Positions 1 through 64,000 of a stretch of DNA of 64,000 bases are shown here, one piece after another. Positions within the stretch are counted from its first letter, which is position 1. Each line of letters starts with the position of its first letter. The notes below the pieces were generated by a model that had not been told where the DNA came from, did not search any database, and saw nothing but the letters and a program-made list of their open reading frames with translations. The position numbers were made by a program, and so were the translations under genes. Location of the stretch: positions 1 to 64,000 of IMG/VR virus record IMGVR_UViG_3300046820_001062, one strand, 5' to 3'. Origin of the DNA: a virus.

Positions 1-225
1 CCTTTTGTAAAGAAGACACTTACTGACTATTATGGAGTACATACCCCAGAGTGGGTTTACATTGAATCTTTTTTATTTCCTGCAAAGTATTTTAAACAGT
101 ATTCACAAATACTTGATGTGGAAGAAGATTTTTTAAGAAGTGTTGGTGAGTTATGCGACCACTATGACAAGAAAAAAGAAACCTTCACAGACAAATGTCC
201 TGAAGGTGTAGAATGGATTAATTAA
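1..225 (+). CDS. Truncated hypothetical protein, C-terminal 74 residues
   Basis: An open frame runs from the first base of the window to TAA at 223-225 with no internal stop, so the gene starts to the left of the window. The 74 visible residues are rich in aromatic and acidic residues (start PFVKKTLTDYYG, end ECPEGVEWIN-like with the real end KCPEGVEWIN) and show no motif I recognise. It precedes the polymerase operon on the same strand, so it probably belongs to the replication arm. Its function cannot be read from this fragment. Confidence 0.6.
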   Translation, partial: PFVKKTLTDYYGVHTPEWVYIESFLFPAKYFKQYSQILDVEEDFLRSVGELCDHYDKKKETFTDKCPEGVEWIN

Positions 226-251
226 CAACTTAAATTTTTAATAAAAACCAA

Positions 252-644
252 ATGCAAAAAGAAACCAAATGTATGTTTGTGTACAGCACAGACTGGTATG
301 GACGCAAAAGCTTCCGTATGTTGCCAATGTCCAATGAATGTCCATTCAATGAGGTAATCTATGATCCAAACACACGTGTGTTAGCTGTGATCAGTAAAGA
401 CAAAAAAGACAAACCTCAAATGTTACCTAAGTTATCAGACAAAGGTCAAGTAATTCCTATGCGAGGCGTAGAAGGTCAACAGATTGTTGAAGAACGCAGA
501 ATCATGGAGACTTACTATGAGTACTACATTGATAACAAAAAAGACATTGAAAGATTTATCATGACTTTTGCGGTTAACACTGATCATGAAGCATTGAACA
601 TTATCAATGAACCTATTGACTTAGCCCCAGAAACTGAAATGTAA
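252..644 (+). CDS. Hypothetical protein upstream of DNA polymerase (130 aa)
   Basis: A 130-residue soluble protein with no signal peptide or membrane segment and no motif I recognise. Its stop codon overlaps the ATG of the DNA polymerase gene by one base (TAATG at 642-646), so the two are probably translationally coupled. Coupling to PolB suggests a replication accessory role, but this rests on context only. The upstream 26 bases are A/T-rich without a Shine-Dalgarno sequence, as is common for Bacteroidota genes. Confidence 0.75.
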   Translation: MQKETKCMFVYSTDWYGRKSFRMLPMSNECPFNEVIYDPNTRVLAVISKDKKDKPQMLPKLSDKGQVIPMRGVEGQQIVEERRIMETYYEYYIDNKKDIERFIMTFAVNTDHEALNIINEPIDLAPETEM

Positions 645-2614
645 TGAGTAGACAGCGTAAATTTTGGATAATGGACTATGAAACCATTGTCAATTGTTTT
701 ATTGCTGTTTTTCGCTCTTATGATTCTGATGAACAACACATATTTGTTATGGGTAAACACCGTAATGATATTCACTTGTACATCAAATTCTTATTAGAGA
801 ACCAACAGAATAAAGATTGGCATTTTGGTTACAACAACCTTGCGTTTGACGCGCAGATTACTGAGCATATTCTTGAAAACTTAGACTTCTACTCTGGTTT
901 ACAGGGTGAAGAAGTTGCTGCAAGAGTATACGCTTATGTAAAGACTATTATTGACAAATCTAATAGAGGTGAATTCTTAGATTATCCAGAATTTAGACTG
1001 ACTATTCCTTGCCTTGACATTTTTAAGTTGAATCACTGGGACAGCAATGCAAAACGTACTTCTCTTAAATGGGTTCAGTTCTCTATGGACTGGCACAATG
1101 TAGAAGAAATGCCTCACCCTCACGGGGAGAGAATTGAAGACCAAACTACTTTAGACATGGTTATCAATTACTGTATTAATGACGTGCTGTCCACCAAAGA
1201 GATTTTTGTGCTTAGAAATCCAAAAGGTGAGCAGATAATGGCCAGCCAAATAAACTTGAGAGCTGAACTTAGTTCAACGTATGAGTTATCCTTGCACAGT
1301 GCTAGTGAGCCAAGAATTAGTAAAGAGATGTTTTTACACTTCTTAAGCGAAAAGCTAGGCAAGAATAAGAAAGAGATTAAAGTAATGAAAACAGAAAGAC
1401 CAACAGTCACTGTTAGAGATATTATTTTACCTTCTGTAAAGTTTCATACGCCAGAGTTTAATGCTGTACATAACTGGTTTAAGAGTTTGATTGTTGATAC
1501 AGCAATTGACTCTGAAAAGGAAGAATCTGGTCCTAAGTATAGGATGAATTTTAAAGACACACCTACTGATTATGGCTTAGGTGGTTTGCATGGTTGTACC
1601 AAATCTGGTATTTATGAGGCAGGCAAAGGAAAGAAAATATTGAGTGCAGACGTTACTTCATTCTATCCTAACCTGGCAATTAAAAATGGATGGTCACCAG
1701 CTCACATACCTAAATCTGATTTCTGTGAACTTTATGAATGGTTCTTTGAAGAGCGTAAGAAGTATCCAAAGTCTTCTCCTTTAAACTATCTATTCAAGAT
1801 TATTCTAAACTCAACTTATGGTCTTAGTAAGAACAAACATTCTTTCTTGTATGACCCAGAGTTTACTTTTAGAATTACTATCAATGGTCAATTGCTGCTA
1901 AGTATGCTTTATGAGATGCTAGCAACCAGAATTCCTGGAGCAATTCCTTTGATGCAAAACACAGATGGTTTAGAGTTTATTGTAGATGAAGAACATGAGT
2001 CTAAATTCTATGAGATATGTAAAGAATGGGAAGCTCTTACACAACTTCAATTAGAAACTGTAGAGTACCAGAAAATGATTATTGGTGACGTAAACAATTA
2101 TATTGCTGTTTACAAAGATGGCAAGACTAAATGCAAAGGACGTTTTGAATTTGAGGAGTTACCTCTTCATAAGAACAAGTCTTTGCTGATTATCTCCAAA
2201 GCTTGGTATGCATATTTTGTACATGGTAAAGATCCAGCAGAGTTCTTGAAAGAGAACCGCAACATCTTTGACTACTGTGCTGGTGCAAAATTGAGAGGTG
2301 ATTGGTACTTTGAAGAAAGAGGTGTTAAAGACGGACAGTATATAGCCACAAAACTGCAGAAACTTGTACGTTATTATATCTCTCAGAAAGGTATCAAAAT
2401 AATCAAATGTAATCCAGATGGCAGGGAAATTCAACTGGAAAGTGGTAAAACACTCCAGACAATCTTCAATAAGTTTGAAGACAAAACGTGGGAAGAATAT
2501 GATGTAGATGAAAAGTTTTATCTAGATAAGATCTATGAGGAAATTAAAAAGATAGAAAGTACATCATTAGTATTACCATCTCACAATCAAGTTAATCAAT
2601 TATCTCTCTTTTAA
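644..2614 (+). CDS. DNA polymerase, family B, with 3'-5' exonuclease
   Basis: A 656-residue family B replicative DNA polymerase. The exonuclease domain is N-terminal: Exo I is MDYETI (D11, E13), Exo II is in FGYNNLAFDAQ, and Exo III is YCINDVLS. The polymerase domain has motif A, DVTSFYPNLA (D336), motif B, the KIILNSTYG stretch, and motif C, NTDG (D441). All catalytic carboxylates are present, so it should be active with proofreading. At 656 residues it is short for the family, within the range of compact phage PolB enzymes; whether it uses a protein primer cannot be judged from the sequence alone. It overlaps the preceding gene by one base and is followed two bases later by a DUF932-like gene. 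It is probably the phage replicase. Confidence 0.95.
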   Translation: MSRQRKFWIMDYETIVNCFIAVFRSYDSDEQHIFVMGKHRNDIHLYIKFLLENQQNKDWHFGYNNLAFDAQITEHILENLDFYSGLQGEEVAARVYAYVKTIIDKSNRGEFLDYPEFRLTIPCLDIFKLNHWDSNAKRTSLKWVQFSMDWHNVEEMPHPHGERIEDQTTLDMVINYCINDVLSTKEIFVLRNPKGEQIMASQINLRAELSSTYELSLHSASEPRISKEMFLHFLSEKLGKNKKEIKVMKTERPTVTVRDIILPSVKFHTPEFNAVHNWFKSLIVDTAIDSEKEESGPKYRMNFKDTPTDYGLGGLHGCTKSGIYEAGKGKKILSADVTSFYPNLAIKNGWSPAHIPKSDFCELYEWFFEERKKYPKSSPLNYLFKIILNSTYGLSKNKHSFLYDPEFTFRITINGQLLLSMLYEMLATRIPGAIPLMQNTDGLEFIVDEEHESKFYEICKEWEALTQLQLETVEYQKMIIGDVNNYIAVYKDGKTKCKGRFEFEELPLHKNKSLLIISKAWYAYFVHGKDPAEFLKENRNIFDYCAGAKLRGDWYFEERGVKDGQYIATKLQKLVRYYISQKGIKIIKCNPDGREIQLESGKTLQTIFNKFEDKTWEEYDVDEKFYLDKIYEEIKKIESTSLVLPSHNQVNQLSLF

Positions 2615-2615
2615 T

Positions 2616-3449
2616 ATGAAAAGAACAGTAAATGGAATGCATGCGTATTCCAAAATGATTGGAGCAGCTTTGCCTGCTAAAACTGACACTTACACGCCCA
2701 TTGCTCACAGTAATGTAATCAATAGAGTGCGTTCTGAAATCACAAATGCTGGTTTCATCATCACTGGTGAAGAGTATCGTTGTTCAAACGATGCTCAAGT
2801 AGCCATTGGAACCTTTAGAATGAATTTTAAAGCTGATCCAGACATTGAGTTGTCTGCTAACTTTTTAAATTCTTACAACAAACAATATGCATTTCGCTTT
2901 AACCTTGGTGGTTTAGTAAAAGTGTGCAACAATGGTATGATGCTAAACAATAATAAGTTTGGTGCATATAAGCGTGTGCACAAAGGTGCTGCTGATTTGT
3001 TAGCTGAAGGTAAAATTGCAGATTTCATTAAAGACTCTGAAGTATACTGGGAAAATCTAGTAGAACACAAAGACAAAATGAAAGATGTATTATTGACAAG
3101 CACAACTCAACATGATTTGTTAGGTGAATTGTTTTTCAAACGTAAAGTTTTAAATACAATGCAGCTTAACCAAATACGTTCTGAGATGGAAAAACCAACT
3201 TTTGAGTATAAAGTTGACAATGATTCTGCTTGGGCATTGTATAATCATATTACATTGTCCTTAAAAGATTCACATCCTGCAACCTGGATGGACGACCAGA
3301 CTGCAGTGCATGAAGTTTTTGCTCACATGCTAGGACTTGAAACTGAAGACACGTCTGTTATTGCTGAAGTTGACTACAAAGTAGAGTCATCTGAAGCAGA
3401 ACCTGATGTATTCTTAGTTGAAGAAGTAGAGGAGCTACATCCTTTTTAA
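2616..3449 (+). CDS. DUF932-like phage/plasmid protein (277 aa)
   Basis: The central pattern, an F-N-L-G-G-L-V-K-V-C-N-N-G-M-M segment at about residues 95-112 preceded by YNKQYAFRF, matches the DUF932 family of phage and plasmid proteins, which typically have 'valeNsxd-lVCsNGM' patterns. DUF932 proteins have no established biochemical role but usually sit beside replication or recombination genes. Here the gene follows PolB by one base and ends at a strong terminator, so it closes the polymerase operon. The C-terminal 30 residues are acidic. A HEVFAH string near residue 230 is not a zincin motif because the spacing is wrong. Confidence 0.65.
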   Translation: MKRTVNGMHAYSKMIGAALPAKTDTYTPIAHSNVINRVRSEITNAGFIITGEEYRCSNDAQVAIGTFRMNFKADPDIELSANFLNSYNKQYAFRFNLGGLVKVCNNGMMLNNNKFGAYKRVHKGAADLLAEGKIADFIKDSEVYWENLVEHKDKMKDVLLTSTTQHDLLGELFFKRKVLNTMQLNQIRSEMEKPTFEYKVDNDSAWALYNHITLSLKDSHPATWMDDQTAVHEVFAHMLGLETEDTSVIAEVDYKVESSEAEPDVFLVEEVEELHPF

Positions 3450-3458
3450 TTGTTAATG

Positions 3459-3496
3459 ACAATAGCAGGGGCCTAAAAACCCCTGCTCTATTGTTT
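3459..3496 (+). terminator. Rho-independent terminator after the polymerase operon
   Basis: CAATAG-CAGGGG at 3460-3471 pairs with CCCCTG-CT-CTATTG at 3480-3493 around a short A-rich loop, giving a G/C-rich stem followed by TTT. It lies ten bases after the stop of the DUF932-like gene and separates it from the next rightward unit. Confidence 0.85.
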
Positions 3497-3514
3497 ATGC
3501 TAAACTAAAAACCT

Positions 3515-3679
3515 ATGATTGATATAATCCAAGATGCCTATCTTAAAGTCAAAGACAGAAGGACTGGCGTAAACAAAGTACTACTTCTCAGAAGGTATTT
3601 AAGAATGAAGTACAAACTTCAAATTTCAAGATCTAGTCTTATTAGCAGACTTAAAACCTGGAAAAAAGAAAAATTATGA
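3515..3679 (+). CDS. Small basic protein (54 aa)
   Basis: An ATG at 3515 opens a 54-codon frame that ends in TGA at 3677-3679, overlapping the ATG of the dNMP kinase gene (ATGA at 3676-3679). The product (start MIDIIQDAYLKVKDRR, end KTWKKEKL) is strongly basic with a predicted helical middle and no recognisable motif. The exact 4-base overlap with a firmly identified gene, and its place right after a terminator, argue that it is real. It would be the first gene of the kinase transcription unit. Function unknown. Confidence 0.65.
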   Translation: MIDIIQDAYLKVKDRRTGVNKVLLLRRYLRMKYKLQISRSSLISRLKTWKKEKL

Positions 3680-4353
3680 TAAAACTAATTGGTATCTCTG
3701 GCAAAATAGGGTCTGGTAAAGACACCTTTGCTGAAATCATAAGATTGCTTACAAGCAGTTCTTATTTGACAAATCAAACTATTGAGCATTTCTTGCGCAA
3801 TCCAAATCCTAACATCACAAGAACAGAATGGAGAGTACAAAAATTTGCAGGTAAGCTCAAAGAAGTTGCATCTCTACTTACAGGTATTCCTGTATACAAG
3901 TTTGAGGACCAGGATTTCAAGAAAACTAACCTACCAGAAGAATGGAATGTCTGGCATCCTAATTTGGATCGCTCTGAACCAATGACAGTAAGGGAACTGT
4001 TGCAAAAACTAGGCACTGAAGCTATGCGAAATGGTCTTCATACTAATGCATGGGTTAATGCTACTTTTGCCAACTATGACTACTATTCAAAATGGTTAAT
4101 TACAGATGTACGTTTTCCAAATGAAGCTGCAGCTATTATTGAAAAAGGTGGTCTTCTCGTAAGACTTAACAGAAATTCTGAGACAGGGGATCATCCTTCT
4201 GAAACAGCACTTGACAATTATGATTTTCAAATTGTTATAGAAAACACAGGGTCTTTAACTGAGCTTATTGATAAGGCCAGAGAGTTCTGTGAAAAATATA
4301 ACTTACTTGAAAAACACGATGATTATCCACCACACACTGAAGGTTTCTTTTAA
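3676..4353 (+). CDS. Deoxynucleoside monophosphate kinase
   Basis: A 225-residue P-loop kinase resembling phage dNMP kinases of the T4 gp1 type, which phosphorylate dNMPs to dNDPs for DNA synthesis. The Walker A motif is GISGKIGSGKDTF (residues 6-18). Further family signatures are the LLQKLGTEAMR and NAWVNATF segments (about 110-130) and DVRFPNEA (about 144-151), the last being the usual LID/Walker-B-like DxRxxNE pattern. It overlaps the upstream 54-aa gene by four bases and fits functionally with the nearby nrdAB and thyX genes. Confidence 0.9.
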   Translation: MIKLIGISGKIGSGKDTFAEIIRLLTSSSYLTNQTIEHFLRNPNPNITRTEWRVQKFAGKLKEVASLLTGIPVYKFEDQDFKKTNLPEEWNVWHPNLDRSEPMTVRELLQKLGTEAMRNGLHTNAWVNATFANYDYYSKWLITDVRFPNEAAAIIEKGGLLVRLNRNSETGDHPSETALDNYDFQIVIENTGSLTELIDKAREFCEKYNLLEKHDDYPPHTEGFF

Positions 4354-4364
4354 TTTATAAGACT

Positions 4365-4694
4365 ATGCTTAATAAAAATAAATTGTACCTAGTATTGGAC
4401 CCTGAAGGTCATAACGTTGAGTATACAATTCATGCACCTGCTGATGAAGATATCTTTGTTATGAGAAGGTCTAAAAATTGTACATGGTCAGATCATGTAC
4501 AAGATGAAATAATCCTAACTGTATTTAATACAGGTAATGGTTGTAGAATTAAATGGGAGGAAAAACCAGGTAAAGTTCTGGACTATTGTCAAATTGCAGA
4601 ATTGACTATCATGCTAAACTTCATCAATCACAATGAACGTATGCCTCTAAAGTTTACTATTGTTGATGCTGATGACATTGTAGATCTTGTTTAA
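4365..4694 (+). CDS. Hypothetical protein (109 aa)
   Basis: A 109-residue acidic, soluble protein with no signal peptide, membrane segment or motif I recognise; the predicted content is largely beta (start MLNKNKLYLVLDPEG). It follows the dNMP kinase gene by 11 bases and is the last gene before the bidirectional terminator at 4703-4720, so it is likely co-transcribed with the kinase. Function unknown. Confidence 0.7.
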   Translation: MLNKNKLYLVLDPEGHNVEYTIHAPADEDIFVMRRSKNCTWSDHVQDEIILTVFNTGNGCRIKWEEKPGKVLDYCQIAELTIMLNFINHNERMPLKFTIVDADDIVDLV

Positions 4695-4700
4695 AACGAA

Positions 4701-4724
4701 AATCCCCCTGAAAAGGGGGACTTT
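4701..4724. terminator. Bidirectional terminator between convergent units
   Basis: TCCCCCT-GAAA-AGGGGGA at 4703-4720 forms a tight stem. Read on the minus strand it is followed by TTTTCGTTTT, a good U-tract; on the plus strand by CTTTCT, a weaker one. It lies between the rightward 109-aa gene and the leftward amidase gene and can end transcription from both sides. Confidence 0.85.
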
Positions 4725-4777
4725 CTAACAGAAGAAGAAACCAACTAAACTATGAAGTATAGCTTTTTTTAATATTT

Positions 4778-5431
4778 TTATGATAAGCTTTTCAGCATCT
4801 CAATCATCTTAGGATGTGGGTAGATGTCTACCTTGTCTTTTCTTACAGAATTATGTGTGTAAACACCTGGCTCACCAGATAAAGCTCTTTTACTGATGTC
4901 CCAAATGTCTTCACTATAAGATAAGGGAATTTTATACTTTTCCTTCCATAGTAACAATAATTCTTTTACACTTGCAATCTGTGCATCAGTGTAGTTGTGA
5001 TAATACTTGAAACCTTTGTAAGGTTTATCAAGTGTACATACCTCACTTGCCGGCACTTCTCTGTTTACATAATTGTAAAACTTACCATCTTTTAAAGTAA
5101 GTTGGCCCCAGTTACAAATCTCAATACCAATTGAAATCTTATCAAGGCTCTGATACTTTACACCAGCTTTTGTAAACACATCTTGTTTTAATCCAAGATG
5201 ATATGCCCAATGTTTAGAACTAAAACCTTGAATAATTTGACCATCTACAGTTCCTTTTCCATTACCAGAAATAGAAACACATGTTCCAATTCTTTCTGAA
5301 TTAGAAGCCCATCCTGCAAATACTTGCTCACCATTAGCATTACCTGCTGTATGATGTAAATAAATTTGTTTTTTTGGATGTTCTTCCTGAAAGTATTGAC
5401 TTGCTGGAAACGTTACTTGTTTAATGTCCAT
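4778..5431 (-). CDS. Endolysin: N-acetylmuramoyl-L-alanine amidase (Amidase_2/PGRP fold)
   Basis: A 217-residue zinc amidase expected to cut the bond between muramic acid and L-alanine in host peptidoglycan. The N-terminal YLHHTAGN (H26, H27) supplies the first zinc ligand; SKHWAYHLG near residue 75 is the substrate-loop region typical of Amidase_2; the C-terminal THNSVRKDKVDIYP segment matches the usual H-x-x-x-x-x-K-x-D-P/I metal/catalytic region. There is no signal peptide, so export needs the holin encoded just upstream in the transcript. It is the last gene of the leftward lysis cassette and ends before a strong terminator. Confidence 0.92.
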   Translation of the reverse strand: MDIKQVTFPASQYFQEEHPKKQIYLHHTAGNANGEQVFAGWASNSERIGTCVSISGNGKGTVDGQIIQGFSSKHWAYHLGLKQDVFTKAGVKYQSLDKISIGIEICNWGQLTLKDGKFYNYVNREVPASEVCTLDKPYKGFKYYHNYTDAQIASVKELLLLWKEKYKIPLSYSEDIWDISKRALSGEPGVYTHNSVRKDKVDIYPHPKMIEMLKSLS

Positions 5432-5436
5432 GACTT

Positions 5437-5694
5437 TTAAATTTGTTCTTCAGTTGATTTAGTTTTGGTAAGTGTAAACTTATCAACGCTAGTTAATCCT
5501 AAGCATCCAAATGCTAATAAAGCAACACTTTCAATCAATGCTGGAGAAAGAGTTGGATTCTTAGCTGAAAAAACTGAGTAAATTAATGTAAAGCATAGTG
5601 TAATAGAACACATAAATCCTACAACACGTTTTGAGCTAACAGATCCTTTTTCATCTGAAAGCATAGACTTGAGAAATGCTGTTAGTTTTTTCAT
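5437..5694 (-). CDS. Holin-like membrane protein (85 aa)
   Basis: An 85-residue protein with two hydrophobic segments, at about residues 24-43 and 53-70, a charged N-terminus (KKLTAFLKSML) and a short hydrophilic tail. Size, topology and position directly upstream of the amidase (5 bases apart) fit a two-helix phage holin that permits endolysin release. I do not match it to a named holin family with certainty. Its start overlaps the stop of the preceding gene (ATGA). Confidence 0.75.
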   Translation of the reverse strand: MKKLTAFLKSMLSDEKGSVSSKRVVGFMCSITLCFTLIYSVFSAKNPTLSPALIESVALLAFGCLGLTSVDKFTLTKTKSTEEQI

Positions 5695-6296
5695 TTTAAT
5701 TTGATTTTCCAGTATGAAGAGATACCAAAATAAGGTTGTAGATTTTGTGAGATGCCTGTTTGCACTCCATAAATCTGATCCTTTTTGGTTTTGTATAGTA
5801 GACCTACTTGAAGATTAGCTAACTCAAGACTTTTGTTTATAGAAATTCCACCTCCTATATACAACTGCCTGCGTTGTTCTTGTTGTACATAGCCTGTAAC
5901 TGTAGGTAATTTATAATTATGTTGATAGACTCTAGATTTCAATAAATTATATTGTAAAGTATCTATTACAACAAGATACCCAAGAGTATCCAATTGTATT
6001 GAGTCACGATAGAGATTTCTAGTTCCATAGCTTTTTGCAAGATTTGTATACTGTATTTTAAGTTTGTTGTAATTTGTGTCTGGTACAAAAACTGTATCTC
6101 CTGGTAAGGGAATTGTATCTCTTACAAGAACAGGTACTCTCTTAACCTCAGTTTTGAGAACATGTTTCCAGACTGTATCATAAAGAACTTTATTTTCACC
6201 TGGAACAAATACTTTGTTAGGTGAGCTACAAGATCTCTGTAAGAGTATAATGCATACTAATACTGCAATTACAATTAAATATATTCGTTGGTTCAT
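5691..6296 (-). CDS. Lysis-cassette envelope protein, spanin-like (201 aa)
   Basis: Residues 4-21 form an N-terminal membrane anchor, followed by QRSCSS, where a cysteine could conceivably be lipidated although the lipobox is poor. The middle (about 30-120) is rich in T, V and D, and the last 60 residues contain alternating hydrophobic/polar strands (YIGGGISINKS..., VGLLYKTKK..., YGVQTGISQ..., ending SSYWKIKLK) that look like outer-membrane beta strands. A protein anchored in one membrane and inserting in the other would act as a spanin, disrupting the outer membrane in the last step of lysis. This is inferred from topology and position between holin and amidase genes; no sequence homology is claimed. 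Confidence 0.55.
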   Translation of the reverse strand: MNQRIYLIVIAVLVCIILLQRSCSSPNKVFVPGENKVLYDTVWKHVLKTEVKRVPVLVRDTIPLPGDTVFVPDTNYNKLKIQYTNLAKSYGTRNLYRDSIQLDTLGYLVVIDTLQYNLLKSRVYQHNYKLPTVTGYVQQEQRRQLYIGGGISINKSLELANLQVGLLYKTKKDQIYGVQTGISQNLQPYFGISSYWKIKLK

Positions 6297-6310
6297 CTAA
6301 TCTGTTTTGG

Positions 6311-6643
6311 TTAACGCTTCTTCTTTGGTACTAGCTCATATTCTTCATCCTTTAAAATAGGTGAAGAACGTTGCTCTGTTTCATTAGGTGGTGGGGTTTG
6401 TGCTGGCGTGCTTTTTAATGGTGTCAGGACATACGTCTTTAGTAACTTGACATCATCCTCAAGTTGCTGAATTTTAACTCTGTCTGCACTTTGCTGTGTA
6501 AGCAAAAGTTTAACATCTGCACGCATTTCTGTTACGTCTCTCCAGAGTAACATGCCAACAAGGCCAATTAGAACAGGACTAGCCCATTCTTTTAAAATAG
6601 AAATAACCTGTTCTCTAGGGTATTCTCCTTTGGTATTGCTCAT
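6311..6643 (-). CDS. Membrane-anchored coiled-coil lysis-cassette protein (110 aa)
   Basis: The protein has one hydrophobic segment at about residues 22-36 (SPVLIGLVGMLLW), then a coiled-coil heptad region (about 40-72), then a Pro/Thr/Glu-rich tail ending in basic KKKR. It is the first gene of the four-gene leftward lysis cassette. The layout (one membrane helix plus coiled coil) resembles inner-membrane spanins or holin-associated regulators, but nothing in the sequence decides between these. Function inferred from context only. Confidence 0.6.
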   Translation of the reverse strand: MSNTKGEYPREQVISILKEWASPVLIGLVGMLLWRDVTEMRADVKLLLTQQSADRVKIQQLEDDVKLLKTYVLTPLKSTPAQTPPPNETEQRSSPILKDEEYELVPKKKR

Positions 6644-6770
6644 TTTTGTAAGAATATAAGTTATTATAAGATAATTTATACTCCTACCTCTCTCATATAT
6701 AATATACAGAAATAATTACAAAGAACAAAAGAATCTCAAACTAATCTTTCTCTTTTTAAAAAATATTTAC

Positions 6771-6780
6771 CATCTTTGTA
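6771..6780 (+). promoter_or_regulatory. Candidate Bacteroidota-type -7 box upstream of the nrdB leader
   Basis: CATCTTTGTA differs by one base from the Bacteroidota -7 consensus TAnnTTTG and shares CTTTGTA with the better boxes at 9620 and 12381. No clear -33 TTTG is visible at the right distance. Transcription would start near 6785, about 30 bases before the first leader hairpin. Confidence 0.4.
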
Positions 6781-6814
6781 CTCCATGAAAAATCCAAAAA
6801 ACTGTAAAACTTAA

Positions 6815-6926
6815 CACTCTTATTCTTGGCAAAGAAGGGTGATTTTTGTATCTTATATGAGTGAGGTCAGAGTTTGATTTCACCTTATACACAACCTGGA
6901 AAGTGATAGCTTTGCCAGGTTTTTTT
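6815..6926 (+). promoter_or_regulatory. Structured leader RNA with possible antiterminator/pseudoknot before nrdB
   Basis: Three consecutive hairpins can be drawn: P1 6815-6821 with 6835-6841, P2 6862-6867 with 6882-6887, and the terminator 6893-6903 with 6910-6921. The loop of P1 contains CTTGGCAAAG (6825-6834), complementary over ten bases (one G-U pair) to CTTTGCCAGG (6910-6919), which is the 3' arm of the terminator. Forming that long-range helix would destroy the terminator, so the element has the form of an attenuator or riboswitch-like control of nrdB and nrdA. It matches no riboswitch class I know. Whether it acts as a switch is inferred. Confidence 0.55.
6893..6926 (+). terminator. 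Terminator inside the nrdB leader
   Basis: AACCTGG-AAAG (6893-6903) pairs with CTTT-G-CCAGGTT (6910-6921) with one bulged G, a six-base loop and a run of T to 6926. It stands 60 bases upstream of the nrdB start with no gene before it on this strand, so it is either an attenuator or the end of a small RNA. Confidence 0.8.
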
Positions 6927-6986
6927 GCCAATAAGTACTGGTAATCAGTTAACTAACTTTAAAATTAACAATAAATATAAACAACT

Positions 6987-7961
6987 ATGGGTATCTTTGA
7001 CAAACGTGTGGCCTTCAAGCCCTATGAGTATCCTGAAATTATTAAGTTCAGGGATGCTATCAAACACAGTCGTTGGGATGTTGAAGAGTTTAACTTTGAC
7101 TCTGACGCTTTTGACTTCAAACACAAATTAAGTCCTCATGAAAAAGAGGCAATCAAAAGAACTCTTTTGGCTATTTCACAGATAGAAGTATCTGTAAAAA
7201 CATTCTGGGCAAAGCTTGGTGAGCATATTCCAAAACCAGAATTTAACTCAGTAGGAATCACGTTTGCAGAAAATGAAGTTGTACACTCTGAAGCTTATAG
7301 CAAGTTGCTAGAAGTTTTAGGATTAAACAATGAATTTGATATGCTGTTACAGAATCCAGTTATTGGAGGACGCGTGGATTATTTGACAAAGTATCTTAAG
7401 AACAGTGGAGAAAACGCCAAACAGGTTTACACTTTAAACCTTGCTCTCTTCTCTATGTTTATTGAGAACGTATCATTATTTAGCCAGTTTGCTATTGTAA
7501 AATCTTTTATTGAAAAGAAAAACATGTTGAAAGAAGTAGACACTGTTATTGAAGCTACAATGAAAGAAGAAATTATACATGCGCAGCTTGGTATGCATGT
7601 TATCAATCTAATCAAGAAAGAATACCCAGAATGGTTTGACCAAGATTTTTATGACAAAATCTACAGGGCCTGCAAAAAAGCTTTTGATGCAGAAGTAAAA
7701 ATCATTGACTGGATATTTGAAAATGGAGAGATTGATAGTATCTCAAAAGATGCTGTTATTGAATTTATTAAATCAAGATTTAATGCTTCATTAACTGCTA
7801 TTGGTGGCAAAGAACTTTTTGAAATTGATGAAGACAAACTTTCAGAACTGTATTGGATGGTTGAGGCTATCTATGGTTATGTGCGTAATGACTTCTTCAA
7901 TACACAAGGAACTAACTACACTAAATTTCAAAAATCTATAACAAGTAAAGACTTATTTTAA
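6987..7961 (+). CDS. nrdB: Class I ribonucleotide reductase, small (radical) subunit
   Basis: A 324-residue R2 protein that houses the metal/tyrosyl radical cofactor and passes the radical to NrdA for reduction of ribonucleotides. The ligand set is complete: E67 (QIEV), E97 and H100 (ENEVVH), E160 (FIEN), E195 and H198 (EEIIH). Y104, four residues after H100, is in the position of the radical-bearing tyrosine of E. coli NrdB, so a tyrosyl radical enzyme is expected. The C-terminus ends in KSITSKDLF, the flexible tail that docks on the large subunit. It is the first gene after the structured leader and precedes nrdA by one base. Confidence 0.95.
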   Translation: MGIFDKRVAFKPYEYPEIIKFRDAIKHSRWDVEEFNFDSDAFDFKHKLSPHEKEAIKRTLLAISQIEVSVKTFWAKLGEHIPKPEFNSVGITFAENEVVHSEAYSKLLEVLGLNNEFDMLLQNPVIGGRVDYLTKYLKNSGENAKQVYTLNLALFSMFIENVSLFSQFAIVKSFIEKKNMLKEVDTVIEATMKEEIIHAQLGMHVINLIKKEYPEWFDQDFYDKIYRACKKAFDAEVKIIDWIFENGEIDSISKDAVIEFIKSRFNASLTAIGGKELFEIDEDKLSELYWMVEAIYGYVRNDFFNTQGTNYTKFQKSITSKDLF

Positions 7962-7962
7962 C

Positions 7963-9618
7963 ATGACAACAAAAATGGACTGGTACACACCCCTCAGTGA
8001 AGAATTCATGGGAAGAGGGTATTTTCACAACAATGAATCTATTGAAGATAGAATCAACTCTATTGCCAACTTAGTTGGTGAAACATTTAAGGATGACGAG
8101 ATAAAAGCAAAGGTAAAAGATTACATTGAAAAAGGTTACTATGTACTTCCATCACCTGTATGGAGTAACGTAGGTACTGGTCGCGGTTCTGGTATTTCTT
8201 GTTTTAACACACATGTCAGTGACAGTATTGAATCTATTGTTAGAGCAAATGCTGAAGTTGGTATGCTTTGTAAAATTGGAGGAGGAACATCAGGTTACTT
8301 TGGTGAATTACGTCCAGCTGGTACACCCATCTCAACAGGTGGTGAAACCTATGGAGCTGTGCATTTTATGCAGATGTTTGACACAACCAAAAATGTTATC
8401 TCACAAGGTAATGTTAGACGTGGTGAATTTGCTGCATATCTTGACATTGATCATGGTGATATTAAAGATTTCTTGAGAATCAATGGTGAGGGCCACAAAC
8501 TTCAACGTTTTCCTTTTGGTGTTTGTGTTTCTGACAAATGGCTTGAAGAAATGAAAGCAGGCGATATGGAAAAGCGTGAGCTATGGGCCATGGTAATTGA
8601 CAGCAGAAACAGAACTGGCTTTCCTTACATATTCTATACAGATAATGTAAACAATGCAACTGTTGATGTATACAAAGACAATGGATCTGTTATTAACTCT
8701 TCTAACATGTGTACAGAGATATTACTTCCTTCTACAGAAGAAGAATCCTTTGTGTGTGACTTAGTAGGCATGAACCTAGTTAAGTTTGATGAATGGAAAG
8801 ACACTGACGCTGTACGCATTGCTGTTTACATTGCAGATGCTGTTTTGACTGAGTTTATAAACAAGTATAGAGATGTTGCTTTTATTAGCAGAGCTATCCG
8901 TTTTGCAGAAAGACATAGAGCTATTGGTATTGGAGCATCAGGTTATCATTCTTACTTGCAAAGTAATATGATTCCTTTTGAGTCAATGCAAGCTAAGCTT
9001 GTAAACACTTTGATTTTCAAAACAATACAAGAACAATGTTGGGCAGCAAGCCGTGAGATGGCGTCACGCTTTGGTAAACCAGAAGTTCTTGCTTCTGACA
9101 AATATGATAGACGTCATACCACGCTTACAGCGATTGCTCCAAACACTTCTTCTTCTTTCATCATGGGACAACAGTCTCAGAGTATAGAACCTTACACCAG
9201 TAATTACTATATCAAGAAGACAGCAAAGGTTAAGCATTCTGTAAAGAACCCTTATCTAAAAGAGCTTCTTGCTAAGTTGGGTAAGGATACAATGGAAGTA
9301 TGGCAGTCAATCCTGGAAAGAGCTGGTAGTGTTCAACACTTATCATTCTTGTCAGAAGAAGAAAAACTTGTGTTCAGAACCTTTATGGAAATCTCCCAGA
9401 TGGAAATTATTATTCAAGCTTCTACGCGTCAGAAATATGTTGACCAAGGACAGTCTTTGAATCTTATGATCCATCCTCAAACGCCAACAAAAGATATTAA
9501 TACTTTGTTATTGAAAGCCCATGAGTTGGGTATCAAAACGTTGTACTATCAATTGGGGCAAAACGCTGCTCAAGAATTTGCAAGAGACATTCTTTCTTGT
9601 GAATCCTGTGCAGGATAA
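7963..9618 (+). CDS. nrdA: Class I ribonucleotide reductase, large (catalytic) subunit, compact form
   Basis: A 551-residue catalytic subunit that reduces ribonucleoside diphosphates. Active-site residues are present: C80 (GISCF) and C265 (VCDL) as the redox pair, and N248, C250, E252 (NMCTE) at the radical site. The YY pair of the radical relay is in LYYQLGQN near residue 531, and the C-terminal CESCAG (C546, C549) is the disulfide-exchange tail. Many class Ia proteins exceed 700 residues; this one starts almost at the barrel and lacks an ATP-cone, so dATP feedback inhibition through that domain should be absent. The gene order nrdB-nrdA is the reverse of that in E. coli. Confidence 0.95.
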   Translation: MTTKMDWYTPLSEEFMGRGYFHNNESIEDRINSIANLVGETFKDDEIKAKVKDYIEKGYYVLPSPVWSNVGTGRGSGISCFNTHVSDSIESIVRANAEVGMLCKIGGGTSGYFGELRPAGTPISTGGETYGAVHFMQMFDTTKNVISQGNVRRGEFAAYLDIDHGDIKDFLRINGEGHKLQRFPFGVCVSDKWLEEMKAGDMEKRELWAMVIDSRNRTGFPYIFYTDNVNNATVDVYKDNGSVINSSNMCTEILLPSTEEESFVCDLVGMNLVKFDEWKDTDAVRIAVYIADAVLTEFINKYRDVAFISRAIRFAERHRAIGIGASGYHSYLQSNMIPFESMQAKLVNTLIFKTIQEQCWAASREMASRFGKPEVLASDKYDRRHTTLTAIAPNTSSSFIMGQQSQSIEPYTSNYYIKKTAKVKHSVKNPYLKELLAKLGKDTMEVWQSILERAGSVQHLSFLSEEEKLVFRTFMEISQMEIIIQASTRQKYVDQGQSLNLMIHPQTPTKDINTLLLKAHELGIKTLYYQLGQNAAQEFARDILSCESCAG

Positions 9619-9630
9619 TTAACTTTGTAA
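9596..9630 (+). promoter_or_regulatory. Bacteroidota-type promoter at the end of nrdA
   Basis: TAACTTTG (9620-9627) is an exact TAnnTTTG -7 box, followed by TAA. CTTG at 9596-9599 lies 20 bases upstream in the -33 position (consensus TTTG). It would start transcription about 13 bases before the ATG at 9647, giving the downstream genes, including thyX, a promoter of their own. Confidence 0.6.
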
Positions 9631-9646
9631 AAGTAAAACCAACAAT

Positions 9647-10270
9647 ATGAAAGATCTATATGATTACTTAGTCAAAAACAAGGTAAGCCCTAATGGATTG
9701 TTTGTATTACATTGCACCTTTAACAACTATATGTACCCATCTTATGTGAATTTCAAGACGGAGCAATACCGTCTTGAAACCACTGGACATCTTGTAAAAG
9801 AAAGTACAGGTGTAAATGATATTTACAAAATAACTCTAACAGGCGAACACCTTTTGAAAGAGTGTGAACACATTCTTAACAAAGCAAAGCGTGCTAAAAA
9901 GAATCCAATTGCTCTTGCTGAATGGGATGATAAGATTGCTGAATACAATCAATTGTTTCCTGCTGGTAAGAAATCTGGTACAAGCTTAGCATTCCGCACT
10001 AATCCTAAAGAACTTGTTGCAGCATTTGTATGGTTCTTTAAAGAATATCCTGAGTATACTTGGGATGATGTCTTTACTGCAACTAAAAGATATGTAGAAA
10101 GTTTTGAAGCTACTTCAGACTATACATACATGCAAACATCAAGATACTTTATTAAAAAAGATGACAAGAATAAAAACACAATTTCAAATCTAGCTGGTAT
10201 ATGTTATAACATTGCTGAAGGAAATGATGAAGATGTTTCTGATTCTGGTTATCATTATTTTGGCCCTTAA
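9647..10270 (+). CDS. Hypothetical protein, possible winged-helix N-terminus (207 aa)
   Basis: The 207-residue product has an N-terminal region (about 1-75) whose helix-helix-strand pattern, ending in IYKITLTGEHLLKE, resembles winged-helix DNA-binding or replication-initiator domains; this is only a shape impression. A basic linker (KAKRAKKN, about 85) leads to a C-terminal helical part rich in aromatic residues (FVWFFKEYPEYTWDD) and an acidic tail. It sits between nrdA and a DUF3846-like gene under its own candidate promoter. A role in DNA replication or regulation is possible but unproven. Confidence 0.7.
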   Translation: MKDLYDYLVKNKVSPNGLFVLHCTFNNYMYPSYVNFKTEQYRLETTGHLVKESTGVNDIYKITLTGEHLLKECEHILNKAKRAKKNPIALAEWDDKIAEYNQLFPAGKKSGTSLAFRTNPKELVAAFVWFFKEYPEYTWDDVFTATKRYVESFEATSDYTYMQTSRYFIKKDDKNKNTISNLAGICYNIAEGNDEDVSDSGYHYFGP

Positions 10271-10280
10271 ACATAAGACA

Positions 10281-10676
10281 GTGGTTAAAGCAATTAAAAT
10301 TGACGCAAAAAATAGATGCATTGAGATTGTGGATTTAGGTCCACAACTCAGTGACATTTATCAGTTACTTGAATGTAACATTATGACTGTTGCATATCCG
10401 CAAACAGTAGAACCTACATCTGATGTTATCTATGTAGATGACGAAGGTTTATTTAAACCTGTTGACAAAATTCCAGGTGCTTTCTTTATTGATATCTATC
10501 CCGCACAACCATTATTTGGTCATGCACTTATAGTGGGTACAGATGATGAAGGAGGTAACGCTGACACTACTTTCACAGTAGAACAAGTTTCTGATATGGT
10601 GCAGTTTCTTGATGAAGAAGAGGTTAAACTATGGCAGGAACATCTTACAAAACCACCTCAAATATTTACATTCTAA
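10281..10676 (+). CDS. DUF3846-like protein (131 aa), GTG start
   Basis: Translation from GTG at 10281 gives a 131-residue protein. Its layout, an N-terminal VVKAIKIDAKN strand, a central CNIMTVAYP segment, VDDEG and a glycine-rich HALIVGTDDEGG near the end, resembles the DUF3846 family of small phage proteins of unknown function. The frame stays open upstream to ATG at 10212, but that extension overlaps the previous gene by 59 bases and reads as a spurious hydrophobic stretch, so the GTG eleven bases after the preceding stop is preferred. The stop overlaps the thyX ATG (TAATG). Confidence 0.65.
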   Translation: MVKAIKIDAKNRCIEIVDLGPQLSDIYQLLECNIMTVAYPQTVEPTSDVIYVDDEGLFKPVDKIPGAFFIDIYPAQPLFGHALIVGTDDEGGNADTTFTVEQVSDMVQFLDEEEVKLWQEHLTKPPQIFTF

Positions 10677-11371
10677 TGGACAACAAAGTAGAATTACTAG
10701 GATACTATGGAACTGATCTGGTTCATGCACAATCTGCATGGACCAGTACTTCCAGAGATTTGTCAGAAGACAAATTACAACGAGTTGACAAATTACTTGA
10801 GATGCTTGCCTCAGAAGGACATCACACACCTTTTGAAAAATCATCACTACACTTTCTTGTAACAGTAGATCAAGCCACACATATTCACTTGCTAAAACAT
10901 CGCGTTGGTGTAAGTATTAATGGTGAGTCTGCTAGGTACAAAGAATTAAAAGAAGATAAGTTTTATATTCCTGAAGATTGGAAAGGACAACCCTTGTCTG
11001 AGGATTTATATCTTCATGATGAGATGTCTGAAGATGAACTATCTTGGAAAAAAGGAGTAGATTACTGGAGCAATGTATTGCAAGACTTTACAGATATTTC
11101 AAATTATCTGTATCACAATTGTTTAAAAGACTTGACACCCTTGATAGGACGCAAACGTGCTAAGGAGTCTGCAAGATTTTTTAAAACAATGAACTCACAA
11201 ATTACCATGGATGTAATGTTTAACTGGAGAAGCTTTGCTCACTTTTTAAAACTGCGTAATTCAGAACATGCACAAAAAGAAGTGAGAGAATTAGCACAGC
11301 AGATGCTGCAACTTGTAAAAGATATTCCAGGAAATCCTTTTGAGAAAACCATTAAAGCATTTAACTTATGA
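10676..11371 (+). CDS. thyX: Flavin-dependent thymidylate synthase
   Basis: A 231-residue ThyX, which methylates dUMP to dTMP using FAD, NADPH and methylene-tetrahydrofolate. The family signature RHRx7S appears as KHRVGVSINGESARY (H75, R76, S85, R87, Y88), and EGHHTPFE (about 48-55) is the other conserved block. I chose ATG at 10676, which overlaps the preceding stop as TAATG and begins MDNKVELLG as ThyX proteins usually do; a longer start at 10631 would add 15 residues inside the upstream gene. It overlaps the next gene by four bases (ATGA). With NrdAB and the dNMP kinase it supplies deoxynucleotides independently of the host. Confidence 0.95.
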   Translation: MDNKVELLGYYGTDLVHAQSAWTSTSRDLSEDKLQRVDKLLEMLASEGHHTPFEKSSLHFLVTVDQATHIHLLKHRVGVSINGESARYKELKEDKFYIPEDWKGQPLSEDLYLHDEMSEDELSWKKGVDYWSNVLQDFTDISNYLYHNCLKDLTPLIGRKRAKESARFFKTMNSQITMDVMFNWRSFAHFLKLRNSEHAQKEVRELAQQMLQLVKDIPGNPFEKTIKAFNL

Positions 11372-11856
11372 AATGGTATTACAAACTAAAGTATTTTCTA
11401 GAAGACTTTTCTTGGATGAAAGTGTACTTTTCACCTTTCAAAATTCCAAAGTTAAAATTCTACTTTGGTAAAATTGCAATAGGAACTCCATACTTTTATC
11501 CAAGAGTACTTGACAAAAAAACACGAATGTTTAAACCTAAAAAAATAGGTTTTGACTTTGTTGGTTTAGGTTGGAAAACCAAATGGGAAGATAATGACTA
11601 CAGACATGAATGGAATCCAAGATGGTCATTTGTATTTTTCAAATGGCAATTTGTTGTGTTTTTTCATGTTCCTGATAGTACACATTACTGGGAATGTTGG
11701 TTGTATTATTCAAGAGACACTCATAAAGGATTACCTGCAGGATTTAGAGTATTACAAGCAAGACGAGAGTTTCCTTGCAAATATACTGTCTATCAAAATG
11801 GTGATGAGTGGAATATTGATTATTGGGAATCAATTCTAAAAAAGAAATACTTGTAA
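11368..11856 (+). CDS. Hypothetical aromatic-rich protein (162 aa)
   Basis: A 162-residue protein remarkable for its content of Trp, Tyr and Phe (for example KWYYKLKYFLEDFSW at the start and FVFFKWQFVVFF near residue 88). Despite the aromatic stretches there is no clean transmembrane helix or signal peptide. I recognise no family. It overlaps thyX by four bases and is the last gene of the rightward arm, ending just before a bidirectional terminator. Confidence 0.7.
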   Translation: MKWYYKLKYFLEDFSWMKVYFSPFKIPKLKFYFGKIAIGTPYFYPRVLDKKTRMFKPKKIGFDFVGLGWKTKWEDNDYRHEWNPRWSFVFFKWQFVVFFHVPDSTHYWECWLYYSRDTHKGLPAGFRVLQARREFPCKYTVYQNGDEWNIDYWESILKKKYL

Positions 11857-11860
11857 ATAA

Positions 11861-11893
11861 AAAAGGGCCTTGCAAAACAGGGCCCTTTTCTTT
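11861..11893. terminator. Bidirectional terminator between the two genome arms
   Basis: AAAAGGGCC (11861-11869) pairs with GGCCCTTTT (11881-11889), with A/T runs on both flanks, so it can act on both strands. It separates the rightward arm from the leftward virion arm. Confidence 0.9.
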
Positions 11894-11912
11894 ACTACAA
11901 ACAAATCTATTA

Positions 11913-12350
11913 TTACAAACCAAGCAACTTAAAAAATGCAGGAAAGTTTCCTTCAGTTTCTAAAGATGCAAAATCTTCAATCTTAAAGTTTGGTTGCTCA
12001 AGTTCTTTTTCTTGTACAAACAATTCTTCTAATTGCTCTCTAAACTTAATGTAGTCAGGGTGTAATTGAACCTTGTCTGGTTCACCGTTTTCACCTTTGA
12101 TAGTTTCAATTTCTGGAATAGAAATCTGACCATCTTTTTCTACACCTAATTCTTTAATAAGATCCATACGCATTTTTTCAAATGTTTCTTTCTCTTCACC
12201 AGTTACTTTAGCAATCTTAGTAAGTTGATACTTTGTTGCTAGTGACATTTTTTGGGAGAGCAATCCCTTGAACTTTTCAGTTCCATTTAGTTCAGCATCC
12301 AATGTTAAGATCTCAGCAACATTGAATTTGATTTTTGTTGATTCTGCCAT
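11913..12350 (-). CDS. Hypothetical protein, DUF1617-like (145 aa)
   Basis: A 145-residue, charged, mostly helical protein. The first half (FNVAEILTLDAEL, then QKMSLATKYQLTKIAKV) has the rhythm of DUF1617-type small phage proteins that occur near tail or lysis genes; this similarity is by eye and weak. It is the last gene of the leftward arm, has a convincing promoter of its own just upstream, and ends at the bidirectional terminator, so it can be made independently of the virion operon. Confidence 0.65.
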   Translation of the reverse strand: MAESTKIKFNVAEILTLDAELNGTEKFKGLLSQKMSLATKYQLTKIAKVTGEEKETFEKMRMDLIKELGVEKDGQISIPEIETIKGENGEPDKVQLHPDYIKFREQLEELFVQEKELEQPNFKIEDFASLETEGNFPAFFKLLGL

Positions 12351-12380
12351 AAATTGATTTTTTAATATTAAAAGTCTTTA

Positions 12381-12411
12381 CAAAGATAATTAATTGTTTG
12401 ATAAATACAAA
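12381..12411 (-). promoter_or_regulatory. Bacteroidota-type promoter for the 145-aa gene
   Basis: Read on the minus strand, TTTG (complement of 12408-12411), a 19-base spacer and TATCTTTG (complement of 12381-12388) match the Bacteroidota -33/-7 consensus TTTG-N19-TAnnTTTG exactly, followed by TAA. It lies in the gap between the 49-aa gene and the 145-aa gene. Confidence 0.75.
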
Positions 12412-12412
12412 C

Positions 12413-12562
12413 TTATCTACCTTGTCCTCTATATGGTTTTACATAATTTTTAGAGGTCTTGATGCTAGATTGTTTTGTTTTAGCATGTACGCCTGGTCTT
12501 CTTACTTTGGGCTTTACTTTGTGTATCACAGAGTTCATAGCCCCGCCTTTCTTTGCTGCCAT
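12413..12562 (-). CDS. Small basic protein with RGQGR C-terminus (49 aa)
   Basis: ATG at 12562-12560 opens a 49-residue frame ending at TAA (12413-12415), four bases after the stop of the 170-aa gene. The product is extremely basic (KPKVRRPGVHAKTK in the middle, NYVKPYRGQGR at the end). Short proteins with the core GVHAKTK...SKNYxKxYRGQGR recur in many marine and Bacteroidota phages, usually in the virion region, which supports this gene although it is too short for most gene callers. It could bind nucleic acid, by charge; function unknown. An overlapping ORF on the other strand (12398-12613) is a shadow of it. Confidence 0.8.
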   Translation of the reverse strand: MAAKKGGAMNSVIHKVKPKVRRPGVHAKTKQSSIKTSKNYVKPYRGQGR

Positions 12563-12566
12563 AACC

Positions 12567-13079
12567 TTAACAATCTACAACGTTTCCTTCTCCAAATAGA
12601 GACTCCAATTTAGTTTTCAATTGACCATAGCCAAAAGTGAAAACATCAACACCTTCTACAGAAGACATATCAGGAACAATTTTCACAGAAGTTTCTTCAA
12701 CTTCAGTCATAACTGATTGAATTATTGTTTTAGTAACAAGTTCTGTAGTGTCAGGAGCTCCATCAACACCTGGTACATTAATTTCTTCAGTTACTTCTAC
12801 TTCTGTAGGAACTGGTTTAGTTACTGTATAAGTTGTTGGAACTTCTTTAGTCAATGCAACAGTGAAAACTTCACCAATTTTTGCGTTTTTAGCAACAGTT
12901 GAAGCAGGACCTGCAGGACCTGAAAGATAGTTAGCTGAAGCATCAGCTGCAGAATTAAAAAGTTGCAATGCAAAGCTTGCTTGACCACCTTTGTTGATAT
13001 TGTAGTTTACAATACGAACATAAGCTTCATTGGTAATTCCTTGATCTGTACCAATTTCAGATGTGATTTTTAGTGCCAT
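12567..13079 (-). CDS. Small virion-associated protein (170 aa)
   Basis: The N-terminus, MALKITSEIGTDQGITNEAYVRI, resembles the start of small proteins that accompany tail-fibre genes in Bacteroidota phages. The middle (about 80-130) is rich in Val, Thr and Glu and likely beta-structured. It sits in the tail-fibre block, on the same strand, 61 bases after the 86-aa gene. A structural or fibre-accessory role is inferred from resemblance and context; no enzymatic motif is visible. A weak TAnTTTG-like box lies just upstream. Confidence 0.7.
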   Translation of the reverse strand: MALKITSEIGTDQGITNEAYVRIVNYNINKGGQASFALQLFNSAADASANYLSGPAGPASTVAKNAKIGEVFTVALTKEVPTTYTVTKPVPTEVEVTEEINVPGVDGAPDTTELVTKTIIQSVMTEVEETSVKIVPDMSSVEGVDVFTFGYGQLKTKLESLFGEGNVVDC

Positions 13080-13140
13080 TGTTATAATTTTTTTTAGTTA
13101 ATTTCTACATTAATAATATACAAAATATCTAGGAATTTAC

Positions 13141-13401
13141 CTAATTTCCAGATGATTGCAAAGTTTCTAAGAGTCTATGGTGAAAAACCATAGAGAAAAT
13201 AGGAATTGTTTTTGAGGTAACAGACGTATTTCTACTCACTGTCATTTTAAAGTCCTCATTATTTTTCTTTGTACAATAGAAGAACACTGAGTCAAGCACA
13301 TTTATAATTACTTCAATTTTAAATGTATCAGGACCTATTGTATACTCATCACCTACTCTATATAAGTGATTACCAATTGTATATGAATTTAAGTTTGTCA
13401 T
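13141..13401 (-). CDS. Hypothetical small protein (86 aa)
   Basis: An 86-residue protein with a beta-rich composition (NLNSYTIGNHLYRVGDEYTIG at the start) and no motif I recognise. It lies between the Cys-rich fibre protein (16 bases away) and the 170-aa protein in the same leftward operon, so a tail accessory role is plausible. No membrane segment or signal peptide. Confidence 0.65.
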   Translation of the reverse strand: MTNLNSYTIGNHLYRVGDEYTIGPDTFKIEVIINVLDSVFFYCTKKNNEDFKMTVSRNTSVTSKTIPIFSMVFHHRLLETLQSSGN

Positions 13402-13417
13402 ATGTTAGTTTTTAATT

Positions 13418-14329
13418 TTATCTTATTGAACATGATTGGTTGTTATGATATACTCCATAATGTGGTTGTGCAAAGTCAATACAGTAATCAATTGGTCTAT
13501 TATCATATTCATACAATTGAACCAAAAAACCATCACAAGTAGTAAATTCTTGATATCCACCTCCATCAGCCCATCCCCAATAGCAGTCAACACTACCACC
13601 ACAACCACAGTCTGGATGATTTGGAGTTGTTACCCCAAAATATGTACCCCAACAACCATCAGCATAATAGTTACCATAATCACAACCGTTACATCCTGAT
13701 GATAAATATGTACCATTTGATGGTGCACAACAGCAACCTCCACAACCTGTACTACATCCCTGATTTACATCATAATATCCACATGCTCCATTAGCATATC
13801 TATAATAAAGATTACATCCAGAGCAATAAGAAGTCAGAAAAGTACCATAAGCAGCACATCCTGATGATGTTGTTCCTGACATTGTATTTGAATATCCTGA
13901 ATATCCTCCTGTTGAAGTACAAGTTATTCTTATTCTAAAATAATATGTTGTACCAGAAGCAAGACCAGATATAGTTCTTGGTGACACACATCCTGCTGAA
14001 ACATTTGTCCAGCTAGATTGGTTAGTGCTGTATTCTATATGAGAAGCTGAACAGTTAGATAAACCAACCCAGTATACATCAAGGCTTGAAGATGTTGCAT
14101 TGCCAACAGATGTAATAGCTGGAGTATTACAACATGCAAACCCATGGTTATAGTTTCTCCATTCACTAAATGAAGCAGGATTAGAACTACTAGGATATGA
14201 TGGGCTACATGTATTTATTGTAGCATATCCACCATTTTCTGCAGTATCTATAGAAATATTTGCATTAGAAGCTCTTCCTAATTCTAGGTTGATTCCTGTT
14301 GCTGAAACTGATCCACTTCCTATTGGCAT
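13418..14329 (-). CDS. Tail-fibre-like protein with FN3 domain and Cys-rich repeats (303 aa)
   Basis: Residues about 1-60 form a Gly/Ser/Asn-rich segment (GINLELGRASN) common at the N-terminus of phage fibres. Residues about 70-155 are a fibronectin type III domain (PAITSVGNATSSS...DVYWVGL...IEYSTN...ISGLASGTTYYFRI). The C-terminal half is Cys-, Gly- and Tyr-rich, with at least two repeats of the form Y/NGT(F/Y)L-S-x-C-x-G-C...YAxG-x-x-G-x-Y. It follows the 1575-aa S74 fibre by one base, so it probably belongs to the same adhesive apparatus. The cysteines could stabilise an extracellular surface by disulfides or bind metal. Confidence 0.75.
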   Translation of the reverse strand: MPIGSGSVSATGINLELGRASNANISIDTAENGGYATINTCSPSYPSSSNPASFSEWRNYNHGFACCNTPAITSVGNATSSSLDVYWVGLSNCSASHIEYSTNQSSWTNVSAGCVSPRTISGLASGTTYYFRIRITCTSTGGYSGYSNTMSGTTSSGCAAYGTFLTSYCSGCNLYYRYANGACGYYDVNQGCSTGCGGCCCAPSNGTYLSSGCNGCDYGNYYADGCWGTYFGVTTPNHPDCGCGGSVDCYWGWADGGGYQEFTTCDGFLVQLYEYDNRPIDYCIDFAQPHYGVYHNNQSCSIR

Positions 14330-14330
14330 A

Positions 14331-17300
14331 TTAGTTTAGTTTAGCTTTAAGTTCCTCAATCTCTTTTTGTTGTTCTTTAATTGCTTCAATTAGAACCCCC
14401 ACTATGTTACCATATTTTACGCCATATTCGTCAACGTCTGCAGCATAAGTAACAACTTCAGGTAATACTTCATTTATTTCTTGAGCAATAACACCTGTTT
14501 GTCTACCCTTTTCAGTTTCGTCTGTTCTAACATAGTAAACACCTCTTAATTGTTTTACTTTTTCTAAAGCACTATCAATAGTAACAATTTCAGATTTCTT
14601 TCTAGCATCAGAATAAGCAACAATGTCGCCTTCAGCATACAAACTACCATTTACATATACACGATATGAACTAGATGTTGTTGAGTTACCAAGTCCTAAA
14701 CATGTATTTCCTCTATGCCAATACCATGGCCAACGTCCACCCTGATTCTCACAATATAGACCACCATTACCACCTTCGTGCATGTAGTTGTTAAAATATC
14801 CAGCATCATCTTTAATCAATAAACCATTGTATCCACCTTTAGCATATCCAAATATTTCCCATGTACCATGTGAGGAATTTGTATTTCTTCTAAAGTGTCC
14901 ACCGTAATCTTGTTGATAAAGACCTGTATCTCCTTGTGCTCTAAACCAGTTATTTGCATATACAGCACCAACATCAATTCTATTGAAACTAACATTATCA
15001 GATGTTCTCACATACTGATTCATGTTGTAAGCATATGGATCATCTTCAACAGTCAACAAAGTTCTAGTAGATTGCCAACCACCATTATAACGTCTAGTGT
15101 AAGTACGATCATTCCACATGTTTTGCCAAATCTGCCAACCATAAGATTGATCACCAGGATTAGAACCTAATGTTAAACCATTTCTATAAGTTCCACTATA
15201 TGCCCAATCATACCATGCTCTTAAACCATATCCAGGGTGAGTATTATCAATAGCAGCTCCAACAGGATACAATCTATCAGCATTACTTGCAGAAGAAGCA
15301 CTTGATGCAGAACCTGCTGAATTAGCATATCTTACACCTAAATCAGATGGTTCAACCCATCCTGATCCAGAATAAGCACCATTATTATAAACATATCTTG
15401 AATAATCAACGTAGTTTCTACCTTCACCTCTTGAAATAGCTACACGAGAACCTGAATCATAAATAGCAGGAGCACGTACATCATCTCTAGCTCTAATTGA
15501 ACCAGAGATTGCAGCTAAGAATGTACCATTCTCCATTACAAGAAGACCATGGGTATTCAAGTTACTTGCTACACCACCAGCATTAGGATGAGACCAAGCA
15601 AGACCATATAGTGATCCAGTAGATGAGCCATCCATTGGTAATTTATAAGAATCACCCATTGCCCAAACACCTTGATAAACTGTAGAAGAATATCTACCTA
15701 CAATTGTTTGACCATAATTTGAATCCAAATAATGATGACCTGTAGAATACATGCTACCATTAGTTTCAAATTGATGACCATTACCATTACCTGGAGCATT
15801 ACCAATATAAGTACGCCCATAAATCCAGTTAGTTCCTCCAGCAGTAGTAATACCATTTGGAAAAAATGCAGAATCTGATGTTCCCCAAGGATTACCAGGA
15901 CTTATAAAACCTCCTCTTGCATATATTACATCTGAATTAGGATTTATATATACTTGTGAAGTACCATAAACACTGTTGCCAGAACCCCAAAGAAGTTGAT
16001 AGGTTGAGTTAGAATCATTATTGTAGTTGATTGTAACTTGACTAGATGTTGATGCACTACCTGCACTATTTGCATAAGCAACACGAACAGTTCCTGGAGT
16101 AGCTGGAGAAACTTTAAGTTCCCAATAACTACCACCATCGTAGTTCATGTATAAATAATAAGGAGCACCATCACCATATCTATATGGAGAATCTGATGCA
16201 TAAAGTCTTGTAGCACTTGTAGCATAAGTTGCGGTTGTCGCACTACTTGCTGATCCAGCACTATTTGCGTAGTTTACAGATTGTGAACCAATATTACCAG
16301 AGTCTATAACAGTTCTCCAAGCTTGCCATGTTCCACTATTTTTACCTCTAACAGCAATTTGACCTGTTCTAAAATCACCATAAATTTGGTGAATCCATGA
16401 ACTATTATATGCAGATGAGTAAAGACCACCATCTGTTTGACCAAATAAAGATACACTTGTATTATAACCTATTTGATTTTGTGTAACGTTATCAGGATTA
16501 ATACCATTAGCTGAACTATTAAGTGTTAATCCACTAACAGATCCTGCTGAACCACTAATAGATCCACTTGATGTAATGTATCCAGAGTTATTTGTAAATC
16601 TGGAAATATTCATGTCAAAAAGTGAATCAGCATAGTCAGCTCTATAAGCAGTGTTTACCAATACCGCAGAAGGGTCTGTTCTACCAACACCCCAAGAACC
16701 TAGGTGTAAATATGCACCATAGTCATTTGGAACTGTTTGGGAAACACCACTAATACTAGAAAGAGTTAATCTTCCAGACATTGTACCTCCTGCTAAAGGA
16801 AGTTTTGTATTATCAGTAGAACTAATAGTCCATGATCTGTTTGCTGTAAGATCATAAGATGTTCCGTTAATAGTTATTGTTCTACTACCTGGAACGTATC
16901 CTGCACTTGCATGATTTCCCCAACCATAAGCAGTATTCCAATGTGATGAATTACCACCAGGAGCTACAAGTAATGTAGCAGACTCAAATCTAGCGTTGGT
17001 ATAAATACCACCATTAGTTGAGTTTAAGAAATATGATGCACCGTTTAAGTAAAAAGCATTTGAAGCAAAGAAATTTGTTGCATAACTATTTGTAGTAGTT
17101 ATTGTACCAATACCACTAATATCAACACCTTGTCTTAAATATCTGCCATCAAGCAATGATTGCTTTTTAGTTCTAAGTCCATCAATACGTGATGAGTTTA
17201 CTTGACCTAATCCTAATGGAACTGGCGCATATACATCATACTGATTTGTTCCAGACCACGCATCATCATAAGATAATGTAGCTGAACTGTACAAAATATC

Positions 17301-19058
17301 TGGTGAACCTGATTGATAAAAACCATTAATTGCTTGGTCTGAGAACAAGTGATAAATAGCACCACCACCTCTAAGCATGAATACATAACTCATTGAGTGG
17401 CTGTATATGAACATATCAGCACACACATTAGTATATGATTCATTGAATACTCTGATACGGTCAGCATATTCTGCTCCACCCCAGCCACCAAAGTTACCCT
17501 CCCAATCTAATAGAAGTCCGCCATGGTGTACACCAGTACCAATTGGGTCCCATGGAGCTTGTTCTCCATAGCCACGCTTGATAATAATTCTTCTCCAAAC
17601 ATCTTGATCACCACCCCAGAACTGTACTGCATAGAATTTATCAGGATCACCATTGACAACAATGTCACAAGAATATGGCAAAGTTGTTACACCAAGCATA
17701 TTAGATAATCCATTAACCATTGACGTAGTTAATTGAGAACCACCAAAGTAAACACTGCTAAATGTAGGTGAACTATCTGTTCTCACATTCTGGTTCAAGT
17801 ATGTAGAAAGCCATTGACCTCTTGTACCTAAATAAATATCAGAGTTTACAAGTAAGTTGCCATTAGTTCTAATGCCTGAGTTACCTGTATTTCCATAAAA
17901 ATAGTAGGAAGTTTGTGAACCTGATACCCCATTGTTAAACCCAGGGTAAATAGCACTTGTGGTAATTAAATCACCACCTACAGTAACGCCCGTGTTAAAG
18001 TTTGCATAAGTACCATCATTATAGAAACCTTTTCTTGATGTATAATTGTTTGCACTATTTAATGAATAGAAACCTCCATTTTCACCTGCATAGTATGAAC
18101 CATCAATAAGTGTAGACACTTGCGCGTTGTTTGACATAAGCACCCACTCACCACCAACAACACTGTATCCAGCTTGTCTAGTAAATCCATAAGATCCAAA
18201 GTCTGCCATCCAAGAACCACCTAATGGTAAATAAGTACCACTGTGGTTGTGAGAAGCTAATGCAAAATCACCAGCAGCATACGTTGCAGCTGAACCTAAT
18301 CCTAAGTTTGTTCTACCATACCCTTGCTGGGTAGAGTTAAGTCCTTGAGAACCAGTATCAATTCTTAATCTATTTCCTAAAGCAGTAGTAACTGTTGTAG
18401 AAAATGCTGCGTCATTACCTAATGCTGCAGCTAATTCATTTAATGTATCTAAAGTAGATGGAGCACTAGCAACAAGATTTGCAATCTGTGTTGTAACATA
18501 TGAGGTTGTAGCATAACCTGCTGAAGCATGGTTACCCCATCCATATGCAGTGTCCCAGTTCTGATCTTTTCTTGTATCGCCAATATAAAAAGCACCAGCT
18601 GATAGATCACCATCAACACTGCCACCGTTATATTTTCTAACTCTTAAACCTCTCCATGTACCTGAAGCAGCATTTGAATCTTGTTGACCAATATATGCCC
18701 AAGTTGTATTATTTTGAGAACCTGTAGGTAAGTTGAGTCTAAATGAATAAGACCAGTCATGAGATCTACCCCAAACAAATTGGCCATCTCCTCTTAAGTA
18801 CCAAGTAGTATTACCACCATAATCTGAAATCACACGGTAAGAACCTCTTGTATAGTCATCTAAATAAGAAGCAGTTATCCATGAACCATAGTTTCCAAGG
18901 TCATTTGTAAATTGTGACAACAATGTTGGTTTGCCTGTTACATTTGACCATGCAACAGAACCAGCACTAGACGCGTAATTTACTGACTGAGAAGCAATGT
19001 TTCCAGCATGTATGGCAGCATATCCACCTATTGTTGTACCAAGTAATAAAGTAGCCAT
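14331..19058 (-). CDS. Long tail fibre with C-terminal S74 self-cleaving chaperone (1575 aa)
   Basis: A very long beta-rich fibre of repeated Gly/Ser/Tyr/Asn-rich modules, including a recurring YANSAGSAS(S/T) motif, HWNTAYGWGNHASAGY repeats and LRTDSSPTF-like segments. The last 100 residues are an intramolecular chaperone domain of peptidase S74 type: YSDARKKSEI (catalytic Ser-Asp), then GVIAQEINEVLPEVV, then a C-terminal coiled coil (KEQQKEIEELKAK). In the family this domain trimerises and folds the fibre and then cuts itself off. The protein probably binds the host receptor. It is followed one base later by the FN3/Cys-rich gene and preceded one base earlier by another S74 fibre. Confidence 0.92.
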   Translation of the reverse strand: MATLLLGTTIGGYAAIHAGNIASQSVNYASSAGSVAWSNVTGKPTLLSQFTNDLGNYGSWITASYLDDYTRGSYRVISDYGGNTTWYLRGDGQFVWGRSHDWSYSFRLNLPTGSQNNTTWAYIGQQDSNAASGTWRGLRVRKYNGGSVDGDLSAGAFYIGDTRKDQNWDTAYGWGNHASAGYATTSYVTTQIANLVASAPSTLDTLNELAAALGNDAAFSTTVTTALGNRLRIDTGSQGLNSTQQGYGRTNLGLGSAATYAAGDFALASHNHSGTYLPLGGSWMADFGSYGFTRQAGYSVVGGEWVLMSNNAQVSTLIDGSYYAGENGGFYSLNSANNYTSRKGFYNDGTYANFNTGVTVGGDLITTSAIYPGFNNGVSGSQTSYYFYGNTGNSGIRTNGNLLVNSDIYLGTRGQWLSTYLNQNVRTDSSPTFSSVYFGGSQLTTSMVNGLSNMLGVTTLPYSCDIVVNGDPDKFYAVQFWGGDQDVWRRIIIKRGYGEQAPWDPIGTGVHHGGLLLDWEGNFGGWGGAEYADRIRVFNESYTNVCADMFIYSHSMSYVFMLRGGGAIYHLFSDQAINGFYQSGSPDILYSSATLSYDDAWSGTNQYDVYAPVPLGLGQVNSSRIDGLRTKKQSLLDGRYLRQGVDISGIGTITTTNSYATNFFASNAFYLNGASYFLNSTNGGIYTNARFESATLLVAPGGNSSHWNTAYGWGNHASAGYVPGSRTITINGTSYDLTANRSWTISSTDNTKLPLAGGTMSGRLTLSSISGVSQTVPNDYGAYLHLGSWGVGRTDPSAVLVNTAYRADYADSLFDMNISRFTNNSGYITSSGSISGSAGSVSGLTLNSSANGINPDNVTQNQIGYNTSVSLFGQTDGGLYSSAYNSSWIHQIYGDFRTGQIAVRGKNSGTWQAWRTVIDSGNIGSQSVNYANSAGSASSATTATYATSATRLYASDSPYRYGDGAPYYLYMNYDGGSYWELKVSPATPGTVRVAYANSAGSASTSSQVTINYNNDSNSTYQLLWGSGNSVYGTSQVYINPNSDVIYARGGFISPGNPWGTSDSAFFPNGITTAGGTNWIYGRTYIGNAPGNGNGHQFETNGSMYSTGHHYLDSNYGQTIVGRYSSTVYQGVWAMGDSYKLPMDGSSTGSLYGLAWSHPNAGGVASNLNTHGLLVMENGTFLAAISGSIRARDDVRAPAIYDSGSRVAISRGEGRNYVDYSRYVYNNGAYSGSGWVEPSDLGVRYANSAGSASSASSASNADRLYPVGAAIDNTHPGYGLRAWYDWAYSGTYRNGLTLGSNPGDQSYGWQIWQNMWNDRTYTRRYNGGWQSTRTLLTVEDDPYAYNMNQYVRTSDNVSFNRIDVGAVYANNWFRAQGDTGLYQQDYGGHFRRNTNSSHGTWEIFGYAKGGYNGLLIKDDAGYFNNYMHEGGNGGLYCENQGGRWPWYWHRGNTCLGLGNSTTSSSYRVYVNGSLYAEGDIVAYSDARKKSEIVTIDSALEKVKQLRGVYYVRTDETEKGRQTGVIAQEINEVLPEVVTYAADVDEYGVKYGNIVGVLIEAIKEQQKEIEELKAKLN

Positions 19059-19059
19059 A

Positions 19060-22000
19060 TTATTTAGTTTCTAATTTATTGATTTTATCTGATAATTCTT
19101 TTATTGTCTGTAACAAGACTACTGAAAGTCTTGTATAGTTAAGTGAGTCTGGTTGACCTGCTTCATTATAATTTACAAATTCAGGGAACAACTCACTAAC
19201 TTCTTCAGCAATAAGTCCTATTTCTTGTTCTGCATTGCCAATTTTATTATAGCGTACAGGTCTTAATTTATTAACTTTCTCAGTAACTGTTTCAAGATTT
19301 ATTACGTTCTCTTTATATCTTAAAGAAGATGTTTCATTAATATGACCTTGAACTGTAATATCATTTTGAAAAGTTACATTCAAAGCTTCAAAAACAACAT
19401 CTGTTGATACTACATGTACAGGATCTGGAGAAGTTACATTCCAATAATTAACTAATGCTGCAGATGTAATGTATCCTGGTCCATTAGATAATTGGTTTAA
19501 GTTTGTCAAGTTGTTTGCATGCCATATAGCATATCCATTCCAACTAATTTCTTTTGAAGTACCATTCAAATAGAATACAACAGCATTACCACTACTATCA
19601 AACATTCTAAGATTTAACTTAGAACCATTATTACTAGAACCTGGATTATAGTGAGGATAATGATTACCATTAGCATCATATGCGTCAAAGTAGTGATGTC
19701 CATTAAAATGGTTTGCTGTACTGCTAAGTGTAATGGCAGTGCTAGTTGAAGCACCACGAGCTGTTACAGTTGCAAGTGTATCAGTTTCTGTGTAAGAAGT
19801 TAAAAATCCTTGAGAACTAACCCAAGATTGTGTTGCTAAGTTGTTTCCTTTATATTGAATAATGTTTGTATTCACATAAAACAACTCTGTACTAGATGAT
19901 GTCACTTTTAATCCCTCATCTCCATTGTCAGAAAGAGCAATTAATAAGTTTGAGTAAGCTCTTGTTCCATTTCCACCATCGCCTGTTGACTCAAATGTAA
20001 TAGAAGCACCGTCAGTATTTGCAGCCCAAGTTATACCAGCACCACTTGATCCAAAAGATAAGTTGCCAGTCATGCTATCACCAGAATTATTTACCCATAT
20101 ATCAGAGACTGATGTTAAGTAACCTTGTGATTGAACCCATGCTTGAGTTGCATATCCTGATAATGAAGCGGAAGTAATATAACCACTAGGGTTTGTTGAG
20201 TTATAAGGAGTATATCCTAAAGCTGTAGTTACGTTTGCAGATGTGATACCTGTAATATAACCAGGACCATTTGTTAACTGATTTAAGTTTGTTAAGTTAG
20301 CAGCAGTCCAAATTCTATTTCCACCCCAAGTCAAATCACCTGATCCAACTCTACCTAATGTAGTAGCCCAATCAGAACCAAAAGCAATATAACCAGCGTT
20401 ATTATTTTGTTGACCAACAACACCTAAAGTATTAGCATTATTTACATCACCAATCCAAACATCATCACCAACCTTTAGATTAGCACCACTACCATTGTTT
20501 GTCAAAAACACTTTGTCAAAAGATGGAGTTGCTGATGTTGCTACTGATTGACCAATAGAAACTGTAACAGCTCCTGTAGTTGAGTTTACAGAAACTCCTG
20601 TACCGGCATTAACTGAAGTTACAGCACCAGCAGGTGAAGCAACTGTAATAACGTTACCAGAAGAATCAAAAGCTAAATATCCAACAGCAGTACCGCTAAA
20701 TGAATTTACAGCTGTATAAGCATTAAGTACTAATTGTCTATTAGATAAGTTGAGAGACATTGCAACACCAGTTGTTGCAGTATCACTTCCATAAAGGAAT
20801 CTAAGTACGTCATGCCAAACATCAATATGTGCTGCATAACTATATGAAGTAGCTTTGTTTAATACTAACTGACCACCTTCATCAGTACCATGAGCACCCA
20901 AAGATAAACTAGCTTCTGCTGCAATAGGTGCACCATTTAAACGTAAGTTTGTCGCAGTAGCACCACCATTGAAAGCTACACCATTTGGTGTTGATGCTCC
21001 TCTTGCAGTAACTGTAGCAAGAGTATCTGTTTCTGTGTAAGAAGTTAAGTATGTAGCTGTGTCTACAGATCCATCTGCCTTTAAGAATTGAGAGGATGTA
21101 CCTCCAACTTTAACAAATGAATTACCTGTAATATTATAAGCACGCAAATCTGCATAAGCAAATGAAGCATGCGCTGTATCAATGTAAGGGGAAGCATCTG
21201 GCTCAGGAGTATATCCTTTAAAGAACTTCCAGACATTGTCAGAAGCATCTCTAAATAAACCAGCATGTCCATAAGTGCCATCGTTGTATCCACCTGCAAA
21301 ACCAAGATCTGGATTAGCTGCTGTTTTAGCTCTAGCAGTTCCACCAGAAACAAAACTACCTGTCACACTACTTGCAACTGTAAATGAGTTGCTAGATACT
21401 GCAGTAATAGTTTGGTTAGTTAAATTGTATACACTTGGACTTACACCAGTAATAGTTACAACCATTCCAGTAGAATAGTTGTGAACTTCTTGGGTTGTAT
21501 AAACTACTGATGAACCATTACCAACAGCATTTGTAATTGTTGTTTGAATACCATTATTCAGATAAATCATATTATCTGATACACTCAAGTTTTGAGCGTT
21601 TACAGTAGTGGTAGTACCTCCAATTGTAAGGTTACCAGCTATATTAAGGTCTCCACCAACATATAAGTTTTTAGCAACTCCTAAACCTCCACCAATAACA
21701 ACTGCACCAGTAGATATAGAAGTTGATTGAGTAGTGCTAGAAAATGTTTTAATACCAGCAATAGTTTCGTTGCCAGTTGTATGAACTACACTTGCATCAT
21801 TTGCTGCAGTGTATCCTAAAAGTGTTGCAATTGATTTTGGTTTGTATAAACTTGTGGATGACTCATATGATATTACATAATTATTTTGTACACCATTTTC
21901 TACATAGTTGTGAAGTTCTCCAAATTCAAATCCATTCTGTACTTTTACAAAGATCTCACCATTGTTGGCATTAGCCCTTGTAACAATACCTATAAATACC

Positions 22001-22728
22001 AAGTGTCTTGGAGCAACTGGTTTATTTGATAAACCAAAAATAAGATCTCCATTAACACCTAACCATACAGGATCTCCTGCATTTGCAGTAGCAGTGTTTA
22101 ATCCAGCCAAAAGACCTTCAGTAACAACATTAGCAAATCCATTTATAGAAACTGTTGCATCTAAAAGACCCATGGTCTTAGAAGATGTAGCTTCAGAATC
22201 ATTGGAAGCTAAACCAACAATCATGTTTGTTCCGTCAGAAGACGTAACATAAACAGCTTGTCCAATGTTTATTGCCACTCCAGCCTTGACAGCATGTCTA
22301 ACAAAATCTGTAGATAATGCTGAAGGAAAAGTTTGCAGTGCGCCAGTACCATCTATGTACTGAGAAGTTGTTCCAGTAGGATTATTGTATTTTGCGTTTA
22401 AAGCTGCCTGTAAATCTGTTTGACTAGAAAGAGTTCCTGTAATTGTACCCCATGTCACTGGTGTTGAAATAACACTAATAGTACCATCAACAGCAATACT
22501 TAAACCTGATCCAATTTTAACACCTCCAATAACACTTGCAGAAGCAATGCTTAATGCAATTGTTACATCACCAGTACCTGGGTTAATTCCAGTTGAAGAA
22601 GACAATGTCAATCCTGTTCCAGCAATAACCTTTGTGATCAATGCTGAACCTGACGTAGTAGTGTTTATATCACTTCTTATAATGTTCAGAGGTCTTATCT
22701 GAGACTTCCTAACTAGAGTTATTGACAT
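19060..22728 (-). CDS. Tail fibre with C-terminal S74 chaperone (1222 aa)
   Basis: The N-terminus (IRPLNIIRSDINTTTSG) and the middle contain the phage fibre module with GGTTTTVNAQ...DNMIYLNNG, also found in the 393-aa protein. An internal repeat with SYTETDTLATVTARGAS occurs twice (about residues 570 and 980). The C-terminus carries an S74-type chaperone: TSSLRYKENVINL, IGLIAEEVSELFPEFV and a coiled coil (TIKELSDKINKLE). The catalytic Ser is present, but the usual following Asp is replaced (SLRYKEN), a variant common in S74 domains. Together with the neighbouring 1575-aa protein it gives the phage two S74 fibres. Confidence 0.92.
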   Translation of the reverse strand: MSITLVRKSQIRPLNIIRSDINTTTSGSALITKVIAGTGLTLSSSTGINPGTGDVTIALSIASASVIGGVKIGSGLSIAVDGTISVISTPVTWGTITGTLSSQTDLQAALNAKYNNPTGTTSQYIDGTGALQTFPSALSTDFVRHAVKAGVAINIGQAVYVTSSDGTNMIVGLASNDSEATSSKTMGLLDATVSINGFANVVTEGLLAGLNTATANAGDPVWLGVNGDLIFGLSNKPVAPRHLVFIGIVTRANANNGEIFVKVQNGFEFGELHNYVENGVQNNYVISYESSTSLYKPKSIATLLGYTAANDASVVHTTGNETIAGIKTFSSTTQSTSISTGAVVIGGGLGVAKNLYVGGDLNIAGNLTIGGTTTTVNAQNLSVSDNMIYLNNGIQTTITNAVGNGSSVVYTTQEVHNYSTGMVVTITGVSPSVYNLTNQTITAVSSNSFTVASSVTGSFVSGGTARAKTAANPDLGFAGGYNDGTYGHAGLFRDASDNVWKFFKGYTPEPDASPYIDTAHASFAYADLRAYNITGNSFVKVGGTSSQFLKADGSVDTATYLTSYTETDTLATVTARGASTPNGVAFNGGATATNLRLNGAPIAAEASLSLGAHGTDEGGQLVLNKATSYSYAAHIDVWHDVLRFLYGSDTATTGVAMSLNLSNRQLVLNAYTAVNSFSGTAVGYLAFDSSGNVITVASPAGAVTSVNAGTGVSVNSTTGAVTVSIGQSVATSATPSFDKVFLTNNGSGANLKVGDDVWIGDVNNANTLGVVGQQNNNAGYIAFGSDWATTLGRVGSGDLTWGGNRIWTAANLTNLNQLTNGPGYITGITSANVTTALGYTPYNSTNPSGYITSASLSGYATQAWVQSQGYLTSVSDIWVNNSGDSMTGNLSFGSSGAGITWAANTDGASITFESTGDGGNGTRAYSNLLIALSDNGDEGLKVTSSSTELFYVNTNIIQYKGNNLATQSWVSSQGFLTSYTETDTLATVTARGASTSTAITLSSTANHFNGHHYFDAYDANGNHYPHYNPGSSNNGSKLNLRMFDSSGNAVVFYLNGTSKEISWNGYAIWHANNLTNLNQLSNGPGYITSAALVNYWNVTSPDPVHVVSTDVVFEALNVTFQNDITVQGHINETSSLRYKENVINLETVTEKVNKLRPVRYNKIGNAEQEIGLIAEEVSELFPEFVNYNEAGQPDSLNYTRLSVVLLQTIKELSDKINKLETK

Positions 22729-22747
22729 ATCTTAAGTAATTATTATT

Positions 22748-23317
22748 TTATGGTATGGTTATCTTATAGTCAACAGTCAATAGATCATCTACAGAAGGAG
22801 GAGTATGAAACTGAATCATATCAGGTTGAACTTCGTCATAATCATATCCTGCCCCAAGAGTTTGTCTAATACCGTTGATATAAACCCTAGTGCTATCTGG
22901 TACAAATATATTTCTAAGTTGAAAAGCTGAGTTAATCCCATTTCTCACACCTATAATATCATAATCATAATCAGTTATATCTACAACAGAAGACGCATCA
23001 GAATAAACATTCCCATTTGCATCTACTTTAAGAACACCAGCATTTAAAGAGGTGAATGCCACAGAACCATTAACTGCTAATCCACCAAGTGTTAAGCTTA
23101 AGCTAGTGATATTATCATTAGCAAGAACTTGATCAATTCCAATACTAGAAGACGCAGCACCAAGATCAGATAACATTTGAAGTGCTGTTCTGAATTTTAC
23201 ACCTTTGGTGGAAGGATCATAAACTAAAAATTTGTCAGCCACAATCCCCAACTGTGGGAGATTGTGAACTGACAGCATTCCTCTTATTAATAAATCTGTT
23301 TCTACTCTACGACTCAT
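22748..23317 (-). CDS. Short tail-fibre/tail-tip structural protein (189 aa)
   Basis: Residues 1-90 read like a short fibre shaft (IADKFLVYDPSTKGVKFRT...). The last 65 residues (GVRNGINSAFQLRN...RVYINGIRQTLGAGYDY...IQFHTPPSVDDLLTVDY) form a beta domain typical of fibre-associated proteins that end adjacent fibre genes; a related ending (NIGDGSNTQFVVYHG...) occurs in the 393-aa neighbour. It lies 19 bases downstream-ordered before the 1222-aa fibre in the same operon. Role inferred as adaptor or minor fibre. Confidence 0.75.
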   Translation of the reverse strand: MSRRVETDLLIRGMLSVHNLPQLGIVADKFLVYDPSTKGVKFRTALQMLSDLGAASSSIGIDQVLANDNITSLSLTLGGLAVNGSVAFTSLNAGVLKVDANGNVYSDASSVVDITDYDYDIIGVRNGINSAFQLRNIFVPDSTRVYINGIRQTLGAGYDYDEVQPDMIQFHTPPSVDDLLTVDYKITIP

Positions 23318-23363
23318 GTATGTGTTGTTTTATGTCATAAGACACTTTTAAATTATTATCCTA

Positions 23364-24545
23364 TTAGATAATAACCACTTTAAATTCATCTGGTTGTGGT
23401 GGTAATGCAAAGCTTAATTGAATTTCATTAGCTGTTAATACAACTACATCACATTCTACCAATTGACCAGGCATTACTCTTTCATAAACTTGTACTAAAA
23501 TATCTTCAGAACCTTTGCCATGGTAAACTACAAACTGAGTATTAGAACCATCACCAATATTATCAACAAACTTAAGTTCTTTTGAAGCAATAGAAGTAAC
23601 GTGACCAAATGTGTCAACACCAATGCTTTGAATTACAGTTGTACCACTATTAGACGCAGTAGTTGCAGTTGACGTATCTGTATGAGCTACAGTAACTTGG
23701 TTACCAACAGTTGTTACAGTAATACCAGCACCAGCAATTACGTTAGGCGAATCATTTGAGGTTGTAATAGTGTAGAAAGTTGTACCATCAGAGGTCAATT
23801 CCCACTTATCAGTTGTTTCATTCCAACGGATAGAAACATTTGATAATGTACCACGTTCAACTTCAATGCCAGCATTTTCTGTAGGAGTAGCTCCTGTGTA
23901 GTTACTGTTTAATGTGATAATATTATCAGCAATAAGAACAGTTTCTGTATTTACAGTTGTGGTAGTTCCGTTTACTACAAAGTTAGCATTGATAATGATG
24001 TCACTACCATTGAACTGAATAGGTGAATTTTTTAGGTTACCAGCAGCACCATCCCAGATAGGTACAGTATTGTCACTCAAGTTAGCTGCATTTTTCAATG
24101 CTACACTTGGAGTTGAACCTTCACCACCTGAAGAAGACACTGTAATACCAGTACCAGATGCAACACCTGCTACATAATCACCTGTGGTGTCAGTACCTAA
24201 AGCAACACTATTTGCTGCAATTGTAACTGCTACAGTTAAAGCTCCAGAAACATAAGAAGCAGAACCAACAACATCACCTGTAAGGTTAATGCTGTTTAAG
24301 CTTTTTTGTAGTTTGTTGAAAGCTGTAATTACTGTATCACTTGCTGAAATAGCTGAAGCTGTTGCTGCAATTGAATAAGTTGTCAGAGTTCTATCAAGAA
24401 CAAAGTCTTTAACAGATCCGTCTGTTTCTTTTTTGGTTAACCAACCATTTGAGATGTAAGCCTTTACAAAGCCTGCACCTGGGTTGGAAATGCTAGCAGC
24501 ACTCAATTCAGGAAGCTGTAAAGGCACTAAGAATTTTGATGCCAT
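23364..24545 (-). CDS. Tail-fibre-like protein (393 aa)
   Basis: A beta-rich fibre protein. About residues 165-255 contain the fibre module GTTTTVNTETVLIADNIITLNSN...NAGIEVERG...WNETTDKWELTSDGT, widespread in long tail fibres and repeated in a variant in the 1222-aa protein. The C-terminal 65 residues are a beta domain (VDNIGDGSNTQFVVYHGKG...VQVYERVMPGQLVE). It is the first gene of the fibre operon and has a candidate promoter upstream, following a hairpin that ends the giant-protein operon. Lacks an S74 domain. Confidence 0.8.
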   Translation of the reverse strand: MASKFLVPLQLPELSAASISNPGAGFVKAYISNGWLTKKETDGSVKDFVLDRTLTTYSIAATASAISASDTVITAFNKLQKSLNSINLTGDVVGSASYVSGALTVAVTIAANSVALGTDTTGDYVAGVASGTGITVSSSGGEGSTPSVALKNAANLSDNTVPIWDGAAGNLKNSPIQFNGSDIIINANFVVNGTTTTVNTETVLIADNIITLNSNYTGATPTENAGIEVERGTLSNVSIRWNETTDKWELTSDGTTFYTITTSNDSPNVIAGAGITVTTVGNQVTVAHTDTSTATTASNSGTTVIQSIGVDTFGHVTSIASKELKFVDNIGDGSNTQFVVYHGKGSEDILVQVYERVMPGQLVECDVVVLTANEIQLSFALPPQPDEFKVVII

Positions 24546-24572
24546 AATATCTTTATTTAATGTTTAATGTTA

Positions 24573-24601
24573 CAAATTTGCAGGAAAACAGGCATTCCAA
24601 A
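24573..24601 (-). promoter_or_regulatory. Candidate promoter of the tail-fibre operon
   Basis: On the minus strand, TTTG (complement of 24598-24601), a 17-base spacer and CAAATTTG (complement of 24573-24580) followed by TAA resemble the Bacteroidota consensus with one mismatch in the -7 box (C for T). Confidence 0.5.
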
Positions 24602-24669
24602 AGAAATGGTGTCCTCTATTATAATATAAGAAATAATCCAGAAATATCTATAAAATACTTCCAGAATTT

Positions 24670-24709
24670 AAGAATAACTGGTCACACTTGGCAACCAGTT
24701 ATATTCTTA
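24670..24709 (-). terminator. Hairpin at the end of the giant virion protein operon
   Basis: AAGAATAACTGGT (24670-24682) pairs with ACCAGTT-AT-ATTCTT (24694-24708) over 13 base pairs with a two-base bulge. It overlaps the stop codon of the 1965-aa gene (24707-24709). The U-tract on the minus strand is poor, so termination may be partial; the hairpin may also protect the 3' end of the message. Confidence 0.5.
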
Positions 24710-27700
24710 TTGTTTTGCTTTCATCTGATCTATCCTGTAGTTAGGATTAACTAGATCTCTAAAATTCTTAATACCTGTCAAATCCATCAGGTCTTTGCCA
24801 ATTTTAGCATCACCTTTTTGATATGCACCATATTTACGTCCATAGAATGCTTCTTTCCAAATGTCTTGATAAAACTGACTGTCATTATCAGGATCAGGTT
24901 CTTCTCCACCATTCATTGTCATAGCCATTCCATAGCTAATTGCATGAGAACCAAACTTTTTAAGGGCATTTAATTCTCTTGTATAGGAAGATACTGTGGT
25001 AAAGTTTCTAATGTATTCCTCAGAACCTCCACCAACTGGGAACATTGATACTGTTTCCCCTTTAACACCCCACAATACTCTAATAGCATTACCTTCAAGG
25101 AAACTTAATTCCTCATCATCATCATCTTTCTTTCTAACATAGTTTCTAGCCATCATTGATAGAATAGTTAGTATTAACATAGCAATAGCATCTCTTCTTG
25201 CTTGGTTTACCTTTCTTGTCAGAAAACTACCCATCTGATTCTTGTTGCTTTTTGACATTCTCTTGCTTCCTAGCAACAAATGTTTACCAACTTCTTGAGG
25301 GCCATATGCTTTCCAAGCTGTTGCCACTGCACTCCAGTAACCCATAGCTGCTTCAGAACCTTCCCAGTTTGGACGTAAGTATCCAAATCTGTTAAGTAAC
25401 TGAGGCACAAGATACTTTCTGAAGAAGAACACCATTTTACCAACCATGTTTTCTTCAAACTTAGTTTGGTCAGCTTTTGCATAGTTACCTTGAGCACGTC
25501 TCATTTCAGAGTAAATAATGTTTCTTACTCTGTTCTCATCATCTTGTGTGTACTCAACATCATTTCTTCTAATCATGCGTCCTTCTGAATCTTTCATGTA
25601 GATTTCATGAACAGGTACAGTTACGTCCTCACCATTAGCATCCTTCTTATAAACAGGTTTACCTTGACTATCATAACTATCGATAACTTTAAATCTGTGG
25701 TGATTCATTACAGCATACATTACAGTAACTGCAATTTCAGTATCACCTTTGTCTTGTAGCATATAGCCTAACTCTTGGACATTCAATGCTTTACCTTTAA
25801 GTCTGCGTCCTTTTGTTCCAGTAATTTCAGATACATACTTTAAGAAATCCTTTTGTGCAGGGTTAAAGAAACGATACAACATTGTAGAATCACTAACATC
25901 ACTTACCTTGCCCCAATCAGCAAAGTAGTTGTGCAAGAATCCATTGTATCCATATACTTTAGATTTAGCCCACATATAGTCAGCCTGTGTATACTTATCA
26001 CTTGCCAATCCACCTGCTGCAATAAATGCTTGTACGTTTCCTGAAATATAGTTCTTTGCCTGGTTGGCAACGTCAAAACCAATTCTAATAAAACTTGTGT
26101 ATGCAAATACTGCGTTCATTCTTTTGGTTAGCTTTCTATTCAAGTCGCTACCACTTTCTGTTTGACCATATAAAAACTTTCTACGTTCAAACTGAAGAAT
26201 GCTAATTACGTTTTTAAGTTCTGACAAACGTTTTGACATATCTATTTTTACGTCTTTGCCTGTTGCTTCATCCTTGATAAACATTGGTTTATCTTGCTGA
26301 ATGTTTTTCTGCAACTGCTCCGCCATAAATTCTAAATGTTCAATGTACATATCTGCTTGAGGAGCAACGTTTTGCATTGCAATATTATAATGAGCCTCTG
26401 TTGAATATTTTATAATTGAACCAATTGCATCTCTTGACTGTAAGTTTTCAGGTAATTGATCTGTAAATCTGTGTCTAATTTTAGAACCTAGATCACCAAA
26501 TACATTCTCAACAGCATCTTGTGAACCATATACCTTAACACTTTTGTCAATAAATTTCTGCCACTCAGCTTCAATAGAGTTTACCATTCCCTTACTAGAA
26601 ATATTTTCCACTGTTGAAGCAGCAAAACCTGGAACCTGATATCCAATCTTACGTCCTTCTGTCTTCATTTGTAAGTCAAAGAACATTTTCATGGTATCAT
26701 TATAGAAGCTGAATAACTCTTGATCTTTCATTAACTCCTTATATTTAGGATTAATATTAGGTGAGTTCTCATATCCAGGTGTTACAATGTAATGACCATC
26801 TTTGTTTTTACTAATAGCCTTTGGCATTGGTACACCATCTGGTGACTTCAAGAAATTAGGATTTTTTGAAGACTCTTTTAAACGTTTGATTTTGTATTTA
26901 GGATGAGGTACAGTTTCCATATACTTATCCTTTACAGTAGCAGCTGGTAACTTCTCAAAGTTATAGTTCTTTGGTACTCTATTATTTCTAATATCATACC
27001 CACTAAGAATGCTTTGATATTTATTATCATGGTGCATGTTATACCATTTTTCAAATTCTGCCTCTTGTAATCCAAATTGAGTTTCCTCAAAGATTAATTC
27101 TTCTTCCGCATCCTCAATAGCTTTTTTGTCACCAGATGTTCTAGCAACAGCAAGTTTATTTTCAGCTTCAATGATAGATCTTTGATGTGCATATAATGAT
27201 TTTACTTTTGATTCAAAAGCATCATTGTATGATTCACTCAATTGTAGTGATGATATTCTTTTGATTGCATCAGTTATTTCTCTTGATGCCTTCTTTTCTT
27301 CAGCAGTAAGTTTACCACCAGATTTAGAATTTTGCTCAATAATACTTTCAATTTCTGCATCTATTTCACTTAGTGTATCAATTTCAGATTGACTTAAATA
27401 TTGTGGTTTAATTCTTCCACCAATCTTATATGGTGAAAGTATGTCTCTACGCTTCTGCATCAAATCTGCAATCTCAGGATCAGATCCAAATATTGCAGCT
27501 CTTGCTTCATACAGAGCACTTAGTTCTTCATACCACTCAGAAGTAGGTTTAGTGACAGTGTTATCCTTTTTCCATTTTTCCCAAAGTTCAGGATGCTCTG
27601 ACTCATATCTAGACTTAGCATTAAACTGCATTCTTTCAAAGAAAGCTTGGTTAGTATCAAATTCAAATAGTGAGTTAAACTCATCTATCATATCTGCATA

Positions 27701-30604
27701 CTTTGGATTAAGTTCTTTTGCTTCAGCTCTTAACTTTTTAATTTCAATTTCCAGTTCTTGTAAGCGTTCAAAGTCATGATCCTCAAGTAATACTTCATTA
27801 CCTTTACCTACTTGGAAAGTAATGGTTTCAACTTCAAGATACTTTTCTTGCAACTTATCTTTGATATCATGAGGCATTCCAAGTTGTAGTTCATAGAACT
27901 TTTCATTAAATGGTAAGTGTGCATTATCCAACATCCATTTAATGTAATTAGTATTCTCTGCTTCTCTTTCAGATTGTTTTGCTAAAAGAGCATCTTTATA
28001 TTGTTGAGCATCTGCAGATTTAATGTTTTCATTAAACTTAATCTTAGCTTCATAAATCTCTTTATTCAACTGTCTGATTCTTGCACTAAATGCTCTGTAG
28101 GTATTCTCATATTCTTCACCAAAAGGTTTTGTCATATAAAGAATATTCTTTTCTACAGGGTTGCCATCTTTATCAATGCTAGTTGTTTTTCTCCATTCAG
28201 ACACTCTTTCATTTAGTTGTTCAACAGACATTCTTTTTAAAAGTGAATCTCTTTTCTGATCAAACTTCAATACTGCAAGGTTATTTTGAATTTCCATTCT
28301 AGCTAATCCTTCAGCATTTTTAAGCATCATTGTAAATGCAGCAATCTCAACACTACTATTTGAAGCAGACGCAATAGCTTTATCTAACATTAAGTTTTGT
28401 AACCAGCTATTACTATTAAAAGCTGTATTAGAACCCAAGTAAAGATTTGAGGTTGAAGTGGTTACGCCAGAAATATATCTTTCCAATGCAGCATCATCAA
28501 AGTCCAATCCACCATCAATGATAGCTTCTACTGTAAGTATTTGTCTTTCAAGTTTTTCAATCTCCAACATTAAACCTGGAGTATTGTCATTACCATCTTT
28601 TTCTAATTTCTCAGCAAGTTTTTGTTTATATTCCTTGCTCATAAATGAAAGCATAGATGACTTGACTGATTGAAAAATGCCATTAGCTTTACCAGCTTTT
28701 AGATTTTCAAGTTGCTTTTTCAATGTAATTAACTTTGCTTGCAATGCTTCTTTTACATCTGCATTTACTTCAGCAAACACTTTACTTCCAGGAGTCTTTA
28801 GAACTTGGATTGAATTGTGCATTGCTACTTTTGCAAAGTTTGACTGGATTCTAGCTAATGATGATTCCATCTCAGAAAGACGTTTCATCACTTCACTATC
28901 TACTGTTATATTGTTTTCAGGATTACTTCTAGCATCATCTACAATTTCTTTAATAATGTCTACTACAACATCCAAAGACTTAGATTTTTTATATGCTTCT
29001 AGAATCTGTACGCCTTCTTTTGACGTATAAGATTCCTTGTTAATTTTAAAGTTTGCAATTGCTTCATCAGATAATCTTGATAGAGTTTCCAAATCAATAC
29101 CCACAGACTCAATGGCCAAAGCTAAGTTCACTGAAAATTTTACATCCTCTGCTGATTGTGGTCTAGACAGAATAGCATTAAAGTCATTTAATGTTTTACG
29201 TCTTGTAGCAAGTATCTCTCTTAACGCTGGATTACTCTGATTAACATCAAGCTCTTTAATTTGCTTATTAATTTGATCTAACTCAGCATCTGCAATTTGT
29301 TTTAGTCTACTTCTTAGAGTTTCATCATTTTTAGATGTTGGTTCAAACTCTAATAGTTTTGCTTCCTTTTTAGCTTTTTCTTCTTCTTCAGTATCTGATG
29401 TAGGTATTTCTTTATCAACCACATCTCTCAAACTTTTAATCAGATCAGCTCCTCTAGTTGGATCAGCTACCCAATGCCCATTGTTATTTGGAATGTCTGC
29501 TGAACCTGCATAGTTGTAATAATTATCTTCATCAAATACATGTACTGTAGCTCCAACAAATTTTTTGTTATCATCTGTCTGATACATAAGAGCAACAATA
29601 GACTGAGCATTTACTTCTAGTCCACTTTGCTGTAAAATGTTCTCATATACTTTTAGCTGTAATGTCCATGTATCATATGCAGTTCTACCCTGACCTCTAA
29701 AAGCAGGTGAAGTTCCTTCTTTGTTAGACACAGGAAAAGATTTTTCTGCAAGATCTACAAATGCTAAGTCTTCATTTATAACTGGTTGACCAATTGGATC
29801 ATACTCAACAAGACGCTTTACTTTTTTAGTTTTAAAGTCAAATACACTTACACGTCCTTGAGTATCTACAAGCATCAAATCCAAACGTCCAATAACAGTA
29901 GTTCCAGTTCTGGTAGTACCTGTTACAGTAATCTCTGGAAGAATCATGTAACCTCTGTCATTATGTATTGATACGTGCATTGCTAAACGCTTTGCCATAT
30001 CAAACATTGTTGATTCATCCAAGTTTTCAATAAAGAAAGGATTCTTCTTTGTATAATTATTGTAGGCTTCTTTAAAGAAGTCTTCATCCACAATTTCAAA
30101 TATAGACTTTCCTGTATCCAAAGACTTGAGTTGACCTAACTCAAGAACCTCATGCATAAATGTTCCAAATAATTTAAATGCTTCATACTCTTTAGGATCT
30201 ACATTAAAGTCAGAAGACCCAATAAAGTTAGATACACTTACTGTTTTTACAGTTGGTTGTCCATTTTTTGCTAACTGAATATTTCTTCTTAAGAATTCTT
30301 GATAGTTATCATTCATTGAGATAAGCTGATCAATAGTATCTTTCTGTTTAGGATTAGCTTGGAACTTAAGTTTTTCTAAAGAAGTTCTTTGTTGGATCGC
30401 ACGTTGTAGTTTAAACTCATCAGAAGATCTAGATACTTGTTCATCCTTTTCTTCAACTTTAAGTTTGCTTAATAGTGCTTCAGCCTCTTCAACAGAAGGA
30501 GTATTGTTTCCATTTAAAGTATAAGCAGTCATAGCCTGACCTTCACCTAGTTTTTCTACTAGTTCTTTCCACTCAGGACTATTTGGATTTGGACATGTGT
30601 TCAT
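24707..30604 (-). CDS. Giant virion protein with PD-(D/E)XK nuclease-like domain (1965 aa)
   Basis: About residues 140-340 show a PD-(D/E)XK nuclease pattern of the RecB/Cas4 kind: GTFMHEVLE (His and Glu), EITVTG, GRLDLMLVD (D242), DFKTKK (D256, K258), then a QLKVYE helix, so the active site looks intact. The rest is long and helical, with many coiled-coil stretches (about 380-1150). Near 1520, SFIRIGFDVANQAKNY...VQAFIAAGG resembles segments of large polyvalent phage proteins, and one transmembrane helix lies near residue 1800 (AIAMLILTILSMMARNYV). It starts one base after the RNA polymerase gene, so the two are co-translated and probably packaged together. It may act on DNA during entry; this is inferred. 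Confidence 0.75.
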   Translation of the reverse strand: MNTCPNPNSPEWKELVEKLGEGQAMTAYTLNGNNTPSVEEAEALLSKLKVEEKDEQVSRSSDEFKLQRAIQQRTSLEKLKFQANPKQKDTIDQLISMNDNYQEFLRRNIQLAKNGQPTVKTVSVSNFIGSSDFNVDPKEYEAFKLFGTFMHEVLELGQLKSLDTGKSIFEIVDEDFFKEAYNNYTKKNPFFIENLDESTMFDMAKRLAMHVSIHNDRGYMILPEITVTGTTRTGTTVIGRLDLMLVDTQGRVSVFDFKTKKVKRLVEYDPIGQPVINEDLAFVDLAEKSFPVSNKEGTSPAFRGQGRTAYDTWTLQLKVYENILQQSGLEVNAQSIVALMYQTDDNKKFVGATVHVFDEDNYYNYAGSADIPNNNGHWVADPTRGADLIKSLRDVVDKEIPTSDTEEEEKAKKEAKLLEFEPTSKNDETLRSRLKQIADAELDQINKQIKELDVNQSNPALREILATRRKTLNDFNAILSRPQSAEDVKFSVNLALAIESVGIDLETLSRLSDEAIANFKINKESYTSKEGVQILEAYKKSKSLDVVVDIIKEIVDDARSNPENNITVDSEVMKRLSEMESSLARIQSNFAKVAMHNSIQVLKTPGSKVFAEVNADVKEALQAKLITLKKQLENLKAGKANGIFQSVKSSMLSFMSKEYKQKLAEKLEKDGNDNTPGLMLEIEKLERQILTVEAIIDGGLDFDDAALERYISGVTTSTSNLYLGSNTAFNSNSWLQNLMLDKAIASASNSSVEIAAFTMMLKNAEGLARMEIQNNLAVLKFDQKRDSLLKRMSVEQLNERVSEWRKTTSIDKDGNPVEKNILYMTKPFGEEYENTYRAFSARIRQLNKEIYEAKIKFNENIKSADAQQYKDALLAKQSEREAENTNYIKWMLDNAHLPFNEKFYELQLGMPHDIKDKLQEKYLEVETITFQVGKGNEVLLEDHDFERLQELEIEIKKLRAEAKELNPKYADMIDEFNSLFEFDTNQAFFERMQFNAKSRYESEHPELWEKWKKDNTVTKPTSEWYEELSALYEARAAIFGSDPEIADLMQKRRDILSPYKIGGRIKPQYLSQSEIDTLSEIDAEIESIIEQNSKSGGKLTAEEKKASREITDAIKRISSLQLSESYNDAFESKVKSLYAHQRSIIEAENKLAVARTSGDKKAIEDAEEELIFEETQFGLQEAEFEKWYNMHHDNKYQSILSGYDIRNNRVPKNYNFEKLPAATVKDKYMETVPHPKYKIKRLKESSKNPNFLKSPDGVPMPKAISKNKDGHYIVTPGYENSPNINPKYKELMKDQELFSFYNDTMKMFFDLQMKTEGRKIGYQVPGFAASTVENISSKGMVNSIEAEWQKFIDKSVKVYGSQDAVENVFGDLGSKIRHRFTDQLPENLQSRDAIGSIIKYSTEAHYNIAMQNVAPQADMYIEHLEFMAEQLQKNIQQDKPMFIKDEATGKDVKIDMSKRLSELKNVISILQFERRKFLYGQTESGSDLNRKLTKRMNAVFAYTSFIRIGFDVANQAKNYISGNVQAFIAAGGLASDKYTQADYMWAKSKVYGYNGFLHNYFADWGKVSDVSDSTMLYRFFNPAQKDFLKYVSEITGTKGRRLKGKALNVQELGYMLQDKGDTEIAVTVMYAVMNHHRFKVIDSYDSQGKPVYKKDANGEDVTVPVHEIYMKDSEGRMIRRNDVEYTQDDENRVRNIIYSEMRRAQGNYAKADQTKFEENMVGKMVFFFRKYLVPQLLNRFGYLRPNWEGSEAAMGYWSAVATAWKAYGPQEVGKHLLLGSKRMSKSNKNQMGSFLTRKVNQARRDAIAMLILTILSMMARNYVRKKDDDDEELSFLEGNAIRVLWGVKGETVSMFPVGGGSEEYIRNFTTVSSYTRELNALKKFGSHAISYGMAMTMNGGEEPDPDNDSQFYQDIWKEAFYGRKYGAYQKGDAKIGKDLMDLTGIKNFRDLVNPNYRIDQMKAKQ

Positions 30605-30605
30605 A

Positions 30606-33600
30606 TTATAAGCACTTAATTTTATCTATAATTTGTTCATTTGACATTGTTGCTCTTAGGTTAGCAATCATACCTTGCGCTGCAGCTTTGAATACTTCTG
30701 GAGACATTCTCTTGCTACTTTCTGAATATAAAGAATTAACAACCTCATCAGTTAAATTTAAGTTCTCCATATCAATTTGCAACTGAGATTTAGTTGCAGG
30801 TTCCTGAGTTTGTTTTTCTGTAGATTCTGGTAGTGTTCCTACTGCTTCTTCAGACTTTTTAATCTCTGGTGCAATATACTCTAATTTTTCCTTACCTGAA
30901 ACATAATCCATATACTTCTTAGTATTCTCTTTTGTAAAACCAATTGGACTTAATGTTCCAGCTGTAAGTTGTGATGGAATTAATGCATATCTAGCAGACA
31001 TACCTTTGCTGATATATTCACCTCTACCAACAATAGAATTGATAACTGTTTTACCAAAACTGTTATTACTTATTTCATCATCTACACCCTGTAATAAATA
31101 CTTACTTCTATCTATAGAAATGATCAGTGGAAAATTGTACAATTCATTAATTGGATCATATTTAATACCCAATTTCTTACCAATTGCTTCAACAGTCTTT
31201 TTAGTTACTTGTACAATATCTTTTGGTACATCCATATTAAATTCCAATACTTCTACTGGTTTTTTATTTATAGTATCTACCAGTTTTACACTTGTCACAT
31301 CTCCTTCAGTAAATTGTCCAGTGATTCTTGAAATTACTTCTCTGGCAACAGCTCTTCGTTCTCTTTCTTTAGTACCTTCTTCAAACTGAAGTGATGTCAT
31401 TATATTTGACATGTTGTTTAATGATAGTCGTTCTGCAATTTTAATCTTGGTATTACCAACTTCTTTACTTGCAGCTTGAGCCATTTGAATAAACAACTCA
31501 TCAAATAAATCATAAACTTCTTTCTCAGTAATTTCTTTACCTAAAAACTCTTGAATAGCACTGATCAATTTGTAGCGATCACCTTTGGTTTCCTCAAGTT
31601 TAGAAATAAAGGTCTCAATGTAACCAGACAAATCTAATTGCATTTCAGGATTCATGTACTGTAAAAAAGATCCTGATTTATATTGCATACCAGTTTTTGC
31701 AAGTTCATGATAGAATAACTTCTTCATAAACATGTTTTCTGTTCTCAATAAGAAGTCTGCATCGTCAGATACTTCATCAGCAAGTTTACCTGAAATCTTA
31801 GACTTGTTAATCATCTTAAGACTTCTTTCATTCAAATAACCACCAGACTTTAAGAATACTTTGTTATCAGATACATCTGGTCTTAGTAACTGTAAGAATT
31901 TATTTTGAGGATACTTCTTTTGCATGTCCTCTAATTCTTTAGCTAACTCATTTGTAAACCAATATTCAGGAGTAAATGTATTAAGTAGATTCTGATCATC
32001 TTCCTTAATCAATGTATCCATTGTTGTACCAGTAATTCTACTTCCAGGCATTGACATTTGATACTTTCTCAAAGCCACAAAGCTTGTAATAATTTTTGCA
32101 ATGTTTGCTTGATCTGTAAATACAGTTTCAAATGACTTTTTAATTGGAGCAAAGAACTCTGTTCTTTCTAAGAATATTTTAGACGCTTGAGTATTTAAAT
32201 CTTCTATTGCCTCAAGTAATTGTGGCCATACTTGATTATTTTCAAAAATCTTATCACTTGACTCTTTTGTAAAAATACTTTCACCAGCTTCTAAGTTTCT
32301 TACATTAGTCAATAGCTTATCAAAATTAACAAAAGAAGGATTAAGCTTTTTAAATAAATCAATAATTGAACCTGCACGTTTGATATCAAATGTTTGTTGT
32401 GCTTGCTCTTTGTAAAGTTGTAACAAAATCATTTTTTGCTCAACTTCAGAAAGTTCTGTTCTGTTCAATACTTTTTCTGCAGCATTTTCCTCTGACTTAG
32501 ATTCTACAATAGCAGATACCTTATAACCAATATCAGTAGAAGATAATGTATTGTTAAGAATTGCTTTTGGATCTAGAGCTTTAGCATTAAAATCAATTAA
32601 GAGTTTATTCTTATTGATAATAATGTTATAAGGATTTGATCGTGGAGATATTAAACCTGCACTAATTAAGTTTGGAATAGCATCTTTATTTTCAGCAGCT
32701 AATAACTTTATCTGTTCTGCTACTTCATTATTTAAGAATTTGTATGCAGTAGCCATTGACTCACTGATAGCATATTTTGTAGACTGAACACTTTGCACTG
32801 CTTTTTTAATTTCAGGTATAAAGTTAAATCCAATAGCGAACTCAGGTGACATACCTACACCTATCATGGCAAGTGTAACACCAGCGTTTACTTCATTCAT
32901 TTGTAATGCTGCAGGAATAGGTTTCTTAGCACCATCCGCAAACATACCAAGAATGTTACCAATCAATGCTATAACACGTTGATCTTCAATGTTTAATGTA
33001 CCAAACTTATTAAAGTTTACTTGTTCTAAATTTGCATTTTTAAATGCCCAAACAACATTCTCAGGTTTTAATTCCAATCCATATTGAGATGCAAGAGCTA
33101 AGAACTTATTAATGTTTGCTGTAATACCAATACCATCTTTGTTCATAGCATTTCCTACTTTAGTAGAAACCACACCATCAGTTGTATACATATTGTACTT
33201 GGTAGAAAAATCTTTAATGTCAATACCAAATGCTTCTAAAATATCCTCAAAACGTTGAGTAGAAGATCTTTCATGAATGTACAAGAATTTATGTACAGCT
33301 TCGTTAGATACAATGTTTAACTTAGCTTGTAAGTTTTTGTTTTGGAATACAGGACGTACTGATAAAGCATAATTAGGATTTGCTTCAAATGCTTGAGCAC
33401 TTGTTGGTAATCCTAGTTTACTAAATGCTTGCAAAGTTGCAGCAACCTTAAGTCCTGCAAATGTAAAGCGTTTTGCTCTACTTACTTCTCTACCATATTT
33501 ATTTCTTTGATCACGTTTCTGTCCTAGTTCTTCATTATATTCACCTACCTCTTTACCTAAATCAATTCTATCTTGCAATGCTCTTCTGTCTGAAGGATTA

Positions 33601-36600
33601 ACTTCATTTCTTCTAATAGCATCAACAAATTCTTCTTTAGCTTCATCTCTTATCTCCATTAATTCCTCAATATCAATAACAAGATTGTCATAAGATTCTT
33701 TAAGTTCTGCAAAATTCATTGCACCATTGTAGTCAGACTCATCAAATCCTGAATGGTATAGAATACTTAAAGCTTCTTCAGTTATGTTGTAAGAATTATT
33801 TTCAAGCAATGCTTTTGTTTCTTTTTTAATTAAAGCTTTTAAGTCTGCATCCTTACTCATATACTGAACAAACTCAGCATACTTATTTAAGTTTGTGTTC
33901 TTTCCATCTTGATACTCACCATATAACTTAGGATTACCTGATAAGTCAAAGTAATGTGCAAATGTTTGACCATACAAAGCATCAACGTCAAAGTCAGAAC
34001 CTGCAAGTAAGTGTACAAAATGTGGTACAATTACACCATTAAGATTAGAACTATCAATAAAATCAACAACTTTGATTGCAATCATAGAACGCTTGTCCTC
34101 TGTAGGAATACGTACACCAAACATCTTAGTTAAGTTCTGCATGTAGAATCTCTCATGTGCAGCACTTTTAAACAAAGGTTTAGGCATAATTGCTTCTACA
34201 TAGTAAGTCTTAACTCCATTTACTTCTTCAACTGTTACACCAAGAGGTCTTGATTTTACATTAGGATAAGCTGAAGGATTCTTACGATATTGTTCTGTAG
34301 TAATAACATTTCCATTTTCATCTTCAAGTACATTATAACCAAAAGAAGAGATATGTATATTTTTGAAACCAGAACCTTTTTCATCTGTAACATGTTTTGA
34401 ATATTGTGAAAAGAAATAATACTCAAGCATGTTACGCACGCCAGGAAGATTTGCACTATGAACTGGCTTACCAGAAGCATCTACATCAAATAATTTTAAT
34501 GTTGCTGTAGGTGCACCTTGTTCTTCTAAACTTGTACGTATTAATGTAAATATTTTACCAACCTCAAAGTCACCATCTTTTCTCAAGATAGTTTTTAAGT
34601 TAGCTAAGTTAGATACACCAATTTCTTTTAATGTACTTTGATATTCTTCAAGAACACTTGCAATATTATCAATTGCTTTTTGCTCTGAAGCTGTAATACT
34701 TAAACCGCTTGCTTTAGCAATTTCTGCAAGATTAATTAAATCAGCAGCAATAAGGGCCTTGCTTTGTACAGAAAACTTAGCTTTATCCTTAACACCAGAA
34801 GTCTCTACTTGTAAAAACTTAAATTTATTATCTACTTGTAAAGAAGACATTGCAAGATTGATATAACTATCTGTGCCTGCAATTCTTTCTGCCTCTATCG
34901 CATAGTCAACAGGAAGCATTGTAGCATTTTTAGATGCAGTAGTATCCATAAGTTGATCAACTTGATGATACTCCATAGCATTTAAAATGTTATGTAATGT
35001 TTGACGATGAGGTAATGCTTTAAAGTATGTATGAATTTCTTCTACGTTCTTTGTAATTGCATTGTCAATATCTGTAAGTGCACCTAATTCACCAGCAAGA
35101 ACTAAATCTTGACGTTGTCCACGTAAAGAATAAATATCCATGTACAAACCATGAAGTGCATTATGAGCATCTTCTAAAGTTTGCCCAGCTTTTGGTGTAA
35201 GAATGCTTACATCATTTCTGTCAATATAGTTTTCAGATTGTTTATGATAACTATTTCTTGCTGCTGTAACAGTTTTCTTAGGGTTGTTTACAACCTTACC
35301 TGCTTCCATTACGCGTATTTCTGTTTCAGAAAGCTCACGGTAATGCTTAGCAATGAGAGAATGCAATATCTCAGGACTCAATCTACCCATAGATTCATGC
35401 ATATCAATTTGATGCATCAGCGATGAGATACTTTGTCCATCAAATATATCATACATTGATGTACCATAATCCTTAAGAATTTCTTCTCTTACAGATTCTG
35501 ACTCAATGCTTTCATCATTTATAACCTCCTGCTCAGAATAGTAGGGACCATATTGAGGATAGCTTTCATTTATGTAACCCTGTATGGTATTTAAGAACGC
35601 AACTTTGTGGTAACCTTCTTTCATTGTACTACCACCAGCTAATAACTTCTTATTACGCTTAAAGTAGTCAGTTGCATCCTTAACATTCATTGCAATATCA
35701 CCATCAATTATTTCATTGAAATGTAAAGCATTCATCCAGTTGTTAAAGAAAGCATCAGCAACTAATCCTCTCAAATCTGTTGCTGCTTCTAGTTTACCAC
35801 CAGCCTCATTATAATTCTCCTTTGTTTTCTGATAAAGGCCATCAATTGAAACTGCAGGCGCACTGTCAACTCTCAATACAGAAGGTATAAGAGTTGATGT
35901 ATAATAAGTAATAGGTTCTACTTCTGGACCACCAACACCTCTTGTGATTAATTCACCTTTGGCATTTCTTTGTTTTTGAGTAGTTTTTTGTAATATACCT
36001 AAATCAATAAGTTTGGTAGCATGCTTGTTTAATTGTTCTTTAGCATAATTTTCTAAAGTATCCAGTAATGCATCTTTTATTTCTTGATCAAGATCTTCAA
36101 ATGCAATACCCGCTTTTGCAAAATCTGCCAAACCAGTTTTAGTTTCATTAGATTCTAATTCTGGATTAGCACTGAAAAAATCTGCTATCTTATTAAACTT
36201 ATATGCTCTTAAAGATGAATCATCTGTAATAGCTTTAGATTTATCTTGACTATCTAACTTACCATTGTATTTATCAATTATTTTATTAGACTCTTTGTTG
36301 TCAAAGTTTTCTTTGTTCTCAGCACTTCTAGCCCACTCTTTAGCAATACGGTTGTATTCTTGTTTAACAACAGCTTCAAGAGTATCAACAATTTTAAGAC
36401 GTTTGTCAGCATTTAAAACTAATCCTTTAGAATTAGCAAATTGATTATATAATGCTGTTACCAAGAAGTTTGTTTGAGATGCTTCTAACTGAGAAAATGA
36501 ACGTACATAGGTTTGAATTTTTGTAGCTACATCTTTTACTTTTCCATTTTCATCTAACTCTTGTCTAAAACTAGACTCAGTTGTTCTCTGTAAGAACGTA

Positions 36601-39600
36601 AGAATGTTTGTAATGTATAAAGACTTCTCATCAATATTTTTAAAACTCTTTCCTTCTTTTTGTTTTTCACCAATAGTTTGAGACACACCTCCAAACAATG
36701 ATACTTTGAAGTTGTCCATAAACAATTTCATTTCTTTTGCCTTTTGGGTATCTAATCCTTTAAGTAAATCACCTAACATTGCATTATCTGCATAGAATGA
36801 TTCTAAGAAATCTGCATAAAAAGGATCTTCTTTTAAAGTTTCAAGTAAACCTTTTGTACGTATTGACTGAGCAATAATAGTTGCAGGTGTGTAACTTACA
36901 TATCTATAGATAGGTTTACCCTCTGCATTACGTACAGTACTTGGTAATTCATTAGGATCATATTTAACAATGTACTCTGCTGCTTTTTTAATAATGGAGT
37001 TAAAGCGATTAACTGTATCACTCTTGCTGTTCTTTTCATCTAGTAATACTGCAAAGTCATTTGAAGAGATTTTGTTTATACTTATCTTTTCAAAAATATT
37101 AATTACATCAGTAAAGAAATCCTTTTCCAAATACTTCTTCTCAGAAATAAATTTAGAGTGATTATTGTAATGTGTAAGTGGAGTACCTGTAATATTTAAA
37201 GTTGCTTTATTATCAACTTGATCAATTGCCATAATTGACATTCTAATCAAAGATTTAGGAAACTTCATGCCTACATCTTCAAAAGCTTTTTGTAACTCAA
37301 TAGTAATACTTTCTAGTTTTGCATTTTGAGATGTAACATCACTTAAAATAAAACTACTAGTTTTAATTGTACGTGATAACTGTAACAGTTTATCTACAGC
37401 AGCTAAGTACTCTGGATTGTTTTTATTTTCTTTGTACTTCTGAATAACAGAAGTAACTAAATTTCTTTTCTTATTATTAACATCCTGAGAATGTACTTTA
37501 TCAACAAGAGTAAAGTTTCTTGTATCAGTAAGAACTTCATCACCTTCTAAGAATGTTTGAGTTGTTTTAACATCAATCATGACATAATCAATCTCAGTCT
37601 TGTGTAAGACATCAACTATCATGTTGTATAATTGCTTGTTAGATTGAGGCACTCCTGACTCATCCATTTTTGTGTAGCGATTCAACTTATCATAGACAGC
37701 CATTAAATCACTACCAGCACTTGTATAGCCATCCTCAATTTGTTGTTGAGCAATAACTTTGATGTGCTCAATAATATTCTTAGGATCTATTTCAGCAGAT
37801 ATTTTAATAAGAGAACCAAATACTTGTTCACCAGCAATCATTCTAGGAACTTTAATTCCTAATGTTGGATGAACTTGGTCATATCTTACTACCGCTAAGA
37901 ACTTTCTAATCTGTCTTGGTAAAGACTCTAAAGCGTTGATCTCATTAAATGAAGCATCAAAATCAGAAGATTCTGGAACTTCTTGTTGGTCTTCAGCATC
38001 GTCATTTGCAATAGTATTTTCATTTGCACCTGACAATTCTTTTTCAATAACATCTTTATCAGAAGATTTTTCACTACCGTCAAGAATTGAATTAATTTTA
38101 TCAACTTGTTCTTTGACCTGCTTTTTAAGCATTTCATAAGATACTTGACCCAGGTGATTGTCTTGTAATTCTTCTTCACCATATACTTTAACAGAATTGT
38201 TTTTGTTAAATCTGTTATCATAAGATGGATTATCAGTTGTATTTAAATCATACAATGCTTCACCTTTTGCTCTAGCTCCCAACATAAATCTGTAGTTAGC
38301 ATACAAAGGGCCCATTGTTTTAATTACCTTTTCTTTTAATTCAGGATTAGACTTAAACAATTCTGCATTTGTCCTTAGCAAAACATCCATGTTATACTCA
38401 TAGTCCAATACAAGTTGAGCAATCCTATCAAACTTAGTAGAGAATGATTCTTTTTGCCCATCTTCTATTACATAACCCGCTAACATGTTTACAAGTTGAT
38501 CTTGGTCTGCTTTAGACAAGACACTTGTTTTTTGACCAACACCAGCTGGTGTGGATACAATTTGTTTAAGACCTGGAATCAACTCATAAGCAACCTGTCC
38601 ATCATATATACCAGAAGAGATTACTTCATTTCTGTATTGACCATTTTTAATTTTACCATAAACATTGTCAATGTAGTCTCCTTTAGATGTAAACATTGCC
38701 AATAGCTTTTTAAGCATAGCCATAAACTGACCAAGAATACCTTTTGGTTTAGTATTCTTTAACATATAGTTTTGGAATCCATCAGCTAGAATCTCTTCTG
38801 CTTGCAGGCGCGTCATTTCTTCTTTGTTATAAACATAGTTACGTTGACGTGCAAACTCTTTTAGAGCACCTTCAGTAAACTTATTAGCATGCTTTTTATT
38901 ACTTGTAACTGCATTAATAAGATTTTGTCTTTCCTCAGAATTCATTAAGAATCTGAATACACCATGAAAAGCTTCATGATAAATTACACCTTGTCCTTTT
39001 AGTGCATTATTCAAATAAATAACTTTATCTTTAAATGCACCTAGTACAGTTCCGTCTAATTTAGTAAGATCAATTACATCAGCTAAAGATTCATTATCAA
39101 TTAAGAATTGTGGTAATGCTTGTGCTAACCATTCAGAAGCAGCAAGTCTTTGTTCAGCTGTTTCAACAATAACATTTGCATCATCTGTTAAAGAGAACAC
39201 CTCAATGTCAGGAATATCTGTAGTGTCTTCTTCAATTGTATTTAAAGGTTCTTGTTTGTGAATCTTTTCACTCTCTACAATTGGAGCAATTACTTCTTGT
39301 GTTTTAGTAACCTGTGCAACAGCAGCTTTTGGAACTACTGTAAATTTCTTACTACTAGCTTGTAATATTTTAAAGTTTGCAAGATCTTCACGATACTCTT
39401 TACGCTGAGCAGGTTGAGCATATTCTATTCTAGGATATAATACACCAGACTCATCAGTATCAGCTACTAATAGCTCAGGTCTATAAACCCCATTAAATGT
39501 AAAATCTCTTTTTAATTGTTGTACAAACTCTGGGAACATTGTTGTTCTTTCAGCAAGTTTGTTTATAATATTATCAACTAAATATTCTGCAAACTCTTTT

Positions 39601-41927
39601 TGAGCTTTTTCAATACTATCACTTAATTGTTTTAAAATAAGAAGAGCTGTTTCTGAATTACTCAACTTATTTACTTGCTCATAGAATGCAACTAAATCTG
39701 TGGTGTTTGTTAAATCTAAAGTTTTTAAAGCAGGATATGCTTCTCTTACTTGATTTACAAGAGGACCTTTTCCAATTAATGCTTTAGCTAAATTTGTTAT
39801 AACAGCTTCATTAACAGGAAAATTAAACTGATTTTTATTTTCAGGTTCAGCAATAAAACCATAAGGACCTTGTTTGTCCATTGGTCTAATTTCTATTTGT
39901 AACTGTCCTGCTTTTGATGTTGCAAAGTTTACACGCAATGGTGCTTTGTTATCATCATTTGGTCCTTGTTTTGCTTTGTTGTAAAACTTGAATCCATATG
40001 CATTTCTATCAAAATTTCTGATATCACCAGCTCTGTTTGCTGATGTTTGAAGAATATTTGCTAGAGATACAATAAACTTTGCAAACTCTACTTGCTGAGA
40101 CATCTGTAATACAGGAGCAATACTTCTGTATCCAATTGTTCCATCAGCATTAAAACGCAACAGGATATTTAACTGATTACCATGTTCTGGTTTAACTATT
40201 TTACCTTGTATCTCAGAAGGATTGATACCTAATACATCACTTGCATACACCTCTTGAGAAACTGTAGCACCATTCTCTAATTGAATTAGTTGTCCTTTTG
40301 CTAAAAATGGTTTAAGTATGTAAGGATCATTTTTAACTTTTGTATAAATAAAAGGAACACTGATTACTTCTGAGTTTACTATTGCACCATTAACCATTGT
40401 TACAACTGTCAATGGTTTTGACAAAGTTGTATCTAATTCTATCTCATCTTTTAGTAATTGCTTTTTGCTGATATCTGTTCTTTTTGAATTAGCTTCATAA
40501 GAATTAAAAAATTCAGTAGTAACATCAATTGAGTTATCAGATGTACCAGCAACCTTATCAGAAATACTTGATTTAAAAACTTGAAATAATTTGTTAGACT
40601 CAGACATTGACATAACATCTGTATCAGTTAAGGATTTATTTCCTTCTTTTGTATTCTTTACGGCAAGAGTTTTAACCAATGCCAAATGTTCTGGGTTTGA
40701 AAAGTCAACTCTCTCTGTTGTATTATCACTACTAACAAATACAAAGTTGTCAGAAGAATACATGTAAAATTTTTCACCGCTGCCAATAATCTCACCAACA
40801 AGAACAAATTGTTGTTCACTTGCTTTAGGTCTAGAAACAGTCATGATCTTCTTAGTGGAAGATGCTTGCAACGCTTTTATTTGTGTAGCGTTTTCAAATG
40901 TTTCATGTTCTCTGTTTTCAAGGGAAGAATACTTTGGATTTTGTTTTGCTGCTTCCTGGATACGTTCAACCCTTCTATCTGCAACATCACTTAATTTAAC
41001 TGCATGAATTTTAATACCAGCTTGTGGATTTTTCATGTTAGCTAATTTCTTTTCTAATTCAAATTGATCAGCTGAATCAACTGCTTTAATTGAAAAACTA
41101 GAAAGAAGTGTGTGTTCTTGGAATACTTGTTCCCCAGCATTACTTTTTGAGTTATCTGCAACGCGTGCGTCTTTTGCTGCAAGAATTTGTGAAGAATCAA
41201 TTGTTTGCAAAGATCCATCACTTGTAATAACTTTAAATTGTTCATCTTGTCTTACTCCTTCAACCATTTGACCATTTGTCAAAGTGATTAATACATTATT
41301 CAAATCTGCTAGATTAGCAATATCTGACAATGGAATAAAACTAGATGATTTCCTTAAAGAGTTTATCGCTTCATCAACCTGCTTGATTAAAAAATCTTTA
41401 TGAGCTTGAGGAGAATCATGTTCTATAATTGCGTTCTTAATTGCTGTAGAAAATTCATTTAGCAATTGTTCTCTTTCCTCATTTGTTGGAAAAGCTGTAA
41501 TACTAAAATAGTTTTTAACAGATGTAAGAATACCTTCAGAAGAAATTAAGTCCTGACGTGTTATGTTCTTTTTAGTAGATAATTTGTCAATTGCTTTAGA
41601 AATGCTTTCAACTTTTAAAGGTGAAGGCTTTTTAACGCCTAACATTTCACTGACTGTTGATACATAATTTGATGCATCATCCATAAGTACTACAGCACTG
41701 ATAACGCCTTCAGCATTTCCAGGATTGTAAAACTCACTATCAATACCTGCTAAACCCTTATAAATATAAGCCATGTTATGCAGTGACATCATCTTTTGTT
41801 CAGGAGTCAGTGCACTACCAAGTATAAACTTTGAAGCATTATCAAAGTTATTATATACTGAAGGGTCTAGTTTAATTAAGTTAAGTACAACTGAAGTGTA
41901 CTTGTCAGTTTGTATTTGACATGCCAT
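30606..41927 (-). CDS. Giant virion RNA polymerase polyprotein with zincin protease domain (3773 aa)
   Basis: The largest gene in the window. At residues about 2590-2655 lies an RNA polymerase beta'-like second double-psi barrel: VRIPTEDKRSMIAIKVV, then a segment ending LLAGSDFDVDALYG, with D2645, D2647 and D2649 as the magnesium-binding triad. This pattern matches the YonO/crAss-like single-chain polymerases, which are packaged in the virion and transcribe early genes. Residues about 975-1060 form a separate zincin: IYHEAFHGVF (H984, E985, H988) followed by QAEEILADGFQNYM with the third ligand Glu near 1045. Other parts, N-terminal 900 residues and C-terminal 1000, show no motif I know. The zincin might cut this protein into parts, but that is not shown here. 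Confidence 0.9.
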   Translation of the reverse strand: MACQIQTDKYTSVVLNLIKLDPSVYNNFDNASKFILGSALTPEQKMMSLHNMAYIYKGLAGIDSEFYNPGNAEGVISAVVLMDDASNYVSTVSEMLGVKKPSPLKVESISKAIDKLSTKKNITRQDLISSEGILTSVKNYFSITAFPTNEEREQLLNEFSTAIKNAIIEHDSPQAHKDFLIKQVDEAINSLRKSSSFIPLSDIANLADLNNVLITLTNGQMVEGVRQDEQFKVITSDGSLQTIDSSQILAAKDARVADNSKSNAGEQVFQEHTLLSSFSIKAVDSADQFELEKKLANMKNPQAGIKIHAVKLSDVADRRVERIQEAAKQNPKYSSLENREHETFENATQIKALQASSTKKIMTVSRPKASEQQFVLVGEIIGSGEKFYMYSSDNFVFVSSDNTTERVDFSNPEHLALVKTLAVKNTKEGNKSLTDTDVMSMSESNKLFQVFKSSISDKVAGTSDNSIDVTTEFFNSYEANSKRTDISKKQLLKDEIELDTTLSKPLTVVTMVNGAIVNSEVISVPFIYTKVKNDPYILKPFLAKGQLIQLENGATVSQEVYASDVLGINPSEIQGKIVKPEHGNQLNILLRFNADGTIGYRSIAPVLQMSQQVEFAKFIVSLANILQTSANRAGDIRNFDRNAYGFKFYNKAKQGPNDDNKAPLRVNFATSKAGQLQIEIRPMDKQGPYGFIAEPENKNQFNFPVNEAVITNLAKALIGKGPLVNQVREAYPALKTLDLTNTTDLVAFYEQVNKLSNSETALLILKQLSDSIEKAQKEFAEYLVDNIINKLAERTTMFPEFVQQLKRDFTFNGVYRPELLVADTDESGVLYPRIEYAQPAQRKEYREDLANFKILQASSKKFTVVPKAAVAQVTKTQEVIAPIVESEKIHKQEPLNTIEEDTTDIPDIEVFSLTDDANVIVETAEQRLAASEWLAQALPQFLIDNESLADVIDLTKLDGTVLGAFKDKVIYLNNALKGQGVIYHEAFHGVFRFLMNSEERQNLINAVTSNKKHANKFTEGALKEFARQRNYVYNKEEMTRLQAEEILADGFQNYMLKNTKPKGILGQFMAMLKKLLAMFTSKGDYIDNVYGKIKNGQYRNEVISSGIYDGQVAYELIPGLKQIVSTPAGVGQKTSVLSKADQDQLVNMLAGYVIEDGQKESFSTKFDRIAQLVLDYEYNMDVLLRTNAELFKSNPELKEKVIKTMGPLYANYRFMLGARAKGEALYDLNTTDNPSYDNRFNKNNSVKVYGEEELQDNHLGQVSYEMLKKQVKEQVDKINSILDGSEKSSDKDVIEKELSGANENTIANDDAEDQQEVPESSDFDASFNEINALESLPRQIRKFLAVVRYDQVHPTLGIKVPRMIAGEQVFGSLIKISAEIDPKNIIEHIKVIAQQQIEDGYTSAGSDLMAVYDKLNRYTKMDESGVPQSNKQLYNMIVDVLHKTEIDYVMIDVKTTQTFLEGDEVLTDTRNFTLVDKVHSQDVNNKKRNLVTSVIQKYKENKNNPEYLAAVDKLLQLSRTIKTSSFILSDVTSQNAKLESITIELQKAFEDVGMKFPKSLIRMSIMAIDQVDNKATLNITGTPLTHYNNHSKFISEKKYLEKDFFTDVINIFEKISINKISSNDFAVLLDEKNSKSDTVNRFNSIIKKAAEYIVKYDPNELPSTVRNAEGKPIYRYVSYTPATIIAQSIRTKGLLETLKEDPFYADFLESFYADNAMLGDLLKGLDTQKAKEMKLFMDNFKVSLFGGVSQTIGEKQKEGKSFKNIDEKSLYITNILTFLQRTTESSFRQELDENGKVKDVATKIQTYVRSFSQLEASQTNFLVTALYNQFANSKGLVLNADKRLKIVDTLEAVVKQEYNRIAKEWARSAENKENFDNKESNKIIDKYNGKLDSQDKSKAITDDSSLRAYKFNKIADFFSANPELESNETKTGLADFAKAGIAFEDLDQEIKDALLDTLENYAKEQLNKHATKLIDLGILQKTTQKQRNAKGELITRGVGGPEVEPITYYTSTLIPSVLRVDSAPAVSIDGLYQKTKENYNEAGGKLEAATDLRGLVADAFFNNWMNALHFNEIIDGDIAMNVKDATDYFKRNKKLLAGGSTMKEGYHKVAFLNTIQGYINESYPQYGPYYSEQEVINDESIESESVREEILKDYGTSMYDIFDGQSISSLMHQIDMHESMGRLSPEILHSLIAKHYRELSETEIRVMEAGKVVNNPKKTVTAARNSYHKQSENYIDRNDVSILTPKAGQTLEDAHNALHGLYMDIYSLRGQRQDLVLAGELGALTDIDNAITKNVEEIHTYFKALPHRQTLHNILNAMEYHQVDQLMDTTASKNATMLPVDYAIEAERIAGTDSYINLAMSSLQVDNKFKFLQVETSGVKDKAKFSVQSKALIAADLINLAEIAKASGLSITASEQKAIDNIASVLEEYQSTLKEIGVSNLANLKTILRKDGDFEVGKIFTLIRTSLEEQGAPTATLKLFDVDASGKPVHSANLPGVRNMLEYYFFSQYSKHVTDEKGSGFKNIHISSFGYNVLEDENGNVITTEQYRKNPSAYPNVKSRPLGVTVEEVNGVKTYYVEAIMPKPLFKSAAHERFYMQNLTKMFGVRIPTEDKRSMIAIKVVDFIDSSNLNGVIVPHFVHLLAGSDFDVDALYGQTFAHYFDLSGNPKLYGEYQDGKNTNLNKYAEFVQYMSKDADLKALIKKETKALLENNSYNITEEALSILYHSGFDESDYNGAMNFAELKESYDNLVIDIEELMEIRDEAKEEFVDAIRRNEVNPSDRRALQDRIDLGKEVGEYNEELGQKRDQRNKYGREVSRAKRFTFAGLKVAATLQAFSKLGLPTSAQAFEANPNYALSVRPVFQNKNLQAKLNIVSNEAVHKFLYIHERSSTQRFEDILEAFGIDIKDFSTKYNMYTTDGVVSTKVGNAMNKDGIGITANINKFLALASQYGLELKPENVVWAFKNANLEQVNFNKFGTLNIEDQRVIALIGNILGMFADGAKKPIPAALQMNEVNAGVTLAMIGVGMSPEFAIGFNFIPEIKKAVQSVQSTKYAISESMATAYKFLNNEVAEQIKLLAAENKDAIPNLISAGLISPRSNPYNIIINKNKLLIDFNAKALDPKAILNNTLSSTDIGYKVSAIVESKSEENAAEKVLNRTELSEVEQKMILLQLYKEQAQQTFDIKRAGSIIDLFKKLNPSFVNFDKLLTNVRNLEAGESIFTKESSDKIFENNQVWPQLLEAIEDLNTQASKIFLERTEFFAPIKKSFETVFTDQANIAKIITSFVALRKYQMSMPGSRITGTTMDTLIKEDDQNLLNTFTPEYWFTNELAKELEDMQKKYPQNKFLQLLRPDVSDNKVFLKSGGYLNERSLKMINKSKISGKLADEVSDDADFLLRTENMFMKKLFYHELAKTGMQYKSGSFLQYMNPEMQLDLSGYIETFISKLEETKGDRYKLISAIQEFLGKEITEKEVYDLFDELFIQMAQAASKEVGNTKIKIAERLSLNNMSNIMTSLQFEEGTKERERRAVAREVISRITGQFTEGDVTSVKLVDTINKKPVEVLEFNMDVPKDIVQVTKKTVEAIGKKLGIKYDPINELYNFPLIISIDRSKYLLQGVDDEISNNSFGKTVINSIVGRGEYISKGMSARYALIPSQLTAGTLSPIGFTKENTKKYMDYVSGKEKLEYIAPEIKKSEEAVGTLPESTEKQTQEPATKSQLQIDMENLNLTDEVVNSLYSESSKRMSPEVFKAAAQGMIANLRATMSNEQIIDKIKCL

Positions 41928-41955
41928 ACTTTTATATTCTTTGATTTTACGAAGA

Positions 41956-44900
41956 TCAAGAGAAACAATCTGTTATCTTCCTCAATTCATCTAAAATTGA
42001 TTCTTCAGTAACAATACCTCCCTCTACAAATTTACTACTTTTTTCTGATACTTGCTGCATTTCAGCGGTACTAATTACACCTTGAATTTGCTTATGTAAT
42101 GTTTGTAAACTTTCAAGAGTTAAACTTGCAGAAGTTGCAGGTGATACAGTTGTGTCAAACAAAGTTGGTTGTGATTCATCAGACTTTGTTACAATAACAG
42201 CTTTTGGTTTACCATACTTTATAGGTTGACCTGTAATAACAGATTCTCTAATTGCAGTTAATAACTCTTTACCTTTTGGTGTTTTATAATACTCCTCAAG
42301 AGTTTCAAAACTTGTTTTGTTCATGCTGTTAAATCTTTTCATTGATTTCATAGCACGATCATGCATTTCAACAATCTTAGAGTTTTCTGAAAGATCTTCT
42401 AACATTGGAGAAATGAATTGTTTAGCAAACTCAAGATTTAATCTTGTAGCATTCAAACTGTCAGAAAGCTGTTGAGCTTCTTGTTCACTTTCAAACTTTT
42501 CAGATGTTACAGGAGTATTGCTTTTATCTACAACATCAAAACCAGACTCAGTTGTACCATCTACTACAAATGGTTCTTCATTTTCAACAGGTTGAACACC
42601 CATTAATCCAGCAAGCATGCTTGATACATCTTGAGCACCTACACCATCTGTACCCTCTTCTGTCACAGGTTGAACTGCAACAGGTTGTTCTACAGGAGTC
42701 AATGTTTCAACTTCTGTTTCAATAGGAGTTGGTTCTTCAACAATCTCACCGTTCTCATCTACAAAAGGAACAGGAGCTTCTTCTTCTACTTGATCACCAC
42801 CGTTTATAGGAACTCTTGAAATCAACTCACCATCAGGTCCAACCTCTGGTAAATCTTCTTGATTTGCAGTAATGATTGGTTCTTCTGTTACAGGTTCCTT
42901 AGATTTTTGCTCTTTAACTTCATTATCAAAGTCATCTTTAAACATGTTATAAACCTTTTCTTCATTAGGAAGTAAAGGTTGATTCTTAACTAGTTTGTCA
43001 AGAATAACAAATTTTCTAACACTTGCATCATCTAATGCTCCGGCAGCAATGATTTCATCTAACTCTTCTACTGACAAATCAGATAAGCCATCAGATTTAT
43101 ATTTTGCAATACCTTCTTTAACTGCAGTTTTAATAGTTTCATTTATCTGCTCTGATAACTTTTGAGCATACTCAGCATTTTCAATACCAACATTTGGATC
43201 TACAGCTAACGTGAGGATATTGTTATAAGCCTCACTAGAAGTTACAGCTGTTTCAATATCAGCTAGAAGATTTACATACTCTTGTTGATTTAAACCTAAT
43301 TCAATAGCAGCTGTCATTGCTGCAGTAGAGTAGCGTGCTGATACAGTATCTACATAAGTAATCAACTTATGCTTGAACTTACCATCAGCCATTCTTGCCA
43401 ATGCTCTTTGAAAGTTTTCTGGATTCATCAATACATCTACTGACCTCATATAGTCTTTAGTATCTTGATCCAATCTCATGTAATCATAGACTTTCTCAAA
43501 AGAATCTCTAACAGTTTGTTCTGTCAATTCAGTGTTGTTACCAGCTTGTTTGTTTTTAATAGCCATTAACTTTCTGAATGTATCTAAAACTTCAGGATGA
43601 TCTATGCTATATACTTCCTCATTTCTTTTTGTTTTAACGCCATTTTCATCCTCCTGTTCAGTTGTATCTAAATACTTCTGACCAACAAATAAGTTAGATT
43701 CATCTTCAGTAATATCTTCACCTTCAGCATTTTTACCTATAACATTTTTTCTAGTATCCCAAAATGTTTTCCATTTGTTAACTAATGCAAGTTCCTCCTG
43801 TTTATTTTTAATTTGTTCAGCAAGTGCTTTTTTAGCTTCAGGTTCAATACCTTCAGCCTGTATGTTTGTATTTAAAATTTTAAGTTCAGCTATAATATTT
43901 CCCACTTCAGCATCTACTGATCCAGCATTTGTCAATGTTCTTAATGCAAAGTCAGCTGAAACACCCATGTTAGGCATTGCCAATATTTCACTGGCTACTT
44001 GCTTTGCACGATTTGAAGTCATCTCACCTTTTACAGTATTCAATGCAATTACCTGAATCGCATCTTCTTGAGCTTGTCTTGTTATACTTGTAACATATCT
44101 ACCTCTTGATCCTTCTGAATAAGCTATAGGATTAGCTAGTTTATTTTTAACATGACTTGTCACGTTATCAATAGTGTCAGAATACTTTTTAATATCTCTA
44201 GCTACTGCTTCAGAAAACTCTTGAGCTGTAGCATATTTTGTGTTTTCTAATTTATAACCAAATGATTTTTCAAAATCTTCTGCAGTCATGTCTACACCCA
44301 TATCTTTAACAGCTTTGTAAAGCATGTCAATTGAATGTGTACGTTTAGCACTTGCTACTGCAGATAATAATGAATTGTCTTTACCATTTTCAAAATCATA
44401 TCTTGAACCTTGTGCTGCTGCTTGTGCGACTTCTTGAGCAGCAGTCATTTGAGCATTAAAGTTAAATACTTTTTGTTCAAACTTACCTTCGTGAGCTTGT
44501 TTGAACAATGAGTTCATTTGTGATAAATCATCATCTAATTGTTTTTCAGCCTTTAAAATAGGATTTGAAGTAGGATCATTTTTGTATTGATTACTTATTA
44601 CAGCCCTATTTGCAGCATCCAAAGATCTTGATGCTACAGCTGTTGGGAGTCTAATAACAGAACCTGTTAACGCACCCATTAAGAATGTTTTTAAACCTTG
44701 TTTTGTAAACTGCTCTTCAGCTCCTTTTTCAAATGCTTCTGACAATGCGTACTTTGTACCATTCATTTGCCCAGCATAATAATCACGCCACCCAGCAGCA
44801 GTTGTTTCTTGTAAGTTTTCCTGAAGACCTTCTACAATTTCAAACTTAAGAGCATCTTTAAAGAACGCTTTACCAAATTGGTATGCTGCTTCTTTTTTGC

Positions 44901-46380
44901 CAAAATCTTTTGCTACTTGACCTAAGACACCATAAGCACCAGTAAATCCTTTTTTGTATAATTTGCTAGCAGCTGCTTTACCTTCAACTCTAAGAATCTG
45001 TTCAGCAACATCACTAGCTATCATGTTTGCTGGTAAGAACTTATTAAATAAAGTACCAAACTCAAGTTTGTTTGTAGCTAGTAGGACTGCCATGTTTGTG
45101 TTAAAGTTAGAAGAACTTGCATTCATAGCTAGTCCTCTCATTCTTTCAAACTCTTCAGCTGTAGGCGGAACACCATTGTTATCAATCTTATGCTGCTGTA
45201 CCATTTTATCAAGTGTATCACCATAAGATGTTACAGCTTCAAAACTTGCTTCAGTAGCAGCCATGTTCATTTCTTGACCAACACGTCTTAATCCTTGTAA
45301 TCCTAATCCCACCAATTGTCCAGCAGATGCACCACCTTTTGCAGCAGCAGCAACTCTTTCACCATATCTGATACCAGTACCAACTAAAGGAGTACCTTTA
45401 ATAAAATTTTCTCCAAACTCTGCAAAGGATTTAGACTTTAAAGTCTTTAGCCAACTATAGTTAAATGCTTCAAAGGTTTGAGCAACAGTAGATCTTAGTG
45501 GTGAAGCTGATGCATTTGCAATTTTAGCAGCCTCATCCATTTTATTTAAAACAGAAAGTTCTTCTACACTCTTAGCTCCAAGTCTACCAAAACCTTGTAA
45601 TACATCTTTACCAAAGACTCTTGCACTACCCATAAAGCCTTCTTTTACTCCAACTCTTGTAGCAGTTGCTCCAAAAGATACAGCTCCAGCGCCCCCTGTT
45701 AATGCTGTTATAGCTATGTCAGCAGCAATCTCAATACCAAGACCAGCAAATGTGCCCAATGCAAAACCAGCATTACCTACAAATTCTGATACTGTTCTTT
45801 TGCTAAAAATACTATCTTCATTTTGAGGTTGTTCAAACACAAAGTTTTTCTTCATGTCCAACTGATCTTTATAATAAGTCTCCATCATTGTAGTCTCATC
45901 TGGTTTCATTTTATCCCAGTCAAGAGTAAACAATGCTTCAGCCATACGTCCATAACCTTTCCAGTAATCTGAAAATGTATTACCAAACTTATATCCAAAT
46001 GAATCAAAACCTTTACCTAATGCAGTACCCCAAGTTTCTTTGTCAGCAAACTTCTGATAGTTTGTAGTATCAAATGGATTGAAGTGTTTTGCATCAAATC
46101 CTTCCTGATACATATATTGATCTGTTAAAGACTCAGGTGCATATGCTATGCCACTAGGTCCAACAGGTCTATTTACTTTTTGTAGTAAAGTTTGTGGTTG
46201 ATCATCAAAGTATACATCTCTTGTGCTTTGAGCATTAAGAGAATCAAAGTTGCTACTAAAGTTATTCTTACCTTTCTTAGGAGGATCAAATGCAGTTCCT
46301 AGTGCTGTTGAAATAGGATCAACAGCTACACTTTGATCTTGCATGCCTTGATTAAAATCAAATGTTATATTCTCTGCCAT
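41956..46380 (-). CDS. Large virion/ejection protein (1474 aa)
   Basis: A 1474-residue protein with an N-terminal disordered part, a hydrophobic Ala/Gly-rich segment at about residues 200-247 (AGFALGTFAGLGIEIAADIAITALTGGAGA), a long helical middle and a disordered, Pro/Glu/Val-rich region (about 1180-1310), then a helical C-terminus. There is no enzymatic motif I recognise. Position between the RNA polymerase gene and the 874-aa protein, and the buried hydrophobic stretch, fit an internal virion protein that enters the host with the DNA, like crAss cargo proteins or T7 gp15/gp16 in role. This assignment is inferred. Confidence 0.7.
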   Translation of the reverse strand: MAENITFDFNQGMQDQSVAVDPISTALGTAFDPPKKGKNNFSSNFDSLNAQSTRDVYFDDQPQTLLQKVNRPVGPSGIAYAPESLTDQYMYQEGFDAKHFNPFDTTNYQKFADKETWGTALGKGFDSFGYKFGNTFSDYWKGYGRMAEALFTLDWDKMKPDETTMMETYYKDQLDMKKNFVFEQPQNEDSIFSKRTVSEFVGNAGFALGTFAGLGIEIAADIAITALTGGAGAVSFGATATRVGVKEGFMGSARVFGKDVLQGFGRLGAKSVEELSVLNKMDEAAKIANASASPLRSTVAQTFEAFNYSWLKTLKSKSFAEFGENFIKGTPLVGTGIRYGERVAAAAKGGASAGQLVGLGLQGLRRVGQEMNMAATEASFEAVTSYGDTLDKMVQQHKIDNNGVPPTAEEFERMRGLAMNASSSNFNTNMAVLLATNKLEFGTLFNKFLPANMIASDVAEQILRVEGKAAASKLYKKGFTGAYGVLGQVAKDFGKKEAAYQFGKAFFKDALKFEIVEGLQENLQETTAAGWRDYYAGQMNGTKYALSEAFEKGAEEQFTKQGLKTFLMGALTGSVIRLPTAVASRSLDAANRAVISNQYKNDPTSNPILKAEKQLDDDLSQMNSLFKQAHEGKFEQKVFNFNAQMTAAQEVAQAAAQGSRYDFENGKDNSLLSAVASAKRTHSIDMLYKAVKDMGVDMTAEDFEKSFGYKLENTKYATAQEFSEAVARDIKKYSDTIDNVTSHVKNKLANPIAYSEGSRGRYVTSITRQAQEDAIQVIALNTVKGEMTSNRAKQVASEILAMPNMGVSADFALRTLTNAGSVDAEVGNIIAELKILNTNIQAEGIEPEAKKALAEQIKNKQEELALVNKWKTFWDTRKNVIGKNAEGEDITEDESNLFVGQKYLDTTEQEDENGVKTKRNEEVYSIDHPEVLDTFRKLMAIKNKQAGNNTELTEQTVRDSFEKVYDYMRLDQDTKDYMRSVDVLMNPENFQRALARMADGKFKHKLITYVDTVSARYSTAAMTAAIELGLNQQEYVNLLADIETAVTSSEAYNNILTLAVDPNVGIENAEYAQKLSEQINETIKTAVKEGIAKYKSDGLSDLSVEELDEIIAAGALDDASVRKFVILDKLVKNQPLLPNEEKVYNMFKDDFDNEVKEQKSKEPVTEEPIITANQEDLPEVGPDGELISRVPINGGDQVEEEAPVPFVDENGEIVEEPTPIETEVETLTPVEQPVAVQPVTEEGTDGVGAQDVSSMLAGLMGVQPVENEEPFVVDGTTESGFDVVDKSNTPVTSEKFESEQEAQQLSDSLNATRLNLEFAKQFISPMLEDLSENSKIVEMHDRAMKSMKRFNSMNKTSFETLEEYYKTPKGKELLTAIRESVITGQPIKYGKPKAVIVTKSDESQPTLFDTTVSPATSASLTLESLQTLHKQIQGVISTAEMQQVSEKSSKFVEGGIVTEESILDELRKITDCFS

Positions 46381-46398
46381 CTGGATGGTTTATTTTCT

Positions 46399-49023
46399 TT
46401 ATTGTCCTAATTCGTATTGTTTTCTCATATTGATGTAGTTATCAAAAGTTGAGTTAATTATCTCATTAGCTTTTAATAAACTGTTTACATCACCTGGTCT
46501 AAAAGGAATATATGATATTTTTTGCTCACGCTGTTTAGTTTGTGGATTGTAAATATCCATATTAAAAAGCAAAACAGGATTACCAGATGCATCTTGAGAA
46601 CCTTGGAGATTGTAATCAAAGTCATATCCTTTAAATGACTGTTCACCTTTCACATTAGCACCAGGATTAGTTAAGAACTCATCTAATAAACCTAATGACT
46701 GTGAAGATACAGAATTAATAGTTGCATATCTATTGATTCTACCCAATGCACTATTTGCACTTGCAGATTCATAAGGTAATACAAAGGTTAATGTACCTGG
46801 ATTTTTGATTCCAATCTTTTTACCAATTGGTGACTTCTGAGAAATGTTAACTTGAATATTTGCATTTTGACCATCATAACTAACAATAGCTTGATCCCCA
46901 AATAGGTCTGCTAAATCTGAAGTATTAAGATTTCTCAAAACACTCATATCAATTGTTGAACCATCAGATGATGTAATTGATTTAACAGCATATGGATTTC
47001 TAACCAATGTTTCAATTTCAGCAGCATTTAATTTGCTAAACTTGTAATTATTAGTTACAGGTCTTGTTCTACCTGCATATTCTGAAGTAACCAAAGTACC
47101 TAATCTTTCTTTTGCAGCAGGAGTTAAGTTTGTTAAATCTAAATCATAAGCTCCGTTAGCAAGTCTTCCTCTAATGACTGCACCTGCGTATTGTGATTTA
47201 ATTTTTCCGTCAGCATCCACAACTTCTTGAGATAATCTCAACATGTTTTTGTTAAGATTAATTCTTTCTGATTCTAATGTTTTAAAAGCATTTGATGCAC
47301 CTCTGAAACTTTCTACATATTTAGCAGAATCACCTGTTTTGTGCAACCTTGAATAAATTGGAAGTTTTTCAGTTGCTGCTTTGTAAGTATAACCAGCTAA
47401 TCCATCAACCAATCCAATAGCTTGTGCAGCTGTTGTTGGAGGTTGAATATTAATGCCTAGTTTATCACCAAACATTTTTAGAGTAGCTTTATCTTCTGCT
47501 GTCAAAGTAATTTTTTGACCAGCACCCATTTGTTTAATTCTGTTTATGGTATTATAAACATCAGAGTATGCTTTAGCATCTTCATTCAATACAAGTTTAA
47601 CCAAACCATTTTCTGCATTAAACGCTGTTGCAAAAGCTTTCTCTCTATTTACATTCATGCCTTTAGAAACAAGTTCAGCTCCACTTTGTGGTGTACCTAA
47701 ACCTTGTCCAATAAACTCTTCTGATGGTAGGTATCCTTTACCTTTTAATTCCATCATTTTAAGTTCAGTGGTAATACCAAACTTTTCTTTATCCCAAGCA
47801 AGTTTTTGTCCTTGCATTGCTAAGTTTGCTGCAGCAATTCTTTCACTAGATGCAATATGTGCTTTTGTAGCCCAAGTTGTATCTCCTCTATATTCAATAG
47901 ATTGTTTTGCAGTTGCAAATGTATTACCAAATACTTGTGCTGTATTTTCTCTTGCTTCTCTTGTAAACAAAGAATAAAGATTTGATGCTACATATTGTGG
48001 TCCTTCCTGTTGCATTTTTGCAATATCTGATTTAGAACCATCAAGTGTATTTTTATAATCATCTCTCTTTTTAAGCAATTCTTGGTAATCATCTTTAATG
48101 TGAGGCAATGATGGAGGAAATCCATTAGGATATTTCTTCTCATACAAAGCTATTTCATCATCAAGTTTTTTAAGTTCTTTATCTGCAGTTATTCCTTGTG
48201 TTGCAACCTTTTCATTTATAACTGGAAGTAGTTTCTCAGAAACTCTTTTAACAGCTTCTTCTCGTGAAATACCACTTGCAGACATTTCATTTCTTATTGT
48301 TGTTTCAGCTGCAACACGTCCCATTACTTGAAACTGTCTATCAAATCTGGTTCCCATTGTAGCTTTAGCCCACTCACTAAAAATAGGAGCAACGCCTGCA
48401 CCATTTACACGCTTAATTATATAACCTTTTCCATCAGGAGTAGCTTGTGTAATTTCTAAACCTTGTTCTTTTGCAGCTTTTCTAAGATACTCCATTGTAT
48501 CTTCAAAGGGAACAAACTCACGTGGTTGTACACTTTGCAATGAACCATCTCCTCTTTTAGCATTTCTCAAATCTTCTTCAGCAAAAGCAATATCCATTTT
48601 GCTATAGTCACTATACATAGCACGTATTTTTGGATCAGTACTATTTTTATACTGGTCCATCTTTTGTTTTTGTGCTTGATGGAATCTAGTTACTGCCATA
48701 TCATATGCTAAATCTTGATCCTGAGAAATAGGATCAATTAGACTTTGTGCACGCATGATATTGGTAGGATTAGAAAGGTCAACATTAGAAACACTTTTTA
48801 ATGCTCCTTGTAATTTCTTGAAAGCTTCTTGTCTAAACGATTCATTGTCTGAATTTGTCAATGAGCTATTCAAAACAGAATTGTAAAGATTTTTGACCAT
48901 GCTAAAACCACGATCATATTCAGCCTGTCTTGTGCCATATACCTGAGTCAAAAACTGATAATCAGGTTTGTACAACTGCATTGGACCAAATTGATCAGTA
49001 AGTCCTTTTATAAATGTTGCCAT
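46399..49023 (-). CDS. Large helical virion protein (874 aa)
   Basis: An 874-residue, mostly helical protein. The N-terminus (FIKGLTDQFGPMQLYKPDYQFL) and the following helices (KNLYNSVLNSSLTNSDNESF...) look like the internal virion proteins of crAss-like phages that line the head or form the cargo. No catalytic motif, signal peptide or membrane helix is visible. It lies between two other large virion genes with gaps of 18 and 29 bases. A structural or ejection role is inferred from position. Confidence 0.7.
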   Translation of the reverse strand: MATFIKGLTDQFGPMQLYKPDYQFLTQVYGTRQAEYDRGFSMVKNLYNSVLNSSLTNSDNESFRQEAFKKLQGALKSVSNVDLSNPTNIMRAQSLIDPISQDQDLAYDMAVTRFHQAQKQKMDQYKNSTDPKIRAMYSDYSKMDIAFAEEDLRNAKRGDGSLQSVQPREFVPFEDTMEYLRKAAKEQGLEITQATPDGKGYIIKRVNGAGVAPIFSEWAKATMGTRFDRQFQVMGRVAAETTIRNEMSASGISREEAVKRVSEKLLPVINEKVATQGITADKELKKLDDEIALYEKKYPNGFPPSLPHIKDDYQELLKKRDDYKNTLDGSKSDIAKMQQEGPQYVASNLYSLFTREARENTAQVFGNTFATAKQSIEYRGDTTWATKAHIASSERIAAANLAMQGQKLAWDKEKFGITTELKMMELKGKGYLPSEEFIGQGLGTPQSGAELVSKGMNVNREKAFATAFNAENGLVKLVLNEDAKAYSDVYNTINRIKQMGAGQKITLTAEDKATLKMFGDKLGINIQPPTTAAQAIGLVDGLAGYTYKAATEKLPIYSRLHKTGDSAKYVESFRGASNAFKTLESERINLNKNMLRLSQEVVDADGKIKSQYAGAVIRGRLANGAYDLDLTNLTPAAKERLGTLVTSEYAGRTRPVTNNYKFSKLNAAEIETLVRNPYAVKSITSSDGSTIDMSVLRNLNTSDLADLFGDQAIVSYDGQNANIQVNISQKSPIGKKIGIKNPGTLTFVLPYESASANSALGRINRYATINSVSSQSLGLLDEFLTNPGANVKGEQSFKGYDFDYNLQGSQDASGNPVLLFNMDIYNPQTKQREQKISYIPFRPGDVNSLLKANEIINSTFDNYINMRKQYELGQ

Positions 49024-49052
49024 GTGATATTTCTACTTTACTTTTAATTAAA

Positions 49053-52000
49053 TTATTGTTCTTCCCAAGGAGTAGCGTTAAAAGATGCTGGTAAGGTTGA
49101 ACCACTCATGTATGCTTGTTGAAAATTATTTCTCCATGTAGGTGTTTGTTTTGCAGTTTGCAAATACATATTAGACACCTGATCTGCATATTTTCTTGCA
49201 CTTTCTTCTCCTCTTGTTCCAACAGCTTCATCATATGCTTGCTTCCATGCTGCATTTGCAGTTTGTGTCATTGCAGCTGGGTTATATCCAGTCCCAACAC
49301 CACCTCTTCCTGCACCATATGGATTTTGATATACGTCAGGAGCCATACCAGTTCCTTCATCACCAAACATTTGTCTACCTTGCCCAGAAAAATCTACATC
49401 ACCTAAAATAGGATCAATATAAACTTGCGGGAATAATACATTCTCCATTTGTTTTTTTCTGAACCAGTTAGTTGTTCCATTATTAAATGCTGCAATTTCT
49501 CTCCATTTCTTTTGTTGTAAAGCATTGTCATATTGTTGATTCATGGTTGCCATGTCTTCAACATATTTTTGACGTGCTGTTTCATTACCAACAATTTCTT
49601 GGTTTTGAACTTGTGCACTATTATTGTAAGCTTGATTTACAATTCCAATATTTGCAGCCTCTGTTGTATCTAAAACATTTGCAGCATTAGCAAATCCTTC
49701 TCCAGATGCACCAAGCATTGTTGCTAGTCCCACATTACCATCAGCAGTATTCTCTACTTGATTTTGGTATCTTGCCATCTGTTCTTGATTAGCAGCAAGT
49801 TTTCTTGTAGGATCTAATAAGTCATATCCAGGTGTAACTAAATCAATTTTACCTTGTGTAGGTTCATAACGATTTACTTGATCTGTTACTGTACCAACAT
49901 AGTTTACAATGTCTTGTAGCCACCAAGGTCCTTCTTTTTTAGGTTGCTTTTCAAAAGTTTTAGTAGGAGTACTAATACATTGACCATCAACAACACCTTT
50001 ATCTTTTGAAGCAGCACCTACAGCTTTAATATTTGAACCAGAAGGTGCAACAGGTTGTTCACCTGTTTTATGAGAAACAGAAACAACATTCTTAGTACCA
50101 TCTGTATACTCAACACAGAAATAAGCAACTTCTTGTCCAGGTTGTTCTGGTGGTTTTGGAGCATCAAAAAATCTAGGTACAGAATAAGTTACTTGTCCAA
50201 ACTTAGAATCTCTATAATAAGGATTGTCTTCTTTTTTACCTTGACCTAGTGGTGTAAAGTATGGAACACCAAACTGCTTCATTGATTTTTCATTGATAGC
50301 ATCTTGGAACCAACCTGAAGCTTTATCTCCAGTAGCTTTTCCTGCTTTTAAATCTTTTTGAAATTGAGCAAAACCTCCAGCATATTGAGCATCAATCCAG
50401 TCACCATGTCTTCTTTGAAAATCAGACCATTCTTGTGGAGATAAATCTCCTGACTGTCTTGCTGCTGCATTACCAGATGATAAATAAATACCAGTACCTT
50501 TTACATTAGGTTGATTAGCAAATGAACCAAAGTTTGTTTCTGTATATAATACATTAGGGGAACCAGCTAAAATCTTATTAATGTTGGTAGAACCATATTG
50601 TTCAAATTGAGTATCAGTTCTAGGACCAGACATAATGATTGTACCATTGGCATCTTTCATTATTTTAGTTGCTCCTTTGTAGAAAAGATATCTTACTTCA
50701 CCTTTATCATTTGTAACAGTACCAACAGCAATTTCTTTATTTGGATCAATACGTTGATTACCAGCAGCTTGTGCTTGTTGCTGTGTTCCAACAGTAGTAT
50801 TTAATGTACCTGGTTGTGTTTGTTGAGGAGTACCTTGAACTGTTCCAGCATCTTGATACTGATTCAGTGTAGAACCACCATATCTAAATGATTTAAAAAT
50901 ATCAGCGTCACTTTTACCATTTACATTTTGTACTGGTGCTTTTTTAACTGGTTGTTCTGTCTCAGTTTTTGTTTTTGGTGGTGTTTCAGGTTTGTTTCCT
51001 GACACTTGCTTATTTAAATTAGCAACACTTTCAGAATTTGTTACATCACCCGTATTGCCACTTGTGTCTACATATGTCCATCCAGTTGATGAATTAGCAT
51101 CTTTATAGTAAGTGTATTTATCTCTACCAGCAATTTTATATTCTGTTCCAGTTGGTTTTGCTTTTTCAGTAATTCCATTACCATAAGGACCATATGCATC
51201 TGTTGTATTACCTGTTGCTTGTGCTGCAGGTTTTTGATTCATCCAATCCTTTTTAAAAGTAGCTAAAGGAATTACCTTGTAACCTCCATAAGTATCTGCA
51301 TATGAACCAATATTTTTATCAGGGTCTGAAATTTGTTTTACCTGTACAACAGCTCCGTCACTATCTGTTAATTTATTTTGAGTGACTTTATACTTTTTGT
51401 TACCTACTGTATAAACATCTCCAATTTTTGGCATTGTAGGATCTACAACTGGTTGTGTTGAAGCTGGTGCTGTAGCACTGTAATTTAAAGTATAGTATTT
51501 ATTACCTTGACCTGGAAGTGATACTGCTTGATTCATCCAACCCAAGTTTTTTATACTTGTGTAATAGTCAGGATCAATTAAAGCTTGACCTGCGTTATAA
51601 CCCAAATCAAGTTTTCCATTTTTTTGCATTTCAAGATAATCCTTTAAAGGAAGTTCTGTTATGGTGTCGCCATTTGATAGTTTAATAGCTTTATCAAAAG
51701 TTACCCATTCATCAGAACCTGCACCTGCAGTATCCCAAAAACCTTCATAACGTGATTTAATTTTGTATTCTTTACCATCAATGTAAAACTTCTCACCTAC
51801 TTTACCACCATTTTGATAATTTCTAACAAAGCCACCACGTTTCATTTCTTCTTGTCCTTCAAGAACTTCATGAGCAACACCTTCACTTTTTTCCATACCA
51901 GGCATTTGTGCACCTTGTAAACCAGCCATTACAGATTCAGCAATAGCAGGAACACCATCAGGAAATCCTTTCATTGATTCCTGTACTAAAGCAAGCATAC

Positions 52001-52493
52001 CCAATTTTTGAGTATTCTTTTTTAGCATTTCAGCAGCAGAACGTTTTTGAATAGCATCAGTGTCATCACTTTTTAAGTCTTGAACATACTGATTAATTTG
52101 ATATTTCTTTGCAATTTCCGCAGGAGTGTATCCACCTTTCTTTTCCTTCAATCCAAAAATAGTCTCAAGAACTTCTTTGTCTTTGATTCTTAATTTTTTA
52201 GTATCAGAAAATATAAAGGAACCTTCAGGAATATTTACAGGCATACCACCTTTAGAGTGACGTTTTCCAACAAATGTAAATTGTTCTAGAAAACCATCTC
52301 TATTGATATCACCAACTACTGTTTCACCACCCTCTACTTCAATGTTTGCTTCTTCTTTAGGAACAGCACCCATAGTATTTTTAACATTACTTGTGCCTTC
52401 ACCAGAATTAGTGAAACTAACATTTCTACCAACTAAACTATAATCTTGTTGGTCTCCAGGTTTTGGTGCTTTTTTGATTCTAATCTTTTGCAT
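49053..52493 (-). CDS. Large virion protein with GG-linker motifs (1146 aa)
   Basis: The N-terminal 130 residues contain ANIEVEGGETVVGDINRDG, FVGKRHSKGGMPVNIPEGSFIFSDTKKLRI, a pattern of virion proteins common in Bacteroidota and marine phages. Between about 215 and 600 it has linkers of the form MKRGGFVRNYQNGGK and RYGGSTLNQYQDAG, then low-complexity Gln/Thr/Gly-rich stretches. The C-terminal 250 residues are helical (TARQKYVEDMATMNQQYD). No enzyme motif. It is the first gene after a gap with a candidate promoter, so it may open a sub-operon that runs through the RNA polymerase gene. Confidence 0.7.
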   Translation of the reverse strand: MQKIRIKKAPKPGDQQDYSLVGRNVSFTNSGEGTSNVKNTMGAVPKEEANIEVEGGETVVGDINRDGFLEQFTFVGKRHSKGGMPVNIPEGSFIFSDTKKLRIKDKEVLETIFGLKEKKGGYTPAEIAKKYQINQYVQDLKSDDTDAIQKRSAAEMLKKNTQKLGMLALVQESMKGFPDGVPAIAESVMAGLQGAQMPGMEKSEGVAHEVLEGQEEMKRGGFVRNYQNGGKVGEKFYIDGKEYKIKSRYEGFWDTAGAGSDEWVTFDKAIKLSNGDTITELPLKDYLEMQKNGKLDLGYNAGQALIDPDYYTSIKNLGWMNQAVSLPGQGNKYYTLNYSATAPASTQPVVDPTMPKIGDVYTVGNKKYKVTQNKLTDSDGAVVQVKQISDPDKNIGSYADTYGGYKVIPLATFKKDWMNQKPAAQATGNTTDAYGPYGNGITEKAKPTGTEYKIAGRDKYTYYKDANSSTGWTYVDTSGNTGDVTNSESVANLNKQVSGNKPETPPKTKTETEQPVKKAPVQNVNGKSDADIFKSFRYGGSTLNQYQDAGTVQGTPQQTQPGTLNTTVGTQQQAQAAGNQRIDPNKEIAVGTVTNDKGEVRYLFYKGATKIMKDANGTIIMSGPRTDTQFEQYGSTNINKILAGSPNVLYTETNFGSFANQPNVKGTGIYLSSGNAAARQSGDLSPQEWSDFQRRHGDWIDAQYAGGFAQFQKDLKAGKATGDKASGWFQDAINEKSMKQFGVPYFTPLGQGKKEDNPYYRDSKFGQVTYSVPRFFDAPKPPEQPGQEVAYFCVEYTDGTKNVVSVSHKTGEQPVAPSGSNIKAVGAASKDKGVVDGQCISTPTKTFEKQPKKEGPWWLQDIVNYVGTVTDQVNRYEPTQGKIDLVTPGYDLLDPTRKLAANQEQMARYQNQVENTADGNVGLATMLGASGEGFANAANVLDTTEAANIGIVNQAYNNSAQVQNQEIVGNETARQKYVEDMATMNQQYDNALQQKKWREIAAFNNGTTNWFRKKQMENVLFPQVYIDPILGDVDFSGQGRQMFGDEGTGMAPDVYQNPYGAGRGGVGTGYNPAAMTQTANAAWKQAYDEAVGTRGEESARKYADQVSNMYLQTAKQTPTWRNNFQQAYMSGSTLPASFNATPWEEQ

Positions 52494-52505
52494 AATAAAC
52501 TTGTG

Positions 52506-52517
52506 AAGTTTAAACTT
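52506..52517. repeat. Perfect 12-bp palindrome near the 1146-aa gene start
   Basis: AAGTTTAAACTT is self-complementary. It lies between the candidate promoter (52552-52559) and the start codon at 52493, where it could serve as an operator or form a small RNA stem. A/T-rich palindromes can also occur by chance in this sequence. Confidence 0.4.
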
Positions 52518-52530
52518 TATTATATGGTAA

Positions 52531-52540
52531 ACCTCCTACA
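52531..52540 (-). promoter_or_regulatory. Strong Shine-Dalgarno-like sequence with no start codon at the usual distance
   Basis: The minus strand reads TGTAGGAGGT, a near-perfect anti-16S match, which is rare in this window. The next ATG on that strand is the 1146-aa start about 38 bases away, too far for normal use. It may help ribosome standby on the leader or be chance. Confidence 0.35.
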
Positions 52541-52551
52541 TTTAGAATTTA

Positions 52552-52559
52552 CAAATTTA
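52552..52559 (-). promoter_or_regulatory. Candidate -7 box for the giant virion operon
   Basis: TAAATTTG (complement of 52552-52559), followed by TAA, matches TAnnTTTG exactly, in the 106-base gap between two virion genes. A proper -33 TTTG is not seen 17-21 bases upstream. Confidence 0.5.
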
Positions 52560-52599
52560 ATTTGATTTTTCCAATTTTAGAAGGGTTTTTCTATGTTTT

Positions 52600-55500
52600 T
52601 TAGTCAAGATATTCTATCTCTCCTCCCATTGCAAGAATGCGCTTAATCTCTTCTTCATCAGCATAAAACTCACCGCCTTCAGCATAGTGTCTAGTTGCTG
52701 GAATGAAAGGAATTAAACCACCATATCTAGCAGATGACATCTTAGTTCCAAAGTCTTGAATAGGGGTATTGGCAACTAAACCAAAATTAGAAGCAGGTCC
52801 TGCGTTTAATGTGTAATTACCAAAAGGATTAATAGCATTTTGAGGATTGTATCTGTTCATTGTGTTGCCAATTTCCTTCAATCTTTGTTCATATTCTTTT
52901 TGATAATCTTTAGCACCAAGTACTTGATTAACCATTCCTAATCCAGCAAGTGCATTATTAGCAGCAACAATACCTGCAGTATCACCACGTTTTGTTTGAG
53001 TAAATCCATTTGCTGTTGGTGAAGTAGTTCCAGGTTGTGCATTACCACCAGGTGTTTGAGCTGTTTCTACACCTCCCACACTTGTAGCTGTTGCAGGTGT
53101 GTTTGCAGCTTTAAAGCCAGCAAGATACTGCTGATAATCATTCATATCTCTACCTTCTTCACCCATAAGACCTCTACCATTTTGAGCCATCCATTCATCA
53201 TATGTTAATGGTGTATCACCACCATCTTGATATCTACGCATAGTACCACCATATCTAGCTAAATTCTCATAAGAAGGACCAGATGGATATCCACCATCAA
53301 AATCACCAGGACCCATAGGACCTGAAGGAATCATGTTATCTTTTCTTCTTTTCTCATTAAGAGGAGAATCCTGATACATTTCAGGAGATGACCAATCTTT
53401 CATAATAGCATCTTGTTTTTCTTTTCTTGCTTGTATTACATCTTGAAGTTTACCTGATTCTTGTGTTTCAGGGTTTACAACATATTCTGTGGTCTTTGGT
53501 TTTGCAAACAACTTCTCATAACCAAGAACTGCACCAGATAATCCAGCAGCAGCGCCAGCAATGCCTTTTACTGTACCAAGCAAACCTTTGTTAGGTAAAG
53601 CCCAAACCATTGATCTTGGATCTCCAAGTGAATTTGCTGCAGCCAAGCCTCTGTTCCAAGAATTATTCTTTAATGAATTAAGAGTATGTGATTCAGTTAC
53701 ATCAGTTCTTTGATCTCCTGCTGTATATGTATCATAATCATATGCTCCACCATCTTGCATTTTAGTTTTAGCCATTTCTAAAAACTTTTGCAAATCATAC
53801 TTAACACCTTCACGTTCAAAATCAGCCATCATGTTTTTAGCAATTTTTTGCCTGTTCTGTGGATCATTAACTTGTGTCAAGATATTTGCAATTCCTTCTA
53901 CCATTTCAACATCGTTTTCACCACCTTCTGCCCATGTACCAAAACGTTTATGCCAGTATAATGGACTGAATGGATCTTTTGCTTTTGCAGAATCTCTTCC
54001 ACCCATTCTATCCCAGAATCTGTCTTTGCGTTTCTCAGAACCATGTTGTTTAAAATCTTGCATTCCTTTCCATCCGCCATGCACCACTTTATACTGATCA
54101 CCTTTCTTTGCAAGAACCATCCATTTTTTACCAGGACGTGTTGACTGTTTTTTAACACCAACTTTTGTAAAGCCCATATTCTTATAGCGTGAAGGAATAG
54201 TTCCTCCTTCTGCCATTTCATAAAGTTGACCACCAAGTTCTTTTGCAAAGTTTCTAGCAAAGTTTGCTTTCTTAACCATTTCAGGTGAGTACTCTTCTTT
54301 ATTATTTAAAATATGTTCAGCAGCTTCTTGCACAGACATTCCCATTTTAGTTGCTTGTGCTTTAAATGTACCTTTTTTTCTAGGGTTTATTTTAATACCA
54401 CCATATTTCATTTCATCATCTGACTCTAATAATTCAGAAGAAGTATCTTCAATGTCTTCTGTATCTAAAGGAACATCTTCTTCTTCCATATCAGATTCTG
54501 CAATATCATTCATTGCTGATTGAATTATTCCTTGTCCTTGTTCTTCTGACAAACCTTGTTCCATTAACATCTTAAGAATATCATCAGGATTAGTTCCACC
54601 TTCTAACATCATGGAGATTTCTCCTAATGCATCATCAATATTTCCTGTCTTTTGTGATTCTTCAGATTCTTGTTGTTGAGGTTGCATTTCTCCACCATAT
54701 TGTTTTACATAGAAACCACCATCTGGTGCAGGCGCCCATGATTCACCACTTGCTAAAAATTCTTGATAGTTTGCAGGATTATTAGGATTACCAGAAGTAG
54801 CTACAGGTTTTCTTACTTGTGCAGCAATCTCTTGTTTCTTTCTAGCTAACATTGCCTCATCAAAAGCTTGTTGTTGTTGTGCTGTTGCGTTATCATAGTT
54901 TACAAACTTTTTAAGATTATCTGCTTGAGGTCCTGCAAAGTTTCTATTTGCAGATGCAAAATCAGAACCATAATCAGTTCTTACACCATTAATCTCAGTA
55001 CTAACTTTTGGTACCATTTGATTAAGAGTTTTTAATCCTAAGAATCCATCTACTCTAGAGATACCATTCTTAAAACTATTTGCTGTTTTAACACCCATTT
55101 GACCAGATGCAGTATTACCTGCAGCCATGTTTAAAAAGTAAGATTGATAGTCTTTTACTTTGTTACTATCAATTGCAGCATTAGGATTTTCTTGATTGTA
55201 TTTTTTAATCAATTCATATCCTAGTTTTTTATCATGATTGTATCTATCATCAGAAGCAGCACCACTTTTCTTTGCATACTTTACAAACTGATTCCAATTA
55301 TTAAGATCTTGTGGAGACAATGAATTTGTTTCAGGTTCTCCACCATATTCCATTTGACCACCACATTCCATACAACCACCATTCATCATTTCTGGAATAT
55401 AACCACCAAATGCATAATCACTTACTTCCATACCAAATTCTGCTTTTCTCCAGCTTCCACCTTTTTCTTTATACCATTTTGCAGCATAACCATTTGCGTA

Positions 55501-57132
55501 TGCAGAAGGATAGACATCATATTTAGATTTGGCAGCAGCCTTAGCTCTTGACCATAATTCAGGATTAGTAGGAACATTTCCTCCTTTTGCCATCATGTCT
55601 AGTTCATTATAATCTTTCATTGTAAAGTTGTTTTCTATTAAATTTTCTCCACCAAACTCATTTCTTTTATGATTATAGTCAATGCGTTTACTTGAAGTTT
55701 TTGATCTTTTAAATTTATCTTTTTCAGATTGACTTAATTCTGAAGCTGTTTTTGGTGTGTCACTGTTTACTCTTTTTGAAGGTCTACACGCAGGATAACC
55801 AGCACGTTTTTCTCCTTCTTGTCTTCCACACTCTTTTCCTGTTTTTACATCAATCCACTTCTCAGCAAACCATCTATCTAATCCACCATGTTGTCCTCCA
55901 TCTTTAGCGTAAGGACTAAATTGATTAGTTTCTTTTTTAGATATAGTATTTAACATGTCTACAATTTGTTTATCATTGTAAACATCTCTTAATTGTTCCA
56001 ATGGATCATACCCTGTTTTAATATGATCTTTATATTTTTTTAAAATTTCAAGTGTAACTTTTTGATTAAATGGATTATATAATCCTTGATTTTTTGCATT
56101 ATATCTAAAATTCAAAAGTCTAGCTCTTGTTTCTGTAGGATCAGCTACATAATTTTGAAACTCACTTAACTGTCTTTTTCCATCCTTACCATATGCATAG
56201 GTTTGTATTTTTTTCAAATCTGAATCTGGCATTAAATAACCAGATGCATCTGAAGCATGACCAAGTTCATGTACTAAAGTTTGATTAGCAGCATCTAAAT
56301 AAGACTCATCATGTAAATGTATATCATAATTATTTTTTGGAATAAGGGCTGCAATGCCTGCATACTTTTGAGAAGGTGCAAAAATATAACTGTTTAAACC
56401 AGTTTTACTAAACAAATCATTTGCACCTGTTAATTCATTTTTTCTTGTTGCAAAACCTGCCGTACCTGAATTTGGATCACTACTAGATTCTTTACTATCT
56501 AACTGTTTATTAAAGTTTTTAAATGTATGTACATTTACATTAGCTTGTTTAATTAAAGCGTTTCTGTCATTAATAATTTTATCAGCATATATGTAGTTTA
56601 TTCCAGAAGGATCATCTTTATCTACACTATCATATAACATTTGCTTACCCATGGCAGAGTTATTCCAATTGGTTAAAAACTGTCTTTCTGCAAATGCTTG
56701 ATTTGTTAATGGAGGCAGCATTCCTGCTTGTCTAAGTTTTCTTGTATCTGCATTTGGATTCAATGAGCTAGCACCACCATACTGCATTTTCCAATTAGAA
56801 GATGGTTGCTCTAATTCAGGTTGCATTGTATAATCAGTAGTTATTTCTGAACCTACAGGTAAATCTTGTGCAGCAACTAAATATCTTTGATTACCCTGTG
56901 CTATGCTAATAGCATTTGGTTCAAAAGAATGATTATGAAATTTTCCTATTTTACCAACAGGTTGTCCATTTGAATGAGCAAGTCCTATAACTTCACCTTC
57001 TCTTATGTTTTTATTTGTAAAAAGCCCTTTACCTTGAATTTTACTTTTATCAACAAAAACATTATTTTCTTCTTGAGCTTCTTGCGCCCTAGAAGAAATA
57101 AACTTCATCAATATTTTATTCTTATCATTCAT
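52600..57132 (-). CDS. Multidomain virion protein: SET domain, zincin, DUF5872-like modules (1510 aa)
   Basis: Domains in order: (1) SET domain, about residues 24-103: IQGKGLFTNKNIREGE, FHNHSFEPNA (N67-H68-S69...N73) and GSEITTDY (Y101), the SAM/lysine-methylation landmarks; (2) zincin, TLVHELGHASD (H288, E289, H292) with a candidate third ligand in DPTETRARL; (3) DUF5872-like, about 425-560: WIDVKTGKECGRQEG...GYPACRPSKR and NPELWSRAKAAAKSKYD...ANGYAAKWYKEKGGSWRK; (4) about 910-965, INPRKKGTFKAQ...KKANFARNF; (5) about 985-1066, KWMVLAKKGDQYKVVHGG...DPFSPLYWHKRFGTW. Between them are many [Y/M/F]xxGG linkers. It overlaps the nozzle-like gene by one base and is a virion or cargo protein by context. 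Activities are not tested. Confidence 0.8.
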   Translation of the reverse strand: MNDKNKILMKFISSRAQEAQEENNVFVDKSKIQGKGLFTNKNIREGEVIGLAHSNGQPVGKIGKFHNHSFEPNAISIAQGNQRYLVAAQDLPVGSEITTDYTMQPELEQPSSNWKMQYGGASSLNPNADTRKLRQAGMLPPLTNQAFAERQFLTNWNNSAMGKQMLYDSVDKDDPSGINYIYADKIINDRNALIKQANVNVHTFKNFNKQLDSKESSSDPNSGTAGFATRKNELTGANDLFSKTGLNSYIFAPSQKYAGIAALIPKNNYDIHLHDESYLDAANQTLVHELGHASDASGYLMPDSDLKKIQTYAYGKDGKRQLSEFQNYVADPTETRARLLNFRYNAKNQGLYNPFNQKVTLEILKKYKDHIKTGYDPLEQLRDVYNDKQIVDMLNTISKKETNQFSPYAKDGGQHGGLDRWFAEKWIDVKTGKECGRQEGEKRAGYPACRPSKRVNSDTPKTASELSQSEKDKFKRSKTSSKRIDYNHKRNEFGGENLIENNFTMKDYNELDMMAKGGNVPTNPELWSRAKAAAKSKYDVYPSAYANGYAAKWYKEKGGSWRKAEFGMEVSDYAFGGYIPEMMNGGCMECGGQMEYGGEPETNSLSPQDLNNWNQFVKYAKKSGAASDDRYNHDKKLGYELIKKYNQENPNAAIDSNKVKDYQSYFLNMAAGNTASGQMGVKTANSFKNGISRVDGFLGLKTLNQMVPKVSTEINGVRTDYGSDFASANRNFAGPQADNLKKFVNYDNATAQQQQAFDEAMLARKKQEIAAQVRKPVATSGNPNNPANYQEFLASGESWAPAPDGGFYVKQYGGEMQPQQQESEESQKTGNIDDALGEISMMLEGGTNPDDILKMLMEQGLSEEQGQGIIQSAMNDIAESDMEEEDVPLDTEDIEDTSSELLESDDEMKYGGIKINPRKKGTFKAQATKMGMSVQEAAEHILNNKEEYSPEMVKKANFARNFAKELGGQLYEMAEGGTIPSRYKNMGFTKVGVKKQSTRPGKKWMVLAKKGDQYKVVHGGWKGMQDFKQHGSEKRKDRFWDRMGGRDSAKAKDPFSPLYWHKRFGTWAEGGENDVEMVEGIANILTQVNDPQNRQKIAKNMMADFEREGVKYDLQKFLEMAKTKMQDGGAYDYDTYTAGDQRTDVTESHTLNSLKNNSWNRGLAAANSLGDPRSMVWALPNKGLLGTVKGIAGAAAGLSGAVLGYEKLFAKPKTTEYVVNPETQESGKLQDVIQARKEKQDAIMKDWSSPEMYQDSPLNEKRRKDNMIPSGPMGPGDFDGGYPSGPSYENLARYGGTMRRYQDGGDTPLTYDEWMAQNGRGLMGEEGRDMNDYQQYLAGFKAANTPATATSVGGVETAQTPGGNAQPGTTSPTANGFTQTKRGDTAGIVAANNALAGLGMVNQVLGAKDYQKEYEQRLKEIGNTMNRYNPQNAINPFGNYTLNAGPASNFGLVANTPIQDFGTKMSSARYGGLIPFIPATRHYAEGGEFYADEEEIKRILAMGGEIEYLD

Positions 57133-60100
57133 TACCTTGAACTATTGAGATGTTTTGAATTTGTTAGTTTTAAAATCATTTTTTTATCACCACTTACATT
57201 CTTACGCAAGATTACTTTGTTACCATAGTGTCTAAACTTCTTATGTTCAGTAGGTGTCTTAAAGTAATTTACATAATCAGGATTAATTGTTCTTTCATAA
57301 CCTGAACATTTTGTAATCCACATAGGTGTGTCATTACCAGAAAACTCACCTCTATCTTTTGTAACATCCCAGAATTGATTAAATCTAAATCTATTTTCTT
57401 CTTTAGAATAAAGAATATCAATACCTGTTGTTGTTGCTTGTGGATAGTTTACTAAATCTAAAGGATTATTTTTACCTTTAAGTTTCAGTTTAAGTAATCC
57501 AGACATTTGCTCAGAGTTATGTATAATAGCTCTGTCAAAGTTTTCATCTAAGATATGATTAAAATCTTTACCATCATTGAAGAATTTATAAACGTCTAGT
57601 GTGTATTCAATACTTCTTAATGTAGTGATGTTATTAGGTGTTGTCACAGGGTATTCTACTTCCCATGGATAATCTACACCATAGTAGTTAGCAAAACTAT
57701 CCCAGCGATCATTGTGTTTCCAAAATCCTCTACCTTTAATTGTAAAGAAGTGTTCATGTGACGGCATCAACAAACTAGGTTTCCAATCATGGAAACTAAT
57801 CCATAACTTTTGTTTAGGATCATAACTGATAGTCCAACCACATGGTTTAAAACATTTAGGATCATCATAAGCACAAGGGCATTTGATAATTGTAGGCTTA
57901 TTTACAATAACTTCTAATTCACATATTGTACTTTGATCTCCTCTAACACTAATCAAACTATAAGTAGTAGTTGCTGTTGGTGTTACAATCATTGAATCTA
58001 CAGGGTTAACTGTATAATTACCAGGCATCAATGTAACTGAATCTGGATTACCTGTTACAGACCAAGTTAAATTGATTGATTCTCCTTCATTTATAACATA
58101 AGGAACAGAATCAAATGTGCACTCTAAAGTAACAGGAGGACATGGAACATTTAAAATTGTATCTGATATAATACTACCTACTATACCAGTTGCAGCTTGA
58201 CTTTTTGTACCACCTGTAGTATTTGCATAGATGTCATGAATTAAAGATATGGTAGGAGCAACTGATGGACTAGTTACACCAACACCTGTTGCAATTGGAA
58301 ATATTTTAATATCTGCTGCTGCAGCATTGTTTGCAATAGTCTGTGCATTAACATCGTCTTGACCAACAACATAGTAATCATCTGTACCAGATGGTCTAGC
58401 ATCTGTAATCATAATGATTAACTTAATAGCATCTGTCCTAAATGTACCTGCGTCACCATCAACTGCCATTTGAATACCAACATCTGTTGGTTCTGGTTCA
58501 TTACAACCATTACCTAAAGTTACTGCTTGTAATGCTGCATTAAAAGCTGTTATGTTATTAGCTGACATTGAATGCCTAACCACGTTGTCTAATGCACAAG
58601 TTTGATTTACAGTGATTAATCCAAATCTGTAATCATTGTTTGATTTTGTTACAGCATCTGCAGCAATGTTTGATATACTAGTTTTTAAGTTATTCAATAC
58701 ACCACCCATACTACCAGTAATATCTAACACAAAAACCAAATCTAATGGTGCAGTACAGAATACAGGTTCTTCAGCCATTAGCATCATAGCTGGTCTACCA
58801 GCAACAGATATTTCACCTAATGTTCCTTGTAATGATATTGATGGTGTTTCTCCGCATGAATACACAGGAGTAACAGAAATTTTATAATGTGAATCTAAGT
58901 TTAGGGTTTCACTTTGTGGAACAGAACCTGAAAAATAGTTTATAGTTGAAGGTATAGTATAAGTATTTGCAGGATAACTTAATGTTTCTCCTTTCATAAA
59001 TGTACTATAGGTATAGTCACCCATAAAGCTATCATAAGTTCCTAACCAAATCTGAATAAGATATTGCTGTGGATTTTCTTGATTTGATGCTAATGTGGGA
59101 TGACTCCAATCTACAGTAACAGTTCCATCTTCATTTAGCCCACCTACAGTCATAGATGTAATTTGTGTTGGTACACATTCAGAAGGAGTACTACCGCCAC
59201 CTGTAGTTCCACATATGTAATATGGTACACCAGATGGATCATCAAAATGTAAATCTGATCTCAAAGGAACGTAGTCTTTCTTAGTAAAGTATACTAATTC
59301 ATACTGAGGATCATAAATAGACTGTACACCAATACCTGCAACAGGGTTGTCATAAAGTGGATAATCAGGATATTGACGTAGTAACTCTGAAGGTAAGTTT
59401 TCTGCAAACCAGAATTTCATACCATTTCTAGATATCTCATCAAGACTGCCGGCATAATGCATAATTTTACCTGACTTCTGAGAAGCATAAAATAAACCAT
59501 GTGGAGTATTTACAGCTGATCTTGAAGAAATACATGCACCATATTCTAATGCGTCATCAGCATTAGTAAGACTTTGCATGTTTTGTTGGAATAATCCACC
59601 ATCACCAATTGTAATTTTAACACCACCTTTAGTCTGTAATTGATCAACACCTACAAATTGTGTAGGTTCTGCATTCTCAAATAATATTACAGCACCTGTG
59701 CCATTTAAAGATTTTATTGTGCTGATTTTTCCTCCAAAATCTTTATAGTTAAGTGGTAAAAAGTTTCTCCAGTTATCTCGTTTGAGACCTGACTGCTGTT
59801 GGAGAGAGTACACTCCACGTTTAGGGTAGTACTCAAAACATGTGCTATATATGGTTGGGTCATAGTCTCTTGGGAGAATTTGTCCCCAGGTAGCAAAGTT
59901 GTTGAACAGTTTGGATGTGCTAAGTGATAAGTCATACTTGTTATAAATTGGTTTGGTAATCAAATCTGATCTGAACATCAATTGCTCATCATTAAATGAA
60001 TTACCATATACATCATAGAACTTTTGAAAATCTTCCTCACCATAGTCTCTAAAAGCCATGTTAAGTTCAGACTCTGTGTAAAAATCTCTGATACCATTAT

Positions 60101-63100
60101 GAAATAAATATGCAAAACACTTTCTTAAAGTCCATGTACCAGTTCCACCAGCTCTGTCCATTCTATGAAAACTACTTGGTGTTGTAAAATTTAATTGTGG
60201 TACAATTCCCAAAAATCCTCCTAATGATATATTCATGTCAAAGTCTGTTGTATCAAACTTATCATAATCAATCCAATATCTTGGAGCAGGGCCATTTACA
60301 TAATTTCTATAATTGTACTCAGTAGTATTTGGCATGTCAAACATCCATGTGTTAAAGAACATGTATGGATTTTTTTCAGTGTATCTGTTAATATAGATAT
60401 CACCACCAAATATAACAGAAGTGTTATACTTTGTTATTAACTGAGGAGTTGTTGAATATATACATGAATCTGTTGGCAATTGAACAATAGAACTCAATTG
60501 ACCATACTGATTTTCAAAATCAACTTTTAATGCACCATAATAAGCAACAGTATTTGTTGTAATAGAATCTTTAACAGGATTAGAACGATCAATGCCACCA
60601 TCCTGAACTCTATGTTTTGTATTATCAGTAGTTGAAGAAACATCTGGTAAATCTGATGTTAACTTGACAGCTACATATTTGTTTCTATTTAGATTGTTAA
60701 TTCTATATGTGGCATCAAAATCATGAATACCTGAACCAATATATTTAGCTCCTGAATCTGCAACTTTTCTTCTAAAGGCTCTTGGTAAACCAGAAGGAAC
60801 AGATGAGTTAGAAACAGGTGAGTATGAATCATAAAAACCATGACTGTTATATTGAAGCATGTACTGTCTTTCTTTACCAAGTTTTCTAAAAATTTCTAAA
60901 ACTTGATCTGTACCTTGCCCCCAATAGTATGCTCCTGAAGCAATCATCACAGCAATACCTGCAATTGTTGTTGCCACACTACCAGATCCCCAAACACTCA
61001 ATGCACTTGTTGCTCCACCTAAAATAAGATCTCCTATTGCAGAAGCTGGTCCTGATTCTCTTGATGCTTCAGCGCCACCCAAATAAGCACCTGTACCTAG
61101 AGCTAATGCCCAAGGATCATTTTTTGCAGTGTATGTAGTTTTACCTACAGCTGCTACTAAAGCAATACCTAAACCAATAATTCCAGCAGTTACAAAAGCA
61201 CCATCTGTTAAGATTACATGTTTAGGATGTTTATGAGGATATTCAAACTTACCAATTACTTTACCTCTTTCCTCTGTGTATATTTTAACATAGTTTGAAC
61301 CAATGTATGGTTTAACAAAATTTGTTTCTACAGCATGAAATGATAAATAATTTCTCTTATGAGTATCTAATTTTGATGCAGATTCTACGCCAGATTGACT
61401 TCCTTTTCCTTCATCAAGAATAGAATAGTCATTACTTAAGAAGTTATCAGGTCTAATATCATTGTAAGGATAGTTTTGAAATAATCCTTTTCTACCAGTA
61501 CTACCTTGAATATCAAACTCAAACATGTTGTTAAATAAACCTTTAGCAACAATAGTTCTATTTCCTTCTCTTGAACCCCTTAATATCTCATAACCTACAA
61601 TATCTTTGATTGCTTTTAAATCCTCGTCAACTGGATGTTGTATGTTTGAAAATTGAACACCAAGATTATAAATATAATCACCACCTTGACTATGAATATG
61701 AATTGTTTCATTAGAAGGCATTTTGTGGTGTCTAATTGGTTTACCACATAGTGTACCCCATACTTCAGGTTTATCATCTGGATATTTTTCAGTTGATTCC
61801 CAGTATGCCATATCACCTTTAGCAATAATAACACCGCCATCTTTGGTTGTACCAGATGCTAAATATTTTGTAGCAGTATCATATACTTGCCAAACTTGAG
61901 TTTCGTTTGAATAAACAACATCTGATGTTGACACAGAAGCTGTATCAGCAGGAGTTGCTAATCTACCAGGAATATGAAAAGAAGCACTTCTTGCACCAGT
62001 TTTGTATACCCATCTAATAAAGAATGCATACACTTCATCACGCATGTATCCTGTAACATTACCGCCATTGTGATAATATGAAGAAGGATATTGTGCAGCA
62101 ACCCATTCTACTTTGATATCATTTGCTTGTTTCTGATAATTAAAATAAGGTTGAGTAGTTACCCCAGTTCTGATAAGATAGTTATTGACAGAGTGCATTT
62201 TCTCACTCTTTTCATAAACTACAGATTTTAAAGGTATTACTGCAAGTTCAACTGTTGGTAAACTTTGATTATATAAGTCAAGATGTACTGATGTTTGTCT
62301 AATTGAATAGTTACCAATTTTTTTAGCAATAGTTTGCTGATTAATTACAGCAATAACAACAAGTTCATATTCATCATAATCCTTGTCTAAGTTCTCTATT
62401 GTAATATCTAATGCACCACCTATTCCAGTATGATCCCACAATGCTTGTGGTTGACTTGGAATAGAATAGTCAGTAAGTCTTATTCCATTTTCAGAATAAG
62501 CTACAACAGCCATGTAACTACCATTATTTAACTGACCAGCTCCTTGAGCCTTTTTTACAGTAACGCAAGGTTGTGTTACAAGAGGATGTAATCTTATAGC
62601 ATCGCAATCTAGCTCTGTGGTATATTCAGGAATAAAACAATCCTCATCTTGTGATAAGTTGTTACCTGTAGTTTTATATGGAACCCTATCAAGATTTAAT
62701 ACTCTATCAGGATTTAAATTGTCTTGAAAATATGTTGAATAAGTACAGTCATAGTTTTCCTTTGTGACTGCAGTAATCAAATGTGTTTTTTTAAAACCAA
62801 GACATGGATCATTTACAACTTTTGTATATGAACAATCTCTTTCATCAAAGATACCTATCTCTGATGAAACATCATTTGTAGAGAATATAACCCAAGATGT
62901 TTTAGACTTGTGAGAAATACCAATAACATCATAAGTTGCGTTTACACAAAACTTATTAGAAGGTTCATTTCCTATGGAACCAGTCTCACCATAGTGAGCA
63001 TTGTTAATAGCATTTACCGCATTAGTCCAAAGACCTTCTGAAATGTAAATATCAGTATAGTCTTTGACCATACCTTTATTAAAGGCATTTGTCTTGGCAG

Positions 63101-63128
63101 CACTTGTATTTGTAAAATTCTCGCTCAT
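57132..63128 (-). CDS. Tail nozzle/muzzle-like protein with FN3, vWA and Ig-like insert (1998 aa)
   Basis: The N-terminus (FNKGMVKDYTDIYISEGLWTNAVNA) and repeated beta strands resemble the tail-tip nozzle or 'muzzle' proteins of T7-like and crAss-like phages, which are beta-propellers. Residues about 640-745 hold a block of hydrophobic Gly/Ala-rich segments. After about 1315 come an FN3-like domain (TSMTVGGLNEDGTVTVDW), a von Willebrand A domain (about 1463-1640; MIDAS at FVLDITGSMGG, D1469/T1471/S1473, and MITDARPSG), then an Ig-like domain (about 1665-1740). The C-terminus resumes a nozzle-like pattern (WISFHDWKPSLLMPSHEHFF). It lies between the small zincin and SET genes and probably forms the distal tail, with the insert on the outside binding the host. 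Confidence 0.8.
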   Translation of the reverse strand: MSENFTNTSAAKTNAFNKGMVKDYTDIYISEGLWTNAVNAINNAHYGETGSIGNEPSNKFCVNATYDVIGISHKSKTSWVIFSTNDVSSEIGIFDERDCSYTKVVNDPCLGFKKTHLITAVTKENYDCTYSTYFQDNLNPDRVLNLDRVPYKTTGNNLSQDEDCFIPEYTTELDCDAIRLHPLVTQPCVTVKKAQGAGQLNNGSYMAVVAYSENGIRLTDYSIPSQPQALWDHTGIGGALDITIENLDKDYDEYELVVIAVINQQTIAKKIGNYSIRQTSVHLDLYNQSLPTVELAVIPLKSVVYEKSEKMHSVNNYLIRTGVTTQPYFNYQKQANDIKVEWVAAQYPSSYYHNGGNVTGYMRDEVYAFFIRWVYKTGARSASFHIPGRLATPADTASVSTSDVVYSNETQVWQVYDTATKYLASGTTKDGGVIIAKGDMAYWESTEKYPDDKPEVWGTLCGKPIRHHKMPSNETIHIHSQGGDYIYNLGVQFSNIQHPVDEDLKAIKDIVGYEILRGSREGNRTIVAKGLFNNMFEFDIQGSTGRKGLFQNYPYNDIRPDNFLSNDYSILDEGKGSQSGVESASKLDTHKRNYLSFHAVETNFVKPYIGSNYVKIYTEERGKVIGKFEYPHKHPKHVILTDGAFVTAGIIGLGIALVAAVGKTTYTAKNDPWALALGTGAYLGGAEASRESGPASAIGDLILGGATSALSVWGSGSVATTIAGIAVMIASGAYYWGQGTDQVLEIFRKLGKERQYMLQYNSHGFYDSYSPVSNSSVPSGLPRAFRRKVADSGAKYIGSGIHDFDATYRINNLNRNKYVAVKLTSDLPDVSSTTDNTKHRVQDGGIDRSNPVKDSITTNTVAYYGALKVDFENQYGQLSSIVQLPTDSCIYSTTPQLITKYNTSVIFGGDIYINRYTEKNPYMFFNTWMFDMPNTTEYNYRNYVNGPAPRYWIDYDKFDTTDFDMNISLGGFLGIVPQLNFTTPSSFHRMDRAGGTGTWTLRKCFAYLFHNGIRDFYTESELNMAFRDYGEEDFQKFYDVYGNSFNDEQLMFRSDLITKPIYNKYDLSLSTSKLFNNFATWGQILPRDYDPTIYSTCFEYYPKRGVYSLQQQSGLKRDNWRNFLPLNYKDFGGKISTIKSLNGTGAVILFENAEPTQFVGVDQLQTKGGVKITIGDGGLFQQNMQSLTNADDALEYGACISSRSAVNTPHGLFYASQKSGKIMHYAGSLDEISRNGMKFWFAENLPSELLRQYPDYPLYDNPVAGIGVQSIYDPQYELVYFTKKDYVPLRSDLHFDDPSGVPYYICGTTGGGSTPSECVPTQITSMTVGGLNEDGTVTVDWSHPTLASNQENPQQYLIQIWLGTYDSFMGDYTYSTFMKGETLSYPANTYTIPSTINYFSGSVPQSETLNLDSHYKISVTPVYSCGETPSISLQGTLGEISVAGRPAMMLMAEEPVFCTAPLDLVFVLDITGSMGGVLNNLKTSISNIAADAVTKSNNDYRFGLITVNQTCALDNVVRHSMSANNITAFNAALQAVTLGNGCNEPEPTDVGIQMAVDGDAGTFRTDAIKLIIMITDARPSGTDDYYVVGQDDVNAQTIANNAAAADIKIFPIATGVGVTSPSVAPTISLIHDIYANTTGGTKSQAATGIVGSIISDTILNVPCPPVTLECTFDSVPYVINEGESINLTWSVTGNPDSVTLMPGNYTVNPVDSMIVTPTATTTYSLISVRGDQSTICELEVIVNKPTIIKCPCAYDDPKCFKPCGWTISYDPKQKLWISFHDWKPSLLMPSHEHFFTIKGRGFWKHNDRWDSFANYYGVDYPWEVEYPVTTPNNITTLRSIEYTLDVYKFFNDGKDFNHILDENFDRAIIHNSEQMSGLLKLKLKGKNNPLDLVNYPQATTTGIDILYSKEENRFRFNQFWDVTKDRGEFSGNDTPMWITKCSGYERTINPDYVNYFKTPTEHKKFRHYGNKVILRKNVSGDKKMILKLTNSKHLNSSR

Positions 63129-63499
63129 TACTCTTTGATGTTGTAATTTTTCTGACGTAATACTTTATAAATTGTCTCAGTCAAGTGACCAACTAACCAT
63201 GCAGTAGATTCTTCATCTGTGATGTTAATGTCAGTTAATATTCTAACTGCTAAATGGTATACCTCATGTGATATAAGATTGATTGTAAGTTTATCTTCTT
63301 CATATACAATGTAGTATTCTAAACCATTTTTACCAGGCATATCAAACACACATCCATAACTATCTGTAACATCAACTAATGACTTAGTTTTTTTATCAAT
63401 ATAGTCTTGCATATCCTGCATGCTTTCTACAACACGTAGATTTACTACTGCATCATAAATAGCAAGGTTTATTTTTTTTTTAAATATTTTTGCAGCCAT
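63128..63499 (-). CDS. Small zincin-like metallopeptidase (123 aa)
   Basis: The motif SHEVYHLAVRILTD (H78, E79, H82) followed by TDEESTAWLVGHLTE (acidic residues near 95-97) matches the small HExxH proteins found beside neck and tail genes of many Bacteroidota phages. All zinc-binding and catalytic residues seem present. It overlaps both neighbours by one base (TAATG junctions), so it is made in step with the neck-like and nozzle-like proteins, suggesting a role in virion maturation. Substrate unknown. Confidence 0.8.
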   Translation of the reverse strand: MAAKIFKKKINLAIYDAVVNLRVVESMQDMQDYIDKKTKSLVDVTDSYGCVFDMPGKNGLEYYIVYEEDKLTINLISHEVYHLAVRILTDINITDEESTAWLVGHLTETIYKVLRQKNYNIKE

Positions 63500-64000
63500 T
63501 AGATATTGCTCTTAAACATGTTATAGTAATTATGATACTGAGCTTTTCTATTTAACTCCCACGTTTTCTTTAGTTCTCTAAAGTCTGGTGTGTTGATAAA
63601 TGATAAAGCGTTGTTTCTAGCCACTCTTAGTTTTTGTTCTACTAATTGTAGATAGTTAATGACATTCTCTCCAGACATATATAAGTTTTCATATATTCTC
63701 TGTTTTAATGCATACTCATAAAATTCATTTACTAATGGATGTTCCATAACCAAAAGGTTACCTTTGTCATCCTCCATTAAACTTTGATAATTAATATATA
63801 CAACACCCTCATCAAAGTTTGTAACTAAAAATCCATTTTTGATATAAGCTACATTTGGATCATGACTATTCAAATTAAAACAATCAGCAGATACTGATTT
63901 GCTTTTTTCTATTCTTAAAGGAATCAAATGTGAATGCTCATATCTTCTTCCATTTAGATTATATGCTACAACTTTTTTACCACTTGCATCACTTACAATT
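63499..64000 (-). CDS. Neck/ring-type virion protein, 5' end beyond the window
   Basis: An open frame on the minus strand continues to base 64000 without a stop, so the gene starts outside the window; a TTG start at 63927 is not needed. The visible 166 residues include NGFLVTNFDEGVVYINYQSL (about 68-87), the pattern 'xxGxVxIxYxxxxxDxxGxxxIxxxP' followed by a helical stretch with YALKQRIYENLYMSG, which I know from neck-associated ring proteins of crAss-like phages. Its place at the head of the tail genes fits a head-to-tail connector. It overlaps the small zincin gene by one base. Confidence 0.65.
   Translation of the reverse strand, partial: IVSDASGKKVVAYNLNGRRYEHSHLIPLRIEKSKSVSADCFNLNSHDPNVAYIKNGFLVTNFDEGVVYINYQSLMEDDKGNLLVMEHPLVNEFYEYALKQRIYENLYMSGENVINYLQLVEQKLRVARNNALSFINTPDFRELKKTWELNRKAQYHNYYNMFKSNI

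Follow-up and report, generated by a model that had tools for sequence, protein, structure and literature searches.

How does a phage set the output of its own ribonucleotide reductase genes? The question is raised by the leader in front of nrdB in the virus record IMGVR_UViG_3300046820_001062 (123,730 bases), of which positions 1-64000 were analyzed here as the window. A first-pass annotation had described this leader as a pseudoknot/antiterminator, in which a ten-base segment in the loop of hairpin P1 (here segment A) pairs across a second hairpin, P2, with the 3' arm of a terminator and so opens it.

Locus, relatives and host

The leader sits between a minus-strand gene (start at 6643) and nrdB, with nrdA next (Table 1). 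The ATP-cone (PF03477), the domain by which dATP normally switches off the reductase, had no match in the 123.7 kb record, NrdA included, in a search with positive controls in 13/14 genomes. Just 3' of nrdBA is a ThyX-type thymidylate synthase gene (10631-11371), the start of which is overlapped by a small ORF (both within window 10212-11371). A search with NrdB identified 26 related viral loci. Window-like leaders were present in L001-L014 and L020-L022 (group 1), from which 12 distinct leaders were compared, and a leader of different sequence and similar layout was present in L015-L019 and L026 (group 2). In L023-L025 (NrdB identity 76%), a gene occupies the place of the leader. NrdB identity to the more distant phages L045, L091 and L092 was 40-55%. 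No relatives were found among bacterial genome contigs, and no phage nrd attenuators were found in the literature.

For the portal protein, the best match came from a phage recorded from Leptolyngbya, at 31% identity; the other matching records were mostly crAss-like, Bacteroides, Flavobacterium and Cellulophaga phages. TAnnTTTG is the box of Bacteroidota sigma-A, found at -12 to -5 (PMC9723704, PMC7366714). Based on these phage matches and on host-type promoters that fit TAnnTTTG, the host of this phage is most likely a member of the Bacteroidota.

Table 1. Features of the nrdB leader and its surroundings (window coordinates unless marked as record).
Feature	Position	Strand	Description
GTAWMTTATWWRWG matches	6694..6707; 6848..6861; 13108..13121; record 74362..74375	-; +; -; -	phage promoter class
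Distal promoter, -7 box CATCTTTG	6771..6778	+	Bacteroidota sigma-A type; predicted start near 6783
Possible leaderless short ORF	6785..6814	+	MKNPKNCKT, then stop; ends just before P1; not conserved
Hairpin P1	6815..6841	+	segment A in loop; weak, ~ -8 kcal/mol, z=-1.7
Segment A CTTGGCAAAG	6825..6834	+	complementary to terminator 3' arm CTTTGCCAGG (6910-6919)
Proximal promoter box GTATCTTATATGAG	6848..6861	+	phage class GTAWMTTATWWRWG; predicted start near 6859-6861
Hairpin P2	6857..6888 (about)	+	5' end of predicted proximal RNA; -10.4 kcal/mol, z=-2.6
Intrinsic terminator	6894..6926	+	10-bp stem, bulged G6914, 6-nt loop, T7
Conserved segment GCCAATA	6927..6933	+	after T-run; near-invariant in 12 leaders
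nrdB	6987..7961	+	class I ribonucleotide reductase small subunit; PHROG 86, E 4e-67; PF00268, E 1e-53
nrdA	7963..9618	+	large subunit; PHROG 84, E 2e-132; PF02867

A conserved terminator lies ahead of nrdB

The terminator stem is formed by ACCTGG-AAAG and CTTT-G-CCAGGT, and its seven T (6920-6926) end 60 nt ahead of nrdB. Among the 12 distinct group 1 leaders, the module ACCTGG[AG]AAG-loop-CTTT[GA]CCAGG-T7-[GA]CCA was near-invariant; the stem was 100% paired, the bulge was a purine in 12/12, and a run of exactly seven T was found in 12/12, followed by [GA]CCA. A covariance model of this module detected one strong copy per group 1 record searched, always before nrdB. Genome-wide (123.7 kb), the module was the sole hairpin and T-run ahead of a gene, all others being located at gene ends, and a leader-type hairpin with T-run was found in 1 of 25 leader regions of this genome. 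By equilibrium folding, the ensemble probability of the terminator was at least 0.99 in 12/12 group 1 leaders, and the fold of the whole leader scored z=-3.1 against shuffles. An ordinary convergent terminator (11862-11888) also kept its stem sequence among relatives, with a variable loop and T-run. Taken together with the promoter motifs described below, these results put an intrinsic terminator after the promoter and ahead of the first gene, which is the anatomy of an attenuator, and bear out the first-pass annotation in its claim of a terminator upstream of the ribonucleotide reductase operon. The terminator is the robust feature of the leader and most likely a real attenuator.

The conserved segment after the T-run, taken with the T's that precede it, repeats the TTTGCCA of the 3' arm; this second complementary copy, TTTGCCAA at 6924-6931, was absent from the first-pass annotation. 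Two other readings of these letters were rejected. The terminator region can be translated in the frame of the window as TWKVxxLPGFFA, but the 8-nt loops of L002, L004 and L007 shift the frame, and the region is therefore not coding. A DNA operator composed of TTGGCAA/TTTGCCA repeats was also set aside, as three copies of TTTGCCA are in the leader, the remaining matches in the window appeared to fall inside genes, and no promoter-near set was seen.

Two promoter-like elements precede the terminator

Neither of the promoter-like elements of the leader (6771-6778 and 6848-6861) had been noted in the first-pass annotation. The distal box read nAnnTTTG in all group 1 leaders, with the first T of the consensus TAnnTTTG lost, and its -33 element was only TTTC in the window and the consensus TTTG in several relatives. 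The proximal box matched a class, GTAWMTTATWWRWG, that was enriched over control across related genomes (20 exact matches in nine related whole records vs 0 for the reversed pattern). Three of the four exact matches in the window's genome were intergenic and just upstream of a gene on the same strand. Members of this class were mostly near late-type minus-strand genes, and the divergent minus-strand gene had its own promoter copy (at 6707) in most group 1 loci. In group 1, a TTG within segment A (6826-6828) did not vary, and its distance to the TAnnTT downstream was always exactly 20 nt; given this -33/-7 spacing, the TTG is presumed to serve the proximal promoter as its -33 box. Counted from the proximal start through T7, the length was 62-67 nt in 11/12 group 1 leaders.

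Hairpins and upstream ORFs

Hairpin P2 was recovered between the complementary arms, as the first-pass annotation had it, and scored z -1.6 to -4.5 in 9/12 relatives of differing sequence. Five P2 pairs were changed on both sides, with slid controls not far behind, and for P1 a slid control scored equally well, the alignment outside the terminator being uncertain for both hairpins. With covariation of P1 and P2 this weak, the conserved aptamer and covarying helices of a riboswitch were not found, and the stretch from the promoter elements to the terminator had no conserved core in the 12 leaders. Searches of Rfam at gathering and relaxed thresholds returned only chance matches below cut-off, with no riboswitch among the weak ones, in agreement with the earlier statement that the leader matches no RNA class.

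The ATG of the short ORF upstream of P1 was missing in L009, L010-L014, L020 and L021, its frames and stops varied among relatives, and its frame differed between the window and the L004 types. A leader-peptide attenuator was rejected on the grounds that frames, starts and stops are not conserved. A 37-codon upstream ORF of group 2 (L015:2793-2906) shares bases with segment A and with the promoter box; the differences between two group 2 uORFs mostly change the amino acid by our own count, and this ORF is probably not a conserved peptide.

The long-range helix is exact in the window and eroded in relatives

The complement between segment A and the terminator 3' arm was exact and located where the first-pass annotation had placed it, with ten pairs in a row, of which nine are Watson-Crick and one is G-U. 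When the 115 upstream bases were dinucleotide-shuffled 1000 times as a null, the strongest duplex that the 3' arm can form with them (-15.2 kcal/mol), which falls exactly at segment A, had a p of 0.002. The complement was kept in six close relatives (p 0 to 0.04 in L001, L003, L004, L005 and L007). In group 2, a complement of different letters was found at a similar place (p ~0.05), and 3/3 substitutions in this helix retained pairing.

Covariation among homologous leaders, which the first-pass annotation had named as the mark of its switch, was not seen for this helix in the 12 leaders of group 1, where 86% pairing was found with 0 compensatory pairs and the last two pairs were broken in 6/12 and 4/12 leaders. 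The helix was missing or weak in L002, L009, L010, L014 and L020 with the terminator intact; in L020, most of the helix was lost and the terminator was unchanged. When the terminator 5' arm was kept unpaired, the best fold of the window was -25.9 vs -34.1 kcal/mol (about 8 worse), and the ensemble probability of the helix was ~0 in 12/12 leaders, both being equilibrium values. No mutually exclusive antiterminator of competitive stability was found. Cotranscriptional folding should favor the terminator further, as the 3' arm is made last and beside the 5' arm. Thus, the proposed role of the helix as a switch that opens the terminator was poorly supported, and the helix can at most assist. Pairing of segment A with the copy after the T-run, as a conserved closing helix, was rejected (84% of cells paired, no compensation); the minimum-energy folds of most relatives were without this pairing.

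Unrelated terminators precede nrdB in other lineages

Terminators of unrelated sequence were found before nrdB in group 2, L045, L091 and L092. By this comparison, 5/7 lineages had an nrdB leader with a terminator vs 7/82 other leader regions (Fisher p 3e-4), a count that assumes independent lineages and that, because the lineages are a non-random sample, serves as supporting evidence only. A T-run of 5-8 followed the hairpin in 5/5 terminator-bearing nrdB lineages. No such terminator was found in L088 and L090 (NrdB identity 63% and 58%) or in L023-L025, and the terminator is therefore dispensable in some phages.

The leaders of L045 (680-710) and L091 (1445-1472) are very short and consist of a perfect TAnnTTTG box, ~20 nt, and a hairpin with T-run before nrdB. 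That of L092 (1240-1370) is a structured leader of ~130 nt (z -5.6) with a perfect terminator at its end, ~150 nt before nrdB, and had no match above cut-off in Rfam. Directly after the T-run, [AG][CT]C or ATCC was present in all five nrdB terminators (window 6927-6929, L015, L045, L091 and L092).

An attenuation model and its alternatives

We consider it probable that the leader is a transcription attenuator with tandem promoters, one default terminator and a need for read-through to express nrdBA. Transcripts would start at two tandem promoters, one of host sigma-A type and one of phage type, both upstream of one terminator. Segment A would be present in transcripts from the distal start and missing from those that begin at the proximal one (~6860), and both kinds would meet the terminator. 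This terminator would fold by default, so that most transcripts should end near 6926 at lengths of ~144 and ~66 nt, and nrdBA would be expressed only to the extent of polymerase read-through. Read-through could be triggered by an antitermination factor from phage or host, by translation of a short ORF in the leader, or by a nucleotide signal. The computed support for attenuation consists of the conservation, position, genome uniqueness and equilibrium dominance of the terminator, together with the promoter motif; a counterpoint is that the bulge weakens the terminator stem. Activity of the two promoters, function of the terminator in the host, and regulation of read-through, as opposed to a fixed fraction, are further inferences.

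The letters of the terminator are constrained beyond pairing (purine bulge, exact T7, [GA]CCA after the run) and the covariance model finds them only before nrdB; since they are fixed, it is reasonable to guess that a protein acts on the hairpin. Recognition by an antitermination or translation factor would explain the bulged purine, the exact T7 and the post-T segment, and is compatible with attenuation, not opposed to it. However, an ordinary terminator of this genome also retains its stem, and a phage NusG-type or sigma-region-4 protein was rejected as the trigger with no match in the genome for either; we regard such recognition as possible but somewhat doubtful. The proposed switch, in which pairing of segment A with the 3' arm would open the terminator to passing transcription, draws on the exact ten-pair complement (p 0.002), its retention in five of the loci named above, and the group 2 complement with its three pair-keeping substitutions; the bulged purine, too, would find a partner in that helix. 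Against this stand the lack of compensation with eroded ends, the five leaders in which the terminator outlasts the helix, the 8 kcal/mol advantage of the terminator with helix probability near zero, a target arm made last and next to its waiting partner, and a TTG already accounted for as a promoter box. As segment A is upstream of the proximal start, only distal-promoter RNAs could use it. We find this switch unlikely.

The proximal promoter, P2 and the terminator could instead constitute a small phage RNA gene, the free ~66-nt product of which acts elsewhere, with nrdB only next in line. A dedicated promoter, two hairpins, a length that hardly varies (62-67 nt) and a conserved terminator would fit such a gene, but there is no conserved single-stranded seed, the arms, loops and linker of P2 vary freely, the element is always directly before nrdB, and group 2 keeps the promoter box and terminator and not P2, all of which make this reading rather improbable. 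A hairpin whose only role is to stabilize the mRNA at its 5' end, or to stop stray transcription, is also an unlikely account; 5'-end hairpins can protect mRNA and P2 would lie where the proximal RNA begins, yet 5-8 T's follow the hairpin in all five lineages and the terminator is downstream of both operon promoters. It is very improbable that the proximal -33 box, when carried in early-promoter RNA, doubles as an antiterminator such that early transcripts pass and late ones stop; if true, deoxynucleotide synthesis would be confined to one infection phase.

Relation to known systems and significance

The attenuator favored here resembles trp/pyr-type leaders and terminator riboswitches, in which a promoter, a short structured leader and an intrinsic terminator likewise precede a biosynthetic operon. 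By contrast to these systems, the phage leader has no identified sensor, leader-peptide conservation or competitive antiterminator, and terminates by default at equilibrium. Promoter-proximal terminators are overcome by antitermination at lambda tR' with Q and by the put RNA of HK022, where a promoter is likewise closely followed by a terminator and read-through is needed for the genes beyond; the phage terminator differs in that it is single-copy and only before nrdB, with no antitermination factor recognized. In Mesoplasma, a 2'-deoxyguanosine riboswitch precedes ribonucleotide reductase genes and is thus also an RNA leader at this function, whereas the phage leader has no Rfam match at gathering score. 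Structured leaders thought to attenuate and having the same promoter type occur in Flavobacterium and Bacteroides, probably of the same phylum as the host; these precede host genes, and in this the phage leader differs. For F. psychrophilum, 64 structured 5' regions have been reported (PMC9723704), and for Bacteroides thetaiotaomicron, leader-peptide-like long 5' UTRs (PMC7366714). The word 'ribonucleotide' is absent from the former paper, and nrd or ribonucleotide reductase from the latter.

The reductase of this phage is without an ATP-cone, and deoxynucleotide supply could therefore be restrained mainly through control over how much enzyme is made. As no phage-encoded antitermination factor was recognized in the genome, the leader would be a natural bait for one. 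The presence of unrelated terminators before nrdB in five phage lineages suggests that gating this operon after transcription start pays.

Follow-up and report, generated by a model that had tools for sequence, protein, structure and literature searches.

Virion RNA polymerases and zincins in crAss-like phages

The solved crAss-like virion RNA polymerase (RNAP) is gp66 of the Cellulophaga phage phi14:2 (PDB 6VR4), a protein of 2180 residues with the catalytic signature DFDID, and the phi14:2 polymerase drives early, rifampicin-resistant transcription (PMC10136315, PMC7886860). In crAss001, the proteins gp47, gp49 and gp50 were found in virions by mass spectrometry, and a partly unfolded passage through the tail was proposed for them (PMC10172136). 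The crAss001 polymerase gp50 (DFDVD) and the zincin-like metallopeptidase (HEAFH), which forms the end of gp47, are encoded by separate genes on opposite strands, with gp49 on the strand of gp50. Zincin and DFDVD polymerase are likewise separate in p-crAssphage (gp45 and gp44), where the record of gp45 bears the label 'RNAP associated protein fused to zincin protease'. Separate encoding holds for both Steigviridae and Intestiviridae, and in the latter the zincin lies at the end of the polymerase's upstream gene.

On the other hand, three genomes of Suoliviridae (delta crAss-like phages; cr273_1, cr125_1 and cr52_1) carry HEA[FW]H and DFDxD in one annotated polypeptide, 1530-1876 residues apart, and in these fused polypeptides an in-frame TAG is the sole internal stop. 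Outside the crAss-like phages, the N4 virion RNAP is one giant chain with a metallopeptidase domain (PMC5512222), and in gp96 of the Thermus phage P23-45 a virion RNAP is fused to a metallopeptidase (PMC10770324). A survey of the open-access literature found no paper on the zincin in crAss-like phages.

A probable giant virion polymerase in an IMG/VR virus record

The window analysed here, a stretch of 64,000 nucleotides, comprises positions 1 to 64,000 of the IMG/VR virus record IMGVR_UViG_3300046820_001062, and its features are compiled in Table 1. The record has 123,730 bases, and it is close to complete, because the 1472 bases at one end and those at the other share 96.8% identity; that the two end copies differ may reflect either mixed strains or an assembly error. 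The initial annotation had described an open reading frame of 3773 residues with a DFDVD loop and an upstream HExxH motif. Both are real, with HEAFH beginning at residue 984 and DFDVD at residue 2645, 1661 residues apart on the minus strand.

Table 1. Position and assignment of the features of the giant open reading frame and of neighbouring genes (window coordinates).
Feature	Coordinates	Strand	Remarks
Giant ORF	30606..41927	minus	3773 aa, ATG start; N-terminal region, zincin and probable crAss-like virion RNAP catalytic subunit
Zincin-like metallopeptidase domain	38478..39287	minus	residues 881-1150; homologous to C-terminal zincin of crAss001 gp47
HEAFH	38964..38978	minus	residues 984-988; predicted zinc-binding/catalytic motif
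EEILADGF	38775..38798	minus	residues 1044-1051; candidate third zinc ligand Glu
Acidic variable linker	37908..38165	minus	residues 1255-1340, between zincin and polymerase modules
Polymerase core	32778..36347	minus	residues 1861-3050; matches phi14:2 gp66 fold
Lys2333	34929..34931	minus	invariant in lineage (K473, 31-sequence alignment of residues 1861-3050)
RIPTEDKRSM	34083..34112	minus	residues 2606-2615; invariant in 31-sequence alignment
DFDVD	33981..33995	minus	residues 2645-2649, predicted metal-binding catalytic motif; three Asp invariant
RNAP-associated protein, crAss001 gp49/phi14:2 gp65-like	24707..30604	minus	1965 aa
Upstream neighbour	41956..46380	minus	1474 aa; weakly like N-terminal part of gp47/gp67
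Virion structural protein, crAss001 gp44 position	57132..63128	minus	1998 aa; phrog_37948 E 1.8e-66

Searches of Pfam, PHROG and PDB sequences with the whole protein returned nothing meaningful, so that it seemed to be an orphan until its regions were taken separately by tblastn and profiles. With residues 2400-2960, tblastn retrieved 111 phage records, mostly crAss-like, several of them annotated as RNAP catalytic subunits, at E values down to 2e-14. A 31-sequence profile of residues 1861-3050 was matched by hhalign to a six-sequence profile of Crassvirales RNAPs, which includes phi14:2 gp66, with 99.96% probability (E 8.9e-39) over 844 collinear columns. An AlphaFold2 model of the same residues reached a pLDDT of 85.5 and a pTM of 0.78, and the sole significant match among 350,542 PDB chains, as searched by Foldseek, was 6VR4_A (phi14:2 virion RNAP, E 4.5e-22). 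This match, judged on the predicted core as a whole, supports the presence of two double-psi beta-barrels in one chain. A profile of the motif region, compared with PDB sequences, gave coiled-coil matches only, which were dismissed as an effect of composition.

We thus arrive, with a probability of about 0.9, at the reading that the 3773-residue protein represents a crAss-like virion RNAP catalytic subunit, with a zincin and an N-terminal region fused ahead of it. By profile and predicted fold the polymerase is of the single-chain, two-barrel type represented by phi14:2 gp66; it shares with that protein the core fold and the pattern RIPxxxxxS...GSDFD[VI]D, although identity is only about 13% and gp66 lacks both zincin and N-terminal part. 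The initial proposal of a virion-type, two-barrel RNAP of the YonO/crAss class, joined to a zincin, is therefore borne out by the profile match and the 6VR4 fold, and the PDB comparison, in returning 6VR4, spoke against the lack of a double-psi-barrel fold that would have refuted it. The polymerase part would extend roughly from residue 1300 to 3773, about the length of crAss001 gp50, its start being estimated by length against gp66 and gp50. The excess size remarked upon earlier is the additional N-terminal portion of some 1250 residues.

The polymerase motifs

The motif RIPTEDKRSM...GSDFDVD is collinear with its counterparts in gp66 and gp50, and direct alignment gave VPTEDKYSM...GSDFDVD for crAss001 gp50, RIPTEGKQS...GSDFDVD for p-crAssphage gp44 and RIPNQGQSS...GSDFDID for phi14:2 gp66. 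Taken singly, neither DxDxD nor HExxH means much, since 2000 shuffled copies of the protein contained D.D.D in 1109 and HExxH in 74 cases; the combined pattern R[IV]P[TSN][EQ]-(25-40)-D.D.D occurred in none of them. That DxDxD, present by itself in about half of the shuffled copies, might be a chance match in a structural protein with no polymerase at all is contradicted by the agreement, in both fold and profile, with the crAss-like virion RNAP of known structure, and is hardly credible.

Conservation among relatives likewise far exceeds what chance would give: of the 54 sequences formed by the window and 53 related IMG/VR loci, 53 contain RIPT...G.D.D.D; the one exception (L011) is cut off by the contig end ahead of the motif. 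The catalytic motif itself reads DFDVD in 20, DFDID in 19, DLDID in 10, DLDVD in 2 and DKDID in 2 of these 53 sequences, so that only the three Asp are invariant, with F, L or K between the first two. In L059 and L060 the form is GSDKDID, with Lys replacing the Phe between the first two catalytic Asp, a position taken by Leu in other relatives. Valine at the fourth position had been singled out as a change worth remarking, a view that had to be abandoned because crAss001 gp50 and p-crAssphage gp44 carry DFDVD, as do cr273_1 and cr125_1. Lys2333 was aligned, profile to profile, with Lys1065 of phi14:2 gp66, which is invariant among known crAss-like RNAPs, and may be the Lys that is conserved in the beta-like barrel.

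Lineage and neighbouring genes

The 53 distinct loci related to the window were collected in three scans of IMG/VR; a scan of bacterial genomes gave one further contig, assigned to a Spirochaetia MAG but perhaps of phage origin and placed there by binning. When the motif region was used for a tree, all 23 sequences of the window clade were split from all 10 sequences of the four named families (support 96/93), although the deep order is unsure owing to long branches, and the window polymerase falls outside the named Crassvirales families (Steigviridae, Intestiviridae, Suoliviridae, Crevaviridae). The same genome encodes a crAss-like major capsid protein (MCP, phrog_11589) and portal (phrog_6547), identified both by PHROG and by relatives. 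The best match of the MCP in INPHARED, at 27%, is in the Leptolyngbya phage Lbo-JY46. This cyanophage (L023, L024, L074) has relatives of the MCP, portal and TerL of the window phage as well as gp49-like and gp47-like proteins; a motif scan of Lbo-JY46 found no RNAP-type DxDxD.

The polymerase ORF adjoins a partner gene of the gp49/gp65 type, in keeping with its place in a crAss-like genome. The similarity of this 1965-residue product is weak (blastp E 5e-5 for gp65 and 2e-3 for gp49), and it contains a PD-(D/E)XK nuclease domain at residues 139-262 (PF12705, E 1.8e-5); nucleases of that type have been reported in transcription-block proteins of crAss-like phages (PMC7886860). The upstream neighbour matched phi14:2 gp67 (E 4e-4) and JY46_382 (E 2e-13) in blastp, the latter itself matching gp47 (E 3e-10); a comparison of the neighbour with gp47 by hhalign gave no conclusive alignment. 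The virion structural protein in the position of crAss001 gp44 contains a VWA domain at residues 1463-1615 (PF00092, E 6.5e-10). Next to it, positions 52600-57132 (minus strand) encode 1510 residues with SET (E 3.8e-7), DUF5872 (E 9e-20) and DUF5754 domains; with an HExxH at residue 288 as well, this product of the structural block has the mixed domains and the look of a polyvalent protein. A 123-residue protein with HExxH (SHEVYHLAVRI) and no Pfam match is encoded at 63128-63499 (minus strand).

The zincin domain and its fusion to the polymerase

Residues 933-1100 were matched by blastp to residues 2105-2292 of crAss001 gp47, where HEAFH is also found, with 25% identity and an E value of 7e-7, and hhalign comparisons gave 93.5% (E 2e-7) and 98.2% (E 3e-14); the domain is homologous to the zincins of both crAss001 gp47 and Suoliviridae. 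HE.FH and EE..A are invariant in a 29-sequence alignment. The predicted structure is poor (pLDDT 59) and confident only near the HEAFH and EE helices, in which both motifs are placed; a PDB search with this model gave no fold match and is meaningless at that confidence. Pfam matches on members of the zincin family were scattered and weak, and were dismissed. The linker towards the polymerase contains 19-29% Asp/Glu and varies in length among relatives. One relative (L054) has an insert of about 300 residues in the linker ahead of the zincin, with the motif VYHGT...F..F, which recalls the ADP-ribosyltransferase domains of phage polyvalent proteins.

Both full motifs, HE.FH...EE..A[DE].F and that of the polymerase, are present in one ORF in 45 of the 54 sequences, 1514-1730 residues apart. 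The five loci without HE.FH all start inside the ORF, downstream of the place expected for it; wherever a locus of the lineage reaches both modules, they share one ORF. The single polypeptide was considered as a possible novelty and rejected as such, because the three deposited Suoliviridae genomes carry both modules in one chain, and N4 and P23-45 offer further precedents (PMC5512222, PMC10770324). As in the window protein, HEA[FW]H precedes GSDFD[VI]D in KNV58_gp021 of cr125_1 and KNV62_gp35 of cr273_1, by about 1530-1880 residues; unlike the window protein, the Suoliviridae giant protein contains in-frame TAG codons and a longer N-terminal part, its zincin lying at residue 1990-2587, and in the polymerase tree it is not the nearest relative. 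The N4 enzyme differs in being a T7-type polymerase, and P23-45 gp96 in being a tape-measure fusion with DFDGD. A shifted gene boundary is the best reading of the fusion, since a homologous zincin closes the polymerase's upstream gene in Intestiviridae and closes gp47 in crAss001. What is new here is a deep crAss-like lineage (53 IMG/VR loci) that encodes zincin and polymerase in a single ORF wherever a locus covers them both.

Proposed function of the polymerase and role of the zincin

Judging from the family, the polymerase would be packed in the capsid near the portal, leave through the tail in a partly unfolded state, ahead of or together with the DNA, and then refold; it would transcribe early phage genes without the host polymerase, with the gp49/gp65-like protein probably acting as its partner in early transcription. 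The zincin most likely accompanies the polymerase as an active metallopeptidase, as its motifs suggest, and its substrate may be the polypeptide itself, a partner or a host protein. Three roles may be considered for it, each of them tentative.

The initial annotation held that the chain is probably cut into parts ahead of or during ejection. It is possible, if somewhat improbable, that the protein is a self-processing precursor, in which the zincin cleaves the linkers on either side of it to release the polymerase, whether prior to packaging, inside the head or once injected. HE.FH...EE..A[DE].F is kept across the lineage, linkers of low conservation flank the zincin on both sides, and the same order occurs in one chain in Suoliviridae, with the parts separate in Steigviridae and Intestiviridae; no conserved cut-site motif, however, was seen in the linkers. 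Precedent points both ways: autoprocessing has been proposed for N4-type RNAPs, and P1 DdrB, which contains a zincin, is processed before packaging, but the N4 virion RNAP with its metallopeptidase (MPTase) domain is packaged unprocessed (PMC5512222). Furthermore, setting free a fused polymerase cannot be what the zincin does in general, because in crAss001 it sits on gp47, whose gene lies on the strand opposite to the polymerase. If any cut is made, the acidic linker would be the likeliest place. More doubtful still is the specific proposal that the zincin acts as the self-processing protease of a DNA-phage polyprotein, cutting at about residues 1255-1340 and liberating some 2430 residues of polymerase at one particular point during packaging or injection; if true, activation of the virion RNAP would be a timed proteolytic step across the whole deep crAss-like lineage.

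An injected effector that rides on the polymerase and cleaves proteins of the host, in line with proposals for polyvalent proteins, is a comparably speculative alternative to self-processing. Among the domains of phage polyvalent proteins zincins are the most frequent, and host targets have been suggested (PMC5512222), and the zincin stays in cargo proteins whichever gene carries it; but the constant place beside the polymerase would fit a part in assembly or ejection equally well. Such a part, which need not be catalytic, is conceivable to a similarly limited degree: the MPTase-bearing region of the N4 virion RNAP is required for encapsidation (PMC5512222). Against a non-catalytic role stands the invariance of the HExxH residues His and Glu and of the EE pair, which suggests that catalysis has been kept.

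Significance for the crAss-like phages

The window polymerase is a distant new relative and no new kind of machine, since such a polymerase and its joining to a zincin both have precedents among known crAss-like phages; knowledge of how crAss-like virion polymerases work is unchanged. The finding extends the family of these polymerases to a deep lineage that keeps the zincin in the polymerase chain, and shows that Phe, Leu or Lys is tolerated between the first two catalytic Asp. The lineage supplies sequence diversity for alignments and a series of naturally occurring arrangements, some fused and some not, with which the role of the zincin can be tested.
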